DNA from: Gammaproteobacteria bacterium
GTDB lineage: Bacteria; Pseudomonadota; Gammaproteobacteria; Burkholderiales; Thiobacillaceae
Assembly (NCBI GenBank): GCA_018820765.1
Contig: JAHJNN010000018.1
Coordinates: 1-64,000, forward strand
DNA length: 64,000 bases
Reading direction: 5' to 3'
The translations under genes were made by a program, and so were the position numbers. Positions 1-64,000 of the stretch are shown piece after piece. Numbering within the stretch: the first letter of the stretch is position 1; the number at the start of each line of letters is the position of its first letter. A model generated the notes under the pieces. That model made no database searches. It was given only the letters and a program-made list of their open reading frames with translations, and was not told the origin of the DNA.

Positions 1-996
1 CTTCTGAGCGCTGTCGGAGACGTAGCGCGCCTTCTGGCTCGCCACCTGTGCGGTCTGCTTCACTTCCTCCACCGTGGCGGTGGTCTCGCTCACCGCCGTG
101 GCGGTCTCGGCAGCGCCCGAGGCGACCTGGGTGGTGGTGGCAAGGATTTCGCTGGAGGAGGAGGCCAGCACGCCGACCCCTTCGTGGAGCTCGCGCGTCG
201 TGTTCCGCAGTTTCGTGACCATTTCGCGGAATGCGCGCAGCAGGTCGCCAACCTCGTCAGCACGCTCGTCGTTCGGCACATTGACCGTAAGGTCGCCCCT
301 TGCAACCTGGCTGGCCACGTCTGACACGGTGCGGAGCGGGACAGCGATGATGCGGTTAAGGAGCGAAACCATGGCCACCCCGAGCAACAGGGCCGCAATG
401 GCCATGAGCATGAACAGGTTCACTGTCCGTTTGCCAAGCTGCTCCGATTCCGCCACGGCGGCGCGTGCCTGTTGCACCGCCTCGTCGCCCAGTTCCTGGG
501 CTATCGTGCGTATCTTCAAATAGCGATCCAGCTGGAGGCCCAGCGCCAGCGCGCGTGCCTGTTCCTCCTTTCCCGCATAGACCAGCGGGATGATCTGGCC
601 GTCGCGCGTCTTCGCGAAATCCTGGCGGAGGCTGTTTAATTCCCTGAGCCGGTCGAGCAGGCGCAGGGCCTTCTGGTTGCGTTCCGCCAGCTGCCGCATG
701 GTGTCATCGACCTCCTCGCTGCGTTGCTTGATCTCCTGGTGCCAGGTTTCGCGCTCGGCGTTCGTTGTTGCCGCCATCATGTTGAGCAGTGCTGCACGCA
801 CGCCGTTCTCATTCGCGCGCAGGCTCAGCAGATCGACGGCGTTGGCGAATTGCTCGTCATACAGGCTGCGCTGCGATGCCTGGATCGATGAAATTCCCCA
901 GTAGGCAGTGGCGACAACTCCCAGCAGGAAAAGAATCATCATCCCGAAGCCAAGGAAGAGCTTGCCGCGCGTGGTGAGATCGAGGAACCATTTCAT
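1..996 (-). CDS. Methyl-accepting chemotaxis protein, C-terminus beyond the window
   Basis: Inner-membrane chemoreceptor; about 332 residues are inside the window. The start ATG at 994-996 gives MKWFLDLTTRGKLFLGFGMM, leading into a first membrane helix (about residues 13-34). A periplasmic helical domain of four-helix-bundle (4HB_MCP) type follows. A second membrane helix lies near residues 190-212 (LFMLMAIAALLLGVAMVSLL), then a HAMP segment (ASQVARGDLTVNVP). The cytoplasmic Ala/Ser/Thr-rich coiled coil begins with repeated TATAVSETTATVEEVKQTAQ and is cut by the window edge, so the signalling tip is not seen. It is last of four co-directional chemosensory genes. By position it could be the WspA-like receptor of a Wsp-type array, but the tip and downstream genes would be needed to say so. 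Confidence 0.9.
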   Translation of the reverse strand, partial: MKWFLDLTTRGKLFLGFGMMILFLLGVVATAYWGISSIQASQRSLYDEQFANAVDLLSLRANENGVRAALLNMMAATTNAERETWHQEIKQRSEEVDDTMRQLAERNQKALRLLDRLRELNSLRQDFAKTRDGQIIPLVYAGKEEQARALALGLQLDRYLKIRTIAQELGDEAVQQARAAVAESEQLGKRTVNLFMLMAIAALLLGVAMVSLLNRIIAVPLRTVSDVASQVARGDLTVNVPNDERADEVGDLLRAFREMVTKLRNTTRELHEGVGVLASSSSEILATTTQVASGAAETATAVSETTATVEEVKQTAQVASQKARYVSDSAQK

Positions 997-1044
997 CTTC
1001 GTTTTCCTTCCCTGTTTCGCCAGGTTGGGCGCCGGCGCCCGGGT

Positions 1045-1686
1045 TTATCCGGCCACCTGTTCCTGCACGACGATCCGCTCGTCGGTGAGCAGTTTTTCGG
1101 CATCGAGAATCACGGTGCGGCCGGAGGTCACGCCTTTCAGGTATTCCTCGCGTATGCCGGTGAGCGTCGGCAGCGACGCCTGGATGTCGGCTACGGGAAT
1201 GGCGTGCACGCCGACGATCACGTCGGCCAGGATGCCGAAGCGCATGCTGCCGGAGTCGAGGACGATGACCTTGTTGAGGTCGGTCAGCCCCTTGTCCGGC
1301 AGGTCGAAGAATTTCTTGATGTCGATGACCGACAGGATCTCGCCGCGCAGATTGACGATGCCGAGCACGAAGGCCGGCGTGCAGGGCACCGGCGTCAGCT
1401 GTTCCAGGGGATAGACGTCGCGGACGTGCTCCGACTCGACCGCATAGCGCTCCTGGGCGAGAATGAATTCCACCACCTCGATGCGCTCACCGGTGGCCTC
1501 CACCGGATCGGCTTTCCGGCCGAGTGCCTGGGCGCGTGCTTTCAGGATGCGCCGGGTTTCTTCCGCATCCGGCAACGCGGCATGCTCGATCACGGCGCTC
1601 GCGGCTACCAGGCGCTGCCTGACTTCATGCCAGGCGATCCGCGTCCGTTTTCCGGCAGCGGGGGAGGGGGGCTTGTCGGGGTTCAT
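1045..1686 (-). CDS. CheW-family adaptor with N-terminal extension (WspD-like)
   Basis: 213-aa adaptor that would link a receptor to a CheA-type kinase. The CheW fold occupies about residues 65-205: EVVEFILAQERYAVESEHV, then VLGIVNLRGEILSVIDIKKF (the characteristic NLRG motif), then MRFGILADVIVGV. About 60 extra residues precede it, including ETRRILKARAQALGRK, an Arg/Ala-rich lead typical of WspD-type CheW proteins placed downstream of a CheR. It lies 39 nt after the CheR gene and 48 nt before the receptor gene, on the same strand, so it is probably co-transcribed with them. Plain CheW would be about 150-170 aa. Confidence 0.9.
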   Translation of the reverse strand: MNPDKPPSPAAGKRTRIAWHEVRQRLVAASAVIEHAALPDAEETRRILKARAQALGRKADPVEATGERIEVVEFILAQERYAVESEHVRDVYPLEQLTPVPCTPAFVLGIVNLRGEILSVIDIKKFFDLPDKGLTDLNKVIVLDSGSMRFGILADVIVGVHAIPVADIQASLPTLTGIREEYLKGVTSGRTVILDAEKLLTDERIVVQEQVAG

Positions 1687-1725
1687 GCCGGGTTTTCCTT
1701 TCTTGTTGTTGATCGTGCACCGTGA

Positions 1726-3171
1726 CTACAGGCTGGCTGCGTGTTGCGGCCTGTGCATCGATTCGATGATTTCCGCGAGCCGGCCTGCGGTCAGGCCATC
1801 CGACTCGGGAAGAGCCTCGCCCGGCGGATGGGCCCGCAGCAAGGCCAGGGCATTGGCGAAGTGCCGCTGCGCCTCGCCGTGCCGCCCCTGTGACTGGCGC
1901 AGGTTGCCGAGTGCGTAGTGGGCGATCGCGAAGTGGGGGTCGAGGTAGAGCGCGCGTGCAAGCGACTGCGCGGCGGCGTCGCCCTGTCCCTGCTCCTGCT
2001 GGATGGCGGCCAGCAGGTAATGGTGGGCAGGATTGAGCTTGTCGGCAGCGATCGCCTCACGGCACCACTCGGCCGCTTCGTCAAGCCGCCCCTGGTTGGC
2101 GCAGTCGCGTGCCTTGCGGCTCGGCCGGTCCGGTTCCGCTGGAATCGGCGCGCTGTCGTGGCCGGCGTCGGCGGATGGGAGGGGTGCCGACATGGCTTCC
2201 GGGAAGGCCTCTGGTGCTGGCCTGTTCTCCGATGGCATGTTTTCCCTGGCCAAACGCCAGGATTGTTGCAGGGAATCCGCCACCTGAGCCGACACCTGGC
2301 TCACGAAGCGCGGCGCGGTCGCGCTGGCATCCTTGCGGTAGAGGATCGCGCCGTCGAACTCGACGGTGGTGAAACCGGAAAACAGGGTGATCGAGGTCTC
2401 GGCAGGGCTCACGATCAGCCAGCCACCGTCGACGAGCGCGCGGTACAGCTTGTCGATCACTGTCCTGGCCCGTTCGGCGCTGAAGTACATCAGCACGTTG
2501 CGGCAGAAGATCACGTCCATGGCGTTGGTGTTGTTGGTGAGCGAGGGGTAGGTGTCGTCCGCCAGGTTGAGATAGGAAAACGTCACGCGCTTGCGGATCC
2601 GCTCGTCAAGCTTGAAACGGCCGTCCCGCCGGGGCTGGAAGTAGCGATCCCTGATCCAGCCCGGTGCGCTGCGAAACGACCATTCGCCGTATTCGCCTGC
2701 GGCGGCCTTGCGCAGGAATGCCAGATTGATATCCGTGGCCAGGAGGGTGACATTCCATGCGCCGGCCTGCGGAACCATTCGGTCGAGCAGCATGGCGATC
2801 GAGTAGGGTTCCTCACCCGTGCAGCAGCCGGCGCTCCAGATGCGCAACCGCCGCTCGGATCCTTCGCGCGCACGCAGCAGGGCCGGCACGATGTGCTGCT
2901 CGAGTACGTCGAAACTCCCTTTCTCGCGGAAAAAATAAGTTTCCCCCACGGTGAGGCAACGGCCCAGTATTTCGATCTCGCGCTGCGTGATCGGCGCGGA
3001 CAGGAGCTGGTTGGCGCAGGATTGTGCATCAGGCATGCCGAAGTCGGGCGCCGCGGCGGTGATGCCCCGCTCCAGGTCGCCCCAGCGCTCCTCCGGAAAG
3101 TGCAGGCCGGTGCGCGCGGCGAGCAGTTCGCTGAGGCTGGAGAGGAGAGGGGCGGGCAATGTCGGCCGCAT
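1726..3171 (-). CDS. CheR-type chemoreceptor methyltransferase with C-terminal TPR domain
   Basis: 481-aa SAM-dependent glutamate O-methyltransferase acting on chemoreceptors. A CheR N-terminal helical domain is followed by the SAM-binding motif IWSAGCCTGEEPYSIAMLL (about residues 110-128). Further conserved blocks are LLATDINLAFLRKAAAGEY and MDVIFCRNVLMYFSAERA, the latter being the usual CheR NVLxYF block. The C-terminal part (about 355-460) has tetratricopeptide repeats (NPAHHYLLAAIQQEQGQ, FAIAHYALGNLRQSQGRHGE). A CheR carrying TPRs and flanked by two CheW genes is the WspC arrangement, where the TPRs take part in complex assembly. The stop of the upstream cheW is 1 nt away, indicating translational coupling. 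Confidence 0.93.
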   Translation of the reverse strand: MRPTLPAPLLSSLSELLAARTGLHFPEERWGDLERGITAAAPDFGMPDAQSCANQLLSAPITQREIEILGRCLTVGETYFFREKGSFDVLEQHIVPALLRAREGSERRLRIWSAGCCTGEEPYSIAMLLDRMVPQAGAWNVTLLATDINLAFLRKAAAGEYGEWSFRSAPGWIRDRYFQPRRDGRFKLDERIRKRVTFSYLNLADDTYPSLTNNTNAMDVIFCRNVLMYFSAERARTVIDKLYRALVDGGWLIVSPAETSITLFSGFTTVEFDGAILYRKDASATAPRFVSQVSAQVADSLQQSWRLARENMPSENRPAPEAFPEAMSAPLPSADAGHDSAPIPAEPDRPSRKARDCANQGRLDEAAEWCREAIAADKLNPAHHYLLAAIQQEQGQGDAAAQSLARALYLDPHFAIAHYALGNLRQSQGRHGEAQRHFANALALLRAHPPGEALPESDGLTAGRLAEIIESMHRPQHAASL

Positions 3172-3172
3172 G

Positions 3173-3631
3173 CTAGACGCTTTCGCTCATCGCCATTGCG
3201 CAATCGAGCGATGTGGCTTCCTCCAGCGAAAGGAAGCGGTCCAGATTGTGGATGAGGATCAGGCCGTCGCCGAGTTTCACCACGCCGTCGATGTATTCAA
3301 GGCCGGGAAGGATGGTTTCGGCACCGACGATGTCCGGCTCGGTGTATTCGAAGATGCCGTCGACCGCGTCGGCCACAAGCGCCACCGGTCTCTGGCGGGT
3401 GTGCGCGATGACGAGCTGGTCGGTCAATGCAATGTCCCGCTCCGGCAGGCGAAAGCGCCTGCGCATGTTGATTGCCGGGATGATGCGCCCTCCAACGTTG
3501 ACTACGCCGGGAACGATTTCGGGTGCATCGGGGAGGGGAGTGAGATAAACGGCGCGAACCACGCGCTCGACGAAGGACAGGGGCAGTGCAACGCGCAATT
3601 CATCAAAGCAAAGTACAGCGTAATCTGCCAT
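3173..3631 (-). CDS. CheW-family adaptor (WspB-like), first gene of the operon
   Basis: 152-aa CheW domain protein. I chose the ATG at 3629-3631 (MADYAVLCFDELRVALPL) because GGGAG lies 6 nt upstream and the CheW fold begins there. An in-frame ATG 66 nt upstream has no ribosome site and adds residues unlike the family. CheW motifs are EIVPGVVNVGGRIIPAINMR, where the canonical NLRG is replaced by NVGG, and VIAHTRQRPVALVADAVDG. It is the promoter-proximal gene of the chemosensory operon, so its promoter should lie in 3632-3800. Confidence 0.88.
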   Translation of the reverse strand: MADYAVLCFDELRVALPLSFVERVVRAVYLTPLPDAPEIVPGVVNVGGRIIPAINMRRRFRLPERDIALTDQLVIAHTRQRPVALVADAVDGIFEYTEPDIVGAETILPGLEYIDGVVKLGDGLILIHNLDRFLSLEEATSLDCAMAMSESV

Positions 3632-4074
3632 GCGATCTCCCGAAAATGCACGATGCATGAGGCTCCTGTCCAACGGACCTTGTAATGGTCTCCGCAACGA
3701 GAACCTGTCTGCAGCGGGCCGATTTCGGTGATTAACGGCGCTCGGCTCTGCTGAAATACCAACTTATACTTAGTATCTATAGCAATGATTCCTGCAATAC
3801 ATATCCGTATTTTTTACGGAATTTGTCGGGAATTGGGTGGTGGGGCAGGCAGGAGCCCTTGAATTCCGTTGCACCGACAGCACGCCCGACATCGTCAGGA
3901 CGGGAACATATTATTTAACATAATATACATTATGTGCATATTATCGGGTCTTGATAAAGCCCCTAAGGGGCATCCGCATTGCTCAAGTAGACTCGTCTGG
4001 CCACATCCCTGACCCTACTAGGTCATCATCAGACACAAATTATTGCGAGTTGTCAACATTCACGCCCGATCCTC
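3632..4074. promoter_or_regulatory. Intergenic region between chemosensory operon and ICE genes
   Basis: 443 nt with no gene I can support. It must contain the promoter of the leftward chemosensory operon. Contents: a TCCGTA-TTTTT-TACGGA hairpin at 3804-3820; the AT-rich repeat cluster at 3907-3944 (listed separately); and the GCCCC-TAA-GGGGC palindrome at 3959-3971, preceded by TTGATAAA. A short rightward ORF (3951-4148) overlaps the end of the conjugation gene and has no homology I recognise, so I do not call it. The base composition changes sharply here, consistent with a junction between host and mobile DNA, but no att duplication can be shown from this window. Confidence 0.5.
3907..3944. 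repeat. AT-rich palindrome framed by two CATATTAT direct repeats
   Basis: CATATTAT occurs at 3907-3914 and again at 3937-3944, exactly 30 bp apart (about three helical turns). Between them lies the inverted repeat ACATAAT-atac-ATTATGT (3918-3935). The symmetry and spacing look like a multi-site operator or a recombinase arm region. No known consensus is recognised. Confidence 0.45.
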
Positions 4075-4800
4075 TCAAAAATATTTTTTGTAAAATTGCC
4101 ACTGAACCCGTGTGGACACCGCAAAAACTAGCGCTAAGGGTGCAATGATCCAAAATGGGCTCATTGCAACCGGCAGGCAGAGATACAGCGTGACCCCGGA
4201 TGCGAAGAACATCAGCTTCGTAAGGCGTCCAATTTTGTGAAGGTCCGCCGATTCGCGTCCTGCGCACGCGCGGCGGATATAACGCTCGGTCAGACCGTCT
4301 ACGCCAGCCAAGACATACAACAGGAAAAACAAAGGGATCGCAGCCAGTACGAAGCCAATCCTAATCCCGTAGACCTGAATCACGTTCATAGCCAGGTAGA
4401 TTTCCCGTGCATTGCGCGCAACGAACTGGCTGAGATACATCCGGTCAACCTCGTTGACCGGATACCCGGAGAAATAGGCATAGGTGGCTTCATGGAGTGA
4501 TGTCGCCTTGAAAAAAAGCCAGTAAGTCCACTGTTGGGTCTGCTCGGTAAGCGTAGAAAGGCCTGCAGTGTGGCTTCCTGGCCGTACAAGCTCTTTGACG
4601 CGTGCGGTTTCCGACTGGAACAAAGCGACGGCAGCTTGCACAGGATCCAGCCATTGATATTTGGCAAACAGGAAAGCCGCGGTGAGGGCGATCAGGCCAA
4701 GCATGACATATAGCAAGAGCGTCCCAAAAAGCCATTTCAATGGCCACAGAAAGGCGACTGCCACATTGCTGTCATAGAGACCGGAATTCCTAGAAGCCAC
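4075..4800 (-). CDS. ICE membrane protein, DUF4400 type (TraJ-like, follows traD)
   Basis: 241-aa inner-membrane protein. I place the start at the GTG at 4798-4800 (MASRNSGLYDSNVAVAFLW), which overlaps the end of traD; the frame is open further upstream but there it is antisense-quality sequence. Predicted membrane helices are WLFGTLLLYVMLGLIALTAAF (about residues 22-42), GFVLAAIPLFFLLYVLAG (about 160) and two near the C-terminus (LMFFASGVTLYLCLPVAM, FWIIAPLALVFAVS). In SXT/R391- and TOL-type elements a membrane protein of this kind directly follows traI-traD, as it does here. The biochemical role is not established. Family assignment is from size, topology and position. Confidence 0.7.
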   Translation of the reverse strand: MASRNSGLYDSNVAVAFLWPLKWLFGTLLLYVMLGLIALTAAFLFAKYQWLDPVQAAVALFQSETARVKELVRPGSHTAGLSTLTEQTQQWTYWLFFKATSLHEATYAYFSGYPVNEVDRMYLSQFVARNAREIYLAMNVIQVYGIRIGFVLAAIPLFFLLYVLAGVDGLTERYIRRACAGRESADLHKIGRLTKLMFFASGVTLYLCLPVAMSPFWIIAPLALVFAVSTRVQWQFYKKYF

Positions 4801-6850
4801 TGCCCTTCCCTTCAACGACCAGATTTTCCGTCTCGGTGCCGTGCGTGTCGTATTTCTGACGCATGCTCGCGGCAATGTCTTCCAACGATGCAGGAATGGG
4901 GTTCGCTTCGTCGGGGTCGAACAGAGGGAGTCTGATTTTGTAGAGCTGGCCGCCTTCGATAAGCGCAAAAGCCTGCCCCTTGGGCAACTGCACCAGATCA
5001 GCAGGCGACAACATGGGGGCTTCCTGGGTGCTGATCCGATCTTCGTTCCGTGTGGTGAAAGACAACACCTCACGATCATCTGAACTGTCTGTGGCAGCAC
5101 TGGCCTGAATCGAGGTGACCAGCTGCACATCCGGGAGCTGGTTGGTGAGAATTTCGGCGGTTTCCTTGTTCTTGACCCTTAGCATGATCAGGGTATTGAG
5201 GTTACCGCCAATCTGGGATGCCTTCGCCTTGTTGCCAATGCGGGCCTCTACGTCGGCCCAGGTCTGGGTATAGACCGCAACTTGGAATCCCGCACCACCG
5301 GCCTTATTCAGCAGCGGGATAAATTCGTCTCCGATCAGCTCGTTGAACTCGTCCGCATGGATGGACAGTTTGCGCTTGGGGATGGCCGTGGACAGCCCGT
5401 AGCCCTGCTCGAACTTGTAGGTCTGACCGGCGATCGAGGTCAGGTCGGCGAACATGGCGTTGCCCACTGCGCCAGCCACTTCGTAATCAGAGAGCGAATC
5501 GAGCCCGACGTAGACCACCGCGCCGCGTTCGATGACGCTCATCCAGTCGAAGATCGGCCTTGGATCAGTCGGGTCGTCGTACTGAGGAGACAGTATCTGC
5601 GCGGTTTTGCCAGTGGTGAGCTTTTCCAGCAAGGGATAGAGACTGGACACCAGTTTCTCGAAATAGCTGCGGTCGTTCGACAGGATGGATGCCAGGCCGT
5701 CCGCTATCGGGTCATGCAGATTATTCTCGCGGACGAACAGCAGGATTTTCATAGCATCCATCGTCCGCCCAGATTTCATTGCCTGCTGAATCTGGGTCTT
5801 ATCCATCTCGATGGCATCAACCGCCTCATTCCAGCCAGGCTGTTCCCGGTCAAGCCAGAAGCGTAAGTATTCCAGCGCCAAGGCATCGATATTGACCGCA
5901 TCCTCATAAATCATGCGGTAATCCGGACGGTAACCGAGGGTGGTGCGTGCGCGTGCGATCACGTTCACGAAGCGCCAGACAAATTCCTTGAACGCGGCAG
6001 ACTGTCCTTCGCCCGGGAGCTGACCAGCGATACGGGTGCTGACCTCGGTGGTTCGGGCAAAATTTCCAATCGGGTTATAACGTGCAGACTGGTCGGGGTA
6101 GCCCAAGTGAAACATGAAGAACTCGCGCCCGGCCATGGCCGCCTCGATGTAGCAGCGGGTCATCAGACCGGCATCGCCCTTGGGGTCGAATACGATCACC
6201 ACGTCGCCTCGCCGAATGTCCTGTGTGATGAGCACCTCGGCGAGGCGTGATTTGCCGACCCGTGTGGTGCCCAGCACAACCATGTGACCGGGCCGCTCGA
6301 CCAGATCCATGCTGATTTCTGTTTCGTCCGGCTCCAGGCCGTGAATGATCGGATCGCCGCCGACAGGCGGCAATGGCGTAACCGGATTCCACCAGGCTTC
6401 CTTCCTGGTCTGTCGCGCCATCCAGCCCGAGGCGCCGCCGCGCCCTTCGTGGCGGAATTCGAAGCGACGCGCCCAGGTATACAGGCCGGATTGAGTGATG
6501 TAACGACGGTTCTTGGGATCACGCGCCAGCGCCAGGCGCTGGGTGTGGCGTTGATCCCATTTGAACCCAAGGCCGAGGAACAGGCGGCTTTTCGATACGG
6601 GAATTTCGCTGGTAGGAATGACGTACTTAGGCAGCCTAGTAAGGTTGCGCTGAAATCGGGATACCCGAATACCCTGTCTCAGTCGCACGCCGGCATGCAG
6701 GACCATGCCGGCAGCGGCTGTCACGATCAGCTCCTTTGGCAGGAAAAACCACTCGTGAGCGCTCATCAGGAGAATGGCACCGGATAACGAGGCAAAGGCC
6801 GGCACGTATTCGACCGCGGGCCTGAACAGATTTTCGATGGGATAGCTCAT
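4790..6850 (-). CDS. traD: Type IV coupling protein TraD (SXT/TOL subfamily)
   Basis: 686-aa hexameric ATPase that brings the relaxase-DNA complex to the secretion channel. Two N-terminal membrane segments (about residues 15-55: PAFASLSGAILLMS, LIVTAAAGMVLHAG) are followed by the nucleotide-binding domain. Walker A is GTTRVGKSRLAEVL (about 192-205), Walker B is GDVVIVFDPKGD (about 215-226), and a second acidic motif is LSIHADEFNELIGDEF (about 498-513). The start is taken at MSYPIENLF (6848-6850), just after the traI stop; an in-frame ATG 36 nt upstream lies inside traI. The C-terminus overlaps the DUF4400-type gene. It is co-directional with the relaxase, as in MOBH elements. Confidence 0.93.
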   Translation of the reverse strand: MSYPIENLFRPAVEYVPAFASLSGAILLMSAHEWFFLPKELIVTAAAGMVLHAGVRLRQGIRVSRFQRNLTRLPKYVIPTSEIPVSKSRLFLGLGFKWDQRHTQRLALARDPKNRRYITQSGLYTWARRFEFRHEGRGGASGWMARQTRKEAWWNPVTPLPPVGGDPIIHGLEPDETEISMDLVERPGHMVVLGTTRVGKSRLAEVLITQDIRRGDVVIVFDPKGDAGLMTRCYIEAAMAGREFFMFHLGYPDQSARYNPIGNFARTTEVSTRIAGQLPGEGQSAAFKEFVWRFVNVIARARTTLGYRPDYRMIYEDAVNIDALALEYLRFWLDREQPGWNEAVDAIEMDKTQIQQAMKSGRTMDAMKILLFVRENNLHDPIADGLASILSNDRSYFEKLVSSLYPLLEKLTTGKTAQILSPQYDDPTDPRPIFDWMSVIERGAVVYVGLDSLSDYEVAGAVGNAMFADLTSIAGQTYKFEQGYGLSTAIPKRKLSIHADEFNELIGDEFIPLLNKAGGAGFQVAVYTQTWADVEARIGNKAKASQIGGNLNTLIMLRVKNKETAEILTNQLPDVQLVTSIQASAATDSSDDREVLSFTTRNEDRISTQEAPMLSPADLVQLPKGQAFALIEGGQLYKIRLPLFDPDEANPIPASLEDIAASMRQKYDTHGTETENLVVEGKGSGF

Positions 6851-6851
6851 G

Positions 6852-8915
6852 TCAGACGTGTTCGATGGGTTTGTCGAACCTGACAATGCAGGGATTATTC
6901 GGCGGAAGTGGGTTCACGAATCGAACAGGATCCAGTATGACCACTCCAGAGATCAATTTTTTGCCCTCCCCATCGGCGCCGATCACCATGTAACGCTGGA
7001 TGTTGCTTTTCTTCTCTCCGGAGACCAGATTCCAGCCAGCATTGGTAACCTGGCGCTGTATGCCTGTCCCCAGCTTGCTCCCCGCTCGATCCGATGGCGT
7101 GCCATCGCCCTCCTCCCCGAACAGTTCGGCGAACTTGCGAAAAATCACTGGGGAAACCAGCATCATCCCTTCGTCAACGAAGTGAATCATGGCGTCCGCG
7201 CGGTTGTACGACATGCTGCCGTCCGAGAGGCCCTCCTGAATCCAGCGCATGAACCGCATGGCTGCACCAGAGGGTTCCTTCTTTTTCGAGCCAGGTTTAG
7301 GCCTGGCCGCTGTCTGCCCTGCCGGCGCAACAGGCCTCAATGCTTCTGCAGTAGGGGGCTTGGGTTTCGGTAAATGTTTGATTGCGGTGTCATCTTCATC
7401 GAGAAAGCCTGCTTCCTCAACCGCGCCCTTCTGTTCAGATAGAGCGGCCTTTGCCGGCGGGCGAATGGGAGGGAGAGCCGTGCTGGCACACCTTGGCTGC
7501 TCTTCGATGTTGGGCGAGGAGGTTGGATCGGGCTGCAGTATGACGAGAGACAGCTGGTTTGCCGGATCCTCCAATGGGCTGGTGGCTGGCTCAACGCCTG
7601 AATCACCCATGGAACCAATATACGGATCGGATTCCAAATCGAGCGGCTGGATGTATGAGGCATCCTGTTTACCGGCAATGATCTTGCCTCTCATGATTTC
7701 CGGGTAAAGAACCGGGGACTGGAACAGTTTGTCGAGTGAGAAGCACAGCACGGTCAGCTTTTGTTCCCACCCTTCATCGAGACTGACCATGACCTGCCAC
7801 ACAGCACGGTTCTCACTGGTGGGGATCAAGGCACCGTACTCTTGCCAGGTATCAAAAAGGCGATCGTTCTTATCCTTGCCAGGTATGCCATCCCCGCTTT
7901 CGCGTTCAGTCAGGAACTGGCGTACCTCGTCGGCCAGCCGCTTGGACACAAACCAGATTTTTCCATCGTAAACCCAGCCATGGGAGCCCGCCCTATTCAG
8001 GCTTAGTCGCCCCTCTTCCAGCATCAGGCGCAAGGCTTGCATCAGGCGCTCGATCAGAGGTACCGAACGGGCGGAGGCAAAACGAGTGCGCGGTCCCTGC
8101 ATCAGGTTATTCTTGACCGACTCGGAGTCGGCGCGTGTGACGATTTCTCGCAGCACACCCTTGTCTTGATCGTCACCCGAAAGGTAGCTCGTCAAATCGC
8201 CCATGAGCTGTACGTCATCGGCAAGCCAAGCGAGAACATGGGAAGGGACGAGCCGCTGGAAAAGCACGATGGGCAGTTTCTTGTGCAGGTCGTAATCCCG
8301 CGTGATCTCGAAATTCAACGTGTAGTGAGTCAACCCCTGATCCAGCATCGAGCCTGCAAGAGGCTGCCACTTGCCACAGGGTTTTCTCGATCGGAGAACT
8401 TGGACATTGATATCGGCCATAGGCCTTCCAATGTCATGCAGTAGCGCAGCCAGGAACACTGCGTAAGTCCAGCGGTGCTTGCGAGCCGGGATTTCCTCGG
8501 GGGCTGCTCCGACCGGAAGCAGATAGCCCTGCCGGAAGCGTAGCGCGTGTGCTGCCGACTCCATCATATGGGTCATGAGGCCGCCGGGCTGCGCGTGATG
8601 GTGCGATTCCGAGGCAGGTAGCAGTTGAGTCCATTCCGCAGCCCGCTCAATGACGGGCATGCAGTCTTGATGGAACAGGGTGTAGTCGAATCCCATACGG
8701 TCACGACATCCGTCGACCAGGGCTTGAAGGTTGAGTTGATCCAGGACGGCTTTGCCAGGGAGAACCTTGATATGGTTGGCTGCCCTAGAATCGCTACCGG
8801 ATGTCGTTGAATGGTCGGGCGCCGCGTGGTCGGTTTGGAGAGCAAAACGCCAAACAACCCATACGCCGCCTACTCCCAAGGCTCCAGCGGCAATGAGCAG
8901 CCAATCACCGGACAT
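6852..8915 (-). CDS. traI: Conjugative relaxase/helicase-like TraI, MOBH family
   Basis: 687-aa relaxase expected to nick oriT and lead the strand into the channel. It has an N-terminal membrane helix (GDWLLIAAGALGVGGVWVVW), then the MOBH core with HD-type metal ligands: HHHAQPGGLMTHMMESAAH (about residues 101-119) and FLAALLHDIGRPMADI (about 152-167). The C-terminal domain (GMMLVSPVIFRKFAELFG) matches the TraI_2 C-terminal region. I prefer ATG 8913-8915 because it overlaps the stop of the small ORF upstream (TGATG). An ATG at 8943-8945 adds 10 residues and is possible. Neither has a strong ribosome site, so translational coupling is likely. Confidence 0.9.
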   Translation of the reverse strand: MSGDWLLIAAGALGVGGVWVVWRFALQTDHAAPDHSTTSGSDSRAANHIKVLPGKAVLDQLNLQALVDGCRDRMGFDYTLFHQDCMPVIERAAEWTQLLPASESHHHAQPGGLMTHMMESAAHALRFRQGYLLPVGAAPEEIPARKHRWTYAVFLAALLHDIGRPMADINVQVLRSRKPCGKWQPLAGSMLDQGLTHYTLNFEITRDYDLHKKLPIVLFQRLVPSHVLAWLADDVQLMGDLTSYLSGDDQDKGVLREIVTRADSESVKNNLMQGPRTRFASARSVPLIERLMQALRLMLEEGRLSLNRAGSHGWVYDGKIWFVSKRLADEVRQFLTERESGDGIPGKDKNDRLFDTWQEYGALIPTSENRAVWQVMVSLDEGWEQKLTVLCFSLDKLFQSPVLYPEIMRGKIIAGKQDASYIQPLDLESDPYIGSMGDSGVEPATSPLEDPANQLSLVILQPDPTSSPNIEEQPRCASTALPPIRPPAKAALSEQKGAVEEAGFLDEDDTAIKHLPKPKPPTAEALRPVAPAGQTAARPKPGSKKKEPSGAAMRFMRWIQEGLSDGSMSYNRADAMIHFVDEGMMLVSPVIFRKFAELFGEEGDGTPSDRAGSKLGTGIQRQVTNAGWNLVSGEKKSNIQRYMVIGADGEGKKLISGVVILDPVRFVNPLPPNNPCIVRFDKPIEHV

Positions 8916-9073
8916 CAGTGGTGTGGGAGCTGTTCGATGAGCCATGAGGCAATTACGGGTGAAGACGAGAAAGCGCCTTCCCGGGACAGTGCGATTTGTT
9001 CGAATCGTGCCGCAATGAGTGCGAAGAGCGTGACAGGATGATCCTGGTTGTTGGGTTCTTCTATGGAAGTCAC
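8915..9073 (-). CDS. 52-aa ORF coupled to traI
   Basis: Proposed small gene running from GTG 9071-9073 to TGA 8915-8917, overlapping the traI ATG by one base. The translation is protein-like: PVTLFALIAARFEQIALSRE followed by SPVIASWLIEQLPHH. The frame stays open upstream to about 9145, also with amphipathic coding-quality sequence (AKAESIASRALSLLAQ), so the true start could be a rarer codon further up. I do not recognise the family. Its position, directly ahead of the relaxase and behind the shared 22-bp element, suggests a role in transfer or in control of traI translation. Confidence 0.5.
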   Translation of the reverse strand: MTSIEEPNNQDHPVTLFALIAARFEQIALSREGAFSSSPVIASWLIEQLPHH

Positions 9074-9109
9074 GGGCACTCTTTGCGCGAGGAGTGAAAG
9101 TGCCCGTGA
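9070..9109. repeat. 11-bp perfect inverted repeat in the traI-operon leader
   Basis: TCACGGGCACT (9070-9080) and AGTGCCCGTGA (9099-9109) are exact complements separated by 18 nt. In the leftward transcript the downstream arm contains the GTG proposed for the 52-aa ORF, so a hairpin could mask that start. There is no T-run on either side, which argues against a terminator. An oriT hairpin is the alternative; no nick site can be identified. Confidence 0.6.
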
Positions 9110-9154
9110 TGCTATGGACTCGGCCTTGGCTATGCAGCAGTTAATTCAAACAAA

Positions 9155-9176
9155 GTTTTTTTGATTGATTGCTGAA
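9155..9176 (-). promoter_or_regulatory. 22-bp element shared by both transfer operons, copy 1
   Basis: Read on the minus strand this is TTCAGCAATCAATC, then seven A and C. The identical 22 bp occur on the plus strand at 23202-23223. Here it lies about 80 nt upstream of the 52-aa ORF/traI operon and points toward it. After the exact match both copies continue with similar bases (TTTGTTTGAATT here, ATTCTTTTGATTT there). This fits a common activator site or promoter core for the divergent tra operons. Confidence 0.65.
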
Positions 9177-9351
9177 GTGTTTTTTGTTTTGTGGTACGCG
9201 TTTTTATGGCAGTAAGTCTCGAAATATAGAATGTCGTGGCCTTATGCGAATTCCCGCCCAAACCCGATACTTGACGTTGTAAAGTTGGCTGTCATCTTTC
9301 TGTCACTCATGAAGTTGAGCATAGCGCCGTCCAGATTGCCTATATCCGGCC

Positions 9352-9912
9352 ATGCCACTTCCCAACCACAACGACGTGCCCTATCTGCCTGATGGCGCAT
9401 GCGAAACCGAGCCGCCTCGTTCGCCTTACCCCCTATGGCTGACCCTGGCGATCTTCCTCGGCGTCTTCGCCGTGCTGCAATGGGCATGGGGCGAAGCGCG
9501 CGACACCTGGGTCGAGCGACTGGTGATTCACCAGGCCACGGTCAAGCCCGCCGCCGCGATGGTGCAAGTCATCACGCCCGAAGCGAACGCCAGACCGGTC
9601 TCCGCCAGCATCAAGGCCCCCGGCGGCGGACTCAACATCCTCAACGGCTGCGAAGGCACCGAAGTCATGTTCCTGCTCGTCGCCGCCTTCGCCGCCGTTA
9701 ATCTTGGCTGGCGGCAAAGACTGATTGGCCTCGGTCTGGGGCTGGTTCTGGTCTTCGTGCTCAACCAAGCGCGCATCCTGACGCTCTTCTATGCCTTCCG
9801 TAACGAGCGCAGCCTGTTCGACATTCTTCATACCACTGTCCTGCCTGCGGTGCTGATCGCGGCGGTCGCCCTGTACTTCTATGCCGTCCTCCATCGCAGC
9901 CGCCTGGCCTAG
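9352..9912 (+). CDS. Exosortase, short XrtH-like form
   Basis: 186-aa polytopic inner-membrane cysteine transpeptidase/protease expected to recognise and process a C-terminal sorting signal on exported proteins. The exosortase active-site pattern is complete: catalytic Cys in LNGCEGTEVMFLLVAA (about residue 104), Arg in LNQARILTLFYAF (about 140) and His in LFDILHTTVLPAVL (about 160), each at the edge of a membrane helix. Its short length and the separate membrane partner gene overlapping its 3' end match the exosortase H type. The likely substrate, with a VPLPAWA-type tail, is two genes downstream. The assignment to XrtH in particular is inference. Confidence 0.82.
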   Translation: MPLPNHNDVPYLPDGACETEPPRSPYPLWLTLAIFLGVFAVLQWAWGEARDTWVERLVIHQATVKPAAAMVQVITPEANARPVSASIKAPGGGLNILNGCEGTEVMFLLVAAFAAVNLGWRQRLIGLGLGLVLVFVLNQARILTLFYAFRNERSLFDILHTTVLPAVLIAAVALYFYAVLHRSRLA

Positions 9913-10486
9913 TCCGGGCCGGTTCGCGCTGGCGCTGATTCCTGGTCTCGTCCTAACGCTGGCCATCGCCTGGCTGTGGGGCGCGACGCTCGTCGAAGCC
10001 ATCCTGCCCGCCACCCGGATCATGCTCGGCTGGATCGACGACCGCTTCGGCATTCTGTTTCTCGGCGTCGAGCACAACTGGCAGGACACCGTGGTCAGGC
10101 TCAGGGTGAACATCCTCCAGCTCTTCGTCATGGGCGGACAGGTGATCGGCGAGAGCCCGACCGGCTGGCTCGAAGTCACCACCACCACCGGCGCGATGCT
10201 GCAACCGCTGGTCATCGGCCCGGCCATCGCCTTCGCGTTGCCGGGCGCTGTCCGGACGAGAATCCTTGCCTTCGCGCTTGCCACGCTCCTGGCCTTCGGC
10301 TTTCTGCTGATCGATCTGCCGCTCACGCTACATGCCTACGTGTGGGACATGTTTGTCGACTACCTCGACCCCGACCGTTTCTCGCCGCTGATGGTCTGGC
10401 ATGAATTCCTGCATGCGGGCGGGCGGTTGGGCGTCGCGGTGATTCTGGGGCTCGCGGGGTGGCGGCTGGCGCGCAAGGCTGCCTGA
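9881..10486 (+). CDS. Exosortase H-associated-type membrane protein
   Basis: 201-aa membrane protein whose ATG lies 32 nt inside the exosortase gene, implying coupled translation. Membrane segments include FALALIPGLVLTLAIAWLWG (about residues 15-34), LQPLVIGPAIAFALPGA, ILAFALATLLAFGFLLIDL and a last helix GVAVILGLAGW. Between the first two is a soluble part with GVEHNWQDTVVRLRVNI. Size, topology and position agree with the partner protein found beside exosortase H in other proteobacteria. What the partner does is not known to me; helping to present or process the substrate is a guess. Confidence 0.65.
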   Translation: MPSSIAAAWPSPGRFALALIPGLVLTLAIAWLWGATLVEAILPATRIMLGWIDDRFGILFLGVEHNWQDTVVRLRVNILQLFVMGGQVIGESPTGWLEVTTTTGAMLQPLVIGPAIAFALPGAVRTRILAFALATLLAFGFLLIDLPLTLHAYVWDMFVDYLDPDRFSPLMVWHEFLHAGGRLGVAVILGLAGWRLARKAA

Positions 10487-10630
10487 ATGGGTTTGCTCAT
10501 AAATCCGCCGCGCTGTCTATACAACTTTAGTCTAAGAGCCGTAAGGCTCATGAAACCGCTGACTGATTCAGATGTAACTGACACACTCATTCCGTAGCCT
10601 TCCTTCCGTCCAGCCCTTGGGAGAAGGCTC

Positions 10631-12130
10631 GTGAACCAACAACAAATCGCCACGCTATTACTCGCGCTGACCGTGGCTTCGTCAGCCCATGCGACTGACG
10701 ATGACGCGCGCGCCAAGGGGATCAAGTGGTTGGTGCAAACCCAAAAGGGCGATGGCTCGTTTGTTGGCTTGCAGGGTCTGGAAGTGCAGTCCACCTCGGC
10801 AGCGGTGGAAGCGATGCTCGCGGCGGGTCTGACACATTCCCCGCAATATGCGCGTGCACTCAGCTGGCTTGCCAATGCGCCGGGCGGCAGCCTGGATTCG
10901 CGTGCATGGCAGGTTGCCGCGCTGGCGGCGGCGGGACGTGATGCCAAAACCATCGCAGGCACGATCCGCGACGAACGCAATATCTATGTGGTGCAATCCG
11001 GCGGTTCGCCGACGAGCGGCGGGGCAACCTGGGGCGCCTATCCAGGCTATGGCGCGAGCACCATCGACACCGCGCTGGGCTACGGTGCGCTTCGCAGTGC
11101 GGGAGTGAGCTACACGAACGACACCAGCAACCTGACCTACACGGCTCTTTGCAATATTCTGCCGGCCCAGCTCACTGGTTCGCCCTGGAGCGGTGCATGG
11201 CCGCACGCGCTGCCGCAAAGCAACCAGCCCTCCAATGCATCGTCCGGCTCGCTGGCTGCCACCGCGATCATGCTGTACGAATTCAAGAAGCAGCGTCAGG
11301 CCGGGCGTTTCCTGTCCGGAAGTGCCTGCAGCAAGACCTCGCCTGGCGCGATCGACACCGCCATGACCAGCGCCAAAACCTGGCTCATCGCCCAGGCCAA
11401 CGGCGATGGCGGCTTCGCCGAACGCAACCCGCAGACCGGCAATCTGGAAGCCTCCGCGCCGGTGGCCACGGCCATGGCGATCCGTGCGTTGGCGCTGTTT
11501 GCCGCGGAAGGCGACACCGCCGCCGGCAGCGCGATCGCGAGCGCCCGCACCTGGATGGACGCCCAGCAAAACGCCGACGGCAGCTGGCACGGCGATCCCT
11601 TCGTCACCGCCCGCGTCGTGGCCGCGCTGCCTGCCGCTGCGGGGGCGCAGCTCACCGACAGCGATCAGGATGGCCTCACCGATGTAGTCGAACAGCAGCT
11701 CGGCACCCAGACCCTGGTCGCCGACGCGCAGGGCCAACTCGATCCGTACGCCAATGCCGTTCCAGGGATCACCGCGACCTCGTTCAGCGTTGCTGCCAAC
11801 CTCAACGAAGCGTTCAGCTACACCGTTTCCGCTTCGGGGGGCAACGGTCCGTTCGTCTTCGCCCTCGTCAACGGCGCCTTGCCGCCGGGGCTCACGATGG
11901 CGGCCAACGGCCAGATATCCGGTTCGCCTTCAGCGTTGGGCAGCTATGCCTTCGATTACGAAGTCACGGACGCGGCCAGCACCAAAACCCTTGTCATTGG
12001 CCGTATCGATGTGGCGGAGGCGCCCGCACCCTCCGATGGCGATGTTCCATTGCCCGCCTGGGCCCTGGTGGCGCTGGGAGCGGGACTCGTGGGTGCCATG
12101 CGTCGTCATTCCAGGCGTGCGTCCGCCTGA
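10631..12130 (+). CDS. Secreted cyclase-fold (squalene-cyclase repeat) protein with C-terminal sorting signal
   Basis: 499-aa exported protein. The start is GTG 10631 with GAGAAGG upstream, followed by a Sec signal (MNQQQIATLLLALTVASSAHA). Residues about 30-340 carry prenyltransferase/squalene-oxidase-type repeats, seen as QTQKGDGSFVG, QANGDGGFAE and QQNADGSWHG. A TSP3-like calcium motif follows (DSDQDGLTDVVEQQLG, about 345-360), then a putative Ig-like He_PIG domain (GALPPGLTMAANGQISGSPS, about 415-435). The C-terminus is a tripartite sorting tail: VPLPAWA, a hydrophobic helix (LVALGAGLVGA) and a basic end (MRRHSRR). It is the obvious substrate for the adjacent exosortase. No catalytic Asp-rich cyclase motif was seen, so a structural or binding role is more likely than terpene chemistry. 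Confidence 0.75.
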   Translation: MNQQQIATLLLALTVASSAHATDDDARAKGIKWLVQTQKGDGSFVGLQGLEVQSTSAAVEAMLAAGLTHSPQYARALSWLANAPGGSLDSRAWQVAALAAAGRDAKTIAGTIRDERNIYVVQSGGSPTSGGATWGAYPGYGASTIDTALGYGALRSAGVSYTNDTSNLTYTALCNILPAQLTGSPWSGAWPHALPQSNQPSNASSGSLAATAIMLYEFKKQRQAGRFLSGSACSKTSPGAIDTAMTSAKTWLIAQANGDGGFAERNPQTGNLEASAPVATAMAIRALALFAAEGDTAAGSAIASARTWMDAQQNADGSWHGDPFVTARVVAALPAAAGAQLTDSDQDGLTDVVEQQLGTQTLVADAQGQLDPYANAVPGITATSFSVAANLNEAFSYTVSASGGNGPFVFALVNGALPPGLTMAANGQISGSPSALGSYAFDYEVTDAASTKTLVIGRIDVAEAPAPSDGDVPLPAWALVALGAGLVGAMRRHSRRASA

Positions 12131-12181
12131 CGCGCGCGCCCAAATCGCACAAACAAAAAAGATCATCCAGGGAGCTACCCC

Positions 12182-15100
12182 ATGTCTTGTCCGACCCTGC
12201 ACCGCCTGATCCTGACGGCCGTCATCAGCCTCTCGGCCTTGGCAGCGACCGCCGCGCCGCACCAGGAAATCGCCCCCATGCCGGCGGAGGCCGTGCAAGC
12301 CGTGCGCGACGCGCAGCACGGGCGTCCAGACCCGATGGCCATGGCGCTGGACCGCCACTTGCGTGAAGGGCTGGAATTGGCGGATCGCGGCGAACGAGCT
12401 GCCGCAAAGTTCAAGCAGAAGAGCGCCAAGGCGCTTGAAATCCAGACCGCGCTGGCCAGCCGCCAAGCCGAAGCCGCCGCCAAGCGGCAGGAAATGCTCA
12501 TCCTGCGCGACGAGGTTCTCGCCCGGCTTGACCGCGAGGCGGAGGCGCTGACCGCGCAGGGCAAATCCGGTGAGGCGTCGCAGGCCGTCAAGTTCAAGCA
12601 GAAACTGGCTACCCGATTCAATACCATCACCCAGGATCTGGACGATCTTTCGAAGGCCGATAAAACCAACCTCGATGCCCGCGCCAAGCGGGCCGCCAAC
12701 CGCATCAAATCCTGGCTCGCCGCGAGGCCGGTCGAGCCCTTGCCGCAGCCTAACTGGAAGCAAGCCGAGCCCGTCGCCCCGATCGCGCTGCCGCCCGCCA
12801 GGAACGTGCCAAGCTTTGTCTCCGATGCGGCCTGGCTGATGCAGCAAAAAATAGCCAGTCGCAACGGCTTCGTCCAGGTCGCACTGCGAGATACGCCGGC
12901 CGAGGCCACCGCCTGCGGCTACGCCGCAGGCGATCTCGCCGACACCGCCGAAGCGCCGAAGGCGCATCCCGACATCGTCGCGCTGGCCAAGCAACTCGAT
13001 TACAACCCGGTGCGGATGTTCGAGTGGGTCAACCAGAACATCAAGTTCGAGCCTTACTACGGCTCGATGAAGGGCGCGGTCGGCACGTTGTGGAGCAAAT
13101 CGGGCGGCGCCACCGACCAAGCCAGCCTGCTGGCCGCGCTGCTTCGCGCCTCCAACATTCCGGTGCGCTATGTGCGCGGCAACATATCCGTGCTTGACAA
13201 CGCGGCTCTGGGTGCGGGCGGACGCGGGCCGCGTTGGGTTGGCGCCAAGAGCTATCAAGCCGCTGCCAGCGTTCTGGCAAACAACGGCAATCCGTCCGCC
13301 GGTTACGGCAGCAACAGCATCAGTCTGGCGCACGTCTGGGTCGAAGCCTGCCTCCCCTATGCCGCCTATCGCGGCACCGCGCTCGACGACTCCGGACACC
13401 GCTGGGTCCCGCTCGACCCCTCGTACAAGGACCAGCGCTACCAGACCGGCGTCGCGGTCGATGGCACGTTCGACTTCAATTACAGCAACTGGCTGGCGAG
13501 CCGCCTGGACGCCAACGGCAACTACACCCTGCCGCAGGAAGCCTTTGAAGACCAAGTCGCCACCCACGCCAAGACCAAGGCACCCAACTACGCCAACACC
13601 ACGCTGGAAGACGTCCCCTACAAATCCGAAATCAAGCGCCAGCGTTACGACATCCTGCCCATCGTGCCGCCTTACGAAGTGCTGCAATACACCAGCTGGA
13701 GCGGGGTGGCGAACGAGTCGGCCGAAACCGCCGCGCTGCCGGAGCGCCACAAGTACCGCTTGCTGGTCGCGGTTAAAAAATTGAACGACAGCCTGCTTGC
13801 GCAAAAAACCCTCGACCTCGCCGAACTGGCCAGCAAACGCCTGACCCTCTCGTTCAAGGGCGCGACCCCAACCGATCAAACCGCCTTCGACACCTGGTTC
13901 AACGCCGTTGATCCCGCCGTCAGTCCCACCTGCGCGACCACCGTCAATATGGTGCCCTCGATCAAGCTCGAAGGCGCCGAGCAAACCAGCGAGGCGGGCA
14001 GCGGCAACACCCTGCTGTGTTCGAAGGACAACAAGCTGACCCTGACGGTCACCCTGGCCGAGTTGGGTGCCTCCGCGACCCGCGCCAATGCCACGTACGC
14101 CAACATCGGCGCCGCCAACCTGCATGCCCTGCACGCCTACGCCTGGCACACCTCCGACACCTATCTGGCCAAGCGCTCCGATCAACTGCTGACCAATGTG
14201 CGCGCCAACAGCAGCAACCCCAACGCCGACCGCGACGGTATCGAAGGCGAATTTCTCAACATCGCCGCCAGCAAATACAGCCGCTATGTCGCCGACGCCA
14301 ACCAGCGCGTAGGCGGATTGTTCGGCGAATCCGGCACCCTCGGAACGAGCCTCGGCCTCACCGCCGCCCAGGTCAAGGTCAACTATTTGTTCGATCTGCC
14401 CTATGGCCTGTTCCGCAAGGGTTTCCTGATCGACTGGCCGGGCAACGTCTCCACCAGCACCCGGCTGGATACGCCCAGCACCACCGACAAGCGCGCTTTC
14501 AAGCTATCCGGATTTGCCGCCTCCGCTTATGAAGCCTACATCTGGAACGAAGTCGCCAACCTCGACGCCATTTCCACCACGCGCGGCTTGCAGTTCGCCG
14601 ACGAGCAGAACATCGAAATCCTGCAGATCAACACCAGCACCGACTGGACCAACAACAAGTGCAAGCTCACCAATACCTGTGCCAGTGGCGCGCTCAACAC
14701 CAACCCGGCAGGTACCAATTACAGCGCTTCGCACGTCAGCCAGATCGAAACGCAATACGTCAACCAGGGCTACAAGCTCACCATCCCGCGCCGTCTGCTC
14801 CAGTATCCCGACGCCAGCGGCTGGTTGGGCGCGACCTTCTACGGAGAAAAGTTCGTCACCAGCGGGACATCGTCCGCTTCCTTCCCCATCAACGGCTATT
14901 CCGGCGGCGTCACCATCGACCCTTCCGGCAGTACGTCCGGCACGACAGGCTCGACCGACGGCTCATCCTCCGGCGGCTACCCCGTAGGCGACCCTTGGGG
15001 CAGCCTCTACAACCCCTCATTGGGCACCGGCATCCAGGCCGACCCCTTCGCCCCCACCTTCGCCCAGCAATCCGGCATCAACGGTTACCAGACCGCCAAC

Positions 15101-18100
15101 GGCTTCGGCACCGGCACCAGCGCCTCCGGCGACCCCGTCAACATGGTCACCGGCAACCTCATCCACTCCGAGCGCGACATCGCCATCAAGGGCCGCGGCG
15201 GCCTGCCGCTGGTGTTCGAGCGCTGGTACAACTCGAAGTCCACCAAGGACGGCCCGCTCGGCTTCGGCTGGACCCACAGCTTCAACCACTCGCTGCGCTT
15301 CTACGGCGTCGAGAGCGGCGTCGCAAAAGTCTCGTGGACCGACGGCACCGGCGGCGAACGCTTCTTCTCCACCGCCAACCACGTCAGCGGCAACATCAGC
15401 GTCGGTGCAGCATTCTCGGGAACCGCCGGCGTCTACGCCACCCTCGAACGCCTCACCGGCGGCACCTACCGCCTCACCGAACGCAGCGGCATGCAGTACG
15501 TCTTCGAGAGCGTGAACGCCACCGCCACCGACACCAGCCAGAAATCGCGCCTGCTTTCCATCGCCGACAAGAACGGCAACACCCTGACCCTGTCCTACAC
15601 CGCCGCCACCGGCTGCACCGGCACCTATGTCTGCAAGGTCACCGACAGCCTCAACCGCGCGCTCACCTTCACTTACAACGGCAGCCGCATCAGTCAGATC
15701 GCCGACTTCACAGGCCGCACCTGGCAATACACATACGACACCAACAACGACCTCGTCACCTTCAAGAACTCGCTCGCCGTCGCCGGCACACAACCCGCCG
15801 TCACCTACCAGTATTACGGCAGCCTCGACGGAACCAAGCTCGCCCACGCCATGAAGCAGTACCAGCTGCCGCGCGGCAACGGCATGCGTTTCGAGTACTA
15901 CGCCAACGGCCGCGTCTTCCGCCACACCCCGTTCGACACAACCGGTAGCCTCAAGACCGACCACGCCACCACCTTCGCCTGGACCGAGTTCCGCCGCGAA
16001 GCCAAACAGATCGACGCCCTCGGCAACGAGCGCCGTTTCCTGTTCGACGCCAACGGCAACCCCCTGTCCATCACCGACGAAGCCGGCGCCGAAACCAGCT
16101 ACACCTACGACACCACCGCCGGCCGCACCCACCTGCGCCAGAGCAAAACCGACCCGCAGGGCATGACCACCGCCTACGCCTACGACACACTGGGCAACCT
16201 CAGCGACGTCACCCTGCCGAGCACCCGCACCCTGCAATATCGCGACCACACCGCCTATGGCCAGCCCAAGCGCGTCAAGGACGCCGACGGCAACTGGACG
16301 CTGAACCGTTTCAACAGCGCGGGTAATCTGACCGACGTCATCCGCGTCAAGGCAGGCGTCACACCCACCGCCGACACCAAACCCGCCAACGCCGACATCC
16401 TCGCCTGGACGCAGTTCCAGGCAGACAGCGCCGGTAACCCCGTCAAGACCCGGAGCCTCAGGGACTGGACGACGACAACGCTCGGCGACGCCACGAGCGG
16501 CACCGGCCCCAGCCTCGAAACCGCTTGGGACGCCAACAAGCTCAACCGCGTTAGCGTGACGCGCCGCGGCGACACCGACGGCACCCCCGTCAGCCTGGAG
16601 ACCGACGTCTACACCGACTTCGTCCACGACACCCTCGGCCGCATGACGCGCGGGCCTGACCAGAACTGGTACGCCGCCGACACCCTGTACGACCCCCTCG
16701 ACCGTCCCATCAAAACCCCAGACGGTCGCGGCCATCAGTGGGACACCGTCTACGACGCTAACGGCAACCCGCTCACGGTCGGCCTCACCATTAACGGCGC
16801 CTACCTCGACGGCTACTACGCCGCCTGGGACGACCTCGACCGCCTCGACAGAAAAGTCGACTACGCCGGCAACGCCACCCTCACGCAATACGACCCGCTC
16901 GGCCGCGTCAGCCAGATCACCGAAGCCGACGGCTACACGATCGGCTTCGACCGCGACGCCATTGGCCGCGTCACCGGCGCCTACAACCAGGAAGGCCATC
17001 GCGCGAGCCTCAGCCTCGACGCCGACGGAAGACCGCGCAGCAGCACCGACCCCAACAACCTGACCACGAGCTACGAGTATTACCACGCCAGCGAAGACGG
17101 CCGGCTGAAGAAGACCACCCTGCCCACGGTGACCGGGCAAGCGCAAGGTAAAGCAGCCGAAATCGCCAGCTACGACGGCCAGGGCCGCCCCACAAAAATC
17201 AACGCCACCGCCGCCGACGGCACGCTCCGCGACAGCTACCGCTTTTACGACGAACTCGGAAGATTGACCCGCGAAGTCGGCCCTCAGGTCAGCACCACCG
17301 ACAGCAGCCGTCCCGTCAGCTGCACCGTCTACACCGCGCTATCCGACGTCAAGGAAATCTGGGCCGGCAGCACCACCGACACCACCAGCAAGACCTGCGA
17401 CCTCATCGGCGACGCCAACCTCAAAAAGCAAGTCAGCCGCACCTACGACGACTTCGGCCGCAAACTCAGCGAGACCGACCAGAACGGCAAGGTCTGGAAA
17501 TGGACCTGGAACCTCCACAACCAGCTCGTCAGCAGCCAGACCCCCACCCAGATTGCAGCCGGCCAGAGCACCACCTATGCCTACGGCACAAAAGGCGTAA
17601 CAGGCGAAACCCAGGGCCAGCTCAAACAGCGCAGCGTGCCCGGCGCGCAGACCGCCGTCTACACCCGCGATGCGCTCGGCTTCGTGACGAAAGCCGAAAC
17701 CAAAAACGGCAGCAACAGCCTGGTCGTCGCCTACGACTACGCCTACGATCCCGCCAAGCGCCTGCAAAGCGTCACAGACTCCAGAGGCAACAAGCAGCTC
17801 AGCTACACCTGGACCCCTGGCGGTCGTCTGGCCATGGTCGCCGACAGCGACGGCCACCAGGCCAGCATGAGTTACGACGCTACTGGCCGCCTGGCCAGCG
17901 TCACCGCCCCCAACGGCGAGACCATCGGCTTCAGCTACGACGCCGGCGGCCGGTTGGTCGAGACGCGCCTCAACTCCGGCCAGCGCACCACCCAGAGCTG
18001 GTTCGAGGACGGCGGGCTCAAGCAGAAACAGAACCTCTTCAACACGACGGTTCTGACCAGCCACCTCTATACCCTCGACAACCAGGGCAGGAGAAGCGGC

Positions 18101-19705
18101 CAGACCGAGACGATCAACGCCAGCACCAAGACCTGGAGCTACCTGTACGACAACCTCGACCGCCTGACCGAGGCGAACGACGGCACCGCCGAGACCTACG
18201 GCTACGACATCTTCGGCAATCGCAGGACGAAGACCAGGGGAGCCACGACAACGGCGTATCTGTATGACGATGCGCATCAGTTGAGCGAGATCAGGGACGG
18301 ATCGGATACAGGGACGCTGACCGGCGCGGCGGTGCACGACGCCGACGGGCACATGGTCAAGCTGTGTGAGGTATCGAGCGGCGGCACCATCACCCAGCCC
18401 GCAGGCGACTGCACCGCCAGCGGCACCGGCGCGACCACGCTGGCTTTGGTGTGGAACGCACTCGACCACCTCAACACCGCGACAAGAACCGGCGCCAATG
18501 CCATAGCGGAAAGCTACGCCTACGACGACAGCGGCAGACGGATCAGCAAGACCAGCGCAGGGACCACGACGAGCTACCTGTACGAGGGCGACGCGATTCA
18601 CGCCGAGTGGACGGGCAGCATTAGCGGAAACCCGACAGCCGCTTACGTCCACGGGGCAGGCATCGATGAGCCGCTGCTGCGGCTCACCGGAACCACCAGC
18701 AGCCCGGCAGCAACGCAGGCGGCTTACCTGCAGGATGGACTCGGCAGTGTCGTCGGTACGACAAACGTAACCGGCACGCTGACCGCGAACCAGCGCTTCG
18801 ATGCGTGGGGCAACAAGACCACGAGCAGCGGCACGATTCCGCAGTACGGCTATACCGGGCGTGAGCCTGATGCGACGGGGATGACGTTCTACCGGGCGCG
18901 ATACTACCACCCAGGCATCGCAAGGTTCGCATCGAGAGATCCGATGGGGATGGCGGATTCAGTATCGCCTTATGCCTACGTGGCGAACAACCCCATCAAC
19001 CTGATTGATCCGATGGGCTTGGAAGCGCTGCTGTCAGGCACGCCCATGTCAGCGGCGTATTGGAACATGCTGGCCGATGCGAGCTTCTACACCGGTATAC
19101 AAACCGACGTTCGGGACGGGGGCAACAGCGGGACGTTCACGCCGGGGCAGCAGAGTTTGCAGAATGCGAGCGGCTCCAGCACCCTGGATAAAGTTCAGTT
19201 CGGCCTCGACCTTCTCGGATTAACTGAGCCCTTCGGCGTGGCCGCCGACTTGGTCAATGCGGGTATCTCTTATGGCAGGGGGGATGCGCTTGGTGGGTCA
19301 CTCTCCCTGGGCGCGGCCATACCTGTGATCGGGGCAGCAGCAACAACCGGAAAGCTCGGCTCGAAAGCTGCTGATGTGTTGCAGGCGAACAAAGCGGCAG
19401 GCGATGCGTTCGAGCAAGCCATTGGGACTGAATTGAGGGCAACACACGAAATTGCCGTCCCACAAATAACAATCAAAACTCCCAGTGGCACACGTACACG
19501 CGTGGACTACGTAACTCGGGATGGAACCCAAATTGGCTGTGTGGAGTGCAAGGCTTCAGCGACTGCCCCTTTAACCAGTAATCAAGCTTCAGGTTTTCCT
19601 GAAATCCTGCAAAATGGCGGAGTTGTTGTTGGCAAGGGCAAACCTGGCGTTCCTGGCGGCACGGTTATTCCGCCAGGCACCCAAGTCATAATCCGGCGGC
19701 CATAA
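12182..19705 (+). CDS. Giant secreted RHS-repeat protein with transglutaminase-like domain and nuclease tip
   Basis: 2507-aa polymorphic-toxin-type protein. It has an N-terminal Sec signal (LILTAVISLSALAATAA) and a charged helical region to about residue 180. A transglutaminase-like domain spans about 260-420: TDQASLLAALLRASNIPVRY, then LAHVWVEACLP with the His, then RWVPLDPSYK with the Asp; the usual Cys is missing. DUF6531 starts near 980 (GDPVNMVTGNLIHSERDIAI). Dozens of RHS/YD repeats form the shell. The RHS core ends near 2250-2285 (RYYHPGIARFASRDPMGM, then LIDPMGLEALL). The variable tip ends in a PD-(D/E)XK-type nuclease (RTRVDYVTRDGTQIGCVECK, about 2437-2456), so a DNase is likely. The immunity gene follows after 10 nt. 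No type VI genes are near, so delivery presumably relies on Sec and the outer membrane. Confidence 0.88.
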   Translation: MSCPTLHRLILTAVISLSALAATAAPHQEIAPMPAEAVQAVRDAQHGRPDPMAMALDRHLREGLELADRGERAAAKFKQKSAKALEIQTALASRQAEAAAKRQEMLILRDEVLARLDREAEALTAQGKSGEASQAVKFKQKLATRFNTITQDLDDLSKADKTNLDARAKRAANRIKSWLAARPVEPLPQPNWKQAEPVAPIALPPARNVPSFVSDAAWLMQQKIASRNGFVQVALRDTPAEATACGYAAGDLADTAEAPKAHPDIVALAKQLDYNPVRMFEWVNQNIKFEPYYGSMKGAVGTLWSKSGGATDQASLLAALLRASNIPVRYVRGNISVLDNAALGAGGRGPRWVGAKSYQAAASVLANNGNPSAGYGSNSISLAHVWVEACLPYAAYRGTALDDSGHRWVPLDPSYKDQRYQTGVAVDGTFDFNYSNWLASRLDANGNYTLPQEAFEDQVATHAKTKAPNYANTTLEDVPYKSEIKRQRYDILPIVPPYEVLQYTSWSGVANESAETAALPERHKYRLLVAVKKLNDSLLAQKTLDLAELASKRLTLSFKGATPTDQTAFDTWFNAVDPAVSPTCATTVNMVPSIKLEGAEQTSEAGSGNTLLCSKDNKLTLTVTLAELGASATRANATYANIGAANLHALHAYAWHTSDTYLAKRSDQLLTNVRANSSNPNADRDGIEGEFLNIAASKYSRYVADANQRVGGLFGESGTLGTSLGLTAAQVKVNYLFDLPYGLFRKGFLIDWPGNVSTSTRLDTPSTTDKRAFKLSGFAASAYEAYIWNEVANLDAISTTRGLQFADEQNIEILQINTSTDWTNNKCKLTNTCASGALNTNPAGTNYSASHVSQIETQYVNQGYKLTIPRRLLQYPDASGWLGATFYGEKFVTSGTSSASFPINGYSGGVTIDPSGSTSGTTGSTDGSSSGGYPVGDPWGSLYNPSLGTGIQADPFAPTFAQQSGINGYQTANGFGTGTSASGDPVNMVTGNLIHSERDIAIKGRGGLPLVFERWYNSKSTKDGPLGFGWTHSFNHSLRFYGVESGVAKVSWTDGTGGERFFSTANHVSGNISVGAAFSGTAGVYATLERLTGGTYRLTERSGMQYVFESVNATATDTSQKSRLLSIADKNGNTLTLSYTAATGCTGTYVCKVTDSLNRALTFTYNGSRISQIADFTGRTWQYTYDTNNDLVTFKNSLAVAGTQPAVTYQYYGSLDGTKLAHAMKQYQLPRGNGMRFEYYANGRVFRHTPFDTTGSLKTDHATTFAWTEFRREAKQIDALGNERRFLFDANGNPLSITDEAGAETSYTYDTTAGRTHLRQSKTDPQGMTTAYAYDTLGNLSDVTLPSTRTLQYRDHTAYGQPKRVKDADGNWTLNRFNSAGNLTDVIRVKAGVTPTADTKPANADILAWTQFQADSAGNPVKTRSLRDWTTTTLGDATSGTGPSLETAWDANKLNRVSVTRRGDTDGTPVSLETDVYTDFVHDTLGRMTRGPDQNWYAADTLYDPLDRPIKTPDGRGHQWDTVYDANGNPLTVGLTINGAYLDGYYAAWDDLDRLDRKVDYAGNATLTQYDPLGRVSQITEADGYTIGFDRDAIGRVTGAYNQEGHRASLSLDADGRPRSSTDPNNLTTSYEYYHASEDGRLKKTTLPTVTGQAQGKAAEIASYDGQGRPTKINATAADGTLRDSYRFYDELGRLTREVGPQVSTTDSSRPVSCTVYTALSDVKEIWAGSTTDTTSKTCDLIGDANLKKQVSRTYDDFGRKLSETDQNGKVWKWTWNLHNQLVSSQTPTQIAAGQSTTYAYGTKGVTGETQGQLKQRSVPGAQTAVYTRDALGFVTKAETKNGSNSLVVAYDYAYDPAKRLQSVTDSRGNKQLSYTWTPGGRLAMVADSDGHQASMSYDATGRLASVTAPNGETIGFSYDAGGRLVETRLNSGQRTTQSWFEDGGLKQKQNLFNTTVLTSHLYTLDNQGRRSGQTETINASTKTWSYLYDNLDRLTEANDGTAETYGYDIFGNRRTKTRGATTTAYLYDDAHQLSEIRDGSDTGTLTGAAVHDADGHMVKLCEVSSGGTITQPAGDCTASGTGATTLALVWNALDHLNTATRTGANAIAESYAYDDSGRRISKTSAGTTTSYLYEGDAIHAEWTGSISGNPTAAYVHGAGIDEPLLRLTGTTSSPAATQAAYLQDGLGSVVGTTNVTGTLTANQRFDAWGNKTTSSGTIPQYGYTGREPDATGMTFYRARYYHPGIARFASRDPMGMADSVSPYAYVANNPINLIDPMGLEALLSGTPMSAAYWNMLADASFYTGIQTDVRDGGNSGTFTPGQQSLQNASGSSTLDKVQFGLDLLGLTEPFGVAADLVNAGISYGRGDALGGSLSLGAAIPVIGAAATTGKLGSKAADVLQANKAAGDAFEQAIGTELRATHEIAVPQITIKTPSGTRTRVDYVTRDGTQIGCVECKASATAPLTSNQASGFPEILQNGGVVVGKGKPGVPGGTVIPPGTQVIIRRP

Positions 19706-19715
19706 GGAGTGGTGT

Positions 19716-20072
19716 GTGCGATTAACAGATACAAATACAGTTGATTTTCTCGGGTTAGAGAAAGATACAGGATATGTGGTGCTGACCCTTGTCGATGATT
19801 TTGATTGGGTGGACGACATACAGCACCTTTCCCTGTTGCAATCAAAGGTTAATCGCTATTTTGATTTTATTGAGAGTGGCGAAGTGTACGAACAATTACG
19901 AGAAACTACTGGCCGTGAGGTGGGCAAAGAAACTCCTATCAAGATCAGTATTCTGGCAAAGCATGAGCCAAGTAGCGAAGGCCGTAGATTTATGGAGCAT
20001 TTGGCACATGTAGCCGAGGATGCCGGTATGAGTTTTTCATTCAAGGTGATACCTGTAGATGGCGTGTACTGA
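19716..20072 (+). CDS. DUF6572-type protein, probable immunity to the RHS nuclease tip
   Basis: 118 aa, GTG start at 19716 with AAGGAG six nt upstream. The sequence DTNTVDFLGLEKDTGYVVL, then LVDDFDWVDDIQHLSLLQSK, then YFDFIESGEVYEQL follows the DUF6572 pattern, a small cytosolic family found next to polymorphic toxins. It lies 10 nt after the RHS stop codon, on the same strand, and is clearly more AT-rich than the RHS core, as toxin-tip cassettes usually are. The cognate-immunity role is inferred from position; binding to the nuclease tip is untested. Confidence 0.72.
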   Translation: MRLTDTNTVDFLGLEKDTGYVVLTLVDDFDWVDDIQHLSLLQSKVNRYFDFIESGEVYEQLRETTGREVGKETPIKISILAKHEPSSEGRRFMEHLAHVAEDAGMSFSFKVIPVDGVY

Positions 20073-20120
20073 ATTTTGTGTGAGCGGACCTTTTCAGGAA
20101 ACTGCTGATTCCTTGTCCGG
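20069..20120 (+). repeat. IS256-like end repeat, copy 1
   Basis: About 52 bp starting in the stop codon of the DUF6572 gene. It aligns with 20962-21011 through the blocks TTTTGTGTRARCGGACCTTT, CAGGAAACTGC and CTTGTCCGG, with a few mismatches and a short indel. In copy 2 the same sequence leads directly into the start of an IS256-type transposase, so this is probably the left end of such an element that has lost its body. Confidence 0.7.
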
Positions 20121-20122
20121 GT

Positions 20123-20413
20123 CAAGCTAGGGGACATTTATTGGGCAATCAGCTTGGTGGTTCTGGAAGCGATGCTCGTAACCTTGTAACCATTCAGCAG
20201 AATCCCGCTAACTCTCCGGTTATGCGGGGTTATGAGAATCAAGTTCGCTCAGCGGTAGAGCAAGGCCAAGTTGTGAGGTATTCGGCCACGCCAATCTATA
20301 ACGGGTCGGAACTTGCGCCACGCGGTATCAAAATCAATGGCTCTGGTTCGCAAGGATTTACACTTGACGTTACGATCCTTAACCCGCTTCTTAACAGCTC
20401 AATACTGATTGAC
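20123..20413 (+). pseudogene. Orphan RHS toxin-tip remnant (C-terminal half of a DNA/RNA non-specific endonuclease)
   Basis: An open frame without its own convincing start. Just after the IS-end repeat it reads QARGHLLGNQLGGSGSDARN, then LVTIQQNPANSPVMRGYENQ and PIYNGSELAPRGIKINGSGS. This is the characteristic C-terminal half of NucA/Colicin-type DNA/RNA non-specific endonuclease toxins attached to RHS proteins. The metal-binding N-terminal half (DRGH-type) and any RHS linker are missing. The frame runs without a stop into the immunity gene, which normal toxins do not do, so the cassette has been truncated and fused during displacement. Confidence 0.7.
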
Positions 20414-20947
20414 ATGAGCATCGAGCAGTTAGAAAAAATACTGGAGCCGCCAATTGACCCTGTAGACCGTCCTGTGGCTAATGGCTGGTCTGCCGTCGAG
20501 AAAAAGCTTGGCAAATTACCAGATGACTATAAGCGTTTTATAGAGATGTATGGGACAGGAAGCATTGACGGTTTTGTGTGGATTTTTAATCCATTCGCGG
20601 CTAATAAAAATCTAAATTTGTTGGATCAGGTACTAATAAAAATTAGCGCGTTGAGTGATCTTGGCGATACCTTTGGCGAGGCGATTCCTTTCCCGTTATT
20701 CCCGAAGCCAAATGGTCTTTTACCATTTGGCGTAACTGATAATGGTGACGTTCTGTTTTGGCAAGCGGCGAGTAATCCTGCTGGCTGGAAAGTCATCATC
20801 AACGCGGCAAGAGAACCAAAGTGGAAACAATACGATGTGGGTATCACCGACTTGCTGACGGGATTGCTATCACGACAAATGATTTGTGAGGTATTTCCTG
20901 GTGACTTCCCAAGTGATCGACCAGTGTTTTACCCGAGTGTCTTGTAA
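20414..20947 (+). CDS. SMI1/KNR4 (SUKH) family immunity protein
   Basis: 177 aa if translation begins at ATG 20414 (MSIEQLEKILEPPIDPVDRP). The same frame extends 91 codons upstream through the toxin remnant. SUKH hallmarks are the N-terminal WSAVEKKLGKLPDDYKRFIE, then YGTGSIDGFVWIFNPF and the central PFGVTDNGDVLFWQ. SUKH proteins are common immunity proteins for RHS/CdiA nuclease toxins and act in the cytosol by binding the toxin. It now stands next to a broken toxin tip, so it would be an orphan immunity gene that could protect against siblings still carrying the intact tip. Confidence 0.75.
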   Translation: MSIEQLEKILEPPIDPVDRPVANGWSAVEKKLGKLPDDYKRFIEMYGTGSIDGFVWIFNPFAANKNLNLLDQVLIKISALSDLGDTFGEAIPFPLFPKPNGLLPFGVTDNGDVLFWQAASNPAGWKVIINAAREPKWKQYDVGITDLLTGLLSRQMICEVFPGDFPSDRPVFYPSVL

Positions 20948-20961
20948 GTGTCGGGCCTGTC

Positions 20962-21011
20962 CTGAGTTTTGTGTAAACGGACCTTTGGCAGGAAACTGCC
21001 GACTTGTCCGG
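20962..21011 (+). repeat. IS256-like end repeat, copy 2
   Basis: About 50 bp starting 15 nt after the SUKH stop codon, related to 20069-20120. It ends 7 bp before the ATG of a truncated IS256-type transposase, which identifies it as the element's left end. The two copies flank the orphan toxin/immunity module as direct repeats and could have served as recombination sites. Confidence 0.7.
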
Positions 21012-21018
21012 AGACACA

Positions 21019-21072
21019 ATGAGCACCAAGAAACACGACGTACCTGACGCCTTGCTGGCCAGCCTGCTGGCC
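21019..21072 (+). pseudogene. IS256-family transposase, N-terminal stub
   Basis: The reading frame MSTKKHDVPDALLASLLA is the recognisable N-terminus of IS256-type transposases. The usual continuation (a YxxPEDLxGxxGLLKxL-like segment) is absent, and the sequence switches to an unrelated one. No DDE domain or right end follows before the PLD gene, so only about 18 codons survive. Confidence 0.6.
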
Positions 21073-21226
21073 GTACACCGGGCTTGTGATGTAATTTCAA
21101 TTGTCTGGTGTACGGTTCTGAACGTGGCTTCGAAGGTGTGTCTAGGAAATCGGTCAATTTATCTTGAGCGCAGGACGCCGCAGCTAGTGACGCGCTTACC
21201 CAATATATTCCTTGGAGGAGAGACGC

Positions 21227-22873
21227 ATGCGCAAGCTGAAGACAAATTCACAGGACGATTTTCGCGTCAAAGCTTATGCGGGCACCAACGGAGTTCTGCT
21301 GGCTTTTGATCTCGCGGAATCGCGACGGCAGGGCTTGCTGGGCTTTGCGATCGAGCAGAAGGAAGGCTCGCAGAAATGGCAGTGGCTGCTCAACAGCCTG
21401 ACGTTCCCGGACCGAGCGCACACCTTGCCGAAGTGGAATGCCACGCCGAGCAACATTGCACCGATCCAGAAATTCCGATGGGCAGACTACAGTATCGAAG
21501 CGAACACAGCATGCAAGTACCGCGTGCACCTGGTCTACGGTACGCCGGATGCGCCCGAGCTGGGCGAGTCGCTCGAAGTGACTGTGACCACTGACGACGG
21601 CAAGCCCAAGGACCATCGGGTGATCTTCAATCGCGCAGTTGCCGCAAGCCAGTCCTTCGGACGCCAGTTCCCCAAACTCGACGCGCTGCTTAGCGCCAAT
21701 AAAGACCTGCCCATCGAGGACTGGCCGGCGAAGCCGCGGAACTGGCTTCAGCACGGCCTGCTCGATCAAATCCTCGCGTTCATCGAGCGAGCCAAGAGCG
21801 ACAAGTGGACGCTCGACATTGCCATCTATGAGTACGAACTCAAGGCCATCGTCGATGCCGTGAACGCGGCGCACAAGCGCGGTGTGAAAGTGCGAGTGCT
21901 TTATCATGCCAAGGCGGGAGACGAGCAGACGGAGCAGAATGAAGCGAGTCTCAAGAAGATCCCCGCAGCAAAGAAGCGTGCGCGGGAAACGCAGAAAATA
22001 TTTCACGACAAGTTTATCGTACTCGGCAAGATCAACGCTGCCGGCGATCATGTTCCCCGGGCGGTGTTGTGCGGCAGTACCAATTTCACCGAGAACGGCG
22101 TCTACCGGCAGGCCAACGTCGTGCATGTTGCCGATGACAAGTCCATCGCTGCCAGCTATCTGCAACTGTTCGACGTGATCTGGGATGATCCTGCCGACGT
22201 CGCCGCCACGCGTAAATGGATCAGCACGAACAACCCGATAGACCCGACGCAGGCGCTGTTCGCAGGGTTCTCGCCGCGCTCTGGCGGCGCAGACCTTGCC
22301 GAGTTCATCAACATTATCAACGCGGCCGACAAGGACCTGCTGTTCGCCACGGCGTTCATGCTGCCCGAGGCCATCCTCGATGCCCTGCTTGGCGCAGAGA
22401 ACGACGATGTGCTGCGCTATGGCATTCAGAACACCGCCAGCCGCATCACGGGATTTCATGCGGACAGAACCGCTGAATTCACCGCCACAGCCTTGCTCTC
22501 GAAGGGACTGGAAGGTTGGGTGAAGGAGGGCTTGAAAGGACAGCGGGGCAATCTGCTGGTGCACCTCAAGGCCATCGTTGCCAACTTCACCACCGACGCC
22601 CCCGTGGTGGTCAGCGGCAGTCACAACCTCAGCGCCGCCGCGAGCAACGGCAATGACGAGAATTACCTCATCATCCGTGGCGACACCGATCTGGCGGATC
22701 GCTATGGCCTGGAGATACTGCGCTTCTACGAGCACTACCGGTTTCGTTACTATGCCAAGCTGCTCAAGCTGAAGCAGGTCCGCCCGTTGGCCATTGACGG
22801 CAGTTGGGCTGATGCCTACTACACGGACGGTAGCCTCAAGGCGCTGTCTAGGCTGCGCTTCTCCGGGAGGTAG
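21227..22873 (+). CDS. Phospholipase D-like (PLD-fold) protein with two HKD half-sites
   Basis: 548 aa. ATG 21227 is preceded by GGAGGAG at 21214-21220. It carries two PLD half-sites. The first is HDKFIVLGKINAAGD followed by CGSTNFTENG (about residues 260-295). The second is HLKAIVANFTTD followed by VSGSHNLSAAASNGNDEN (about 446-485), where the Lys is kept but the second Asp position differs. The N-terminal about 150 residues look like a beta-rich accessory domain. PLD-fold proteins include nucleases, some used in phage defence, as well as phospholipases; substrate cannot be told from sequence. It lacks a signal peptide, so it is cytosolic. It sits alone downstream of an IS remnant, as cargo of the element. 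Confidence 0.75.
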   Translation: MRKLKTNSQDDFRVKAYAGTNGVLLAFDLAESRRQGLLGFAIEQKEGSQKWQWLLNSLTFPDRAHTLPKWNATPSNIAPIQKFRWADYSIEANTACKYRVHLVYGTPDAPELGESLEVTVTTDDGKPKDHRVIFNRAVAASQSFGRQFPKLDALLSANKDLPIEDWPAKPRNWLQHGLLDQILAFIERAKSDKWTLDIAIYEYELKAIVDAVNAAHKRGVKVRVLYHAKAGDEQTEQNEASLKKIPAAKKRARETQKIFHDKFIVLGKINAAGDHVPRAVLCGSTNFTENGVYRQANVVHVADDKSIAASYLQLFDVIWDDPADVAATRKWISTNNPIDPTQALFAGFSPRSGGADLAEFINIINAADKDLLFATAFMLPEAILDALLGAENDDVLRYGIQNTASRITGFHADRTAEFTATALLSKGLEGWVKEGLKGQRGNLLVHLKAIVANFTTDAPVVVSGSHNLSAAASNGNDENYLIIRGDTDLADRYGLEILRFYEHYRFRYYAKLLKLKQVRPLAIDGSWADAYYTDGSLKALSRLRFSGR

Positions 22874-23276
22874 GCATCAGAGAGCTTTTGCAGCCAGCGT
22901 CAACCTGACGCATGGATGTTAGGCGATGGACGGGCCGCGCTGCTGCCCGAATTCCCAAGAGGCACCCCACTGCTGCGTACCCCGACCGTCATCGAGAAAC
23001 GCGAAGCGTCCGCTGGCGAGTTGCGCTCTTTGTCCGGCCATTTTTAGCCCTTAACCAGTAAGCCGTTTCCCCTTAAGCCCCCAGTGTTCCTTTGTGTTCG
23101 CGTCTATTCAAGCGAACAAGCCCTTTCGGGTAAGTCCCTTGGCCCTTATTGGTTTTTCCTTTTTTGGGCAACCGATCATTTTATCCATTTCTGATTTTGT
23201 TTTCAGCAATCAATCAAAAAAACATTCTTTTGATTTCCGCTGGAAGCGGGATGAGCGCATCCCTAGCATTCGCCCC
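22874..23276. promoter_or_regulatory. Leader region of the rightward transfer operon
   Basis: 403 nt without a supported gene. The first half is GC-rich. The second half is T-rich and contains copy 2 of the 22-bp element at 23202-23223. The promoter of the 20-kb pilus/secretion operon must lie here, but no textbook -35/-10 pair stands out. A frame continues for 57 codons after the PLD stop codon; see rejected items. Confidence 0.5.
23202..23223 (+). promoter_or_regulatory. 22-bp element shared by both transfer operons, copy 2
   Basis: TTCAGCAATCAATC, seven A, then C: identical in all 22 positions to the minus-strand copy at 9155-9176. It lies 53 nt upstream of the first gene of the rightward tra operon and points toward it, the same relative arrangement as the copy ahead of the traI operon. 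Confidence 0.65.
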
Positions 23277-23741
23277 ATGGTTTCCCTCTCCTCCCCTTGG
23301 GTTGTCCTCCTGACGGCCCTTTTTTATACCCAAGCCCACGCCTTCTGTTTTGATGAGGCGGGGGCGATGTACGGGGTCTCACCACTATTGCTGAAGGCGG
23401 TGGCCCAAGTTGAGTCGAATATGAGACCGCATGCGGTTAACAGCACTCACACAGCGAGTACGCAGTCTCAGGACATTGGGCTGATGCAGATCAATACCCG
23501 GTGGCTGCGGAGAAACCCAATCAAGTCACTCGGATACACCGAGGCCCACCTCTACGATGCCTGTACGAGCGTCAAGCTGGGTGCCTGGGTGCTGGCGAAC
23601 AACTTCAATCGATATGGCGCTTCGTGGGAAGCAGTCGGTGCCTACAACGCGGCATGCACGCGACTAACAGGCGATGCATGCCGCCGCGCACGAAATAGCT
23701 ATGCCTGGAAAGTCTACCAAGCAATGAGGAAATCCTCATGA
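23277..23741 (+). CDS. Lytic transglycosylase (VirB1/TraT-type), opens the wall for the pilus
   Basis: 154 aa from ATG 23277. It has a signal peptide (SPWVVLLTALFYTQAHA), then an SLT domain: AGAMYGVSPLLLKAVAQVES with the catalytic Glu, DIGLMQINTRWLR (the GLMQIN motif), and YGASWEAVGAYNAACT. It would cleave peptidoglycan in the periplasm to let the type IV channel pass. The start is uncertain: no good ribosome site precedes 23277, and the frame is open to 23094, but the signal peptide fits only the later start. Its stop overlaps the next ATG by 4 nt. Confidence 0.85.
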   Translation: MVSLSSPWVVLLTALFYTQAHAFCFDEAGAMYGVSPLLLKAVAQVESNMRPHAVNSTHTASTQSQDIGLMQINTRWLRRNPIKSLGYTEAHLYDACTSVKLGAWVLANNFNRYGASWEAVGAYNAACTRLTGDACRRARNSYAWKVYQAMRKSS

Positions 23742-24259
23742 AATGCAAGTTCACATTGCTTGCCCTGATCTGGGCAGGTTCGTCGATGGCTGCCGACTGG
23801 CAGGTGACGCAATCTGATTCCATTAGCGCTTATGTCATGTGTCATGCAGGCGATTGCCTCGTAAGGACGGCGAAGGTGTTTGACCTTCCTGTACCCGTCC
23901 CCATGCCCGCGAGGAAATCGGATAGCGCTGCTAAGCCGGTCGCTGTGAGCTCTTCTACTTCAGTTCGATTTGCGTTGGCATCGGCTCGGCTCAGTCAGAC
24001 CGAGAAAGCCAAGCTCCATGCATTTCTCGAACGGCATCGTGACGCGAGACGTTTTCTGATTCTTGGCAGCACAGATCAGGTTGGCAAGAAACGATTTAAC
24101 GAAACCCTGGCGTACAAGCGCGGGATAGCGGTCGCGGCTTTTATGCGCGCAAACGGAGTCCAGAAAAGGAATATCAAAGTCGATTCGCGATGCTGCATCG
24201 AGTATCCGCCCAGCACGAACCCTAGCGCAAGACGTGCGGTGATCAGCATTAACGAATAG
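23738..24259 (+). CDS. OmpA/MotB-family periplasmic protein
   Basis: 173 aa with signal peptide (CKFTLLALIWAGSSMAA). The C-terminal half (about residues 85-170) is an OmpA-like peptidoglycan-binding domain: SVRFALASARLSQTEKAKL, then ILGSTDQVGKKRFNETLAYK, ending in PSARRAVISINE. The Asp and Arg of this fold that hold diaminopimelate are present in spirit (TDQVG, ARRAV). Two adjacent Cys (DSRCCIEY) are unusual. It overlaps the lytic transglycosylase gene and probably anchors part of the transfer apparatus to the cell wall. The exact family is not one I can name. Confidence 0.7.
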   Translation: MKCKFTLLALIWAGSSMAADWQVTQSDSISAYVMCHAGDCLVRTAKVFDLPVPVPMPARKSDSAAKPVAVSSSTSVRFALASARLSQTEKAKLHAFLERHRDARRFLILGSTDQVGKKRFNETLAYKRGIAVAAFMRANGVQKRNIKVDSRCCIEYPPSTNPSARRAVISINE

Positions 24260-24268
24260 GGATTGGGA

Positions 24269-24508
24269 ATGACAAAAAACACTACTGAGCCGGGATACAA
24301 GGCAGTCCTCGTGCGCGAGGAAACCAAACTCAAGCTGCAGATGCTTGGGAGAGCCCTTCCCAACAGAAACCTGTTCTTGGAAGGGCGGCTGGCCACAGCC
24401 GCCATTGAATACTGTCTGAACGATGAGACAGCGAGGCAAGCCATGCTGGATTTGGTGCGCAACATCGTGATGCGAGACCTTGAGACTGCTGAGACACCGG
24501 GACCATGA
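24269..24508 (+). CDS. Small ribbon-helix-helix-like protein ahead of the pilin gene
   Basis: 79 aa, ATG 24269 with GGGA before it. The order of a short strand (YKAVLVREET), a helix (KLKLQMLGRAL) and a second helix (GRLATAAIEYCLND) resembles the ribbon-helix-helix fold of small DNA-binding regulators such as TraY or CopG. No close family is recognised. It sits 37 nt upstream of the pilin gene in the transfer operon, where a regulator or oriT-binding accessory factor would fit; this is inference. Confidence 0.5.
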   Translation: MTKNTTEPGYKAVLVREETKLKLQMLGRALPNRNLFLEGRLATAAIEYCLNDETARQAMLDLVRNIVMRDLETAETPGP

Positions 24509-24545
24509 GACCCATCTTTCAATACATACGCTCAAGGAGAATCAA

Positions 24546-24863
24546 ATGAATTTCATGAAAATGTTCAGCAAAAAACAGGTCGTTGTCGGTGGGCTTCTTT
24601 CCGCTCTGATGATCAGCTCGGCATGGGCAACCACCGCTGGCGGTGGTGTGACCGGTACAGAATTCCAAGCCCTGTTCGACATGCTGGTGGGTTGGGCCGA
24701 AGGCTATCTGGGTAAAGCGCTGGCGATCGCCGCGTTCGTGGTCGGCGCGCTCATTGGCTTTGCCAAGTCTACCGCGATGCCGGCGCTGGTTGGCATCGTC
24801 TTCGCCATCGTGTTCGGCCTTGGCCCGACGATCATCAACGGCATGTTCGCCGCTGTGATTTAA
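24546..24863 (+). CDS. traA: Conjugative pilin TraA
   Basis: 105-aa prepilin. ATG 24546 has AAGGAG at good spacing; the upstream extension of the frame was rejected. A long leader ends at SALMISSAWA before TTAGGGVTG. Two hydrophobic helices follow (YLGKALAIAAFVVGALIGFA and MPALVGIVFAIVFGLGPTII), the topology of F-type/VirB2 pilins. The protein would be cut after AWA, stored in the inner membrane and assembled into the pilus. Directly upstream of traL-E-K-B, as expected. Confidence 0.85.
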   Translation: MNFMKMFSKKQVVVGGLLSALMISSAWATTAGGGVTGTEFQALFDMLVGWAEGYLGKALAIAAFVVGALIGFAKSTAMPALVGIVFAIVFGLGPTIINGMFAAVI

Positions 24864-24888
24864 GCGAAGCATCACCGGACTGAACAGC

Positions 24889-25179
24889 ATGGCCAATCAA
24901 GATTCGCCAACGATCCCGACCCGCCTGGACGACCCGCCCAAGTTCATGTGGTGGGATTTCGACGTGGCCATGCTGTTCATGTCCTTCTTTGTATTCGGCC
25001 TCATTACAGGCTGGCTCGTGAGCTTCACGGTGTTCGGGTTGGTGATGGCCTGGCTTTATCGCAAAGCTAAATTCGGCCAGCACAGAGCTTATGGCATGCA
25101 CCTGCTGTATTGGCATCTACCCGTCAATCTGGGAATGAAGGCAACACCGCCTTCGAGCATCCGAGAGTTCATTGGCTGA
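24889..25179 (+). CDS. traL: Pilus assembly protein TraL
   Basis: 96-aa inner-membrane protein (VirB3-like). The N-terminal TRLDDPPKFMWWDFDVAMLF is followed by two adjacent membrane helices (MSFFVFGLITGWLV and FTVFGLVMAWLY), then KFGQHRAYGMHLLYWHLP, a conserved block in F-type TraL. Its TGA overlaps the traE ATG by one base, so the two are translationally coupled. Confidence 0.88.
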   Translation: MANQDSPTIPTRLDDPPKFMWWDFDVAMLFMSFFVFGLITGWLVSFTVFGLVMAWLYRKAKFGQHRAYGMHLLYWHLPVNLGMKATPPSSIREFIG

Positions 25180-25769
25180 TGAGAATAGACAAACTGAGCG
25201 GCCAAGTGGCCGTAACTCTCGGGGTGCGCAGATGGACTGTGATGATGTTCACCTTGTCGCAGAGCGCATTGCTCCTGATGTTGATCGCCTTCCTGACGCG
25301 AGGCGACACACACCGCGAAACACTGGTTCCACCGACGATCCACACAACATTCTGGATCGATGATGACAAGGTTTCCAAAGAATATCTAATCGAGATGGGC
25401 GTGTTTCTGGCCCAGCTCTACTTCGATGTGACGCCACAGAACGTGGACTTCAATCACCGCACACTCAAGTCCTATATCGACCCCCGCTTCTACGGGAAGC
25501 TGGAAATCGAAGCCGGCGCTTATGCCCAAAAGATCAAGGCGGATAACGCCAGTACCTTCATGGCGATCGCGATGGTCATGCCGGATGAGGCAAAACAACG
25601 CATCGCTGTTCAGGGTGTGCTCAACACCTATCTGGGAGACAGCAGAACATCACAGGTGAACAAAACCTACGTATTTCAGTTTGCCCAACGCGGCGGCCGT
25701 GTGCTGCTGACCGGTATGAGAGAAGGTAAGAATGCTGCCCGACCGTTTGAAGAAATCACTGCTCCTTAG
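25179..25769 (+). CDS. traE: Conjugal transfer protein TraE
   Basis: 196-aa bitopic inner-membrane protein (VirB8-like core). One membrane helix near the N-terminus (FTLSQSALLLMLIAFL, about residues 24-40) precedes a periplasmic domain with FWIDDDKVSKEYLIEMGVFL and YKTYVFQFAQRGGR-like C-terminal strands (KTYVFQFAQRGG). The start ATGA junction with traL was chosen over an upstream in-frame codon. The last 38 nt overlap traK. Confidence 0.88.
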   Translation: MRIDKLSGQVAVTLGVRRWTVMMFTLSQSALLLMLIAFLTRGDTHRETLVPPTIHTTFWIDDDKVSKEYLIEMGVFLAQLYFDVTPQNVDFNHRTLKSYIDPRFYGKLEIEAGAYAQKIKADNASTFMAIAMVMPDEAKQRIAVQGVLNTYLGDSRTSQVNKTYVFQFAQRGGRVLLTGMREGKNAARPFEEITAP

Positions 25770-26457
25770 CTTGTTTTGCTTATTTGCCGCGCCGTCTTCT
25801 CACGCTCTGCAGGTAGTGGAAGGCGTCGAGGGCAAGACCCTGTTCGTCAAGGTGAGTCTGAGAGACTTGAATCGCATCGCGATCGAGGGAGGCCGGGTTC
25901 GCTTGGTCAAATCCGCCGACGACGGAATGCTCACTGGCAGCGCGGACGCCACCACCGGGCAAGCCTTGATCCAGCCATTGGAGAAGGATCCGTTCGGAGT
26001 GTTTGTGTTCAGTCAAAGCGGGAAAACCTACACGCTGGTGTTGCAGCCCCAGGATATTCCGGGTGAAACCATCGTGATCAAGGAAACGGCTGTCCCTGCT
26101 TCTGTTGCAGCCAAGCCTGGCGAGATTGAACGTGCCTCCAGTTACCAGCAGGCGATCAAGAAAATGATTCAGGCATTGGCAGGCGAAGGTTTGCCGGAGG
26201 GTCTGGAGGTGAAGAAAACCTGGGAGGAAATCCGCCTCTGGAAAGGCTCCCGTTTTGCGCTGGAGCATGTTCTAACCGGACATTCACTGGTGGGTGAACA
26301 GTATCGCCTGTTCAACGTCAGCGACGCCCCGGTTCGGGTCGCCGAACAGGAGTTCTACAAGAAAGGTGTACTGGCTGTGTCGGTGCGCGACTTGACCGTT
26401 GAGCCGGGTCGCAGCACCCAGGTCTTTGTGGTTAAACGGAACGAAGGGGTGAGGTAA
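25732..26457 (+). CDS. traK: Conjugal transfer outer-membrane core protein TraK
   Basis: 241-aa periplasmic VirB9-like protein. A signal peptide (SLLLSLFCLFAAPSSHA) is followed by a beta-rich TraK domain (LQVVEGVEGKTLFVKVSLRD, then FGVFVFSQSGKTYTLVLQP). The C-terminal part (EEIRLWKGSRFALEHVLTGH) matches the domain that inserts with TraB and TraV into the outer-membrane ring. GAAGG precedes the ATG inside the traE end; the stop overlaps the traB ATG. Confidence 0.88.
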   Translation: MLPDRLKKSLLLSLFCLFAAPSSHALQVVEGVEGKTLFVKVSLRDLNRIAIEGGRVRLVKSADDGMLTGSADATTGQALIQPLEKDPFGVFVFSQSGKTYTLVLQPQDIPGETIVIKETAVPASVAAKPGEIERASSYQQAIKKMIQALAGEGLPEGLEVKKTWEEIRLWKGSRFALEHVLTGHSLVGEQYRLFNVSDAPVRVAEQEFYKKGVLAVSVRDLTVEPGRSTQVFVVKRNEGVR

Positions 26458-27716
26458 TGGCGAGAATCATACCCACCCTCAAGGCTTCGCCCGCCCGCAA
26501 GAAGCAACTCATGATGGCGGGCGGCGTCGGCGCCATGATTGTCGGGGTGGCCTTGGCTGCGGCATGGTTCGCCGACTCCGGGAGCAATAAATCCGATCAG
26601 GCTCCTGTGGACAAGCCGGAACAGGTCAGCCTCAACTTGGCTGTTCCGGGGCAGCAACTGAACGACAAGGATGTTTGGCGGGCGAACGAAGCATCAAAGA
26701 TCGAGGCGCTAAACAAGGAAATCGCCGCGATCAAGCAGAACATGGTGAATAGCCCACAAAGTAGTGGCGGAGCCATGCAAGGCACCGCCGGAGCGGGAAT
26801 CAACGAAGTGCCGATGCCTCCCCCAGCAGCGGTAATTCAGCCCGGCGGCAATTTACGCCCGCTGCAACCCATGGGTTCGGCGGCATTGCCGCCCCTTCCC
26901 CCACCGCCTCCTGGAAGGCCTGGGCAGTTCGCACAGCCTGGCATGGATCCGAATGCGCCGATGCAGCCCGTGGTGAAGCGCGCGTTCACGCTCGAAGTTT
27001 CCGATTCGACGGTGGCTGCGCCTGCCGCACCGCAGGCGCAGCCACAAGCCGCCGGCATGTCGTCCGCCCCATCCAAGGAAGAGAAGACATCGGCTGAGAA
27101 CTATCTTCCTGCCGGGACGTTCATGCGCGTGGTGTTACTGGCGGGTCTGGATGCGCCGACGGGTGGACAGGCACAAAACAATCCGCATCCGATTTTGATG
27201 CGGGTGCTTGATCCAGCCCAGTTGCCCAATCGCTACATGGCCGACATGAAGGATTGCGTGGTCACGGCCAATGGCTACGGCGACATATCTTCTGAGCGTG
27301 CTTATATCAGGACGGATCGACTGTCGTGCATCGACCAGAAAGGTGGGGCGGTCGACATATCGCTTAAAGGGTATGTAGCCGGCGAGGATGGCAAGGCCGG
27401 GATGCGCGGAAGACTGGTTTCCAAGCAGGGTCAGGCGCTGGCGAATGCCTTCCTCGCGGGGATTGGCTCAGGCATCGGGCAAGCGTTCAAGGAATCTTCG
27501 AGCACTGTATCTACCTCACCGCTGGGTTCCACCAGCACGGTGACGGACGGCAAGGAGTTGCAGGCTGGACTGGCATCCGGCGTTGGAAGCGCGATGTCAC
27601 AGCTCTCGAAGTATTACATCAAGCTGGCCGAACAGGTTTTTCCGGTGATTGAAGTGGACGGCGGCCGCGTGGTCGACGTGGTGCTGACGCGCGGCCAGAG
27701 CATCGAGAGAAGGTAA
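26457..27716 (+). CDS. traB: Conjugal transfer channel protein TraB (VirB10-like)
   Basis: 419 aa spanning the envelope. The inner-membrane helix is MMAGGVGAMIVGVALAAAWF (about residues 19-38). A coiled-coil stretch (ASKIEALNKEIAAIKQNMVN) and a Pro-rich segment with PPLPPPPPGRP (about 115-160) cross the periplasm. The C-terminal VirB10/TraB domain starts near AENYLPAGTFMRVVLLAGLD and includes DMKDCVVTANGYGDISSERA and two Cys. It bridges TraK/TraV in the outer membrane with the ATPases inside. Confidence 0.92.
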   Translation: MARIIPTLKASPARKKQLMMAGGVGAMIVGVALAAAWFADSGSNKSDQAPVDKPEQVSLNLAVPGQQLNDKDVWRANEASKIEALNKEIAAIKQNMVNSPQSSGGAMQGTAGAGINEVPMPPPAAVIQPGGNLRPLQPMGSAALPPLPPPPPGRPGQFAQPGMDPNAPMQPVVKRAFTLEVSDSTVAAPAAPQAQPQAAGMSSAPSKEEKTSAENYLPAGTFMRVVLLAGLDAPTGGQAQNNPHPILMRVLDPAQLPNRYMADMKDCVVTANGYGDISSERAYIRTDRLSCIDQKGGAVDISLKGYVAGEDGKAGMRGRLVSKQGQALANAFLAGIGSGIGQAFKESSSTVSTSPLGSTSTVTDGKELQAGLASGVGSAMSQLSKYYIKLAEQVFPVIEVDGGRVVDVVLTRGQSIERR

Positions 27717-27721
27717 AGAAC

Positions 27722-28591
27722 ATGAGACACCAAACCAGAATGCAAACCCTGTTGCCCCAACTGTTGATTCTGTCCTGCATGCCGGGATTTGCGCTAGCTC
27801 AGGTTGTGAAAGGAAACACTGTTCTGGCGCCTCAAAACGTGAATATTGTGGCCGCAGATGCGGCCGTGATGGATGCCGGTGGTGCTGCACGTGCAAACGA
27901 TCAGATCGCGGTCCAGCGCAATCTGAGGTTGATGTACCCGAAGACACGCTTCGGAACGATTTCCCCCACCCCGCTGCCGGGTATATACGAAGTCGTGATG
28001 GGCCGCAATGTCGCTTTCGTGGAAGAGTCGGGGCGGTATTTCATTTTCGGGCGCATGTTCGACATGGAGAAGCAGGAGGACATCACCTCCGGAGCCGAGG
28101 CTGCGCAGCCGGCGTCACCGGCTGTCGATTTCGCCTCACTCCCGCTGCAACACGCGATCAAGAGCGTGCATGGCCAGGGTCGGCGGACGCTCGCCGTGTT
28201 CTCGGATCCGGACTGTCCTTACTGCAAGAAGCTGGAGCAGGAGCTGGCGAAAGTGGATGACGTGACGGTCTACACCTTCCTCATGCCACTGGAGCAGCTT
28301 CATCCTGATTCGCGCGCGAAGGCCGACGCGGTCTGGTGCAGCAAGGATCGCTCGGCCGCCTGGTACGCCCTGATGCTTGAGGGCAAGGTTCCCAAAAAGA
28401 CCAAGGGCTGTGAAGCGCCGCATCAAGCGGTTCTGCCTCTGGCTGAGAAGTTGGGGGTTAGCGGTACACCTTTCCTGGTGGCGAGTGATGGCCGAACCAT
28501 GCCGGGAGCTGCTGCTGCCGAGCGGATTTCCGCTTGGCTAGGTGCCGTGAAGAACCCTGTCGCAGCCAATGTTCAGGGAGGCACACAATGA
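27722..28591 (+). CDS. DsbC-family thiol:disulfide interchange protein
   Basis: 289-aa periplasmic disulfide isomerase with a signal peptide ending GFALA. The N-terminal dimerisation part contains PLPGIYEVVMGRNVAFVEES, typical of DsbC. The thioredoxin fold has the active site FSDPDCPYCKKLEQEL (CPYC near residue 165) and the cis-Pro loop GVSGTPFLVASDGR. A dsbC gene between traB and traV is a hallmark of SXT-type transfer operons; it would help fold the Cys-rich TraU and TraN. The stop overlaps traV. Confidence 0.92.
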   Translation: MRHQTRMQTLLPQLLILSCMPGFALAQVVKGNTVLAPQNVNIVAADAAVMDAGGAARANDQIAVQRNLRLMYPKTRFGTISPTPLPGIYEVVMGRNVAFVEESGRYFIFGRMFDMEKQEDITSGAEAAQPASPAVDFASLPLQHAIKSVHGQGRRTLAVFSDPDCPYCKKLEQELAKVDDVTVYTFLMPLEQLHPDSRAKADAVWCSKDRSAAWYALMLEGKVPKKTKGCEAPHQAVLPLAEKLGVSGTPFLVASDGRTMPGAAAAERISAWLGAVKNPVAANVQGGTQ

Positions 28592-29148
28592 AGGTCGGGT
28601 ATCTGTCGCTCGCCGCCGTGACATTGATGAGCGCGGGTTGTTCTTCATTCTCCGGACTCTCTGGCTCAAAATCGGAACTGGCTTGCAAGGCCCCCGATGG
28701 GGTGATCTGCACGTCGGTTTCCGGCATTTACGCGAACTCCCTGGCCGAGGCCTTGCCGGGGCAGCAACAACCGAAACCCCAGGATAAACCTTCGCAGGAT
28801 GCTGGCAGCAAGGATTCAAAGGATGGGGAGACGATGCCGCCTCTTGGCTATTTCTCCCCACGCGACCTCGCGACGCCGAACAGCGGCGATCCGATTCGCA
28901 TGGCGCCTTTGGTGCTGCGTGTATGGATCGCACCTTGGGAGGATACGGACGGCGATCTGCACGATCAGCACTATCTCTACACCGTGGTCCACCAGGGCAA
29001 GTGGCTGATCGAAACCAACCAGCAGCAGATTCGTGACGCGTACAAGCCGGTGTTCCCGCTCAGGGGTAAGGATAAGCCCGAGGAGGAACGTCCGGTTGCA
29101 GATGACGCGATGCCCGGCGTATCGGGTCAGAGGGGCGGCAATCCATGA
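28588..29148 (+). CDS. traV: Outer-membrane lipoprotein TraV
   Basis: 186 aa with a lipoprotein signal; the lipobox LMSAGC puts the lipidated Cys at residue 18. CKAPDGVICTSVSGIYANS contains the two Cys conserved in TraV. A Gln/Pro/Lys-rich linker precedes the C-terminal part (PLVLRVWIAPWEDTDGDLHD), which is well conserved in SXT/IncA/C TraV. With TraK and TraB it forms the outer-membrane core. It overlaps dsbC (ATGA) and traC. Confidence 0.88.
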   Translation: MKVGYLSLAAVTLMSAGCSSFSGLSGSKSELACKAPDGVICTSVSGIYANSLAEALPGQQQPKPQDKPSQDAGSKDSKDGETMPPLGYFSPRDLATPNSGDPIRMAPLVLRVWIAPWEDTDGDLHDQHYLYTVVHQGKWLIETNQQQIRDAYKPVFPLRGKDKPEEERPVADDAMPGVSGQRGGNP

Positions 29149-31721
29149 TGTCCGCGCTGGCTCAACCATTTGTTTCGCTCAAAACGTGGCTGACGCGCGA
29201 GGACGAACTTGCGACGCCATCCCCCGTGGCGGACGAGAACCACTTCACCACGCGGCAGGACTACAACCGCTTCTCTGATCTCTTGCCCTGGACGGGGTAT
29301 TGGGAGACCGAGAAATTATTCGCCATTGAGGGCGAGGCAGAAGGCAGCATCGAGGCGATTGGCTACGCCATCGAATTGAACCCGCAGACAGGCGCTACAG
29401 ACGACATGGCGCGCCTGATTCAGGAAATCTACCGGGACATGCCAGCCGGAGCCGGGGTGCAGGTTCAGTTGTGGGGGAGCCCGGACATTGATGCCTTCCT
29501 GAACGATTTTAAGAAGATGGTGCGCCCCGAATTGCTACAGGACGACGCCCAGCGCTCATTGATCGCGCGCATGACGGCCGAGCGTTACGCCCATTACAGG
29601 AAGGCATCCCTCGTTCCGCCCGTCAGCTCGCGCCCCAGCGTGATGCGTCGCTACCGGGTGCTGCTGTCTGTCGCGATGCCGGTGAAGGATGTGGAATACC
29701 GAACCCTGGAACGCATCATCGCCCTGCGCGATGCCCAGGTATCCAAACTCAAGACGTATTACCAGTTCGAGCGGGTCTGGGAGGCGGAAGATCTCATGTC
29801 CTGGGTGCGCACCATGTTGAATCCCGCACAACATTCAGCCGATCCGGTCTGCTATGACGACGGACAGGCATTGCGCTACCAGATGATTACCCGTGACACC
29901 GTGGCATCGGTGGGCAGGCTCGGCACCACCCTGCGCTCGCCAGACGGGGTTGCGGTCTGCGTGCGTGCGCATTCGGCGCAAGGTTATCCGAAGCAGTTCG
30001 ATCTGCATCAAGTCGCCAGCATGCTGGGAGACGCCAATAAGGGATCCATGGGCTACCCCTGCCCCTTCCTCATCACCATGGGGGCGCAGATTCTGAATTA
30101 CGACGAGCACAAGAATCTTACGCAAATGAAAACGGCTCGGGCGATTCAGGTTTCGGAAAGCCCGATGGGGAAAGCGCTGCCGGACGTGAGTAAGCGAGCT
30201 GCGGACTGGAAATTGTTGCAGAACGCCTACGACGAGGGGGGAGGTGCATTGCGTCTGTACCATCAGGTGCTGCTTTTCCCCAGCCCGGATGCCGTAGCCG
30301 AAGCGGATGAAGCGGCCAGAGCCATCTGGCGCAGCTTGGGCTTCGCATTGAGCCCTGACACCTATATGCAGACCCAGGCGCTAATGTCCTCGCTGCCGAT
30401 GGCACTCGGGCCCACCCTGCAACGCGACATCAAGATCGCGCAGCGATTTTCCACCAAAACGACCGCCAACGCGGCCAATCTGTCGCCTGTTCTGGGTGAA
30501 TGGCGTGGTGTCGGGGCTCCGGTGCTGACCTTCACTGGGCGTAATGGCCAGACCATAGGCGTGAATCTGTTCGACAACCCGTCTGGCAACTACAACGGTT
30601 GCGTGGTGGGAACGTCCGGGTCTGGCAAATCCGCATTCCTGAACGAGCTTGCCGAACGCTATCTGGCGATGGGGGCGAAGGTCTGGATTATCGACGTGGG
30701 CCGTTCCTACGAGAAGCTTTGCCACGCGCTCGGGGGTCAATACATCGAGTTCACCAAGGAAGCGAATGTTGTCCTCAATCCGTTCACCATGGTGAACGAC
30801 ATCGACGAAGACATGGAAATGTTGAAGCCGTTGATCGCCCAGATGATCTCCCCTGGACGCCGACTGTCAGATTACGAACTGTCCCAGCTCGAACTGGCGA
30901 TTCGAGGTCTTTGGGAAGAGCGCGGGCCGCGATCGAGTATCGACCTTCTGGCGGAGAAGCTGAAGCTCGCCTGTCACGATGGCGGCACGCTTGAGCATGG
31001 CGAGGAAGAGGCCTGCGATCCGCGCATCCGCGATCTGGCGGTGCAACTGACTTCCTACACCTCGCTGGGCAGCTACGGCCATTACTTTGAAGGTCAGCAC
31101 ACGGTCAATTTCAATTCCAATCTGGTGGTCCTGGAGCTGGAGGAATTGAAATCGAAGAAAGACCTGCAGGCGGTCGCCCTATTCATCCTGATGTATCGCA
31201 TCACCCAGGAAATGTACCTGGCGCCGCGTGAACAGCCCAAAGTGGTGATCCTGGATGAAGCCTGGGATCTGCTCACGGGCGGGCAGACGGGTGACTTCAT
31301 CGAGGCGGGCTACCGCCGCGCCCGGAAATACGGCGGTGCCTTCCTGACGGGCACACAGGGCATCAACGACTACTACCGTAGCGCAGCCTCGCAGGCCGCA
31401 CTGGAAAACGCTGACTGGCTGTTCATGCTCCGGCAGAAGCAGGAATCCATTGCCAAGCTCGAAGAGAAGCTGGCCTTCACGCCGCACATGGCTCACCTCG
31501 TTAGCAGCTTGCGTACCGAACAGGGCAACTATTCGGAAGTGTTCGTCTCCTGTGGCCAAGCTGGTTACGGGGTCGGGATGCTCCTGCTTGACCCCTACTC
31601 TCAACTCATGGGTTCGGCCAATGCACGCGATTTCTCAGCGGTACGGCAGAAGCTTGAAACTGGCTTGTCCATGGCTGATGCGGTCGATGCCGTGCTGCGG
31701 GAACGGAAGGCGGCGATATGA
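29145..31721 (+). CDS. traC: Type IV secretion ATPase TraC (VirB4-like)
   Basis: 858-aa cytoplasmic ATPase needed for pilus assembly. The N-terminal TraC domain starts around FSDLLPWTGYWETEKLFAIE. Walker A is GTSGSGKSAFLNELAERYL (about residues 488-506), Walker B is KVVILDEAWDLLTGGQ (about 698-713), and FLTGTQGINDYY is the downstream conserved glutamine region. The length is usual for F/SXT TraC. It overlaps traV upstream and trbI downstream by 4 nt each. Confidence 0.94.
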   Translation: MMSALAQPFVSLKTWLTREDELATPSPVADENHFTTRQDYNRFSDLLPWTGYWETEKLFAIEGEAEGSIEAIGYAIELNPQTGATDDMARLIQEIYRDMPAGAGVQVQLWGSPDIDAFLNDFKKMVRPELLQDDAQRSLIARMTAERYAHYRKASLVPPVSSRPSVMRRYRVLLSVAMPVKDVEYRTLERIIALRDAQVSKLKTYYQFERVWEAEDLMSWVRTMLNPAQHSADPVCYDDGQALRYQMITRDTVASVGRLGTTLRSPDGVAVCVRAHSAQGYPKQFDLHQVASMLGDANKGSMGYPCPFLITMGAQILNYDEHKNLTQMKTARAIQVSESPMGKALPDVSKRAADWKLLQNAYDEGGGALRLYHQVLLFPSPDAVAEADEAARAIWRSLGFALSPDTYMQTQALMSSLPMALGPTLQRDIKIAQRFSTKTTANAANLSPVLGEWRGVGAPVLTFTGRNGQTIGVNLFDNPSGNYNGCVVGTSGSGKSAFLNELAERYLAMGAKVWIIDVGRSYEKLCHALGGQYIEFTKEANVVLNPFTMVNDIDEDMEMLKPLIAQMISPGRRLSDYELSQLELAIRGLWEERGPRSSIDLLAEKLKLACHDGGTLEHGEEEACDPRIRDLAVQLTSYTSLGSYGHYFEGQHTVNFNSNLVVLELEELKSKKDLQAVALFILMYRITQEMYLAPREQPKVVILDEAWDLLTGGQTGDFIEAGYRRARKYGGAFLTGTQGINDYYRSAASQAALENADWLFMLRQKQESIAKLEEKLAFTPHMAHLVSSLRTEQGNYSEVFVSCGQAGYGVGMLLLDPYSQLMGSANARDFSAVRQKLETGLSMADAVDAVLRERKAAI

Positions 31722-32200
31722 CCGAGATAACAAGGGCCGGGAGTAATTCTGCTGAAGTTCCGGCTACGGAAGATCAGGCCGTGGCTCAGCCTGAGATGGG
31801 GGGTGAGTTTCTAATGGTGAGCTGGATTTCGTTGTTGATGGCATTGCTCGTCTCAACAGTGACGCTTGCGGCATACCACTTCTGGCTAGCGAAACCGACC
31901 GCTGGATTCGCGGTGGTAGACCTCGCCAGTGTCGTCAAAATCAAGGAAACCGAATTCACCACTTTGCTCTCACGGCCGAATGTCAGCGACGAGGACCGGA
32001 AGGCTGCTTATCTGATGGTCAGCCGGATCGGCCCTGCGATCGAACACGCAGTGGACAGGCTGGAGAAGGAATGCGGCTGCACCATCGTGGTGAAGTCAGC
32101 GGTGATCGCGGGGCCGGCCGAGGATCTGACGCCGCGTTTGAAAGCGATGCTCGGTATGTCGCCGGGTACTGAGGCTCAAGGCGGCGGAGTGAAACCATGA
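31718..32200 (+). CDS. trbI: Type-F conjugative transfer protein TrbI
   Basis: 160-aa bitopic membrane protein. A single helix (SWISLLMALLVSTVTLAAYHF, about residues 35-55) is followed by the TrbI-type periplasmic segment: FAVVDLASVVKIKETEFTTL, then DRLEKECGCTIVVKSAVIAG. The name is the F-type TrbI (linked to pilus retraction in F), not the VirB10-like TrbI of RP4. Position between traC and the trhF-like peptidase supports it. Confidence 0.75.
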   Translation: MTEITRAGSNSAEVPATEDQAVAQPEMGGEFLMVSWISLLMALLVSTVTLAAYHFWLAKPTAGFAVVDLASVVKIKETEFTTLLSRPNVSDEDRKAAYLMVSRIGPAIEHAVDRLEKECGCTIVVKSAVIAGPAEDLTPRLKAMLGMSPGTEAQGGGVKP

Positions 32201-32742
32201 TGAAGACCGTAGTCGCCCCAGGCGCGGACAACTTATGGAATCGTTGGCTGGTTTACTGGCATACCGAGATGATTCCCCATCTCCGCCGCAACTGGATGTT
32301 TTGGGGCGGGTTGGTGGGCGCCATCCTACTCTTCAATGCGTTCTTCACGTTGGCGATTACGGTCACGGAAAGCCTGCCGTACCGGGTGTTTGTGGTGATC
32401 AAAGGCGACCTGAATATCAAGCGCGGCGATTACATTGCCTGGCGCTGGGCGGGCGGTGGGCCGTACAAGGCCGGACTTTCGTTCGTGAAACAGGTGCGTG
32501 GCATGCAGGGCGACACAGTGACCACAGAGGGTCGGGATTTCTACGTGAACGGCGAGTACATGAGCACGGCCAAGCCGCGCACCCGGACAGGCGAACCGTT
32601 GGCGCTTGGCCCGACCGGCGTGATTCCGGCCAACCATTTCTATGTTTACGCACCCCACAAGGATTCGTTGGATTCGCGCTTTGCGCTGACGGGCTGGATT
32701 CCGCTTGAGCGTGTCTCCGGGCGCGCGATCCCACTGTTTTGA
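32197..32742 (+). CDS. trhF: TrhF/TraF-type S26 signal peptidase
   Basis: 181-aa inner-membrane serine protease. After a membrane helix (WMFWGGLVGAILLFNAFFTL, about residues 34-53) comes the S26 catalytic Ser in ITVTESLPYRVFVVIKGD and the catalytic Lys in LSFVKQVRGMQGDTV. The Lys-side and the later GVIPANHFYVYAPHKDSLDSR box correspond to leader peptidase boxes D and E. TraF/TrhF-type peptidases cleave or cyclise pilins in related systems, so TraA is the likely substrate. Confidence 0.88.
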   Translation: MMKTVVAPGADNLWNRWLVYWHTEMIPHLRRNWMFWGGLVGAILLFNAFFTLAITVTESLPYRVFVVIKGDLNIKRGDYIAWRWAGGGPYKAGLSFVKQVRGMQGDTVTTEGRDFYVNGEYMSTAKPRTRTGEPLALGPTGVIPANHFYVYAPHKDSLDSRFALTGWIPLERVSGRAIPLF

Positions 32743-32743
32743 C

Positions 32744-33367
32744 ATGATCAAGAAGGCTCTGGCGATGATTCTGTGTGGGTTGATCATGTATCCGGCCTGG
32801 GCTCAGGAGATCTTGGGGCCGTCCTATCCCATCACCGAACCGGACATGCTTGAAGCGATACAGGACAAGCTCAAGTCCATGGAAAAAAACGGTCGTCTCG
32901 GCCAACTTCAGAAAGAAGCCATCGAGCGATCGAAACAAAGCATCGAGCGGCCGGACCCAGTGAAGGGCATCGTTAAGACGCGCCAGCCGCGCACCTTCTA
33001 CTTTGATCCATCGTGGCGCGTCCCGCGCGACATCACCACGCCAGATGGCAAAGTCATCGCGCGTGCGGGTGACATGGTCAATCCGCTCGACTATGTGCCA
33101 CTTTCCAATCACCTGTTTTTTTTCGATCAGAGCGACCCGAAGCAGGTAAAGAAGGCCGCCGAGATTCTCAAGCGCTTCAAAGGAGCGGTGAAGCCGATTC
33201 TGGTCGCGGGTGAACCCTTGGCGCTGACCCGTCAGTGGAAAAGGCAGGTGTACTTCGACCAGAGCGGGCATCTGGTGAGGCGCTTCGGGATCCAGCAGAT
33301 CCCTGCGCTGGTGTCGCAAGAGGTAGCGCAAAGGCGCTTGCGCATCGACGAAATGAAAGCTGACTGA
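32744..33367 (+). CDS. traW: Pilus assembly protein TraW
   Basis: 207-aa periplasmic protein. ATG 32744 follows the trhF stop by 1 nt, and the signal peptide is ALAMILCGLIMYPAWA. The TraW signature FYFDPSWRVPRDITTPDGKV and the block RAGDMVNPLDYVPLSNHLFF are clear, with QQIPALVSQE near the C-terminus in a thioredoxin-like region. TraW cooperates with TraU and TrbC in F-pilus assembly. Confidence 0.9.
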   Translation: MIKKALAMILCGLIMYPAWAQEILGPSYPITEPDMLEAIQDKLKSMEKNGRLGQLQKEAIERSKQSIERPDPVKGIVKTRQPRTFYFDPSWRVPRDITTPDGKVIARAGDMVNPLDYVPLSNHLFFFDQSDPKQVKKAAEILKRFKGAVKPILVAGEPLALTRQWKRQVYFDQSGHLVRRFGIQQIPALVSQEVAQRRLRIDEMKAD

Positions 33368-33369
33368 AA

Positions 33370-33549
33370 GTGAATACTTTTCCTTGTATTAACGATCCTG
33401 GACTGACCCTGCAAATTGCTGAATGGTCAGATTCCACAGACCGCATCGGGGCAGCACCAGGATCGAGGCTTGGGATGGCAGCCGGCCGCAAAACCCTGAT
33501 CATCAAGCCGACAAAGAAGCCCGTGGGCTTGCTGGGATGGTTCAAGTGA
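33370..33549 (+). CDS. 59-aa ORF wedged between traW and traU
   Basis: GTG 33370 begins 2 nt after the traW stop, and the TGA at 33547-33549 overlaps the traU ATG by one base. The translation starts MNTFPCINDPGLTLQIAEWS and ends LIIKPTKKPVGLLGWFK, with a central GAAPGSRLGMAAGRK. There is no signal peptide or membrane helix. Perfect packing on both sides is the main evidence that it is translated; alternatively it is just the path by which ribosomes reach traU. No family is recognised. Confidence 0.5.
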   Translation: MNTFPCINDPGLTLQIAEWSDSTDRIGAAPGSRLGMAAGRKTLIIKPTKKPVGLLGWFK

Positions 33550-34556
33550 TGGGCTGGCTGCTCCGGAACATTCGTGCTGTTCTGGTGCTTGCCTTTGCGG
33601 TTTCGCCCAACTCATGGGCGGCAACGACCACTTGCACCGGCAAGTTCATGAATCCGATCACGGATATTTGCTGGTCGTGCGCGTTCCCGCTCAAGGTCGG
33701 CGGCACCACGATCATGGATTTTGGTCAGGAGGATTTTGATAGCGGTGTGAGCAACCCGCTGTGCGCATGCTCAAGTCCGCCCAAGGTGGGTTTGAGCATC
33801 AGTTTTTACGAACCTGCGCGGCTGGTCGAGGTGGTGCGCAAACCCTACTGCTTCCCCTCCCTTGGCGGGATCACCATTGATCCCGGCGTGCCGGCGCCAG
33901 CTCATGTTCAAGCGCGTGGGGGTAAGTCGTTCTATCAGGCTCACTGGTACATCAGCCCCCTGATGTTCTGGCTGGAAGTCATCGTCGATAACCCGTGCCT
34001 GGAACAGAATGTTTTCGACTTGGCGTATTTCACCGAGCTTGATCCGCTGTGGGCGGACTCGGAGCTGACCTTCATCCTCAATCCTGATGCCGTGCTGTTT
34101 GCCAATCCGTTGGCTCAGGGCGCCTGCGCCGCGGATTGCGTGGCTGCCACGGCGGGCTTTCCTCTGAACGAGCTTTTCTGGTGCGCGGGCTGCCAGGGAT
34201 CCATGTACCCGCTCAATGGTTGGGTGGGCAACCATGTCGGCGCCGTGCAGGCCTCGACACTCATTGCCCAGCGCATGACCAACAAGATGCACCGCGAATT
34301 GCTTGTCTGGGGCGCGCACGGACCGTCGGGGCAGTGTGGCTACTACCCCATTCCGCTCATGGACAAGCGCGCCTACAAGACCCAGATGACCTACCCCATC
34401 CCCAACACCAAAAAGGAGGATGGCAGATGTTGTTCAACCATGGGACGCACAACAGTCATTTCAGGCGCAGGGAAGGAGTTCCCATACAAGGGCGAGGATT
34501 TTGCTTACATGCTCTTCCGCAAGCGGGACTGCTGCCAGGGGGCCTTTGGATTCTGA
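33549..34556 (+). CDS. traU: Conjugal transfer protein TraU
   Basis: 335-aa Cys-rich periplasmic protein; signal peptide ends near SPNSWA. TraU hallmarks are KFMNPITDICWSCAFPLKVG, CACSSPPKVGLSISFYEPAR, and FWCAGCQGSMYPLNGWVGNH. About fifteen cysteines indicate dependence on the DsbC encoded in the same operon. The ATG at 33549 (MGWLLRNIRAVLV) was chosen over an in-frame ATG 126 nt upstream because only the shorter form gives a normal signal peptide. Confidence 0.92.
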   Translation: MGWLLRNIRAVLVLAFAVSPNSWAATTTCTGKFMNPITDICWSCAFPLKVGGTTIMDFGQEDFDSGVSNPLCACSSPPKVGLSISFYEPARLVEVVRKPYCFPSLGGITIDPGVPAPAHVQARGGKSFYQAHWYISPLMFWLEVIVDNPCLEQNVFDLAYFTELDPLWADSELTFILNPDAVLFANPLAQGACAADCVAATAGFPLNELFWCAGCQGSMYPLNGWVGNHVGAVQASTLIAQRMTNKMHRELLVWGAHGPSGQCGYYPIPLMDKRAYKTQMTYPIPNTKKEDGRCCSTMGRTTVISGAGKEFPYKGEDFAYMLFRKRDCCQGAFGF

Positions 34557-34559
34557 TCG

Positions 34560-35258
34560 ATGAAGAGGCTTGTGATGAAAATGCTGTTGCTTGTTCTGTT
34601 CGCTGCCATCGTATCCGCTGGGTATGCGGCTGACACCCCCCCTACCCTGCCAGAGATAAATGGCTATGGCGATGACGCAGTGGCGCGGCAGAAGTCGAGT
34701 CAGGCGATCGATGCTGCCAGTCAGGCGGCGCGTAATGGCGCGGTTCGCGCCTTTCCCAAAATCAAGGTTCCATCTTCCGGCGTGGACATCGGCCAGATCG
34801 CGGCCCGCTACAACCAGACAGCGCAGAAGCCGGAAGACGACAATCTCATGATCTTCGTCACCCTGGGCATGCCGGGTAAGGCTCTGATAAATCTGGCCCG
34901 ACAAGCCGCGCGCACCCGTGCAGTTCTGGTCTTGCGTGGTGTCGAGGGAGGGCTCGCCAAGGGAAACTGGCCGCGTGCCATGGAGGCACTGAGGCCGATT
35001 GCCGAAACGGGCGCTTCCATCATCATCCACCCAGATTTATTCCGCGCATACAAGGTTGTTCAAGCACCCACGTTTGTCCTGACGACAGGACAGCAGGGCG
35101 AAGCCTGCCTGAACAACCTGAGACAGGAATGCAGCCAGAGCCTGCGCGCGACCGGCGATGTCACCCTTGATTACGTGCTTGAACGCTGGGCACAAGGCGG
35201 CAGTCCACTGGCCGCTGAGGCACGATCACGGCTGGCCATGCTGGAGTACCGGCCGTGA
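34560..35258 (+). CDS. trbC: Type-F pilin assembly protein TrbC
   Basis: 232-aa periplasmic protein. The signal peptide (LLLVLFAAIVSAGYAA) leads to the TrbC domain DDNLMIFVTLGMPGKALINL, a thioredoxin-like fold without the active Cys pair, then VLVLRGVEGGLAKGNWPRAM and SIIIHPDLFRAYKVVQAPTF. It works with TraW and TraU. A pair of Cys near the C-terminus (GEACLNNLRQECS) may form a disulfide. It overlaps the next gene by 4 nt (GTGA). Confidence 0.87.
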   Translation: MKRLVMKMLLLVLFAAIVSAGYAADTPPTLPEINGYGDDAVARQKSSQAIDAASQAARNGAVRAFPKIKVPSSGVDIGQIAARYNQTAQKPEDDNLMIFVTLGMPGKALINLARQAARTRAVLVLRGVEGGLAKGNWPRAMEALRPIAETGASIIIHPDLFRAYKVVQAPTFVLTTGQQGEACLNNLRQECSQSLRATGDVTLDYVLERWAQGGSPLAAEARSRLAMLEYRP

Positions 35259-36340
35259 AGGCTTTACTGCTGCCACTGTGCCTGGTCTCAAGTGTGACCT
35301 GTGCCGACATGACCGCGAACGATGCCTTCAATGAGGGCAACACCTTCGGCAAGGCGAATGTCGGAACAGCCAAAAGCAAGATCAGCACCACCACAGCGAG
35401 CGATGCCAACACGGGGGTGCCGAACTATACGGCCACCGATCCTGCTTCCAGCTACTACATGGGCGGCACAGGTAGCCTGACGGCGCCAGCCACGGCGGGG
35501 GTCACTGGCTGTACATCCACCGCAGGAACGGCAGATCCCGATCCACATACCCACGGGAAGTGCGAAGGCGTCAGGATGCTGATGAATGACCCTGGCAAGA
35601 AGAACGTGATGTTCCCGCTCAACTCCACAACCGATCCGCTGGTTGTCAAACGCAACATGGTGTCGGGCGATGCAGAGACATATCTCGGCAGCCTGATCGT
35701 GAGCGGGGGTTATGCCGGATGCGCAGAGAAGACGGTCAAGGATCCGGACAAGTATCAAACGGAAACCTGTAATCAATACCTGACGGCAGGTGAGGAGTCT
35801 TGCAATGAAATCCTGACGGTTAGTGTTACGACATCCGAGTCGTGCGTACCAGGCACATGGTACGGCGGATTCAGATTGCCATTCCCGATTCAGCAAGTAG
35901 ATATCTTTTGTGACATGAATCGTGCGGATGGGATGATCAGGCTTCGTTTCACGCCATACGAATTGCATGGCGTGTGTAGTGTCGGCTACCTGGATGTTCC
36001 GAAGGCACCATTTACTGTTTCAGACAGGGTGCAATACGGTGTTACCGGCCACACCTGCGACACCGATGGTTGCTGGGATGAGTACGGTTACCTCAATTAC
36101 GAAGTTGTAACCATAAATCACTGGAAAGGTTCTTGTACTGTTAAGAACTTTATTGGCTACGAGCCGGGATATATTCAGGGTTGTTCAGGAGACACTTGCA
36201 GTTATACCTTCCGCGCTATCGATTGGCGATGGGGAAATCAGGCAGTAGCAACAGCAGGTTTCACGCCGCCAAAGACAATCGTCACTGAAACGGACTTCTG
36301 GGATAACCAATGTACGGCGCTGGAGGCCAGGCTTCCATGA
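35255..36340 (+). CDS. TraN N-terminal half, encoded as a separate secreted protein
   Basis: 361 aa, GTG start overlapping the trbC stop. It has a short signal peptide (LLLPLCLVSSVTCA), then a low-complexity Thr/Ala/Gly region and Cys-rich segments (DGCWDEYGYLNYEVVTINHW, GCSGDTCSYTFRAIDWRWG). In SXT, F and IncA/C elements TraN is one large outer-membrane mating-pair-stabilisation protein. Here the corresponding upstream part ends in a stop codon, and a second ORF with its own signal peptide follows at ATGATGA. The central part is more AT-rich than its neighbours (about 35750-36250), as expected for a receptor-recognition region under diversifying selection. Assignment to TraN rests on position and Cys pattern. 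Confidence 0.65.
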   Translation: MKALLLPLCLVSSVTCADMTANDAFNEGNTFGKANVGTAKSKISTTTASDANTGVPNYTATDPASSYYMGGTGSLTAPATAGVTGCTSTAGTADPDPHTHGKCEGVRMLMNDPGKKNVMFPLNSTTDPLVVKRNMVSGDAETYLGSLIVSGGYAGCAEKTVKDPDKYQTETCNQYLTAGEESCNEILTVSVTTSESCVPGTWYGGFRLPFPIQQVDIFCDMNRADGMIRLRFTPYELHGVCSVGYLDVPKAPFTVSDRVQYGVTGHTCDTDGCWDEYGYLNYEVVTINHWKGSCTVKNFIGYEPGYIQGCSGDTCSYTFRAIDWRWGNQAVATAGFTPPKTIVTETDFWDNQCTALEARLP

Positions 36341-37632
36341 TGCCCCTTGCCTTGATGCGGCGGATAGCCCGGCTACTCATCGTCACACTCCTGTTCCCCT
36401 TGCTCTCGTCTCCGGTGCTGGCAGGGGATGGCACCTGCACAAAGAATTCCAGGTTCTGCGTCGAGGGGCCGGAAACGCGCATGATCAGCGGCTACCCGGT
36501 GACCCGCGATTGCTGGAAATACGAAAGCAAATACGACTGCATCTCCCAGAACTACGTGGACGATTGCGCGCCTCTAGCTGCGCAGGGGTGTGCGCAGATC
36601 GGCTCAAGCTGCGTGGAGTATGTGGACGGTGATCCAGCCAAGTGCTCGCTCTATGAGCAAACGTATCAATGCAAGGTGGCGGATGGAGAGTCTAAAACCA
36701 TCACGGATTGTGGCGGACAGACCTACTGCGTGGATGGCACGTGTTTTGATGCAGGCTACACGCCGGACGGTGATTTTGCGCTCGCGATCACCGGTATGGA
36801 GGCGCTGCGGCAGGCCGGCAACTACATGGATCCGGACACCCTGACGCTGTTCAACGGCAAGAACAGCAAATGCAGGGTGACGCTCGGGATTTTCAGTTGC
36901 TGCAAGACAAACTCGATGGGGAGCAATCAGAACAACAGCGACATGATGACCAGCATGGGCGCGAGTCTGGTGAAGAGTTTCGGGACTGAATCAATTCAAT
37001 ATTTAGGGTCTACAGCAGTCTACGATTCGCTGTTCCAATCGGACGCCCCGAATTTCCTGATAAATGGAATGGAGTCAATTCTTGGGGGAAGCGGATCTTC
37101 ATCGGTCTTTAGTCCTTCGTTCAGCTATTTTGGTCTGACCGTTGGATACGGCGCCCCTGCAGCCGGAACGACCGTTCTGCTTGGGGAAAGCGGGACGTTC
37201 TTCGTCGGCTTCGATCCCGCTTCGTTTGCGATCGCCATCGCAATCTACATCATTATGGAACTCGTTTCATGCGAACAAGAAGAGCAAATTCTTGGCATGA
37301 AGCGCGGGCAGAATCTTTGCGTTCATGTCGGTACCTATTGCTCCCAAAAAGTCCTTGGTGTCTGCGTGCAGAAGAAGCAATCGCACTGCTGTTTCAACTC
37401 CCGTATCGCACGATTGATCGCTGCGTCCGGTCGAGCACAGCTTGGCAAATCCTGGGGGAATCCAAAGAGCCCGGATTGTGGTGGATTGACCCCCGCCGAA
37501 CTCCAGAGTGTCGACTTCAGCCTGATCGACTTTTCCAGCGTGGTGGCGGATGTGAAGGCCAGCGTCAAAATCCCGGATTACGCGATCGACCGTGCCACGA
37601 CAAAGATCAACAGCTACTACGGCACGCCTTAG
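36337..37632 (+). CDS. traN: TraN C-terminal half with its own signal peptide
   Basis: 431 aa from ATG 36337. A signal peptide (RRIARLLIVTLLFPLLSSPVLA) is followed by the conserved TraN core: CTKNSRFCVEGPETRMISGY, PVTRDCWKYESKYDCIS, then many Cys (about 24), including HCCFNSRIARLIAASGRAQL near the end. This core is present in all F-type TraN proteins and sits at the outer membrane. The product overlaps the previous gene by 4 nt and is in a different frame, but both ORFs have complete signal peptides, so this is an organised two-protein TraN rather than a fresh frameshift. Confidence 0.85.
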   Translation: MMPLALMRRIARLLIVTLLFPLLSSPVLAGDGTCTKNSRFCVEGPETRMISGYPVTRDCWKYESKYDCISQNYVDDCAPLAAQGCAQIGSSCVEYVDGDPAKCSLYEQTYQCKVADGESKTITDCGGQTYCVDGTCFDAGYTPDGDFALAITGMEALRQAGNYMDPDTLTLFNGKNSKCRVTLGIFSCCKTNSMGSNQNNSDMMTSMGASLVKSFGTESIQYLGSTAVYDSLFQSDAPNFLINGMESILGGSGSSSVFSPSFSYFGLTVGYGAPAAGTTVLLGESGTFFVGFDPASFAIAIAIYIIMELVSCEQEEQILGMKRGQNLCVHVGTYCSQKVLGVCVQKKQSHCCFNSRIARLIAASGRAQLGKSWGNPKSPDCGGLTPAELQSVDFSLIDFSSVVADVKASVKIPDYAIDRATTKINSYYGTP

Positions 37633-37690
37633 ATTGATTGGAATGAAAGGCGATCATGAAGTCATCTTTGTCACTAGCCATGCTCAGAAC

Positions 37691-38095
37691 ATGAATCGGA
37701 CAATCGTAATGCTGCTTCTAACTCTTCTTGGATCCAGCCTTGAATCCGTGGCTGCTCCGACGCTACCTGAGACAGCCAATGTGCGAGGCTTGTTACTTGC
37801 GGCCATTGACTCAGGGGACGGGACTGCCCAAGCCTGGCTCATCGGTGATATGGCTCAGAAGCTTAAGAACGACACGAAGGCACCTCCGAACACGCGGGTC
37901 AAGGCATCCGTAACGACTGTGCAGGTTATCCGGCCCGGCTGTAAGCGGTTGAGGCTGGTGCTCGGCATGCCAGACCACAAAATGAGAACGGTGAATGGCA
38001 CGATGGAGCCGTTCAGCATGTTCTACGAACTCAATCTATGCAGGGATGGCCAGCCGCCACAGGTCTCGCCTGTCGGGACGGGAGAGGCGCGTTGA
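37691..38095 (+). CDS. Small secreted protein of unknown function in the tra operon
   Basis: 134 aa from ATG 37691, with a signal peptide (TIVMLLLTLLGSSLESVAA) and a predicted beta-rich mature part (RVKASVTTVQVIRPGCKRLR, then LVLGMPDHKMRTVNGTMEPF), two Cys. No family is recognised. Codons upstream at 37643 are in frame but lack a ribosome site and would bury the signal peptide. Its TGA overlaps the TTG start of traF, so it belongs to the operon and its role is probably in the periplasm. Confidence 0.65.
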   Translation: MNRTIVMLLLTLLGSSLESVAAPTLPETANVRGLLLAAIDSGDGTAQAWLIGDMAQKLKNDTKAPPNTRVKASVTTVQVIRPGCKRLRLVLGMPDHKMRTVNGTMEPFSMFYELNLCRDGQPPQVSPVGTGEAR

Positions 38096-38907
38096 AGCGA
38101 CCGATTGCCCTGCTTGCTGCAGTGGCATTGTTGATAAGCCAGGCAGTGTTTGCTATCGCCGACTCGGGCCCTGCAAGTAAAGGCTGGTGGGACGATACAC
38201 CGTGGCAAAACCCGGAGCGCGGGTTCAACTGGTATCCGCCGGATGCACCGCCGGTGAAGAAGGACAAGAAGGCTGATGCCAAGCCGAAGTCCATCAAGGC
38301 AATGACAACGATGGAGGATCTGCAGAAGGAGTTGGCCAGGCTAAAAGACCTGGCCATCATGCAGCCCACCCAAGCGAACGTGCGCAGTTACCTTGAAGCG
38401 CAGACCTATGTGATGGACAAGAGTTCGGTCTTCGCCGATACCGCACGCCGCGTGGTATGGGCCACACCATCGGTTGATTACAACAACCGGTCACCGACGG
38501 CCACCTTCGCCCAGCTCAACAAGAAGGATATGCGCCGTGAAGCACAGGAGCAGACTCTGGCCGAGCTGTCGCGAGACTACGGCCTGATGTTTTTCTTCCG
38601 ATCGGACTGCCCCTACTGCCATCAGCAGGCGCCGGTGTTGCGCCTGCTGGAGCGAAATTATGGCTTGCCCGTGATGGGCGTCAGCATGGACGGTGGAACC
38701 CTCCCCCAATTTCCTGATGCCAGACGCGATAACGGCATCTCGATGACCGTGAGCAATGGCCAGGGCATCCAGATGGTGCCCGCGCTGTTTCTGGTTCACC
38801 GGGAAACCCGGCAAGCCGTGCCGATCGGAAGCGGCGCGCTGGCGATTGATGAAATTGTCGAGCGGATCCGCGTGTTGACCCGCACGCAGCCGGGCCAAGA
38901 GTTCTGA
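38092..38907 (+). CDS. traF: Type-F pilus assembly protein TraF
   Basis: 271 aa if started at TTG 38092, preceded by GGGAGAG and overlapping the previous stop (TTGA). The signal peptide is LLAAVALLISQAVFA. Then come GWWDDTPWQNPERGFNWYPP, the TraF N-terminal signature, and a thioredoxin-like domain with FFFRSDCPYCHQQAPVLRLL. In F, TraF lacks the Cys pair, while SXT/R27-type relatives keep CPYC as here; it probably acts as a periplasmic oxidoreductase for TraN, TraU and TraH. Confidence 0.9.
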   Translation: MKRPIALLAAVALLISQAVFAIADSGPASKGWWDDTPWQNPERGFNWYPPDAPPVKKDKKADAKPKSIKAMTTMEDLQKELARLKDLAIMQPTQANVRSYLEAQTYVMDKSSVFADTARRVVWATPSVDYNNRSPTATFAQLNKKDMRREAQEQTLAELSRDYGLMFFFRSDCPYCHQQAPVLRLLERNYGLPVMGVSMDGGTLPQFPDARRDNGISMTVSNGQGIQMVPALFLVHRETRQAVPIGSGALAIDEIVERIRVLTRTQPGQEF

Positions 38908-38921
38908 ACAAGGAGTCCATC

Positions 38922-40391
38922 ATGAAAATCAGCGTTCGTCTGAAGCCCATCACTCTCATGGTGGCCCTTAGCCTTGGGCTGGCCGTTCCTGCCACGACCT
39001 CGATCGCGGCCGGGTCTGACTGGATGAACGACTACTTCAATTCAGCAGGGGCGGCGATGAATGTCACGCCTTCCGCTGTGTACGAGTCGCAGGGACAAAC
39101 GACGATGGCGCTGGGAGGCTTTTCTTACCGCGCGCCGCAGCGCGCCACCAATCTATTCAGCTTCTCCCCGCCAGGCTACAAAGCGGGCTGTGGTGGGATT
39201 GACGCCTGGCTCGGAGCCTATGGCTTCGTCAACATGGATGCGTTCGTTAATGCGCTGCGAAACATCGGGCAGAACGCCGTGGGCTACTTCTTCCAGCTTG
39301 CCCTCAAAACCATGGCTCCCGAGATCGATGGGCTGCTGACCGATCTGTCGAAGACGATGAATCAGCTCAACCAGTTCCAAATCGGCAGTTGCCAGGCGAT
39401 CAAACAGTATGTCGGAACCACGCCGGATACCCGGAACATGGATATGGAGCAGCGTGCCCAGGTCTTCGGTTCGGCGCTCACCGGCTCCTATGGATCGTTC
39501 TTCAATGCCAAGGAAGATACCCAAACCAGTCCGGCGAACACGAAGGCCGCCTATGACGCGGCATGCACCGTGAATGCCGCGCTTTGCCTGGACAGTGCGG
39601 GAAAACCGGTACTGAAATCGGATTTCAACCTCGTTTACGACGCCCTTGAACGCGCGGGCGGGTATTCCAATGAAGAAATCGAACTGTACATTTCGCTATT
39701 CGGGACTATCACCTTCATCAGGAACAGCAGCGACATCGCCAGCGGCTTCACCACGGAATATTTCAAGCCAACCATCACGTGGGAGGATTTTTTAGGGCCG
39801 TTGTCCGGCACACACACCATGAGGATCCGTGAATGCCCGTCCGGTTCCGATTGTCTTCCCTATGCCTCGGCTACGGACGAAGGGACACCCCGTACAACCG
39901 TGGGGATGACGGCAATCGTGTATGAGCAGCTGAATAAGTTGAAGGACGCCATTGTCACCAGAACAGCGTTGACGGACCCGAAAGCGCTACAGGTGATCGC
40001 CATGACCAGCACGCCGATTTATCAGATGATCGCCCAGTCAATCCACAGCGGCCGTGGCTCGACTATTGTTGCTGATCGCATCATTGATGGGTTCTCGGAA
40101 GCGATCGCTACTGAAATCGCCTTCCGCCAAATGCAGGACATCAGCCGCGAGGTCGATGACGCGCTCAACAAGACCAAAACTGTTTCGGTTAAGGCCGATG
40201 TCAAGGCGATAGACGACTTCCAGGGGAAACTGGCCGAAATCAAGAACACGGCCATCAAGATCTACGGTCTCAAGCAGGAAGACATCTCCAAGAAGATGGG
40301 CAATGTAGCGATGATGATGGACTTCCAGCGTCAGATGTACACCAGCCTTGGCCCGCGCCTGACCTCCAATATCGAATTCGGCAGCCGCTGA
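38922..40391 (+). CDS. traH: Conjugal transfer pilus assembly protein TraH
   Basis: 489-aa periplasmic/outer-membrane-associated protein. AAGGAG precedes the ATG; the signal peptide is TLMVALSLGLAVPATTSIAA. The start of the mature part, WMNDYFNSAGAAMNVTPSAV, then GGFSYRAPQRATNLFSFSPP and KAGCGGIDAWLGAYGFVN are characteristic TraH blocks. The C-terminal third is helical and coiled (DDALNKTKTVSVKADVKAID). It sits 14 nt after traF and 6 nt before traG. Confidence 0.93.
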   Translation: MKISVRLKPITLMVALSLGLAVPATTSIAAGSDWMNDYFNSAGAAMNVTPSAVYESQGQTTMALGGFSYRAPQRATNLFSFSPPGYKAGCGGIDAWLGAYGFVNMDAFVNALRNIGQNAVGYFFQLALKTMAPEIDGLLTDLSKTMNQLNQFQIGSCQAIKQYVGTTPDTRNMDMEQRAQVFGSALTGSYGSFFNAKEDTQTSPANTKAAYDAACTVNAALCLDSAGKPVLKSDFNLVYDALERAGGYSNEEIELYISLFGTITFIRNSSDIASGFTTEYFKPTITWEDFLGPLSGTHTMRIRECPSGSDCLPYASATDEGTPRTTVGMTAIVYEQLNKLKDAIVTRTALTDPKALQVIAMTSTPIYQMIAQSIHSGRGSTIVADRIIDGFSEAIATEIAFRQMQDISREVDDALNKTKTVSVKADVKAIDDFQGKLAEIKNTAIKIYGLKQEDISKKMGNVAMMMDFQRQMYTSLGPRLTSNIEFGSR

Positions 40392-40397
40392 TCAGGC

Positions 40398-43300
40398 ATG
40401 GATACGATCTACGCCTATTGGGACGCCCAGCAGATCAAGTACGTGCTCGACGCTGTAGCGATGCTCACCTCGATGAGCGACTACACCGGCTTGATGAAAG
40501 TCTTCGCGATATTCGGGTTGTTCGTTGCCGTCGCCACGACTTTCGTGAAGGCACGCGGCGAGGATGCAGCAATCTATATGCTGATGCTGGCCATCTGGTA
40601 TGTGGGCCTCTTCTTGCCCAAGAAAGACGTGGTTGTGGTCGACGTGGCTGGTGGTTCCGGTACGTATACAGTGGCCAACGTACCTCTGGGGCTCGCGGTT
40701 TTTGCCAGTGCGGAAAGCCACATCGGCTATTGGCTCACCAAAGTAAGCGAAACGGTATTCGCGCTTCCTGGCGATATCTCCTTTGAGAAGACCGGCTTCA
40801 TGTTCGGATCGCGTGCCATCAAGGATAGACAGAGCGTGCGCTTCTACGATCCCAATCTGGTCAGCTCCCTGACCAACCTGACCAAGGATTGTGTTTACCC
40901 GGAACTGAACAACAACGGTCCTTTTTTCGATCAGATCATGAAGTCTGGCGACATCTGGGCAGACATCGCCCCCCAGATGAACCCCGGACTGCTGGTTCAG
41001 GTTTATGACAACGCTGCAGGTGTCTACAAGGTCGTCGGCTGTGATCAGGCCTGGTCTTACATTGATGCCCAGATCAACCCGCATGTTTCAAATGACATCC
41101 TGCCCCGCCTGGGTAGGATGCTCAACCCGAGCTCGCCTACCTCTGCAGCTGCCTCTGCACTGGTGGCCGCTCAATTACCTGCCGTAGACAACTTTATTTT
41201 CGCGGTGAGTCAAACCGCGCAGGAATCCATCAAGCAGGCGGCGATGATCAACCTGATCGCAGACTCGACGGTTTTCGTGCCGCAGATGATCGGTGATACG
41301 ACATCGGCGCAGGTCGCGCTATCGACGGCGATGGCATCTGCCAGCGCAAACAGCAGCTATCGGACCATGGCCAAGATTGCCGAGTCGTCCATGCCCCTGA
41401 TCCGAAACGCCATCCATATCGTGATTCTGGCGCTATTTCCCATCGTCATGCTCCTGATCATTGTGGCCGGATCAAAGGGTGGCCTGGTTCTCAAAACCTA
41501 TCTAATGGCCTTGTTATGGATCAACCTCTGGGCGCCGGTTTACGCGGCGCTAAATTTCTTCACCAGCTGGTACGCGACGCTCGGTGCCAAGGCTGCCGTC
41601 GATGGGATGAATCCCCTCTCCTACGCAAGCCATCAGGCGTTGATGCACTCTATGATTTCCGATCAGGGGGTTGCCGGTATTCTCACGCTCTCGGTACCGG
41701 TCATCGCCTACATGCTGACCAATGTCAGCGCGGCATCTTTCACCAGCGTCATATCAGGCGTCATGAGCCCGGCAAATTCCTCAGCTCAGGCCGCCGGTGC
41801 GCAGGTCGGTACCGGGAATATCAGCGCTGGCAACACCCAATGGGGCAATGTCACCATGGGGAACTGGAGCGCGAACAATAGAAGTGCGGATCAATGGAAT
41901 ACCGCGCCGATGAACCGGCATGGTGCCGCGATAGACCAGGCTGTCGGAGCGGACGGTACGGTGATGTCGTCCTATGGAAATGGAACATCAACCGCAGCGC
42001 AACCTATGAATGCCCTGAGGGTGGGGGCTTCTGTCACAGCCGGTCAGAACGCCGGTCTGCTCCAGCAAGCCGGTAAACATGCATCGGCCGGGCAAGCCCA
42101 TACCATCGCTGCAGGGAAGGCAGAAGAAACCATTCTATCCAAAGCCCGCGCTCATCTGTCGTCGCTCGCCACCACCAACCAGAGTGGCTTTGGCGGGAGA
42201 TTGAGCTCGGGAGGAGATTTCACAGGATCATTTGGTGACTCCGCGAGTTCTGGTGAGGAATCTGGCAGCGGCGCATCTTATACGACCAGAAACCAAGCTT
42301 CGCAGAAAGGAAGCGTTCGAGCTAACGCTGGTGGTGATGTTGCGCTTGGCAGCAACCAAACCGTGACTCCTGCATCAGGCAAGGATACGGGTGCGGGTGA
42401 CGGGGGTATCCAGTCACGGGAGTCGAGAAGCGGCAGATCAGCGGTCAAGGCAAACCTTAACGGAGGCATTGATCTTGCGCAGGAATACGCGGCCGGGATT
42501 CAGAAGCAAAGTAGCACTGGCGAGAAAAGCGCGGTGCTGGGCAATGCCGAGGCGAGGCAGGCATTCTTCGATCGGCTGGAGAAAGACCGCGATTTCCGCC
42601 ATTCGGTGCTTGGCCAGGATGCGGACAGCCAAACCACAGGGGCGACACTTAGCAGTCGGCGCACGCACCTCGACCAGGCGCAAGTGGAATTCCGCGAGGC
42701 GGAAGACCTCACCCAACAGGCCAATCAAAGCTCGTCCCGTGGAGTGGGCGTCAATTACGATCCGCTCAAGGATCCGGGAAATACAAATGCAGCGTTGGCA
42801 TTGGTCGAAGCCGTCGAAGCCGCGCCATCCGGACAACGCGACCAAGTGGCATTCGATGGCATAAAGACCATGGGATACGATCAGGGTGGCCAATTGCCAT
42901 CCGCATACCAGGATGGCACAGCGGTGCGTGGCACACCAGAGGAAGTCCAGGCGCTGGCACAGGCCATAATGGACGACCCGGCTTTGGCAAATCAGATACG
43001 CGCCCTGCATGCGGGCCATCTCAGGGATGTGCCCAATTCAGGCGCGCCTGTAGGCGCCGGATCCGCAGCAGCCAATTCCAACAGCGATCTGCCGGGCAAA
43101 GCCCAGGACTATCACGACCAAGGCGAAATAAAGCAGCAAAAGGCGATGGACTACCACGAGGCGATGCAGGAATCAGGAGAGTTGCGCTACCAAGGCGAGG
43201 CAGGCGATGCAGCCCCAAAATCGCATAATGTGGCGACTTACAACAAGCTCATGAATACGGCGGAAGAAGTCGCTGCCGATGACATGAAGCTTTCGCTGCA

Positions 43301-43421
43301 GCAAACGCTTCCGAATGAAATCGCGGGAATCAATGTGCCAGGAGCCAAACCTACCCTGGAGCAGTTCCAGGAGAAGATCGGCTACCAGCCAGATGGGGAA
43401 AAGGAAGGGACGAAAAAATAG
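40398..43421 (+). CDS. traG: Mating-pair stabilisation and pilus assembly protein TraG
   Basis: 1007-aa inner-membrane protein. The N-terminal about 450 residues hold several membrane helices (FAIFGLFVAVATTF, AIYMLMLAIWYVGLFLP, IHIVILALFPIVMLLIIVAG, GVAGILTLSVPVIAYML). The C-terminal half is a soluble Gly/Ser/Gln-rich region with repeats of the SAGNTQWGNVTMGNWSANN type and charged helices. In F the C-terminal domain acts in mating-pair stabilisation; in SXT the membrane part is the target of exclusion by the recipient. This is the last gene of the rightward operon and converges, 9 nt apart, with the next gene. Confidence 0.92.
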   Translation: MDTIYAYWDAQQIKYVLDAVAMLTSMSDYTGLMKVFAIFGLFVAVATTFVKARGEDAAIYMLMLAIWYVGLFLPKKDVVVVDVAGGSGTYTVANVPLGLAVFASAESHIGYWLTKVSETVFALPGDISFEKTGFMFGSRAIKDRQSVRFYDPNLVSSLTNLTKDCVYPELNNNGPFFDQIMKSGDIWADIAPQMNPGLLVQVYDNAAGVYKVVGCDQAWSYIDAQINPHVSNDILPRLGRMLNPSSPTSAAASALVAAQLPAVDNFIFAVSQTAQESIKQAAMINLIADSTVFVPQMIGDTTSAQVALSTAMASASANSSYRTMAKIAESSMPLIRNAIHIVILALFPIVMLLIIVAGSKGGLVLKTYLMALLWINLWAPVYAALNFFTSWYATLGAKAAVDGMNPLSYASHQALMHSMISDQGVAGILTLSVPVIAYMLTNVSAASFTSVISGVMSPANSSAQAAGAQVGTGNISAGNTQWGNVTMGNWSANNRSADQWNTAPMNRHGAAIDQAVGADGTVMSSYGNGTSTAAQPMNALRVGASVTAGQNAGLLQQAGKHASAGQAHTIAAGKAEETILSKARAHLSSLATTNQSGFGGRLSSGGDFTGSFGDSASSGEESGSGASYTTRNQASQKGSVRANAGGDVALGSNQTVTPASGKDTGAGDGGIQSRESRSGRSAVKANLNGGIDLAQEYAAGIQKQSSTGEKSAVLGNAEARQAFFDRLEKDRDFRHSVLGQDADSQTTGATLSSRRTHLDQAQVEFREAEDLTQQANQSSSRGVGVNYDPLKDPGNTNAALALVEAVEAAPSGQRDQVAFDGIKTMGYDQGGQLPSAYQDGTAVRGTPEEVQALAQAIMDDPALANQIRALHAGHLRDVPNSGAPVGAGSAAANSNSDLPGKAQDYHDQGEIKQQKAMDYHEAMQESGELRYQGEAGDAAPKSHNVATYNKLMNTAEEVAADDMKLSLQQTLPNEIAGINVPGAKPTLEQFQEKIGYQPDGEKEGTKK

Positions 43422-43430
43422 GATGGAGTC

Positions 43431-43937
43431 TTATTCATCAATCTTCATTCCATTTGAATAAAGTCCAAAACCGTAGATGCCATTCGTATATCCATTGTCT
43501 TCATGCCATGTATCTTCGTCGTCCAGCACCCCGCCACCCTGCCAGCCCCGCGCATCATCGATCAGTCCGAAGATATTTGCAGCTGCGTAGACGACGAGCG
43601 CGAGCAGACCGCCGATGGCCGGGCCGACAGTCAGCGCGATCGCGGCAACTTGCGCCAGGCCGGCGGGCGTAATGTCCGCCAGGCCGAATACCTGGGGAGC
43701 CATCAACCAGGCGAATCCGATGATCGGCGTCAGGAAGGCCAGCAGCAGAGCCAAGGCGGTTTTGCGGTTGCGTTTCCAGTTGAAGTCATGCAGAGCGTAG
43801 CCCAGGCCGAAGCCCACAAAGCCGAAGAAGGCCACGCCTGCAGCGATGCCCTTGTCCATGCCAAAACCAGCACCGGCAAGCATGCCCAGCACCGCGCCTG
43901 CAAGCGGGAACAGAATTCGGCGGGTTTGAGTTTTCAT
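43431..43937 (-). CDS. Membrane protein adjoining traG, candidate entry-exclusion protein
   Basis: 168 aa, ATG 43935-43937 preceded by AAGGAG. Four hydrophobic segments: ILFPLAGAVLGMLAGAGFG, AAGVAFFGFVGFGLGYAL, TALALLLAFLTPIIGFAWLM and IALTVGPAIGGLLALVVYAA. A hydrophilic, Asp/Gly/Tyr-rich tail follows (DTWHEDNGYTNGIYGFGLYS). No family is recognised. In SXT/R391 the exclusion gene eex lies directly after traG, which makes an exclusion function worth testing, although here the gene is on the opposite strand and has its own ribosome site, as expected for a gene expressed in the recipient. Confidence 0.6.
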   Translation of the reverse strand: MKTQTRRILFPLAGAVLGMLAGAGFGMDKGIAAGVAFFGFVGFGLGYALHDFNWKRNRKTALALLLAFLTPIIGFAWLMAPQVFGLADITPAGLAQVAAIALTVGPAIGGLLALVVYAAANIFGLIDDARGWQGGGVLDDEDTWHEDNGYTNGIYGFGLYSNGMKIDE

Positions 43938-44136
43938 ATTTTTCTCCTTTTTCCTGCTCTCCTGCGATGTTACTTAGGAGGACATACCACCCTCCCCATC
44001 GAACGTATCATCTGCTCGCGGATGCGTTGCGGCACGAGTTGTCGTGGCTGCTGATGCCGATGGGCATGATGTCACCTCGAAAGCGAACACAACGTTACTA
44101 CCTTTATTGCGTTTTTGTAATTGCGACGACGTATGG

Positions 44137-45105
44137 CTATGTGTTATCGGTGCCGCCCGCTGGTTTCGCGCGTCTGGCCCTGGGGTGAGCCGAGTCATAT
44201 ACCTTCGCCAAGTGTTGCCAGTCCAAATGCGTATAGATCTGGGTGGTGGTGATGTTGGCGTGGCCAAGCATCTCTTGGACCGCCCGGAGATCACCTGACG
44301 ATTGAAGCATATGACTGGCAAAAGCGTGGCGGAGCATGTGCGGGTGTACCGATTGCCCCAGCCCGGACTGCGAGACCCAGTGATCGAGACGCATCTGTAC
44401 GCTGCGCACCGAAAGGCGTCTCCCCCAGCGACTGAGGAACAATGCGGGAGTATCGTTACCGCCAAGAAGTGCCTGGCGCCAGCTCAACCAGGTCTTGATC
44501 GCTTTGCACGCTTGCCTGCCTACCGGCACCAGGCGCGTTTTGCTTCCCTTGCCGGTAACCCGTGCCTCTCCTGCTTTCAGATCAATATCGATGAAATCCA
44601 TGCCCGTCAGCTCGGACACTCGCAAGCCTGAGGAATAAAGCAGTTCGAACATTGCGTGGTCACGTGCCAGCAAGACATTCGAGTCAATATCCTGTTCCTT
44701 CTTGCCATCGAGGAGCTGGGCGCAACTATCGGGTGAAAGCGTCTTGGGAAGGGCCCGCTTTACCTTCGGGCCTTTTTGCCCGACACACGGGTTGTTCAGG
44801 TACCCGAATCTCTGGATGGCGTATGAATAGAATCCTCGCCAGCTTGATATATGTCTTGCCACGCTCGCCGGCGACAGGCTTTTCTTCCTGAGCTTGACGA
44901 TCGCGTCCCGCACATCGGATGCCACTGCTTCAGCCAGTGCTTTCCCGCATTCTTCAGTCGCCTGGAGCAAAAAAAGAAGGTCCCGCTGGTAACTTTCAAG
45001 CGTGTTCGGAGAAAGCCGCCTCTCGGCTGCGAGGTGTTGCAGGTATGCCGCAACATGCTGCCGGGAAAGCGTCGTGGCTTCCTTATTGTCCGTGTCGGAC
45101 ATCAT
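44137..45105 (-). CDS. Tyrosine recombinase, XerD-like
   Basis: 322 aa. The N-terminal SAM-like core-binding domain (AAYLQHLAAERRLSPNTLES) is followed by a catalytic domain with all key residues: Arg in YSSGLRVSELTGMDF (about residue 161), HPHMLRHAFASHMLQSSGDL (HxxR, about 255-275), His in LGHANITTTQIYTH and the Tyr nucleophile in the same block (about 290). The ATG at 45103-45105 is used; a TTG directly before it and an ATG directly after are alternatives. Size and motifs resemble XerC/D-type resolvases rather than large phage-type integrases, so resolution of multimers or cassette exchange is as likely as ICE integration. A dif-like inverted repeat lies upstream at 45290-45315. Confidence 0.88.
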   Translation of the reverse strand: MMSDTDNKEATTLSRQHVAAYLQHLAAERRLSPNTLESYQRDLLFLLQATEECGKALAEAVASDVRDAIVKLRKKSLSPASVARHISSWRGFYSYAIQRFGYLNNPCVGQKGPKVKRALPKTLSPDSCAQLLDGKKEQDIDSNVLLARDHAMFELLYSSGLRVSELTGMDFIDIDLKAGEARVTGKGSKTRLVPVGRQACKAIKTWLSWRQALLGGNDTPALFLSRWGRRLSVRSVQMRLDHWVSQSGLGQSVHPHMLRHAFASHMLQSSGDLRAVQEMLGHANITTTQIYTHLDWQHLAKVYDSAHPRARRAKPAGGTDNT

Positions 45106-45131
45106 CAAGTCTCATGGTCTCAGTTTCTCAA

Positions 45132-45156
45132 CCGGGCGGAGATCATCCCCGCCCGG
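45132..45156. repeat. GC-rich inverted repeat upstream of the recombinase gene
   Basis: CCGGGCGG (45132-45139) pairs with CCGCCCGG (45149-45156) across 9 nt. No T-run follows on the minus strand, so a terminator for the upstream coiled-coil gene is possible but weak. An operator for the recombinase gene is the other option. Confidence 0.45.
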
Positions 45157-45289
45157 GTACTACCGCTTCCAGACCGCTATCATGAAGATCGCTAATCCGT
45201 ACCAGCGGCCTACATACATAGCAAATAACTCTTTCCTACACCAGAGGTGCAATGGAGATGTATTGCATCAGTGCATAGTATTCGCTTTA

Positions 45290-45315
45290 CATATGCTATT
45301 CGCAGATAGCATATG
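45290..45315. repeat. Dif-like inverted repeat: 10-bp arms around a 6-bp centre
   Basis: CATATGCTAT (45290-45299), centre TCGCAG, ATAGCATATG (45306-45315): the arms are perfect complements. This is the geometry of core sites used by Xer-type tyrosine recombinases (two 10-11 bp arms, 6-8 bp centre), and it lies about 185 bp from such a gene. A related partial block (GCATAGTATTCGC) lies just to the left at 45273-45285. No T-run follows, so it is unlikely to be a terminator. Confidence 0.5.
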
Positions 45316-45321
45316 CGGGCA

Positions 45322-46365
45322 CTATTTCGACCGCTCCAGCATTGCAGCCGTCATGCAGGTCACGGCATGCTTGACCAAACTCTCTTGCCGGGCAAGCAGC
45401 TCTGCCCTACTTTCATCGAAACCGCTTCGCAACGCTGTGGCGGCGACCGGTGCGGTGCTTCCATCTTTCAGCATCGCGTTTCTAACGCGCATTTCGGCTC
45501 CATCAATAGCGGCTCGCTGCATGTCGCGAACATCCGACATGAAATCAAAGGCCCAGTCCGCGCCGCTTGGTTTTGTGCGGGCAACCTTAAGGAGTTCGTA
45601 GTTAACTCCGTCCCCCATATGGCACAGCAGCAGGATCGCATCTGTCATCTGCATATCCGGAAACGCTGCCTTGATGGCGGCATGGGCTGCTTTGTATCTG
45701 GCCTCCTCTTCCGCCTTCACGCGTTTTGCTGTTCGATTGACCCGATCCTTGGCGTCGCCGGCGGCCTCTCCCAGCCTGTTCAGGACAGACAGCGCACTTT
45801 TAAGCACGCTGGTTTCCGAGGTGTTTAGCAAGGCGTGCTGTTCTTCGCCGTAGGTACTCAGCACGCTCTTGATGGCCGTGCCCGCTGCCTTGGTCTGCCT
45901 GGACAGGCTAACCATCGCTGCGGCCTTATTGAGCGCGCTGTATGAATCGGTCAGAGACTGTTGCTCACCGCTCCGCCAGTCTTTCCGGGTGGTGAACCAC
46001 TCTACCAGCCTGGCAACGCGATCGGCATGGGAGGGTATCTCTTCCTCGGTGGCCGTGCTGGCAGTTTTTGGCTTCAGGGAGACATCTCGTTCACGCTTTT
46101 TCAGGTTGTCTTTGAGCAGGTTGGTTTCTGCAACCAGTGCGTCCAACTCGTTCCAACGCGTATCGAGTTGATGCTGTTCTTGGGCAAGCTTTTCTGCCCA
46201 GTTGGACAGCCGTGTGGTTTCAGGCTCACCTTGCCGTGAGCCGGAGAGCAGCGCCTTGACCTCCTGCTCCTGATTGGGGTCGAGCCAGATTGTGATCTGG
46301 CGCATGCCAGCATCCCGCATACTTCTTTTGAATGCAGCCTGTCTTTCCCTGTTGGTTGCAGCCAT
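45322..46365 (-). CDS. Coiled-coil protein with possible N-terminal ribbon-helix-helix, divergent from umuDC
   Basis: 347 aa from ATG 46363-46365 (MAATNRERQAAFKRSMRDAG). The N-terminal GMRQITIWLDPNQEQEVKAL could be a ribbon-helix-helix type DNA-binding unit (strand then helix). The rest is mostly helical: EQHQLDTRWNELDALVAETN, then a long Ala/Lys/Glu-rich segment. There is no signal peptide or membrane helix. No family is recognised; KfrA-like plasmid regulators have comparable architecture but not clear similarity. The gene faces away from umuD, with a small palindrome between them that it may bind. Confidence 0.55.
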   Translation of the reverse strand: MAATNRERQAAFKRSMRDAGMRQITIWLDPNQEQEVKALLSGSRQGEPETTRLSNWAEKLAQEQHQLDTRWNELDALVAETNLLKDNLKKRERDVSLKPKTASTATEEEIPSHADRVARLVEWFTTRKDWRSGEQQSLTDSYSALNKAAAMVSLSRQTKAAGTAIKSVLSTYGEEQHALLNTSETSVLKSALSVLNRLGEAAGDAKDRVNRTAKRVKAEEEARYKAAHAAIKAAFPDMQMTDAILLLCHMGDGVNYELLKVARTKPSGADWAFDFMSDVRDMQRAAIDGAEMRVRNAMLKDGSTAPVAATALRSGFDESRAELLARQESLVKHAVTCMTAAMLERSK

Positions 46366-46388
46366 GGAATTGACCCGTTGTTCTTCGT

Positions 46389-46402
46389 TACTGGTAACAG
46401 TA
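46389..46402. promoter_or_regulatory. TACTG-N4-CAGTA palindrome between divergent genes
   Basis: TACTGGTAACAGTA is symmetric in its outer five bases on each side. It lies 23 nt upstream of the coiled-coil gene and 88 nt upstream of umuD. The spacing (CTG-N4-CAG) is not that of the usual proteobacterial LexA box (CTG-N10-CAG), so it may be an operator for another regulator. Confidence 0.35.
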
Positions 46403-46490
46403 TAAGCCCAATATTTTGCTTTGGGCAGTCGACCCACCAGATGTCGTCGTGCTATCTTGATTTCCGTTACATTTTTCAAGATTGAATGAA

Positions 46491-47042
46491 ATGCCATCTT
46501 CATACGGCGGGAGCCGCCCAAACTCAGGCCGAAAAAGCAAGGAGCCGACAAAGGTGGTCCGGCTGCCAATATCTGTCATCGAGCGTCTCAAAGGCCGACC
46601 GCCTTCCCTGGGAGACGACGTGATCGAAATTTTGCCGGCAGCGGTTCATCTTTCGGCATTGGAACGCCCTCTGTATCTCTCCAGGGTGGCGGCTGGGTTT
46701 CCCTCGCCGGCGGACGATCATGTCGAAAAGCGCCTTGACCTCAACGAACATCTCGTCAAGCACAAGGAGGCTACGTTCTTCGTGCGCGTGAAGGGTGACT
46801 CGATGATTGGTGCCGGCATTTTCGATAACGACATCTTGGTGGTGGACAAGTCATTGAATCCGGAAGTTGGCCGCGTCGTGATCGCGGTGGTCAACGGCGA
46901 ACTGACGGTGAAACGCCTGATGCGTAACGACGGCAAAGTCTGGCTGGTCGCGGAAAACCCAGCCTATGCACCGATCGAGATGAAAGATGGCATGGAGTTC
47001 ATCATCTGGGGAGTCGTCACCAATGCCATCCATGCGCTCTGA
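46491..47042 (+). CDS. umuD: UmuD-like S24 peptidase, subunit of DNA polymerase V
   Basis: 183 aa from ATG 46491. The self-cleavage site is in SRVAAGFPSPADDHVEKRLD (Ala-Gly). The catalytic Ser is in VKGDSMIGAGIFDNDILVVD and the Lys in VVIAVVNGELTVKRL, as in LexA/UmuD. About 40 residues longer than E. coli UmuD at the N-terminus, with a basic lead (SRPNSGRKSKEPTKVVRLP) that could bind DNA. It overlaps umuC by 11 nt. Element-borne umuDC homologues (such as rumAB on SXT/R391) give SOS mutagenesis after transfer. Confidence 0.92.
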   Translation: MPSSYGGSRPNSGRKSKEPTKVVRLPISVIERLKGRPPSLGDDVIEILPAAVHLSALERPLYLSRVAAGFPSPADDHVEKRLDLNEHLVKHKEATFFVRVKGDSMIGAGIFDNDILVVDKSLNPEVGRVVIAVVNGELTVKRLMRNDGKVWLVAENPAYAPIEMKDGMEFIIWGVVTNAIHAL

Positions 47043-48306
47043 TCGGGTCTTTGCACTGGTTGATGGCAACAACTTCTACGTCTCGTGTGAGCGGGCTTTC
47101 AATCCCAGGCTGGAAGGCAGGCCTGTCATTGTGTTGTCGAACAATGATGGCTGCGCCGTGGCACGCAGCCAGGAAGCCAAGGATATGGGCATCGTCATGG
47201 GCGAGCCGTGGTTCAGGCTACGTCACTTGGAGCGTCGCGGTCTGATCGCACTCTCGTCGAATTACGCGCTGTACGCAGACATGAGCGCGCGGATGATGAG
47301 CGTGATTGGCCAGTTCTGCCCCCGTCAGGAGGTATACTCGATCGACGAATCGTTCCTGGAGTTTGAGGGGTTCGCGCGATGGAATCTCACCGAGCATTGC
47401 CGGGATATTCGGGACCGTGTCAGGAAATGGGTCGGCATTCCGGTTTGCGTCGGCCTCGGCGCCACCAAGACGCTGGCCAAGCTGGCCAATCGGATCGCCA
47501 AGAAAGCCCCGGAAATGGGCGGCGTGTGCAACCTGTCGGGCATGAGCGAAGCCGGGCTTTTCGAATATCTCGGCCGCGTGGACGTGCGTGATGTCTGGGG
47601 CATCGGGTCGCGCCTCACGGAGAAGCTGGCCAGCATGCGCATCCTCACCGCTGCCGACCTGGCGCGCGCCAATCCCGATCTGATAAGGATGCGTTTCGGC
47701 GTGCAGGTCGAGCGGACAGTGCGTGAGTTGAACGGCCTGCCCTGCTTCGATTTGGAAACCGAGCCCCCACCAAAGCAGCAAATTGTCTCGTCGCGGAGCT
47801 TCGGTCGGTTGGTCGAAGACAAGCGATCCTTGGCCGATGCGCTGCATACCTACGTTGCGCGAGCCGGCGAGAAACTGCGGCGGCAGGACTCGGTCTGCTC
47901 GACCGTGGGAGTGTTTCTGATGACCAACCGGTTCATGCCTGACGAACCGCAGTATCACCCCATGGCGAGCATCTCGCTCCCCTTCCCTGCTCAAGACGGC
48001 TTCACCCTGGCCAAGGCGGCGCAGAGAGGTCTGGACGCCGTATACAAGCCTGAATTCCGGTACCAAAAAGCCGGCGTGATGCTGATGGGGTTGGCCCCGG
48101 CCGCGCAGCGCCAGGAAAGCCTGTTTGGGGACGCGCCGAGCGGACGTCAGGATTTGTCAAAGCTGCTCGATGGCATAAATGACCGGATGGGGCGTGATTC
48201 TGTTCGCCTGGCGGTGGCGAATCAATCCAGGCCTTGGGCAATGAAACGAGGGAATGTCTCGCCAGCGTATACCAGCTCATGGAAGCAGGTGGCGATCGTC
48301 CGGTGA
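47032..48306 (+). CDS. umuC: UmuC-like Y-family DNA polymerase V catalytic subunit
   Basis: 424 aa, start ATG 47032 inside the umuD 3' end. Y-family motifs are FALVDGNNFYVSCERAFNPR (metal-binding Asp), YSIDESFLEFEGF (SIDE motif), and VCVGLGATKTLAKLANRIAK. The finger/little-finger region includes DVWGIGSRLTEKLASM (helix-hairpin-helix). The length is normal for UmuC. It performs error-prone synthesis past lesions with UmuD' and RecA. Confidence 0.94.
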   Translation: MRSDRVFALVDGNNFYVSCERAFNPRLEGRPVIVLSNNDGCAVARSQEAKDMGIVMGEPWFRLRHLERRGLIALSSNYALYADMSARMMSVIGQFCPRQEVYSIDESFLEFEGFARWNLTEHCRDIRDRVRKWVGIPVCVGLGATKTLAKLANRIAKKAPEMGGVCNLSGMSEAGLFEYLGRVDVRDVWGIGSRLTEKLASMRILTAADLARANPDLIRMRFGVQVERTVRELNGLPCFDLETEPPPKQQIVSSRSFGRLVEDKRSLADALHTYVARAGEKLRRQDSVCSTVGVFLMTNRFMPDEPQYHPMASISLPFPAQDGFTLAKAAQRGLDAVYKPEFRYQKAGVMLMGLAPAAQRQESLFGDAPSGRQDLSKLLDGINDRMGRDSVRLAVANQSRPWAMKRGNVSPAYTSSWKQVAIVR

Positions 48307-48309
48307 CCT

Positions 48310-48978
48310 CTACTCGGTCGTCGCAAGGGGCTCGATCAAATCGGCGCCTTCCTCGGCTGAACGGCTGACGCGCTTGCTTACCGGCCAAGCCTGCATCGCT
48401 TTGGCCCGGAAGGGTTTCACAAGTTCGAAGGCATCCGCCGGTGGAGCGGACAACCAAGCCTCGTACTGCTCGGGAGCAATGATCACCGGCATCCGGTCGT
48501 GAACTGGCACCATGATTTCGTTCGCCTCTGTCGTGATGAGGCAGCACGTCCGAAAAATGTCGCCGTTAGGCGCACGCCATGACTCCCAAATGGCACCGAG
48601 CGCGAAGACCTCGCCAGCGCGCATACCGAAATAGTACGGCTGTTTGCTGCGGCCTTCGGTTTTCCATTCATAGAAGCCATCGGCGGGCACGAGACAGCGC
48701 CGGCGCTTGAAGGCGTCGCGGAAAGAAGGCTTGTCGGCCACAGTTTCGCCTCTGGCGTTGCTCAGGCGAGCACCAATGGCTCGATCCTTGGCCCAATGTG
48801 GAACCAGCCCCCAGCGCAGCTGGTGTAGCACACGCTTGCCTTCCGGTGATTGGCGTATAACCGGGATGTCAGTGCCGGGCGAAATGTTGTAGCGAGCAGG
48901 GAAATCCTCGGACTCGTTAAGACCGAACCTAGCAACCAGCTCGCTGGCGGGAGTCTTGAGCGCGTAACGTCCACACAT
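48310..48978 (-). CDS. SRAP-domain protein (YedK/HMCES), shields abasic sites
   Basis: 222 aa. The start must be ATG 48976-48978 because the catalytic Cys has to be residue 2 (MCGRYALKTP) after Met removal; it forms a covalent link to abasic sites in single-stranded DNA. Other active-site blocks are RYNISPGTDIPVIR (Asn), RCLVPADGFYEWKTEG (Glu) and VPVHDRMPVIIAPEQYEAWL (His). It is convergent with umuC, 3 nt apart at the stops. Single-stranded DNA entering by conjugation would be a natural target. Confidence 0.93.
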   Translation of the reverse strand: MCGRYALKTPASELVARFGLNESEDFPARYNISPGTDIPVIRQSPEGKRVLHQLRWGLVPHWAKDRAIGARLSNARGETVADKPSFRDAFKRRRCLVPADGFYEWKTEGRSKQPYYFGMRAGEVFALGAIWESWRAPNGDIFRTCCLITTEANEIMVPVHDRMPVIIAPEQYEAWLSAPPADAFELVKPFRAKAMQAWPVSKRVSRSAEEGADLIEPLATTE

Positions 48979-49314
48979 GCAGCAAACCTCAGTGAGGGGC
49001 TCGTACACCTGCCCGTCCAGTATTCTATCCACACAATTGTTGGCGAATGACCGCATTGTGGAAATTGGCTGAATTCACACTCTCAGCCAAGCGGAAGATC
49101 AGGCTGGGGATCCCGACCGTCTCTTGCTCGAACATAGCCGCCGTCGCTGAGCATTTCGCCATGCGGCCGCCTAAGGCCGGATAGCGGCCGTTAAGTGTCT
49201 ATGAATTTGGGGATAATTCATTCCGCGAGATTTTCACTGAGGCAGCGCAAGTCCAGTAAATCTTCAACATAGGCAACACGTACCAGTCGTCATCAAACAT
49301 CAACTTGGCCTCGA
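48979..49314. other. Intergenic region between the SOS genes and the defence island
   Basis: 336 nt with no supported gene. It contains the promoter region of the SRAP gene and a hairpin-forming repeat, CGGCCGC (49164-49170) with GCGGCCG (49184-49190), nested around AAGGCCGG. Such GC-rich hairpins in an otherwise plain stretch look like a remnant of a repetitive intergenic element. No LexA box was found. Confidence 0.4.
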
Positions 49315-50745
49315 TCACTCATTGCGCCCGAACCGGGAAAGCAATCCACAGTCGTTAGGACGTTCAAATCCCGAACTGCCTTCTACGTATCCCGTAACCA
49401 GCCGTCCGACAGCCGAAACGACATCTTCGTCGGCACTGATGAATCCGAGGGGAAGGCTGACGGGGTAAGAATCAGGCAAGGAGACGTGATAAATGACAAC
49501 CACAAACTCGCCTTCGAAGTGCATCACCTCGACATTCCCGCCAAGGAAGCCCTCAATCAGCCCATGAACCTTGTCGGTGTAAGGGTCAAACTCCCATTTC
49601 CACTGGCGGGCAGTCTTCTGGTCGTCAGGACCTGAGACAGGCAAATAGATGGTCGGCGAATAGAGCTTCTTCTCCTTCGTGTTTGCCATGCTGATAAGCT
49701 CGCTGACTCTCACCTGGAGATTGCTGCTCTTGCCCCAATACGGGTCGCTGGGCGCGATCCACAGGAAAGGGGTTTGCCCCACATCCGACTTGCTTTCTCT
49801 CCTCGCCTTGATGATGGGAGCCAAGTGTTTCTGGAGCAATTCCCAATTTGCCGTCGAATAGATCGGTCCAAGAAATGTAGTTCTCTTCTTCTGACTATTG
49901 GCTTCCAGCTTCGCAAGATCTTCGAAGAATTGCAGACTGACAGAACTGCCCTTGGAGTCGAAGAGCTTCAACGTCTCGCCGTCCCCAATATCGAGCATCG
50001 CTTTCACAATCTCGCCAAAATTGCCGGGTCTTGCCAAGCGGTCAAGCTCCAGTGAGATTCGCTCATGCACGTAGTCTGAGCTTTTCAGCTTCACGAAATC
50101 TTCCCGCTCGACGCTTCTGCCATCCGCATCGACCTTGAACTGAACCAGCAGTCTGACGGGCATCTGCTTAATCTTGTTCACCGAATTCACGGTGTAGACA
50201 GTCGGCGAATCCTTTTCATCCTGAGTCAGCGACCTGGAAAGAAATCCCTTCTGCAAAATTTCATGGAACTGACGCTGGAAATGCTTTTCCACCTGCGTCT
50301 CGCTACAAGATGCGATTTCGTCGTCGACCTTGATTGAAAGACCCGCTTTCCATTTTTCCGACGAGTTGTCTTTCCCAAGGCATGAGAAAGTTGCGAGGTC
50401 GAACGACAAGCAAGCTGTGCTGTCTCGAAGCAGCGACAAACGCGGAACCTCACCGAGTTCCGTGAAGTAACCGCTGGATTTCTCCGTAAGCGTCAGTCGA
50501 CCATTTTCAGATAACGTCAGTTCGCCGCGTTCGACGAGATCATCAATAGCTTCTTGAGCCTCCTTGCGTGTAAAGCCGAAGAAGGTCGCAACCTGCGACA
50601 TTGACATCGGCGCCAAGTGGATCAGGCGAAGAACGAATTCCCGAACAAAAGGCAGCCCCTTTTGGGTGATGTACGAGAAGTTGATGTTGAAACGTTGCGC
50701 AGGCAACAGAAAGTCAATCTCGTGATAAATCGTTGTGCTTTCCAA
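49315..50745 (-). CDS. Winged-helix protein paired with the NERD-kinase-helicase gene
   Basis: 476 aa, TTG start at 50743-50745; AAGGGG, which begins inside the stop of the upstream gene, is its ribosome site. Residues about 30-95 look like a winged-helix domain (PFVREFVLRLIHLAPMSMSQ, VATFFGFTRKEAQEAIDDLV, ERGELTLSENGRLTLTEKSS). The rest is a mixed alpha/beta region without recognised motifs (for example SKSDVGQTPFLWIAPSDPYW). No signal peptide or membrane helix. It is only 10 nt from the large helicase gene, so the pair is surely one operon. A DNA- or RNA-sensing partner is a reasonable guess; no function can be stated. Confidence 0.65.
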   Translation of the reverse strand: MESTTIYHEIDFLLPAQRFNINFSYITQKGLPFVREFVLRLIHLAPMSMSQVATFFGFTRKEAQEAIDDLVERGELTLSENGRLTLTEKSSGYFTELGEVPRLSLLRDSTACLSFDLATFSCLGKDNSSEKWKAGLSIKVDDEIASCSETQVEKHFQRQFHEILQKGFLSRSLTQDEKDSPTVYTVNSVNKIKQMPVRLLVQFKVDADGRSVEREDFVKLKSSDYVHERISLELDRLARPGNFGEIVKAMLDIGDGETLKLFDSKGSSVSLQFFEDLAKLEANSQKKRTTFLGPIYSTANWELLQKHLAPIIKARRESKSDVGQTPFLWIAPSDPYWGKSSNLQVRVSELISMANTKEKKLYSPTIYLPVSGPDDQKTARQWKWEFDPYTDKVHGLIEGFLGGNVEVMHFEGEFVVVIYHVSLPDSYPVSLPLGFISADEDVVSAVGRLVTGYVEGSSGFERPNDCGLLSRFGRNE

Positions 50746-50755
50746 TGTCGTCCCC

Positions 50756-53700
50756 TTAGCGGTTCTTTTGCGCGGACATGAACTTGTAGCCGACGTCCTC
50801 GCCCATATCGCTCATGTAGGAAACAACCTGTCCGAGAGGCTTTTCCTTGTTGTGGGTCTTCCACATCTCTGCGTTACCGATAACCAGCAACCTATCCATT
50901 GCTCGGGACATCGCGACGTTTATTCGATTGGGTGTACGCAGGAATCCTGGACTCCTCTGCTTGTCGGAACGCGTCAGACTCAGGATGATGATTCGGTTTT
51001 CTTTGCCTTGGTAGCTATCGACAGTGTCGATTTTCACCAATGCCTTGAAGCCATCGCCCCAAATCCCCTGGTTGAATTTCTGCCGAATCAAACGCTTTTG
51101 TTCGGCATACATGCAGATGACACCGATCAGCGCATCATCTTTGTCCTTGAGATTGGAAAGGTCGGTCAGGAATTGACCGCTCTCGGAAATCTGCTTGAGT
51201 AGGTCGATGACCTGCTCTGCCTCACAACGGTTGTAAATACTGACGCCACGGTCGCTCTGGTGATTGGCATGTTCGCCAAGCGATGAGGTGTCGAGCCAAG
51301 TTACGGGGGAACGAAGCGGGTTCGGAGCATCCCGATAGATATCGGGAATAGCCCGATGTCCATTGTTCAGCTTGCCGTCGTAGAAGGTCTTGGAAACCAG
51401 ATTACCGATGGGGGGAGCCATCCGATACTGAGTGAGCAGCGTGGCGCTCGTTTGCTTCCCATATTCCGAATTGAAAGCCCGCGCAAAGTCGCTTCGCAAT
51501 ACCTCGTCAAGCTCAGTGTGCTTGTCGTTGATACCAAGTCGGCGAGCCAGAGCCGCTTTGTGTGCGTCGGAATACAGGGGAGGCAATTGCAAATGGTCGC
51601 CGACCAGCAGGACGCGTTTAGCCGACTGCATAGCAATCGCCAGTTCGCTGGATATTGAACGAGCCGCCTCATCAATGATTACGAAATCATAGATGTTGTC
51701 GTGAATCCCGATATGCCCTTGTCCGATACCGACGCATGTGCCGGTAACCAGTTGTCTCGACCGAGCGTAGAACTCGTCGCAATTGACTCTCTCCGCCGAC
51801 AGTGCGTCCTGGATGTCTCGGGATATCCTAGCCAACGCCCGAACCCTTCTGGCTTCATTTGGACGGACGCCATACTCAGAGCAGAGATTAGAAAGCAGTA
51901 TGGACTTCGCTTCCGAAACTTTACTTTCCTGGGGAAGAGCAATGCCGTAGTCCACGTGGAGCTTGGTGCGGATAGTCTCATTCAATTCGACCACGATTGG
52001 TTTGAGGGCTTTGATATCGTCCTCGTCGCCAATGTTCTCGAAATTCTTGAGCAGGGATTCGAGATGGTCAATCTGCTTGAATAGTTTCAACTCAGCTTCG
52101 ACGACTTTTGAAATGAATTCAGCATCGAGACCCAGCGCATCGGATAGAGCAGCGACACGGTAGCGATATTCGGCGTTAAACAATTCGCGCTTTTCGGCAG
52201 TGATGGCATGGGAATAGACGTCTTTCAAACCATGCGAAACCGCCCCTTCACGGTTGCTGAACCTAACGACTTCCAGCGAAGTGCCCAACCTTCCGCAGTG
52301 CTTCCTTATCCGCTCTGCAGCCGTATTGACCGCCTCGTGAGATTGGCTGACCAGCAGAATTCTTCGCACATCCAGCTTCTCGACGAGAAAGTGGACGAAT
52401 GCGGCAATGAACTCCGTCTTCCCTGTTCCGGGCGGTCCCTGCAAAAGTGAAAGAGGTCCGTAGTTCAGCAGCTTGGTGAATGCCTCACGCTGCTGCTCGT
52501 TGAGGCTAATCTTGTTTCCATGCAGGTCTTCGCGGTCGTATCTGGCGAAGTCCTCATCAGTGACCGAAATGTTGAAAGCGGTCGCATCCTTGTTGCAGGC
52601 GGGGTCGAACAAATCGAGTAGCTCTGGCAACACCCCTTCCCTATCAAGCAGCCTTTCAAGCGCAGCCTTCCGTTTGCGGTATGAAGCCCTGTCTTGTTTC
52701 GTCCGGAAGAAAACAGAATCCCCATCCTTCAGACCGTAGGCAGAACTACGGACTTTATTTAGTCGAACCTCGTTCAACGCTGATTTTTTAAGCAAGACTT
52801 CCCCGATGACTTTCTCCGCCCCATCCTGATCGATGAGAAGCGCCTCGACTTCATCCGTGCTTGCGAAAGCACCAAGCGGATCGATGTCCGCCTCGTAAGG
52901 AAGTATCAGTTCAGAATCGGTATCCGATGGCTTAATCGAGGCGCCATTCAACTCGATATTCGGGCTCGATTCGGTTTCCGTGGCGAGGATAGCCCGCCAA
53001 AGTGCCTGTGTCGAAATATCGAACGAAATATCCGAACGTTCTTCCCCCTCGGAAGCTGCCGCCCTTTCGAACACATCCTTGAGTTGTTGGCTCAACCCCG
53101 ATTCATCAATTTCGGGCTGTACCGCCTGAAGCATCTCGATTGCACGATGAAAGGCGTCATCATCGCGAAGGTGCTCAGACAACCCGGACAGTTGAGCAGG
53201 TCGTCCTGGCTTGATGCGGATTGCTGTACTGATTTCGAATTGGCTTTCCTCTGCCACCCTGAAATTGACATCGAATCTGATTCGAGGGGGCAACCCTCCG
53301 ACAAAGCAGCGTTGTTTCTTGTCATAGAAGGCGCAGAACGTTCCACCAATGCCTGCAAAGGTGACCAAAAGGACGTGCTCACCCTTCTTGGAAGCTTCAA
53401 CCTTGACGAAGAGATGACCGTTATCCGGCAAAATCGTCGTCTGCTCATCGATCCCATTAAGAAGAATCTCGACATACTTCTGCTCATGAACCTCTGCTGC
53501 GGAGGTTAGAGCCTTCTTGAAGCGTCCCAAATCCTTGAAACCGAACTCGACGTCGTTCAATTCCAATTGAATCGCATCCGAGACTCTCGGATAGTCTTTG
53601 GACTCCTCGCCCCACTCCAAGCCGAGCAATTCGCAAGACATTCGAAGCACCGCAAAGATATCCCGCTGTTCGGAGGAGCTTCCGTCGATATTTTCGGGGC

Positions 53701-55711
53701 TATATCGATGGTTTCTGGCTTCGGCAGTGTTATGGGAAAAGTCCGGAATATCTATCAGGTACACATTCCCGTTTTCCTTATCCAGCATCACGTTGCGGGG
53801 ATGAAGGTCGCCGTGCGAAATCCCGAGTCCATGAAGATGCTCAACGGAATCGGTCAACCTCTCGATAACGCCTAATTTGTCCGAGTCATTGATTGCAGCT
53901 TCAGCCCACGTCGACCCATCAACCACGTCGGTCACCAGATACATGCTGCTGGACCTTGCCGCGAGTCCGTATTCATGAATTCGCGGCAGGTAAGTGGGAT
54001 TTACCGATGCCAGCTTGTCCAAGCGCTTCAAAAACGTAAGGACGCGGAAATTGCTTACCGGATCATCTCCCTTGCTGCCAACATTCAACCAAGCTTTGAC
54101 GAGCCTTCCCTCTGAGACATAGACCTCTTTGTCATCTGTCGAAACCAGAAACTCGCCATCGTCTTGAAATTGCCGCAAGTGATTTATGGGATGACGATAG
54201 GCATCCAGTTCAGAATCATCGAAAGTCGGTATCGACTCGCCCTGCGGTTCTGCGCGCTTCAAGGCATCGAAGAATGCCGATGCATCCTTGAACTTCCCTG
54301 TCACTGCTTCAAGAAGAACTTCTGCATACCATTCGCTGCTTGATAGCATCTCGTTCTTAATGTTCTCCAAGCTCTTCGGAGACATTCTTTGAGCAGTCAG
54401 CAGATGCCACGACACAAGCCCAAGAGCATGAACGTCCTGCTGGAATGGGGTCGATGATGAGCCATCCAGCATTTCCTTCACCTCGACAGCCCCTACCGAA
54501 AGACTGCTCCGATAATCACCGACCGTTCCAATCGGTTGGTGGTATGCGGAGATGAAATTGGAGAGAGCAATTTCCTTCGAAGGCGACAACCACAGACTAT
54601 GGTCTGCAATGTCTCGGTGGGCAATCTTGATCTCATGCAGGTCACCAAACTTCGCGAGGAGTAGCTTCGTGAGGTTAAGTCGATCAGTCTGGGTAAAGGA
54701 CTGACCATATTTGCCCACGAATTCGTTGAACCTCACATGCCCAGGAGGAAGCTCATAAACCTCGCTGTACTGGGATGTAACCTCGTCCTTTTCGAAGCTT
54801 GTCAGCGAGCGTAGGCAGTGGTTGTACAGGTCGCGATTCTGGTGGTTGATGAACTGCAACACCTCGCGCTCCCGGGATACGATTTCAGCCCTACCTTGTG
54901 GCGTAAAAGCCTTGTTGCCTTGGACCTTCTTGAAGTTCCAGACCCGCAGCAGAGCCTCAGTACCCTTCGAAATTTCCGAACTTGCCAGATATTCCTTATA
55001 TACAAATTTCGGATGCTCGAAAAGCTCCTCAACTGCCGTGTACCCGCCGATTTTCATTGCTTTCGGCGCCGTGTTGCCACTCAGGAATAATTCATCAAAT
55101 ATCGGAAAGTCCTGGTTTAACACCTGTGCAGCAGGATGGGGGCGGAAGTGCTTTTCGAACACACCTTTGTCAGAGAACTTGAGAAAGTCCTTCAGGGAAA
55201 TCGTATGACGAAGTTCAACCTCGGGAAGCTGACTGAAATCCGAATTTCCAGTCATTACCACGAAGTACTCAACAAACGGGGTATATCCCTTGTTTGTGAA
55301 TCTATGACAAAGCTTTTTTAGTTTGTTAGATAGGGTGTATTGCTTGCTTCTCGTGACACTAACAGGCGACCGTCCCATGTTCTTGTCGCCCTTGAACCAA
55401 ACATCACCATTTGCCGTGACGGGTGCATGGTTCCAGTCCTTCAACTCGACGATGATGACGTTGCAGTGAGTCACGATCACCAGATCAAACTCACCCTCCT
55501 TGCCCTTCGAGTCGACGAACCTGAATCCTGCATACCCTTTCCAGGGGAACATGCCGTTGCGCCCGAGCTTGTTTTGAAGCTGATCCCGTATCGAACCGCC
55601 TCTTGTTTGGGACTTGCCATCTTGTTGAGCATCAGAGAACTCCGCCCCGATCTTTTTGATGGCATCAATTTCTTGTTCTTGAAGACCGCCGTCCCAAATT
55701 TCGATGTCCAA
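50756..55711 (-). CDS. 1651-aa NERD nuclease / kinase-like / superfamily 1 helicase fusion
   Basis: TTG start at 55709-55711 behind AAAGGAAG. Domain order: NERD, about residues 45-165, with the PD-(D/E)XK core GKEGEFDLVIVTHCNVIIVE then LKDWNHAP; a first kinase-like domain, about 205-490, with IAHRDIADHSLWLSPSKEIA (HRD kept, DFG replaced by SNF); a second, about 525-760, with ISHGDLHPRNVMLDKENGNV and YLIDIPDF (HGD and Asn kept, DFG changed to DIP). An SF1 helicase of AAA_11/12 (COG1112) type follows from about 1065: SLLQGPPGTGKTEFIAAFVH, VIIDEAARSISSEL, VGDHLQLPPL, VDSYQGKENRIIILSLTRSD and NRINVAMSRA. Kinase-helicase fusions occur in antiviral systems such as Mokosh, but with a PLD partner instead of NERD. 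It is more AT-rich than the Wadjet genes beside it. Confidence 0.85.
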   Translation of the reverse strand: MDIEIWDGGLQEQEIDAIKKIGAEFSDAQQDGKSQTRGGSIRDQLQNKLGRNGMFPWKGYAGFRFVDSKGKEGEFDLVIVTHCNVIIVELKDWNHAPVTANGDVWFKGDKNMGRSPVSVTRSKQYTLSNKLKKLCHRFTNKGYTPFVEYFVVMTGNSDFSQLPEVELRHTISLKDFLKFSDKGVFEKHFRPHPAAQVLNQDFPIFDELFLSGNTAPKAMKIGGYTAVEELFEHPKFVYKEYLASSEISKGTEALLRVWNFKKVQGNKAFTPQGRAEIVSREREVLQFINHQNRDLYNHCLRSLTSFEKDEVTSQYSEVYELPPGHVRFNEFVGKYGQSFTQTDRLNLTKLLLAKFGDLHEIKIAHRDIADHSLWLSPSKEIALSNFISAYHQPIGTVGDYRSSLSVGAVEVKEMLDGSSSTPFQQDVHALGLVSWHLLTAQRMSPKSLENIKNEMLSSSEWYAEVLLEAVTGKFKDASAFFDALKRAEPQGESIPTFDDSELDAYRHPINHLRQFQDDGEFLVSTDDKEVYVSEGRLVKAWLNVGSKGDDPVSNFRVLTFLKRLDKLASVNPTYLPRIHEYGLAARSSSMYLVTDVVDGSTWAEAAINDSDKLGVIERLTDSVEHLHGLGISHGDLHPRNVMLDKENGNVYLIDIPDFSHNTAEARNHRYSPENIDGSSSEQRDIFAVLRMSCELLGLEWGEESKDYPRVSDAIQLELNDVEFGFKDLGRFKKALTSAAEVHEQKYVEILLNGIDEQTTILPDNGHLFVKVEASKKGEHVLLVTFAGIGGTFCAFYDKKQRCFVGGLPPRIRFDVNFRVAEESQFEISTAIRIKPGRPAQLSGLSEHLRDDDAFHRAIEMLQAVQPEIDESGLSQQLKDVFERAAASEGEERSDISFDISTQALWRAILATETESSPNIELNGASIKPSDTDSELILPYEADIDPLGAFASTDEVEALLIDQDGAEKVIGEVLLKKSALNEVRLNKVRSSAYGLKDGDSVFFRTKQDRASYRKRKAALERLLDREGVLPELLDLFDPACNKDATAFNISVTDEDFARYDREDLHGNKISLNEQQREAFTKLLNYGPLSLLQGPPGTGKTEFIAAFVHFLVEKLDVRRILLVSQSHEAVNTAAERIRKHCGRLGTSLEVVRFSNREGAVSHGLKDVYSHAITAEKRELFNAEYRYRVAALSDALGLDAEFISKVVEAELKLFKQIDHLESLLKNFENIGDEDDIKALKPIVVELNETIRTKLHVDYGIALPQESKVSEAKSILLSNLCSEYGVRPNEARRVRALARISRDIQDALSAERVNCDEFYARSRQLVTGTCVGIGQGHIGIHDNIYDFVIIDEAARSISSELAIAMQSAKRVLLVGDHLQLPPLYSDAHKAALARRLGINDKHTELDEVLRSDFARAFNSEYGKQTSATLLTQYRMAPPIGNLVSKTFYDGKLNNGHRAIPDIYRDAPNPLRSPVTWLDTSSLGEHANHQSDRGVSIYNRCEAEQVIDLLKQISESGQFLTDLSNLKDKDDALIGVICMYAEQKRLIRQKFNQGIWGDGFKALVKIDTVDSYQGKENRIIILSLTRSDKQRSPGFLRTPNRINVAMSRAMDRLLVIGNAEMWKTHNKEKPLGQVVSYMSDMGEDVGYKFMSAQKNR

Positions 55712-55914
55712 ATTGCTTCCTTTTTCCTGTTTCTCAGAGAATCAAGCTACTGGTGGAATTCTACATTCCAAACAGCCAGTCCTTCCTCGTGCTTCTTTCT
55801 TTAGCAGGTCCCCCAACTGACTCAGGAGAATATTTTCAACGTAAAAGGAATAGGTTAGAGAGTTCGCTGAAGTGAGAAGGTGGCCGTTGCAGCTCTGAAG
55901 TGCGAAGCCCGGAG

Positions 55915-57087
55915 CTACCTTAACGCTTCCTGCTCAACCGTGAACCCAGCCAGCGCCACTTCGTTACCCAGCGCGCCCCAACCTGCCATACTCGAAAAAT
56001 GCCGGATTCTCTCTAGCGTGTGTGGCTTGGCCTCAACACGCCGATCCATCGGCACATCGTCTGGATGCATCTTCCAGGGCTGAAGAATATGGCCTGATAA
56101 TTGGGCTTCACAGGCCAGAATGGCGGCGATCCGAAATCCGCCTTCATCGATGTCGCCCCAGTGGTAGATGGGCACGTCTTGCGGCAAGCTGCCCAGCAAA
56201 CGGATATACATGGCCCGCCAAGCGGGTGTAGGCATGCCGGCGGTATAGATAAGTAGGATTTCCTCATCGTAGCGGCGCCTTGCTTCGCTGTGGAAGGTGG
56301 TCTGATTTTCTATGGTCATGACCAGTCTCGGCTGGCTGGCCAGGCCGATGACAGACGGCGCCGAAAAGGCCCCGTACGGTTCGTCCAGCAGCGCTGCAAC
56401 GCGTGTGCGCGTTACGATCACCCTGCCGGCCATGCGAACGGGCTGCTCCTCGCGGAACAGGCCGATTTCCTGCCATACATAGAGAGGATCTCGATTCTCG
56501 GCATCGATATCTCCCGTCAGCAGGATATCGACAGGCACTGCCAGCTTTTCGATGCGCTTGCTGTCCCTGAACAGCCGCGCGCTGACTTCGCGGATCGGCT
56601 CGTCAACCGTCCTGTCTTCACGGGCAGCGGCCATGAAACGGATTATGCGGGCCGCATCGACCCAGTCCTGGGTGTCCGACGGGCCAAAGGTGCGGACCTT
56701 CTTCAGGCTGGCCCAGCGAGCCAACACATCCTTCAGAACCGGAAAGTCCTGCAGCAACGGGGCAAACTGCGAGGCCGCCTTCTCAAGATGGATCACGGCG
56801 GTCTCCACGCCAAGCAGCTTCGCCAGCGCATCGAGGTCGAGCAATTCGACGCGCTGTATGAACCCTTCCTCACCAAAGCCTTTTTCCCAGGTGAGGGATA
56901 CGGCTCCTTCGGCTCTCGCCGCCTTCATCGTTGCTTCGAAGGCCTCCTTGTCGGCCAGCGAGCGCGTATCCTGATAGTCGGCCATATGCGACCGGGTCAG
57001 CGCTGGCCGGGTCGAGCGGACACCCGCTGTCGCCCGATTGCCGGCCTCCAGGAGTTTCGTGAGTGCGTTGCGGGCCTTCGTGTCCAT
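55915..57087 (-). CDS. jetD: Wadjet nuclease subunit JetD
   Basis: 390 aa from ATG 57085-57087; the frame is open further upstream but that part lies inside jetC. The N-terminal DUF3322-like region is followed by a Toprim-type nuclease domain with the acidic residues expected for metal binding: Glu in LVMTIENQTTFHSE (about residue 260) and the DxD in IYHWGDIDEGGFRIAAIL (about 309-313). In type I Wadjet, JetD cuts circular DNA that JetABC has extruded into a loop. It follows jetC by 7 nt and ends the operon. Its length is normal. Confidence 0.92.
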   Translation of the reverse strand: MDTKARNALTKLLEAGNRATAGVRSTRPALTRSHMADYQDTRSLADKEAFEATMKAARAEGAVSLTWEKGFGEEGFIQRVELLDLDALAKLLGVETAVIHLEKAASQFAPLLQDFPVLKDVLARWASLKKVRTFGPSDTQDWVDAARIIRFMAAAREDRTVDEPIREVSARLFRDSKRIEKLAVPVDILLTGDIDAENRDPLYVWQEIGLFREEQPVRMAGRVIVTRTRVAALLDEPYGAFSAPSVIGLASQPRLVMTIENQTTFHSEARRRYDEEILLIYTAGMPTPAWRAMYIRLLGSLPQDVPIYHWGDIDEGGFRIAAILACEAQLSGHILQPWKMHPDDVPMDRRVEAKPHTLERIRHFSSMAGWGALGNEVALAGFTVEQEALR

Positions 57088-57094
57088 GCTACGC

Positions 57095-60000
57095 CTATAC
57101 CACCGGGGCGGCCGTTCCCGCATCACGCATGCGATTGACCTCCTGCTCGATGAGTTCGGGGTAGGTATCCATGTCGTCCGACATGAACAGCTCCCGTGTT
57201 TCTTCCGTGACATCGTGGCCGTCAACGTGGATCACGTTGCGCACAGGGTCTTTCGAGATGTCGTAGTAGCGGTGCAGGAAGGCGGTGAGCACGCCGAGGT
57301 TCTCGCCCGGGCTGGCCATGAACACCTGCAAACCCAGATCCTGCAGATAGCGCATCGTGGCCATGATGTTGGTTGGGTCCATTTTGTTGAACGCTTCGTC
57401 CAGCAGGATCAGTCTGATGCCATCGCGGTTGCCACGGTCGAGGCGATAGGCCGAAGCCAGCGCGGCGCCGGCGATCACGTATAGCGGCGCACGGTGCTCG
57501 CCGCCGGACCCCGGCCCTATACGCTTGCTCAGATGGCCAACGACCTTGGGTTTTGCCGTCAGTGGGTCATCCCGCATGATCTCGACGTCGAATTCGTAAA
57601 ATTCGCGGTAGTCGTCAAGCGGGCTTTTGACGCTTCCGGCCCCGGGCGCAATCTTGTCTTCCAGCAGCTCCTTGAACTGGGCGGGGATCTCGCCGGCCCC
57701 ACCGAGCAAGTCTTCCTGCGGCCCGAAAGATGCGATGTTCTTCACGAATTCGAGCAGCTGTCTGAAGTGGGAGCGGACAACGCGCTTGAACTGATAGCGC
57801 TCGCCGTTGGTGAAGGCCGGGCATTCCTTCAACACCCGGTTCAGCTGGTCCATGGTGACGTCCAGCGCCTCGATGTTCTGGCTCAGCGCCAGTGCAACGT
57901 CATTCCTGAATGTCTCCTGCGAAACCTTGTAGGCGTTCTCCATCTGCTCCTTGTAGTCGAGCAGTTCGGTGTCTCGCAGACGCTTGAGGATGTCGGCTAT
58001 CCAGGCCTGCCCCTTACGCCAGTCTTCCACCACTGCTTCGCCAGCTTGTTCCCTGTATGTCGACAGGAAGTCACCCAGTAGGCTGCTGCCCTTGCTGACT
58101 TCGCGGGTCACCTGGTTGAGTGCCTCGGCTCGCTTCGTTTCGCAGTAAGCCGCCATGTCCTCGTAGTTCTCGCCGTGCTTGTCCAGAACGACATCCCAAT
58201 GGCGGGACGCGTAATCGGCGTCGTACTCTGGATCCTTGCGGGCTTCCTCGGCGGCCTCGCCGGCAACCGTGAGCTTGGCAGCGGCTGTGTCAACGTCCTT
58301 CTGGCGCTCGACACATGCGTTTTCTGCAACTCCTCGATTGCCATTTGCGTCAGTGACATCAGCACTCAGTTGTCTGGCCTTTTCTGACCACGCCTTTTCC
58401 TGCTCGCCAAGTTCCACGTACTCCTTGTCGGCTGCACCTTGCAGCTTGCCTTGGAGCGCGGAAGCGGCGCCTTCGGCGGAATCCGCCTCTTCCCAGAAGC
58501 GCCTCAGGTACAACAGGACCTGATCTTCGTGAGGAATGCTGCGCAACACTGTGGCAAGCGACTCGATCTCACGCTTCTGGGCATTGAGCTGGGATACCAC
58601 CTTCTCACAGTCTGAGAGACGCTTTTTGGCCGCTTCAAGGTGCTGGCCGCCGCCGTCACGCCCGATGCGAAGATCCCCTTCCATGACGGGCTTCAGGCGT
58701 TCAATGGTGCCTTTGCCGACCAGCATCCCGTCCTGCGTCAGGGTGCGTTTGCCGCGCTCCATGGCCTGTGCGGTGGTCGTGGCGCACACCATGTCCCCAA
58801 ATAGCCCTCGTAGGTAGGCTACGGCAGCCGGGTCGGTGCCTTCGATCAATTCGGCGACGGAACCGTCTTCAGGACGCCGGCCGACCTGCTGCCGGCTTTC
58901 CATGACGATCTTGGCGCCGTAGACGGCGCGCTTTTCCGGCAGGCTGCGATAGACCTCGAATGCCCGCCGTTCTTCGAGTTCCGGCACAAGCAGCGCCTGC
59001 AGGTTGCTTGCCAGGTAGGCCTCGATTGCCGGCTGCCATTCCTTTTTCGTGATCCGGACGACATCGCACACCGCCACGGGGTTGATGCCTTCGTCCCGTA
59101 GCTCCCGCATCAGGGCTTCGACGTTCGGGCTGAGCGGTGATTTCCCTTGTTTGACACGGTCGAGTGATTCTTTCGCGAGATCGAGGTTAGCGTTGGCCGT
59201 TTTCAGTTGTCCGGTCAGCGTGCCGGTGATGTCAGCCAGCGCCTGCATGGCGCTTTCCGCTTCCTGAACCGCAGTTTTCAGGTGTGCTTCGATTTCAGCC
59301 CAATCGGCTTGTTCAAAGCGTTCGAGCAAGGCCGCCAGTTTCTGCGATTCGGCGAGCAAGGCGCGCGTGGCATCCTCCTCTAGTACGCCGGCCTCCGCCG
59401 CTTTCTTTAGGAGTACACTGAACTGGGTCAGTTGGTTGACAATGTCCTGGGTCTTGCGTGCTGCCCTGCCGCGATGGTCGTTGATCTGGCTTTCCAGACC
59501 GGCGTAATCGGCATGCGAGCCATGCTGTTCGCGAAGCCCCCGGTAGTGCGCCGCTTTTTTTTCGGCCGCTTCCTGATCTTCCTTCAAGCCACGGAAGGCC
59601 TTGTCAGTTGCTTTGAACGTCGCAAGGGCATCATTCAGGTCACTCTGGCATTGCTCGAGTCCCTGGTTGGCATGTTCGCGCGCCGCGTCCAAACTCAGGG
59701 CCCTCCAGCTGACCGCTTTACTCGATGCCATGGCCGCATTACCGAAGGCGCTTTCGACCGCGGTGCCGTCGACGATCTTCTTCTCGACGAGGGCCACCAT
59801 TTCAGCCAGGCGTCGGAAGGAGTCGGTGACATCCTTGAACTTCTTGATGTTCGTCGGCCGGGATTCGAGCACATCGTTGCGCACGATCTCGTCTACCGTC
59901 TTGTCGAAGCGCATCCGGAGCGCGAAGCGGAAGGCGCGTGTGAATGCATCGTATGACGGCGCACCGCCCGATCCGCGCAATTCGAGCAGACAGGCGCGAA

Positions 60001-60538
60001 TGTAGCGTTCGGCCTCCTGGAACACACATTCCTCGCCAGATACCCTGGATCGCTGCGATAACTGCTGCTTGAAGGCGCTCCATTCCCTTGGCTTTTCCTT
60101 GCCGTCGACGGTCTCAAGGTGGTCGCCCAGTGTCAGCTCGACATCCGGCAGCAGATAACGGCCCAGCACGTCGTGTTGCTCTCGGTCCTTGGAGGCATAG
60201 ATGCACACGCCCATGGACACGGGCTGATTGGTTTCGGAGTCGCGCCAGACCAGGGTGATATAGGTATTCGAATGCGGCCGGACCCGGTCATCGGGCGTAT
60301 CGCCATACTGGCCAAGGCAATAGGTGCGAATCGACCGCGTTGTCTTGTTCTCGTCGGCCTGGGCATTCAGCGCCATAAGACGGCTGTTGGCGCCGAACAT
60401 GGCGATCTGGACGGCATCGAGGAACGAACTCTTGCCACTGCCGTTGGGTCCGAACAGGCCGGTGATCTCGGCAACGCGGATGTGCTCTCTTTCGTACAGA
60501 AAGAACTGGACCAGGTTGATGCTTTCAAGATATTTCAT
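57095..60538 (-). CDS. jetC: Wadjet SMC/MukB-like ATPase JetC
   Basis: 1147 aa. Walker A is near the N-terminus (ITGLFGPNGSGKSSFLDAVQ, about residues 24-43). Two long coiled-coil arms (for example ALATFKATDKAFRGLKEDQE) flank a hinge region around 470-640. The ABC signature is GPGSGGEHRAPLYVIAGAAL (about 1008-1027) and Walker B is RLILLDEAFNKMDPTNIMAT (about 1045). It is the loop-extruding motor of the Wadjet complex. It overlaps jetB by 4 nt. Confidence 0.95.
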   Translation of the reverse strand: MKYLESINLVQFFLYEREHIRVAEITGLFGPNGSGKSSFLDAVQIAMFGANSRLMALNAQADENKTTRSIRTYCLGQYGDTPDDRVRPHSNTYITLVWRDSETNQPVSMGVCIYASKDREQHDVLGRYLLPDVELTLGDHLETVDGKEKPREWSAFKQQLSQRSRVSGEECVFQEAERYIRACLLELRGSGGAPSYDAFTRAFRFALRMRFDKTVDEIVRNDVLESRPTNIKKFKDVTDSFRRLAEMVALVEKKIVDGTAVESAFGNAAMASSKAVSWRALSLDAAREHANQGLEQCQSDLNDALATFKATDKAFRGLKEDQEAAEKKAAHYRGLREQHGSHADYAGLESQINDHRGRAARKTQDIVNQLTQFSVLLKKAAEAGVLEEDATRALLAESQKLAALLERFEQADWAEIEAHLKTAVQEAESAMQALADITGTLTGQLKTANANLDLAKESLDRVKQGKSPLSPNVEALMRELRDEGINPVAVCDVVRITKKEWQPAIEAYLASNLQALLVPELEERRAFEVYRSLPEKRAVYGAKIVMESRQQVGRRPEDGSVAELIEGTDPAAVAYLRGLFGDMVCATTTAQAMERGKRTLTQDGMLVGKGTIERLKPVMEGDLRIGRDGGGQHLEAAKKRLSDCEKVVSQLNAQKREIESLATVLRSIPHEDQVLLYLRRFWEEADSAEGAASALQGKLQGAADKEYVELGEQEKAWSEKARQLSADVTDANGNRGVAENACVERQKDVDTAAAKLTVAGEAAEEARKDPEYDADYASRHWDVVLDKHGENYEDMAAYCETKRAEALNQVTREVSKGSSLLGDFLSTYREQAGEAVVEDWRKGQAWIADILKRLRDTELLDYKEQMENAYKVSQETFRNDVALALSQNIEALDVTMDQLNRVLKECPAFTNGERYQFKRVVRSHFRQLLEFVKNIASFGPQEDLLGGAGEIPAQFKELLEDKIAPGAGSVKSPLDDYREFYEFDVEIMRDDPLTAKPKVVGHLSKRIGPGSGGEHRAPLYVIAGAALASAYRLDRGNRDGIRLILLDEAFNKMDPTNIMATMRYLQDLGLQVFMASPGENLGVLTAFLHRYYDISKDPVRNVIHVDGHDVTEETRELFMSDDMDTYPELIEQEVNRMRDAGTAAPVV

Positions 60539-61215
60539 GCGTCCTCTTCCTCTGTCTGCGCTGGTCCTTGACAGTCGCTATCCTCAGACGAATCCCCTGC
60601 GGGTTCATAGGACTGCGTGAACTGGCCGAGCCGGGTGATCGCGGTCTCGCCCAGCAGATCCACGATGGCAGGGCGTATGGCCAGCACGTATGGCTGAATG
60701 TCGCTGGCGGCCGTATCGGGCAATTCGTGTTCATCCAGTTTGCGCACGATGCCCCAGCGTTTGAGCGTCCTGACGAGACCATCCAGTTCGCCGCGTCCAG
60801 GCAGTTCGCGCTTGCCGAACGTGGAGAGCCGGTACTTTTCTTCCAGTTCGACCGCATCGCAGATCACTTCGCCGTCATCGTTCAGCTGCCCGGTCCGGGC
60901 CTGTTCGTCGTAGATTTTCCGGAGCACCAGGGCGAGCAGCGTTTGTGCAGTATTGGCCGTGCCTGCCCGGCCGTTGTCCGGAATGGCGCACGCATAGCGG
61001 AGCTGCCGGTTCACGGTCAGGCCAATGCCAACCTGAGAGAGGACGTGCTTGTATTCGCGCTCGAACCGCTCGATCATGCCGTAGGCCATGCGGCTATGCC
61101 GGTCCGCGTAATACAGTACCTGTTCTGCGAGCAGGCGGCTGGCGGTCGATTCAAGCTCCTCGGCCACATATTGCTTGTCGGTTTTCGCTGCGATGTTTTC
61201 CCAATACTGGCTCAT
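60535..61215 (-). CDS. jetB: Wadjet subunit JetB (DUF4194, MukE-like)
   Basis: 226 aa from ATG 61213-61215 (MSQYWENIAAKTDKQYVAEE), overlapping the jetA stop by 4 nt. A winged-helix dimer protein of KITE/MukE type: ASRLLAEQVLYYADRHSRMA, then LLALVLRKIYDEQARTGQLN and GRGELDGLVRTLKRWGIVRK are typical DUF4194 segments. The C-terminus has an acidic tail (SSEDSDCQGPAQTEEEDA). It joins JetA to JetC in the MukBEF-like core. Confidence 0.92.
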   Translation of the reverse strand: MSQYWENIAAKTDKQYVAEELESTASRLLAEQVLYYADRHSRMAYGMIERFEREYKHVLSQVGIGLTVNRQLRYACAIPDNGRAGTANTAQTLLALVLRKIYDEQARTGQLNDDGEVICDAVELEEKYRLSTFGKRELPGRGELDGLVRTLKRWGIVRKLDEHELPDTAASDIQPYVLAIRPAIVDLLGETAITRLGQFTQSYEPAGDSSEDSDCQGPAQTEEEDA

Positions 61216-62687
61216 GTCGCCCCTCCTTTGGTGGCTGCCGGTTTTCTCGCGCGCTCGATCCGGAACGGAACGCCGGTAATCCACGGGTTTACCATTTCCT
61301 TGTCTCCGGTGCGGCGAACCCGGAAGCCGCGCATCATGGCCGCGGCCTGCCGCTGCAAATCAGGCGATCCACTATCCATGGCGGCGCCGAGCACCAGTAA
61401 GGTCTGATAGGCGCGCACATCCGCGATGCTGCTGATCTTGAGTTCTTCGCTAGCGACGGCAGGCCGTCCTGAAAGCTGCCGCGACACAAACTCGACGAGT
61501 TTGGGGGCGTTCATCATGCGGACATTGCGGGCAAGCGCCCGGAGTTTCCCGCGTGCAATGTCTTCATCGGTCGGGATGGTCTCCCTGAGTTGAGTGGCCT
61601 TCTCACGGACCTCCTGCCGGCGCGGTTCGGCCAGGTTGGCGGGACTGACCATGTCACCGGGTGGGAACGGACTGTCGTGAACGTCCTCGTCGCTGTCCAT
61701 GACCCGGACGATCGCCGCGTCGACGACCTGGTCGATGGGACGCAGGGAGCGCAGCCGGTAATCCAGATAGGCCAGCGCCCGGCGGTTTGCCCGGCGGATC
61801 TCGTCATCCAGCCGCTCCAGATAGTCGTCGATCCGCTGGATGTCGCGCAGTTTCTGCACGTCGCGTTCGAACATGCGCTCCGCCCGGGCACGGTCACCCT
61901 GAAAACGCCGGGTTTCGTACCATGCGATCAGGCGCTCGCGATTTTGCTCGGAACCATGCAGTTCGTCGGCCCAGTGGAGGATCTGCGGGCGCCGCGACAG
62001 CGGGTGCTCGCGTGTCCTGAGTTCCTTGTAGTCCCCAATGAACACCTGCTCGATGAAATCGCTGAAAAATCGGCGGACGTACTGGGTGGTGGTTTCTTCC
62101 GTCCCGAGTGCGCTCATCAGGTCGCGGACGTTCGTACCGGTATTTCGGATATGTTCGAGCAGGTTTCTCGCCTGGTCGGCCGCCTCGGAAAGCGAGTCGC
62201 CGCCGGCCCCTTCCATCACCAGCTTCAGGTTGGCTTCGATGGAACGAACTTTGCCCGCCACGTAGATCGGCCCGGTTTCCGCGAAATTGATGAGCTGCCC
62301 CAGGAACTGGTTGACCGTCGGGGTCATGGAAACCCGCTTATCGACGCCATGGCGGTCCAGCCGCAGCCACCCGCAATCATGCAGCCGGTTGAAGATGGTG
62401 ATGGCGCGGATGTTGAGGGGCGTTTCGGGCGTGGCGCCATCCTCGTCGATCCAGGAATCGTGGATGACAAGTTCGGCCTCGATGTCCTGGGTGATGTCCC
62501 GAGTTGTGAATCCGTGGCTGGGTGGCAAGGGGGCATCCGGGCCGAAGCGCCTGTCGTAAAGCGCGCACAGGATTCCCCAGTAGATCTGCTTGTTGAGCGA
62601 GGCCAGCGGCGCAAATAGCCGCTCGGGCAGCCGCGTGAACAGAAGGGAGGCGGCAGCGCCGCCAGCGCCTAGCGGTTGAAAAGCCAC
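61212..62687 (-). CDS. jetA: Wadjet subunit JetA (DUF3375, MukF/kleisin-like)
   Basis: 491 aa. The N-terminal winged-helix part (LNKQIYWGILCALYDRRFGP, then LRLDRHGVDKRVSMTPTVNQ) is followed by a helical region and the block DYLERLDDEIRRANRRALAY, which is typical of DUF3375-type kleisins. The ATG at 62685-62687 lies 19 nt inside the end of the WYL regulator gene, so regulator and Wadjet genes share one transcript. JetA bridges the JetC heads. Confidence 0.92.
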   Translation of the reverse strand: MAFQPLGAGGAAASLLFTRLPERLFAPLASLNKQIYWGILCALYDRRFGPDAPLPPSHGFTTRDITQDIEAELVIHDSWIDEDGATPETPLNIRAITIFNRLHDCGWLRLDRHGVDKRVSMTPTVNQFLGQLINFAETGPIYVAGKVRSIEANLKLVMEGAGGDSLSEAADQARNLLEHIRNTGTNVRDLMSALGTEETTTQYVRRFFSDFIEQVFIGDYKELRTREHPLSRRPQILHWADELHGSEQNRERLIAWYETRRFQGDRARAERMFERDVQKLRDIQRIDDYLERLDDEIRRANRRALAYLDYRLRSLRPIDQVVDAAIVRVMDSDEDVHDSPFPPGDMVSPANLAEPRRQEVREKATQLRETIPTDEDIARGKLRALARNVRMMNAPKLVEFVSRQLSGRPAVASEELKISSIADVRAYQTLLVLGAAMDSGSPDLQRQAAAMMRGFRVRRTGDKEMVNPWITGVPFRIERARKPAATKGGAT

Positions 62688-63535
62688 TTGGACACCTCCC
62701 GTGCGTTTTCAACAGCGATCAGATACTCGGGCGCATGCTGGATCTTCGTGTCCATCGCAGCGTGTAGGTCCTGAATGAAATAGGGGACCAGCGCCGCGCG
62801 GCAGGTTTCCACGCGACTCGCTGTCCCGTTGAAGTATTCGGCCTGGATCACTCGGGCCTGCGCCGGAGAGAGTTCAGGGTGGGCGACCAGGCGAACCTTG
62901 ACCTTGGTGTTCCAGTCGGGGTCATCGAACCGGCTGCGATCCGCGAGACGCGCCAAAGGCTTCACTTCGAGGATTCGCCCCAGTGCGTAATCGCGGAATT
63001 CCTGGTGGGCTTCGCTGTAGGCGCGCACATGCCACCTGCGGCCGGCGAGAACCAGGCTGTGCGGATAGATCGTGCGACGATGCGGAGTCGGTTCGCTCAT
63101 CGACATGTATTCGATTTCGACGGCCTTTCCTTGCCTGATCGCGTTTCCGGTGCTGGCGAATATCTTGGGTGCCGGGGCGGTTATGCTTGGCGTCGCCGAC
63201 CAAGCCACCGAATCGCCATCTTCCACGGCCGACGCATAGGGAAGCCCGACCATGGACAGGTAACGGGAAAGCGATTCGGAAATGTCTGCCTGAGAGGCCT
63301 TGGCGTACCGCTTGTAGAAATCAGGTGTAGCGAAGTAGCTCCTGGCTTTGCTGTCCCATTGCATCCAGGTGGGATTCAGATCGCGGATTTCCTTGATCCA
63401 TTGGCTGGCCCGTGGCAAACCAATACCGAACAGCTCGCATACCCGCGAACGGTAAATACGCCCTTCCCAAACCAGCAAAAGCTCCAGAAGGGTAAGGCGT
63501 TGTTGCGGGCTGTCGTTCCGTTGGTCCATGTACAT
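62669..63535 (-). CDS. WYL-domain transcriptional regulator heading the Wadjet operon
   Basis: 288 aa. An N-terminal winged helix (RLTLLELLLVWEGRIYRSRV, then FGIGLPRASQWIKEIRDL) precedes a WYL domain (AVEIEYMSMSEPTPHRRTIY, PHSLVLAGRRWHVRAYSE) and a C-terminal WCX-like extension (VKVRLVAHPELSPAQARVIQ). This is the BrxR/CapW-type architecture of regulators that repress defence operons until a signal binds the WYL domain. The start may be 63535 or the Met two codons on (63529); neither has a strong ribosome site. A matching operator lies immediately upstream at 63541-63580. Confidence 0.9.
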   Translation of the reverse strand: MYMDQRNDSPQQRLTLLELLLVWEGRIYRSRVCELFGIGLPRASQWIKEIRDLNPTWMQWDSKARSYFATPDFYKRYAKASQADISESLSRYLSMVGLPYASAVEDGDSVAWSATPSITAPAPKIFASTGNAIRQGKAVEIEYMSMSEPTPHRRTIYPHSLVLAGRRWHVRAYSEAHQEFRDYALGRILEVKPLARLADRSRFDDPDWNTKVKVRLVAHPELSPAQARVIQAEYFNGTASRVETCRAALVPYFIQDLHAAMDTKIQHAPEYLIAVENAREVSKWLFNR

Positions 63536-63540
63536 TTCCG

Positions 63541-63580
63541 TATGTTATAGAAAAATATAACATATAAATTCTTATAACAT
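63541..63580. promoter_or_regulatory. Operator of the WYL regulator: TATGTTATA inverted pair plus a third half-site
   Basis: TATGTTATA (63541-63549) and its exact complement TATAACATA (63556-63564) are separated by 6 bp. A third half-site, TATAACAT, lies at 63573-63580. The cluster sits 5-45 bp upstream of the regulator start, over the expected promoter, in very AT-rich DNA. BrxR-type regulators bind such inverted repeats to repress their own operon. Confidence 0.75.
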
Positions 63581-63593
63581 GGACCTTGCAGCT

Positions 63594-63631
63594 AAAAACC
63601 CCTGGCCAGCCAACACTGTAACCAGGGGTTT
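63594..63631 (-). terminator. Rho-independent terminator on the minus strand
   Basis: Read leftward: AAACCCCTGG (63631-63622), a 16-nt loop, CCAGGGGTTT (63605-63596), then two more T, giving five T in a row after the stem. It would end transcripts coming from the thermonuclease side before the Wadjet operon promoter, insulating that operon. Confidence 0.7.
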
Positions 63632-63634
63632 GCC

Positions 63635-63757
63635 CTACCCTGCGTCCCGTGGGCACTCCAAGCCCACGTGCACCGCGTTGGCACCGACGACCGGCCAATC
63701 AGTGCACGCGAATGACGGCAACGGGTCCAGGGTAACCGGCGCCATGCTGGATTTCAT
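63635..63757 (-). CDS. Doubtful 40-aa ORF just before the terminator
   Basis: ATG 63755-63757 to TAG 63635-63637, with its stop 4 nt from the terminator stem. The translation contains LDPLPSFACTDWPVVGANAV and ends VGLECPRDAG, with two Cys. There is no clear ribosome site and no recognised family. The tight fit to the terminator is the only reason to list it. A smaller hairpin (CGTGGGC-N7-GCCCACG, 63648-63668) lies inside it. Confidence 0.25.
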   Translation of the reverse strand: MKSSMAPVTLDPLPSFACTDWPVVGANAVHVGLECPRDAG

Positions 63758-63808
63758 CGCGTTTTTACACAGCCAGGGTCGAAAGCAGTCCGACGACCCG
63801 AATGTGAC

Positions 63809-64000
63809 CTACTTCCTACGAGCCTTCCTCCATTCCCACGGAGGTACTGGCTCAAGATCCGTCCATAGGCCGACTCTGCCGGATCTAGCCGATCCCTCGG
63901 CAGCGTTGTAGCTCAATCGGTCATCGAGGCGCTGCTCGTTCTGGTATTTCTTGTAGTGCCACCCGCAGCCGCGCCGGACTTGTTCCAGGTTCACGTCCTG
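63809..64000 (-). CDS. Thermonuclease (SNase) family protein, C-terminal fragment
   Basis: The last 63 codons of a leftward gene that continues beyond the right edge. QDVNLEQVRRGCGWHYKKYQ, then RLSYNAAEGSARSGRVGLWT and EPVPPWEWRKARRK form the standard C-terminus of staphylococcal-nuclease-type proteins (VNxxLVxxGxAWxYxxY, then AExxARxxxxGLW and PxPPWEWR). The catalytic Arg/Glu/Arg region is mostly outside the window. Such nucleases are usually exported; the signal peptide cannot be checked here. Confidence 0.82.
   Translation of the reverse strand, partial: QDVNLEQVRRGCGWHYKKYQNEQRLDDRLSYNAAEGSARSGRVGLWTDLEPVPPWEWRKARRK

Follow-up and report, generated by a model that had tools for sequence, protein, structure and literature searches.

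The window analysed here comprises the first 64,000 nucleotides of a 188-kb contig and harbours two divergent sets of conjugative transfer genes. On the minus strand, a first small ORF of 54 amino acids (8915–9079, starting at GTG 9079 or 9073) precedes traI, which encodes a relaxase with TraI_2 and TraI_2_C domains (6852–8945), traD for the coupling protein (4790–6886) and a gene for a DUF4400 protein (4075–5130). The F-type pilus and mating-pore genes occupy 23277–43421 on the plus strand; the first of them encodes an SLT lytic transglycosylase (23277–23741, with the ATG start assumed in a frame open from GTG 23094) and is accompanied by genes for an OmpA-like protein, TraL, E, K, B (TrbI in Pfam), DsbC, V, C, TrbI-F (below the Pfam cut-off), an S26 peptidase, W (named by its place), U, TrbC, N, F, H and G. 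Cargo genes fill the interval between the two operons (9352–22873, plus strand). The host is a sulfur-oxidising bacterium, and its mobile element carries what looks like a switch-like promoter before both transfer gene sets.

The element is dif-integrated, like the gonococcal genetic island (GGI), and is not of the SXT type. Its left end bears a site (3913–3937, minus strand) that we take to be dif-like from the dif consensus, a partial partner lies at the other end at contig position 122576–122596, and an XerC-like tyrosine recombinase is encoded at 44137–45108 on the minus strand (TIGR02224, 342.3 bits against a cut-off of 335.15). Further GGI-like traits are the combination of a TraI_2 relaxase with an F-type apparatus, in which the SLT-first operon diverges from traI, and a cluster of genes for ParA, ParB, DUF2857, DUF1845, SSB and TopB, where PF08900/TIGR03761 is presumably the former DUF1845; the element's end lies directly upstream of parA. 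The preliminary description had drawn its comparison with SXT-type elements and their activator SetCD. The relationship did not hold, although an SXT-like function is plausible: PF05280 (FlhC) has no match on the element contig, C17, and since its sole match in the genome lies elsewhere, at C1:35123, the element has no SetC homologue of this family, the gene that would mark an SXT/R391 ICE with SetCD. The likeness to the GGI, drawn from published descriptions, comprises the dif ends, a traI-traD operon that points away from an F-type operon beginning with ltgX, and the ParA-ParB-DUF2857-DUF1845-SSB-TopB cluster, as given in passages of PMC4207684 and PMC3334931; the latter reports one perfect and one imperfect dif site for the gonococcal island.

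An identical 22-mer, TTCAGCAATCAATCAAAAAAAC, precedes both operons without a mismatch, at 9155–9176 on the minus strand and at 23202–23223 on the plus strand, each copy oriented towards its transfer operon as the preliminary description had noted. Its leader distances of about 80 and 53 nt are borne out as 75 nt up to the small ORF's first GTG and 53 nt up to ATG 23277, and traI itself starts (8945) approximately 210 nt from the 22-mer. No further match was found in the window at up to three mismatches (mean 0.00 over 100 shuffles), and at the same threshold the whole genome (3,439,345 bases, 18 contigs) yields the same two sites only, with 0 matches to the reversed pattern. The absence of a third copy is thereby confirmed, and a scatter over many unrelated places, which would have spoken against a regulatory element, is not seen. 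The reported similarity beyond the exact match is likewise real, the best ungapped match between the two leaders being 29 bp long with a score of 24, against a maximum of 13.5 in 40 shuffles.

The 22-mer makes up the left portion of a longer unit, which could be defined across four lineages with TraI identities down to ~63%. Its components are a left arm, TTCAGCAATCAA; a dyad of ~40 bp with imperfect symmetry; and a −10-like hexamer, in most cases TAGCAT, that follows the 22-mer at exactly 40 bp in 20 of 21 distinct sites and at 41 bp in the remaining one. On the opposite side a mirrored TA hexamer occurs at equal spacing in all 25 distinct sequences, extended to TGNTA in 13/13 distinct tra-side sequences. 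The dyad signal is present in a joint test, and the 68-position matrix gives only the two known sites on the 188-kb contig. The dyad ends at the expected −35 position, where the operon direction has no good −35 element; at a 17-bp spacer the hexamers are poor (CTGCAT and TGGAAG), and a promoter scan returned no operon-facing promoter ending at TAGCAT, for which reasons the unassisted promoters are predicted to be weak.

In the tra leader, the 22-mer supplies the operator's left arm together with its A-run; the operator's dyad (positions 1–44 of the unit) extends over 9133–9176 on the minus strand; with the 68-position matrix its reverse complement ranks fourth on the contig. The −10-like TAGCAT lies at 9109–9114 (minus strand), and the mirrored box is an extended −10-like TGG-TACGCG at 9192–9200 on the plus strand. 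Directly past the −10 and adjoining the GTG starts is an inverted repeat, CACGGGCACT...AGTGCCCGTG (9071–9108, minus strand); we do not claim a hairpin here, as 0/6 pairs are compensatory. The dyad of the pilus leader (positions 1–44; 23202–23245, plus strand), whose reverse complement ranks third on the contig, is followed by TAGCAT at 23264–23269, 7 nt before the ATG. Its mirrored box, TAAAAT at 23178–23183 on the minus strand, has CTGAAA 17 bp upstream and scores 9/12 to the sigma-70 consensus. The TAGCAT, 40 bp past the 22-mer in both leaders, had escaped the preliminary description.

Within the genus, the unit is present in 15 of 56 genomes with 26 sites, and every site belongs to a leader of either the tra or the pilus type; the motif is thus kept upstream of the transfer operons of related elements, where the preliminary description had proposed to look for it. 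The left arm is conserved in diverged elements of four lineages, and the tra leaders, with their altered flanks, show this best; for the pilus flanks the ungapped count (11/85 upstream) understates the conservation, and a gapped count shows far more. Two relatives, L187 and L188, have the operons side by side without intervening cargo, and in compact relatives like these the stretch between the diverging operons holds both sites, turned towards each other. Similarity between the two leaders exceeds all 40 shuffles in the window, L187, L188, L189 and L201; it also does so in L118, by virtue of one palindrome in a shared region and not a pair, and in L129 through a 13-mer, but not in L127, L195, L199, L200, L203, L202/L193 or L112.

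Among distant relatives the motif is missing from most leaders. A shift-tolerant matrix places its best match in the SLT leader in three of 24 loci (L110, L201 and, on the opposite strand, L195), a count that includes some loci without such a leader and in which AT-richness may help matches. A further 15 regions offered a usable leader in two or three only, and the leaders of L275 and L283 contain no 8-bp dyad. In an order-level search with TTCAGCAATCAA-N50-TAGCAT at up to two mismatches, 66 of 399 genomes gave matches, mismatch-free in the own genome only, and the mismatched ones were taken as chance, judged by eye; the reversed pattern gave five matches, so that the forward pattern is enriched by that control, an enrichment that we conjecturally ascribe to codon structure. 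Two matches of a 19-mer in a viral collection appeared unrelated by eye, and a single exact 22-mer in a Methanosphaera contig lies in unrelated DNA.

We read the unit as a regulator-dependent promoter pair, inferred from its sequence, that would co-control the relaxase/coupling and pilus operons. A single regulated promoter, driven by a dimeric, element-encoded activator, probably exists in two copies, with a 22-mer as the upstream half of each. The earlier proposal of an operator or promoter core thus looks right as to a promoter/operator shared by both operons, but the operator extends beyond the 22-mer. Most likely, this element-encoded dimer would bind the dyad and contact the RNA polymerase at the −35 position, i.e. 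class II activation, switching on both operons together; the arrangement suggests that a single regulator serves both gene sets. Because a second −10-like TA hexamer lies at mirrored spacing, each operator is probably bidirectional. The passages of PMC4344509 and PMC4207636 describe, for SetCD of SXT/R391 ICEs and AcaCD of IncA/C plasmids, one operator common to several transfer promoters and placed immediately before their −35, with class II geometry, and for AcaCD a divergent promoter region at traI; the likeness drawn here is one of layout. The geometry of our predicted promoters fits an operator just upstream of the −35, though no good −35 is visible. By these descriptions an SXT/R391 ICE has nine major SetCD peaks, in contrast to two sites here, and unlike SXT/R391 the present element has a mirrored −10-like box and no FlhC-family gene.

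An element repressor that keeps the two operons silent, whichever way the promoters fire, for as long as it stays in place would also account for a dyad that overlaps the −35 positions and hence the promoter on both sides, and the reverse pilus-side promoter (CTGAAA-17-TAAAAT) has a fair −35; the poor operon-facing hexamers and the silent promoter scan described above make this reading unlikely, and no relative of the HTH_3 gene on the element (contig 108621–109310) was found on the G012 stretch (180–300 kb). That ParB or accessory proteins use the unit as a partition or relaxosome site, parS-like or oriT-like, and affect the transfer genes only secondarily seems quite improbable. Passages of PMC12421886 and PMC4207684 respectively describe ParB of plasmid NAH7 as an activator of transfer genes that acts through its binding to parS and place the gonococcal oriT between the two operons, yet an oriT needs one copy and here there are two, one directed at each operon and both having their −10-like box at a constant distance; an inverted repeat in the pilus leader (23094–23117) is, at a guess, the better oriT candidate. 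The host flagellar activator FlhDC is a very improbable reader of the site: the genome encodes FlhC (C1:35123–35638, 289.1 bits) and the geometry is FlhDC-like, but the genomic search at up to three mismatches leaves no site at flagellar operons. A recent, functionless duplication or gene conversion would explain the 22 identical base pairs, but is next to negligible given the kept −10 spacing and the persistence of both copies in four lineages, clearest where the tra flanks have changed.

For the activator favoured here, the best candidate is the pair formed by a ParB-domain protein and the DUF2857 protein encoded after it, reminiscent of BisDC of ICEclc, an assignment by analogy to which we give somewhat less than an even chance. 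The likeness lies in gene order (ParA, ParB and DUF2857 as parA, bisD and bisC in the passages of PMC7423338) and in the existence of a common promoter motif (27 bp in those of PMC9286271); the ICEclc parallel differs in that here the transfer apparatus is F-type and no site lies at the par/DUF2857 cluster. A feedback site at the activator's own promoter is thereby absent, as is any third site anywhere on the contig, assuming that the unit is the binding site, and the pair was not found in six of the 15 site-bearing draft genomes. In the ICEclc system BisC is structurally similar to FlhC, and bisR and alpA stand higher in the activation cascade; here the position directly upstream of parA is taken by the element's end. 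NAH7 offers ParB as an activator of conjugation genes, likened by description only and on another plasmid with another site (PMC12421886). If the pair is the activator, the master-activator logic of ICEclc would apply also in a further large group of elements, whose mating apparatus is of a different type. The conserved twin operator provides a direct and cheap test of which element gene activates a leader reporter.

Doubtful, though specific, is the fuller proposition that ParB and the DUF2857 protein, the latter resembling FlhD towards its N terminus and FlhC towards its C terminus, act as an FlhDC-type master activator, which binds one symmetric operator at both operons and fires each site both ways, that the ‘partition’ cluster is the transfer switch of GGI-type, dif-integrated elements, and that the pilus mRNA is leaderless from its ATG. 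A profile search with the DUF2857 alignment against sequences of solved structures gave no FlhC match. A switch of this kind would account for the need of the gonococcal island for parA and parB in secreting DNA. For the GGI, published work reports RNA switches at parA and traH, a connection of its control to Fur, and elevated transcription when yaa is mutated (PMC8716806, PMC4207684); the passages of these two papers describe no shared traI/ltgX operator, nor do they or those of PMC3334931 describe an activator of both transfer operons in GGI-like elements, and our literature search found no paper on such an operator. A small ORF at 24263–24508 was considered as a reader of the site, as it seemed ribbon-helix-helix-like, but is not the preferred candidate: its predicted model consists of three helices (pLDDT 74.4), and elements whose leaders differ retain its conserved segment as well.

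Two exact copies of the 22-bp element are present in the window, as the preliminary description had claimed, and the accompanying statement that there is no third copy also holds, the genome itself containing no further match at up to three mismatches. Copy 1 (9155–9176, minus strand) faces the traI/traD/DUF4400 operon via a small first ORF (8915–9079), and copy 2 (23202–23223, plus strand) faces the F-type pilus operon, whose first gene, at 23277, encodes the SLT lytic transglycosylase. The twin site is real, conserved and regulatory, and likely represents the operator–promoter of both transfer operons; naming its activator, for which the ParB–DUF2857 pair of the element is our candidate, is a reasoned guess.

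A scan of one genome per species found the exact 22-mer in 13 stretches, 12 of which derive from Thiobacillus, Hydrogenophilales or Betaproteobacteria assemblies and have tra- or pilus-type flanks; the remaining one (Methanosphaera) is unrelated. In a second scan, which shares genomes with the first, 15 of the 56 genomes of the same genus (own counted) harboured 26 sites at three mismatches or fewer (13 exact, eight with one, three with two and two with three), and a reversed-pattern control on the same 56 genomes returned no matches. The left arm TTCAGCAATCAA is identical in all 26 sites, a constancy that the search threshold favours. All 26 fall into the two leader types judged by their flanks, the adjoining genes having been observed directly for a subset of elements.

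The conserved unit is longer than 22 bp, since conservation extends further in diverged elements, namely those of genomes G015 (TraI identity 75–76%) and G011 (66%) and the second element of G012 (63–67%). A -10-like hexamer lies exactly 40 bp past the 22-mer in 20 of 21 distinct sites (18 TAGCAT, one TAGTAT, one TACGAT), and the last has TAGCAT at 41 bp. In a gapped alignment of four lineages, the left arm is invariant at 12/12 positions on the pilus side and 11/12 on the tra side. Of the 68 gap-free columns that the site spans in the tra leaders, 30 show no change, compared to 14/87 upstream and 9/56 downstream, whereas the pilus site (31/67) is kept no better than the stretch upstream of it (35/77); therefore the whole pilus leader is conserved and the left arm alone is prominent.

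A 68-position matrix, for which 20 sites were used and the shifted one omitted (effective number 7), gives the two sites the top scores of the 188-kb contig (92.7 and 90.8 bits), followed by their own reverse complements (20.5 and 13.6 bits) and a next match of 4.3; the reverse complements rank likewise in three other scanned stretches (G011, G012, G023). Eight representatives jointly contain 86 complementary positions versus 51.4 ± 3.8 in 1000 dinucleotide shuffles, a figure that overstates the evidence for the dyad because they are kin; individual sites give p values from 0.0015 to 0.85.

Across the dyad, the position mirroring the -10 carries TA in all 25 distinct sequences: the 12 pilus-side sequences read TANNNT (TAAAAT, TATCCT, TACGAT and TATACT, one per lineage), and the 13 from the tra side read TGNTA followed by variable bases. 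A simple sigma-70 scan detected the reverse pilus-side promoter (CTGAAA-17-TAAAAT) and one promoter towards the traI operon farther upstream (9250–9223), and no operon-facing promoter ending at TAGCAT; at a 17-bp spacer the operon-facing -35 positions are poor (CTGCAT, TGGAAG). On these sequence features we read the site as regulator-dependent in the operon direction and probably two-way. The pilus -10 precedes the ATG by 7, 7, 7 and 6 nt in the four lineages, a spacing that would make the mRNA leaderless; the SLT frame is open from farther upstream, and its start codon is thus uncertain. The two operons are divergent neighbours in related elements (L187, L188), and here about 13.5 kb of cargo separates them. 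A mirrored tra-site promoter (9192–9352) would drive cargo genes from 9352 onward, and if it fires, cargo could fall under the transfer switch.

An inverted repeat upstream of the pilus promoter (GTTCGC...GCGAAC, 23094–23117), also found in the L187, L188 and L189 leaders, is a candidate oriT or terminator. A strong inverted repeat (9071–9108) lies directly past the tra -10, beside GTG starts; relatives have hairpins that resemble it by eye, and of 6 pairs compared 0 were compensatory.

In other genera, a twin operator of element-specific sequence is possible but not established. In G479, from another genus of the family, the SLT and traI-operon leaders have 24/25 bp in common (L201 11320–11344 and 11639–11663, between the same two operons), in a different sequence; G308 has two exact CGCAATCG-N15-CGATTGCG dyads between divergent operons (L127 10828 and 10971); and in G472 the matrix scores best, within that locus, on a long perfect inverted repeat in the SLT leader, read from the opposite strand. 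Against these stand seven of 14 elements, G308 and G472 included, in which leader–leader comparison gave nothing above 40 shuffles.

The element looks dif-integrated, with a dif-like site at its left end (3913–3937) and a partial one at its right end (122576–122596 of the 188-kb contig), beyond which lies glgC; the names dif and glgC are our own reading. 25-mers identical to the dif-like site occur in G023 (120815) and G001 (168931). The element encodes an XerC-like recombinase, a TraI_2 relaxase with an F-type apparatus, and a cluster of ParA, ParB (TIGR03764), DUF2857, a PFL4669/AcaB-family protein (TIGR03761, PF08900), SSB and topoisomerase. GGI-like elements have the same make-up in the sections of the two reports drawn on here (PMC4207684, PMC3334931). 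The DUF2857 protein (119381–119938 of the same contig; L227 11382–11939) has a model whose first third resembles FlhD and whose remainder resembles an FlhC chain; the portion of the ICEclc literature consulted reports BisC as FlhC-like only. In G012 (contig C18, ~128–299 kb) two related elements, each with its own ParB–DUF2857, seem to form a tandem array at a hybrid dif-like site (293314). The present element also carries Wadjet-type defence genes (JetA, DUF4194, JetD_C; 55915–63535), and ORFs related to theirs occur in G012 and G023.
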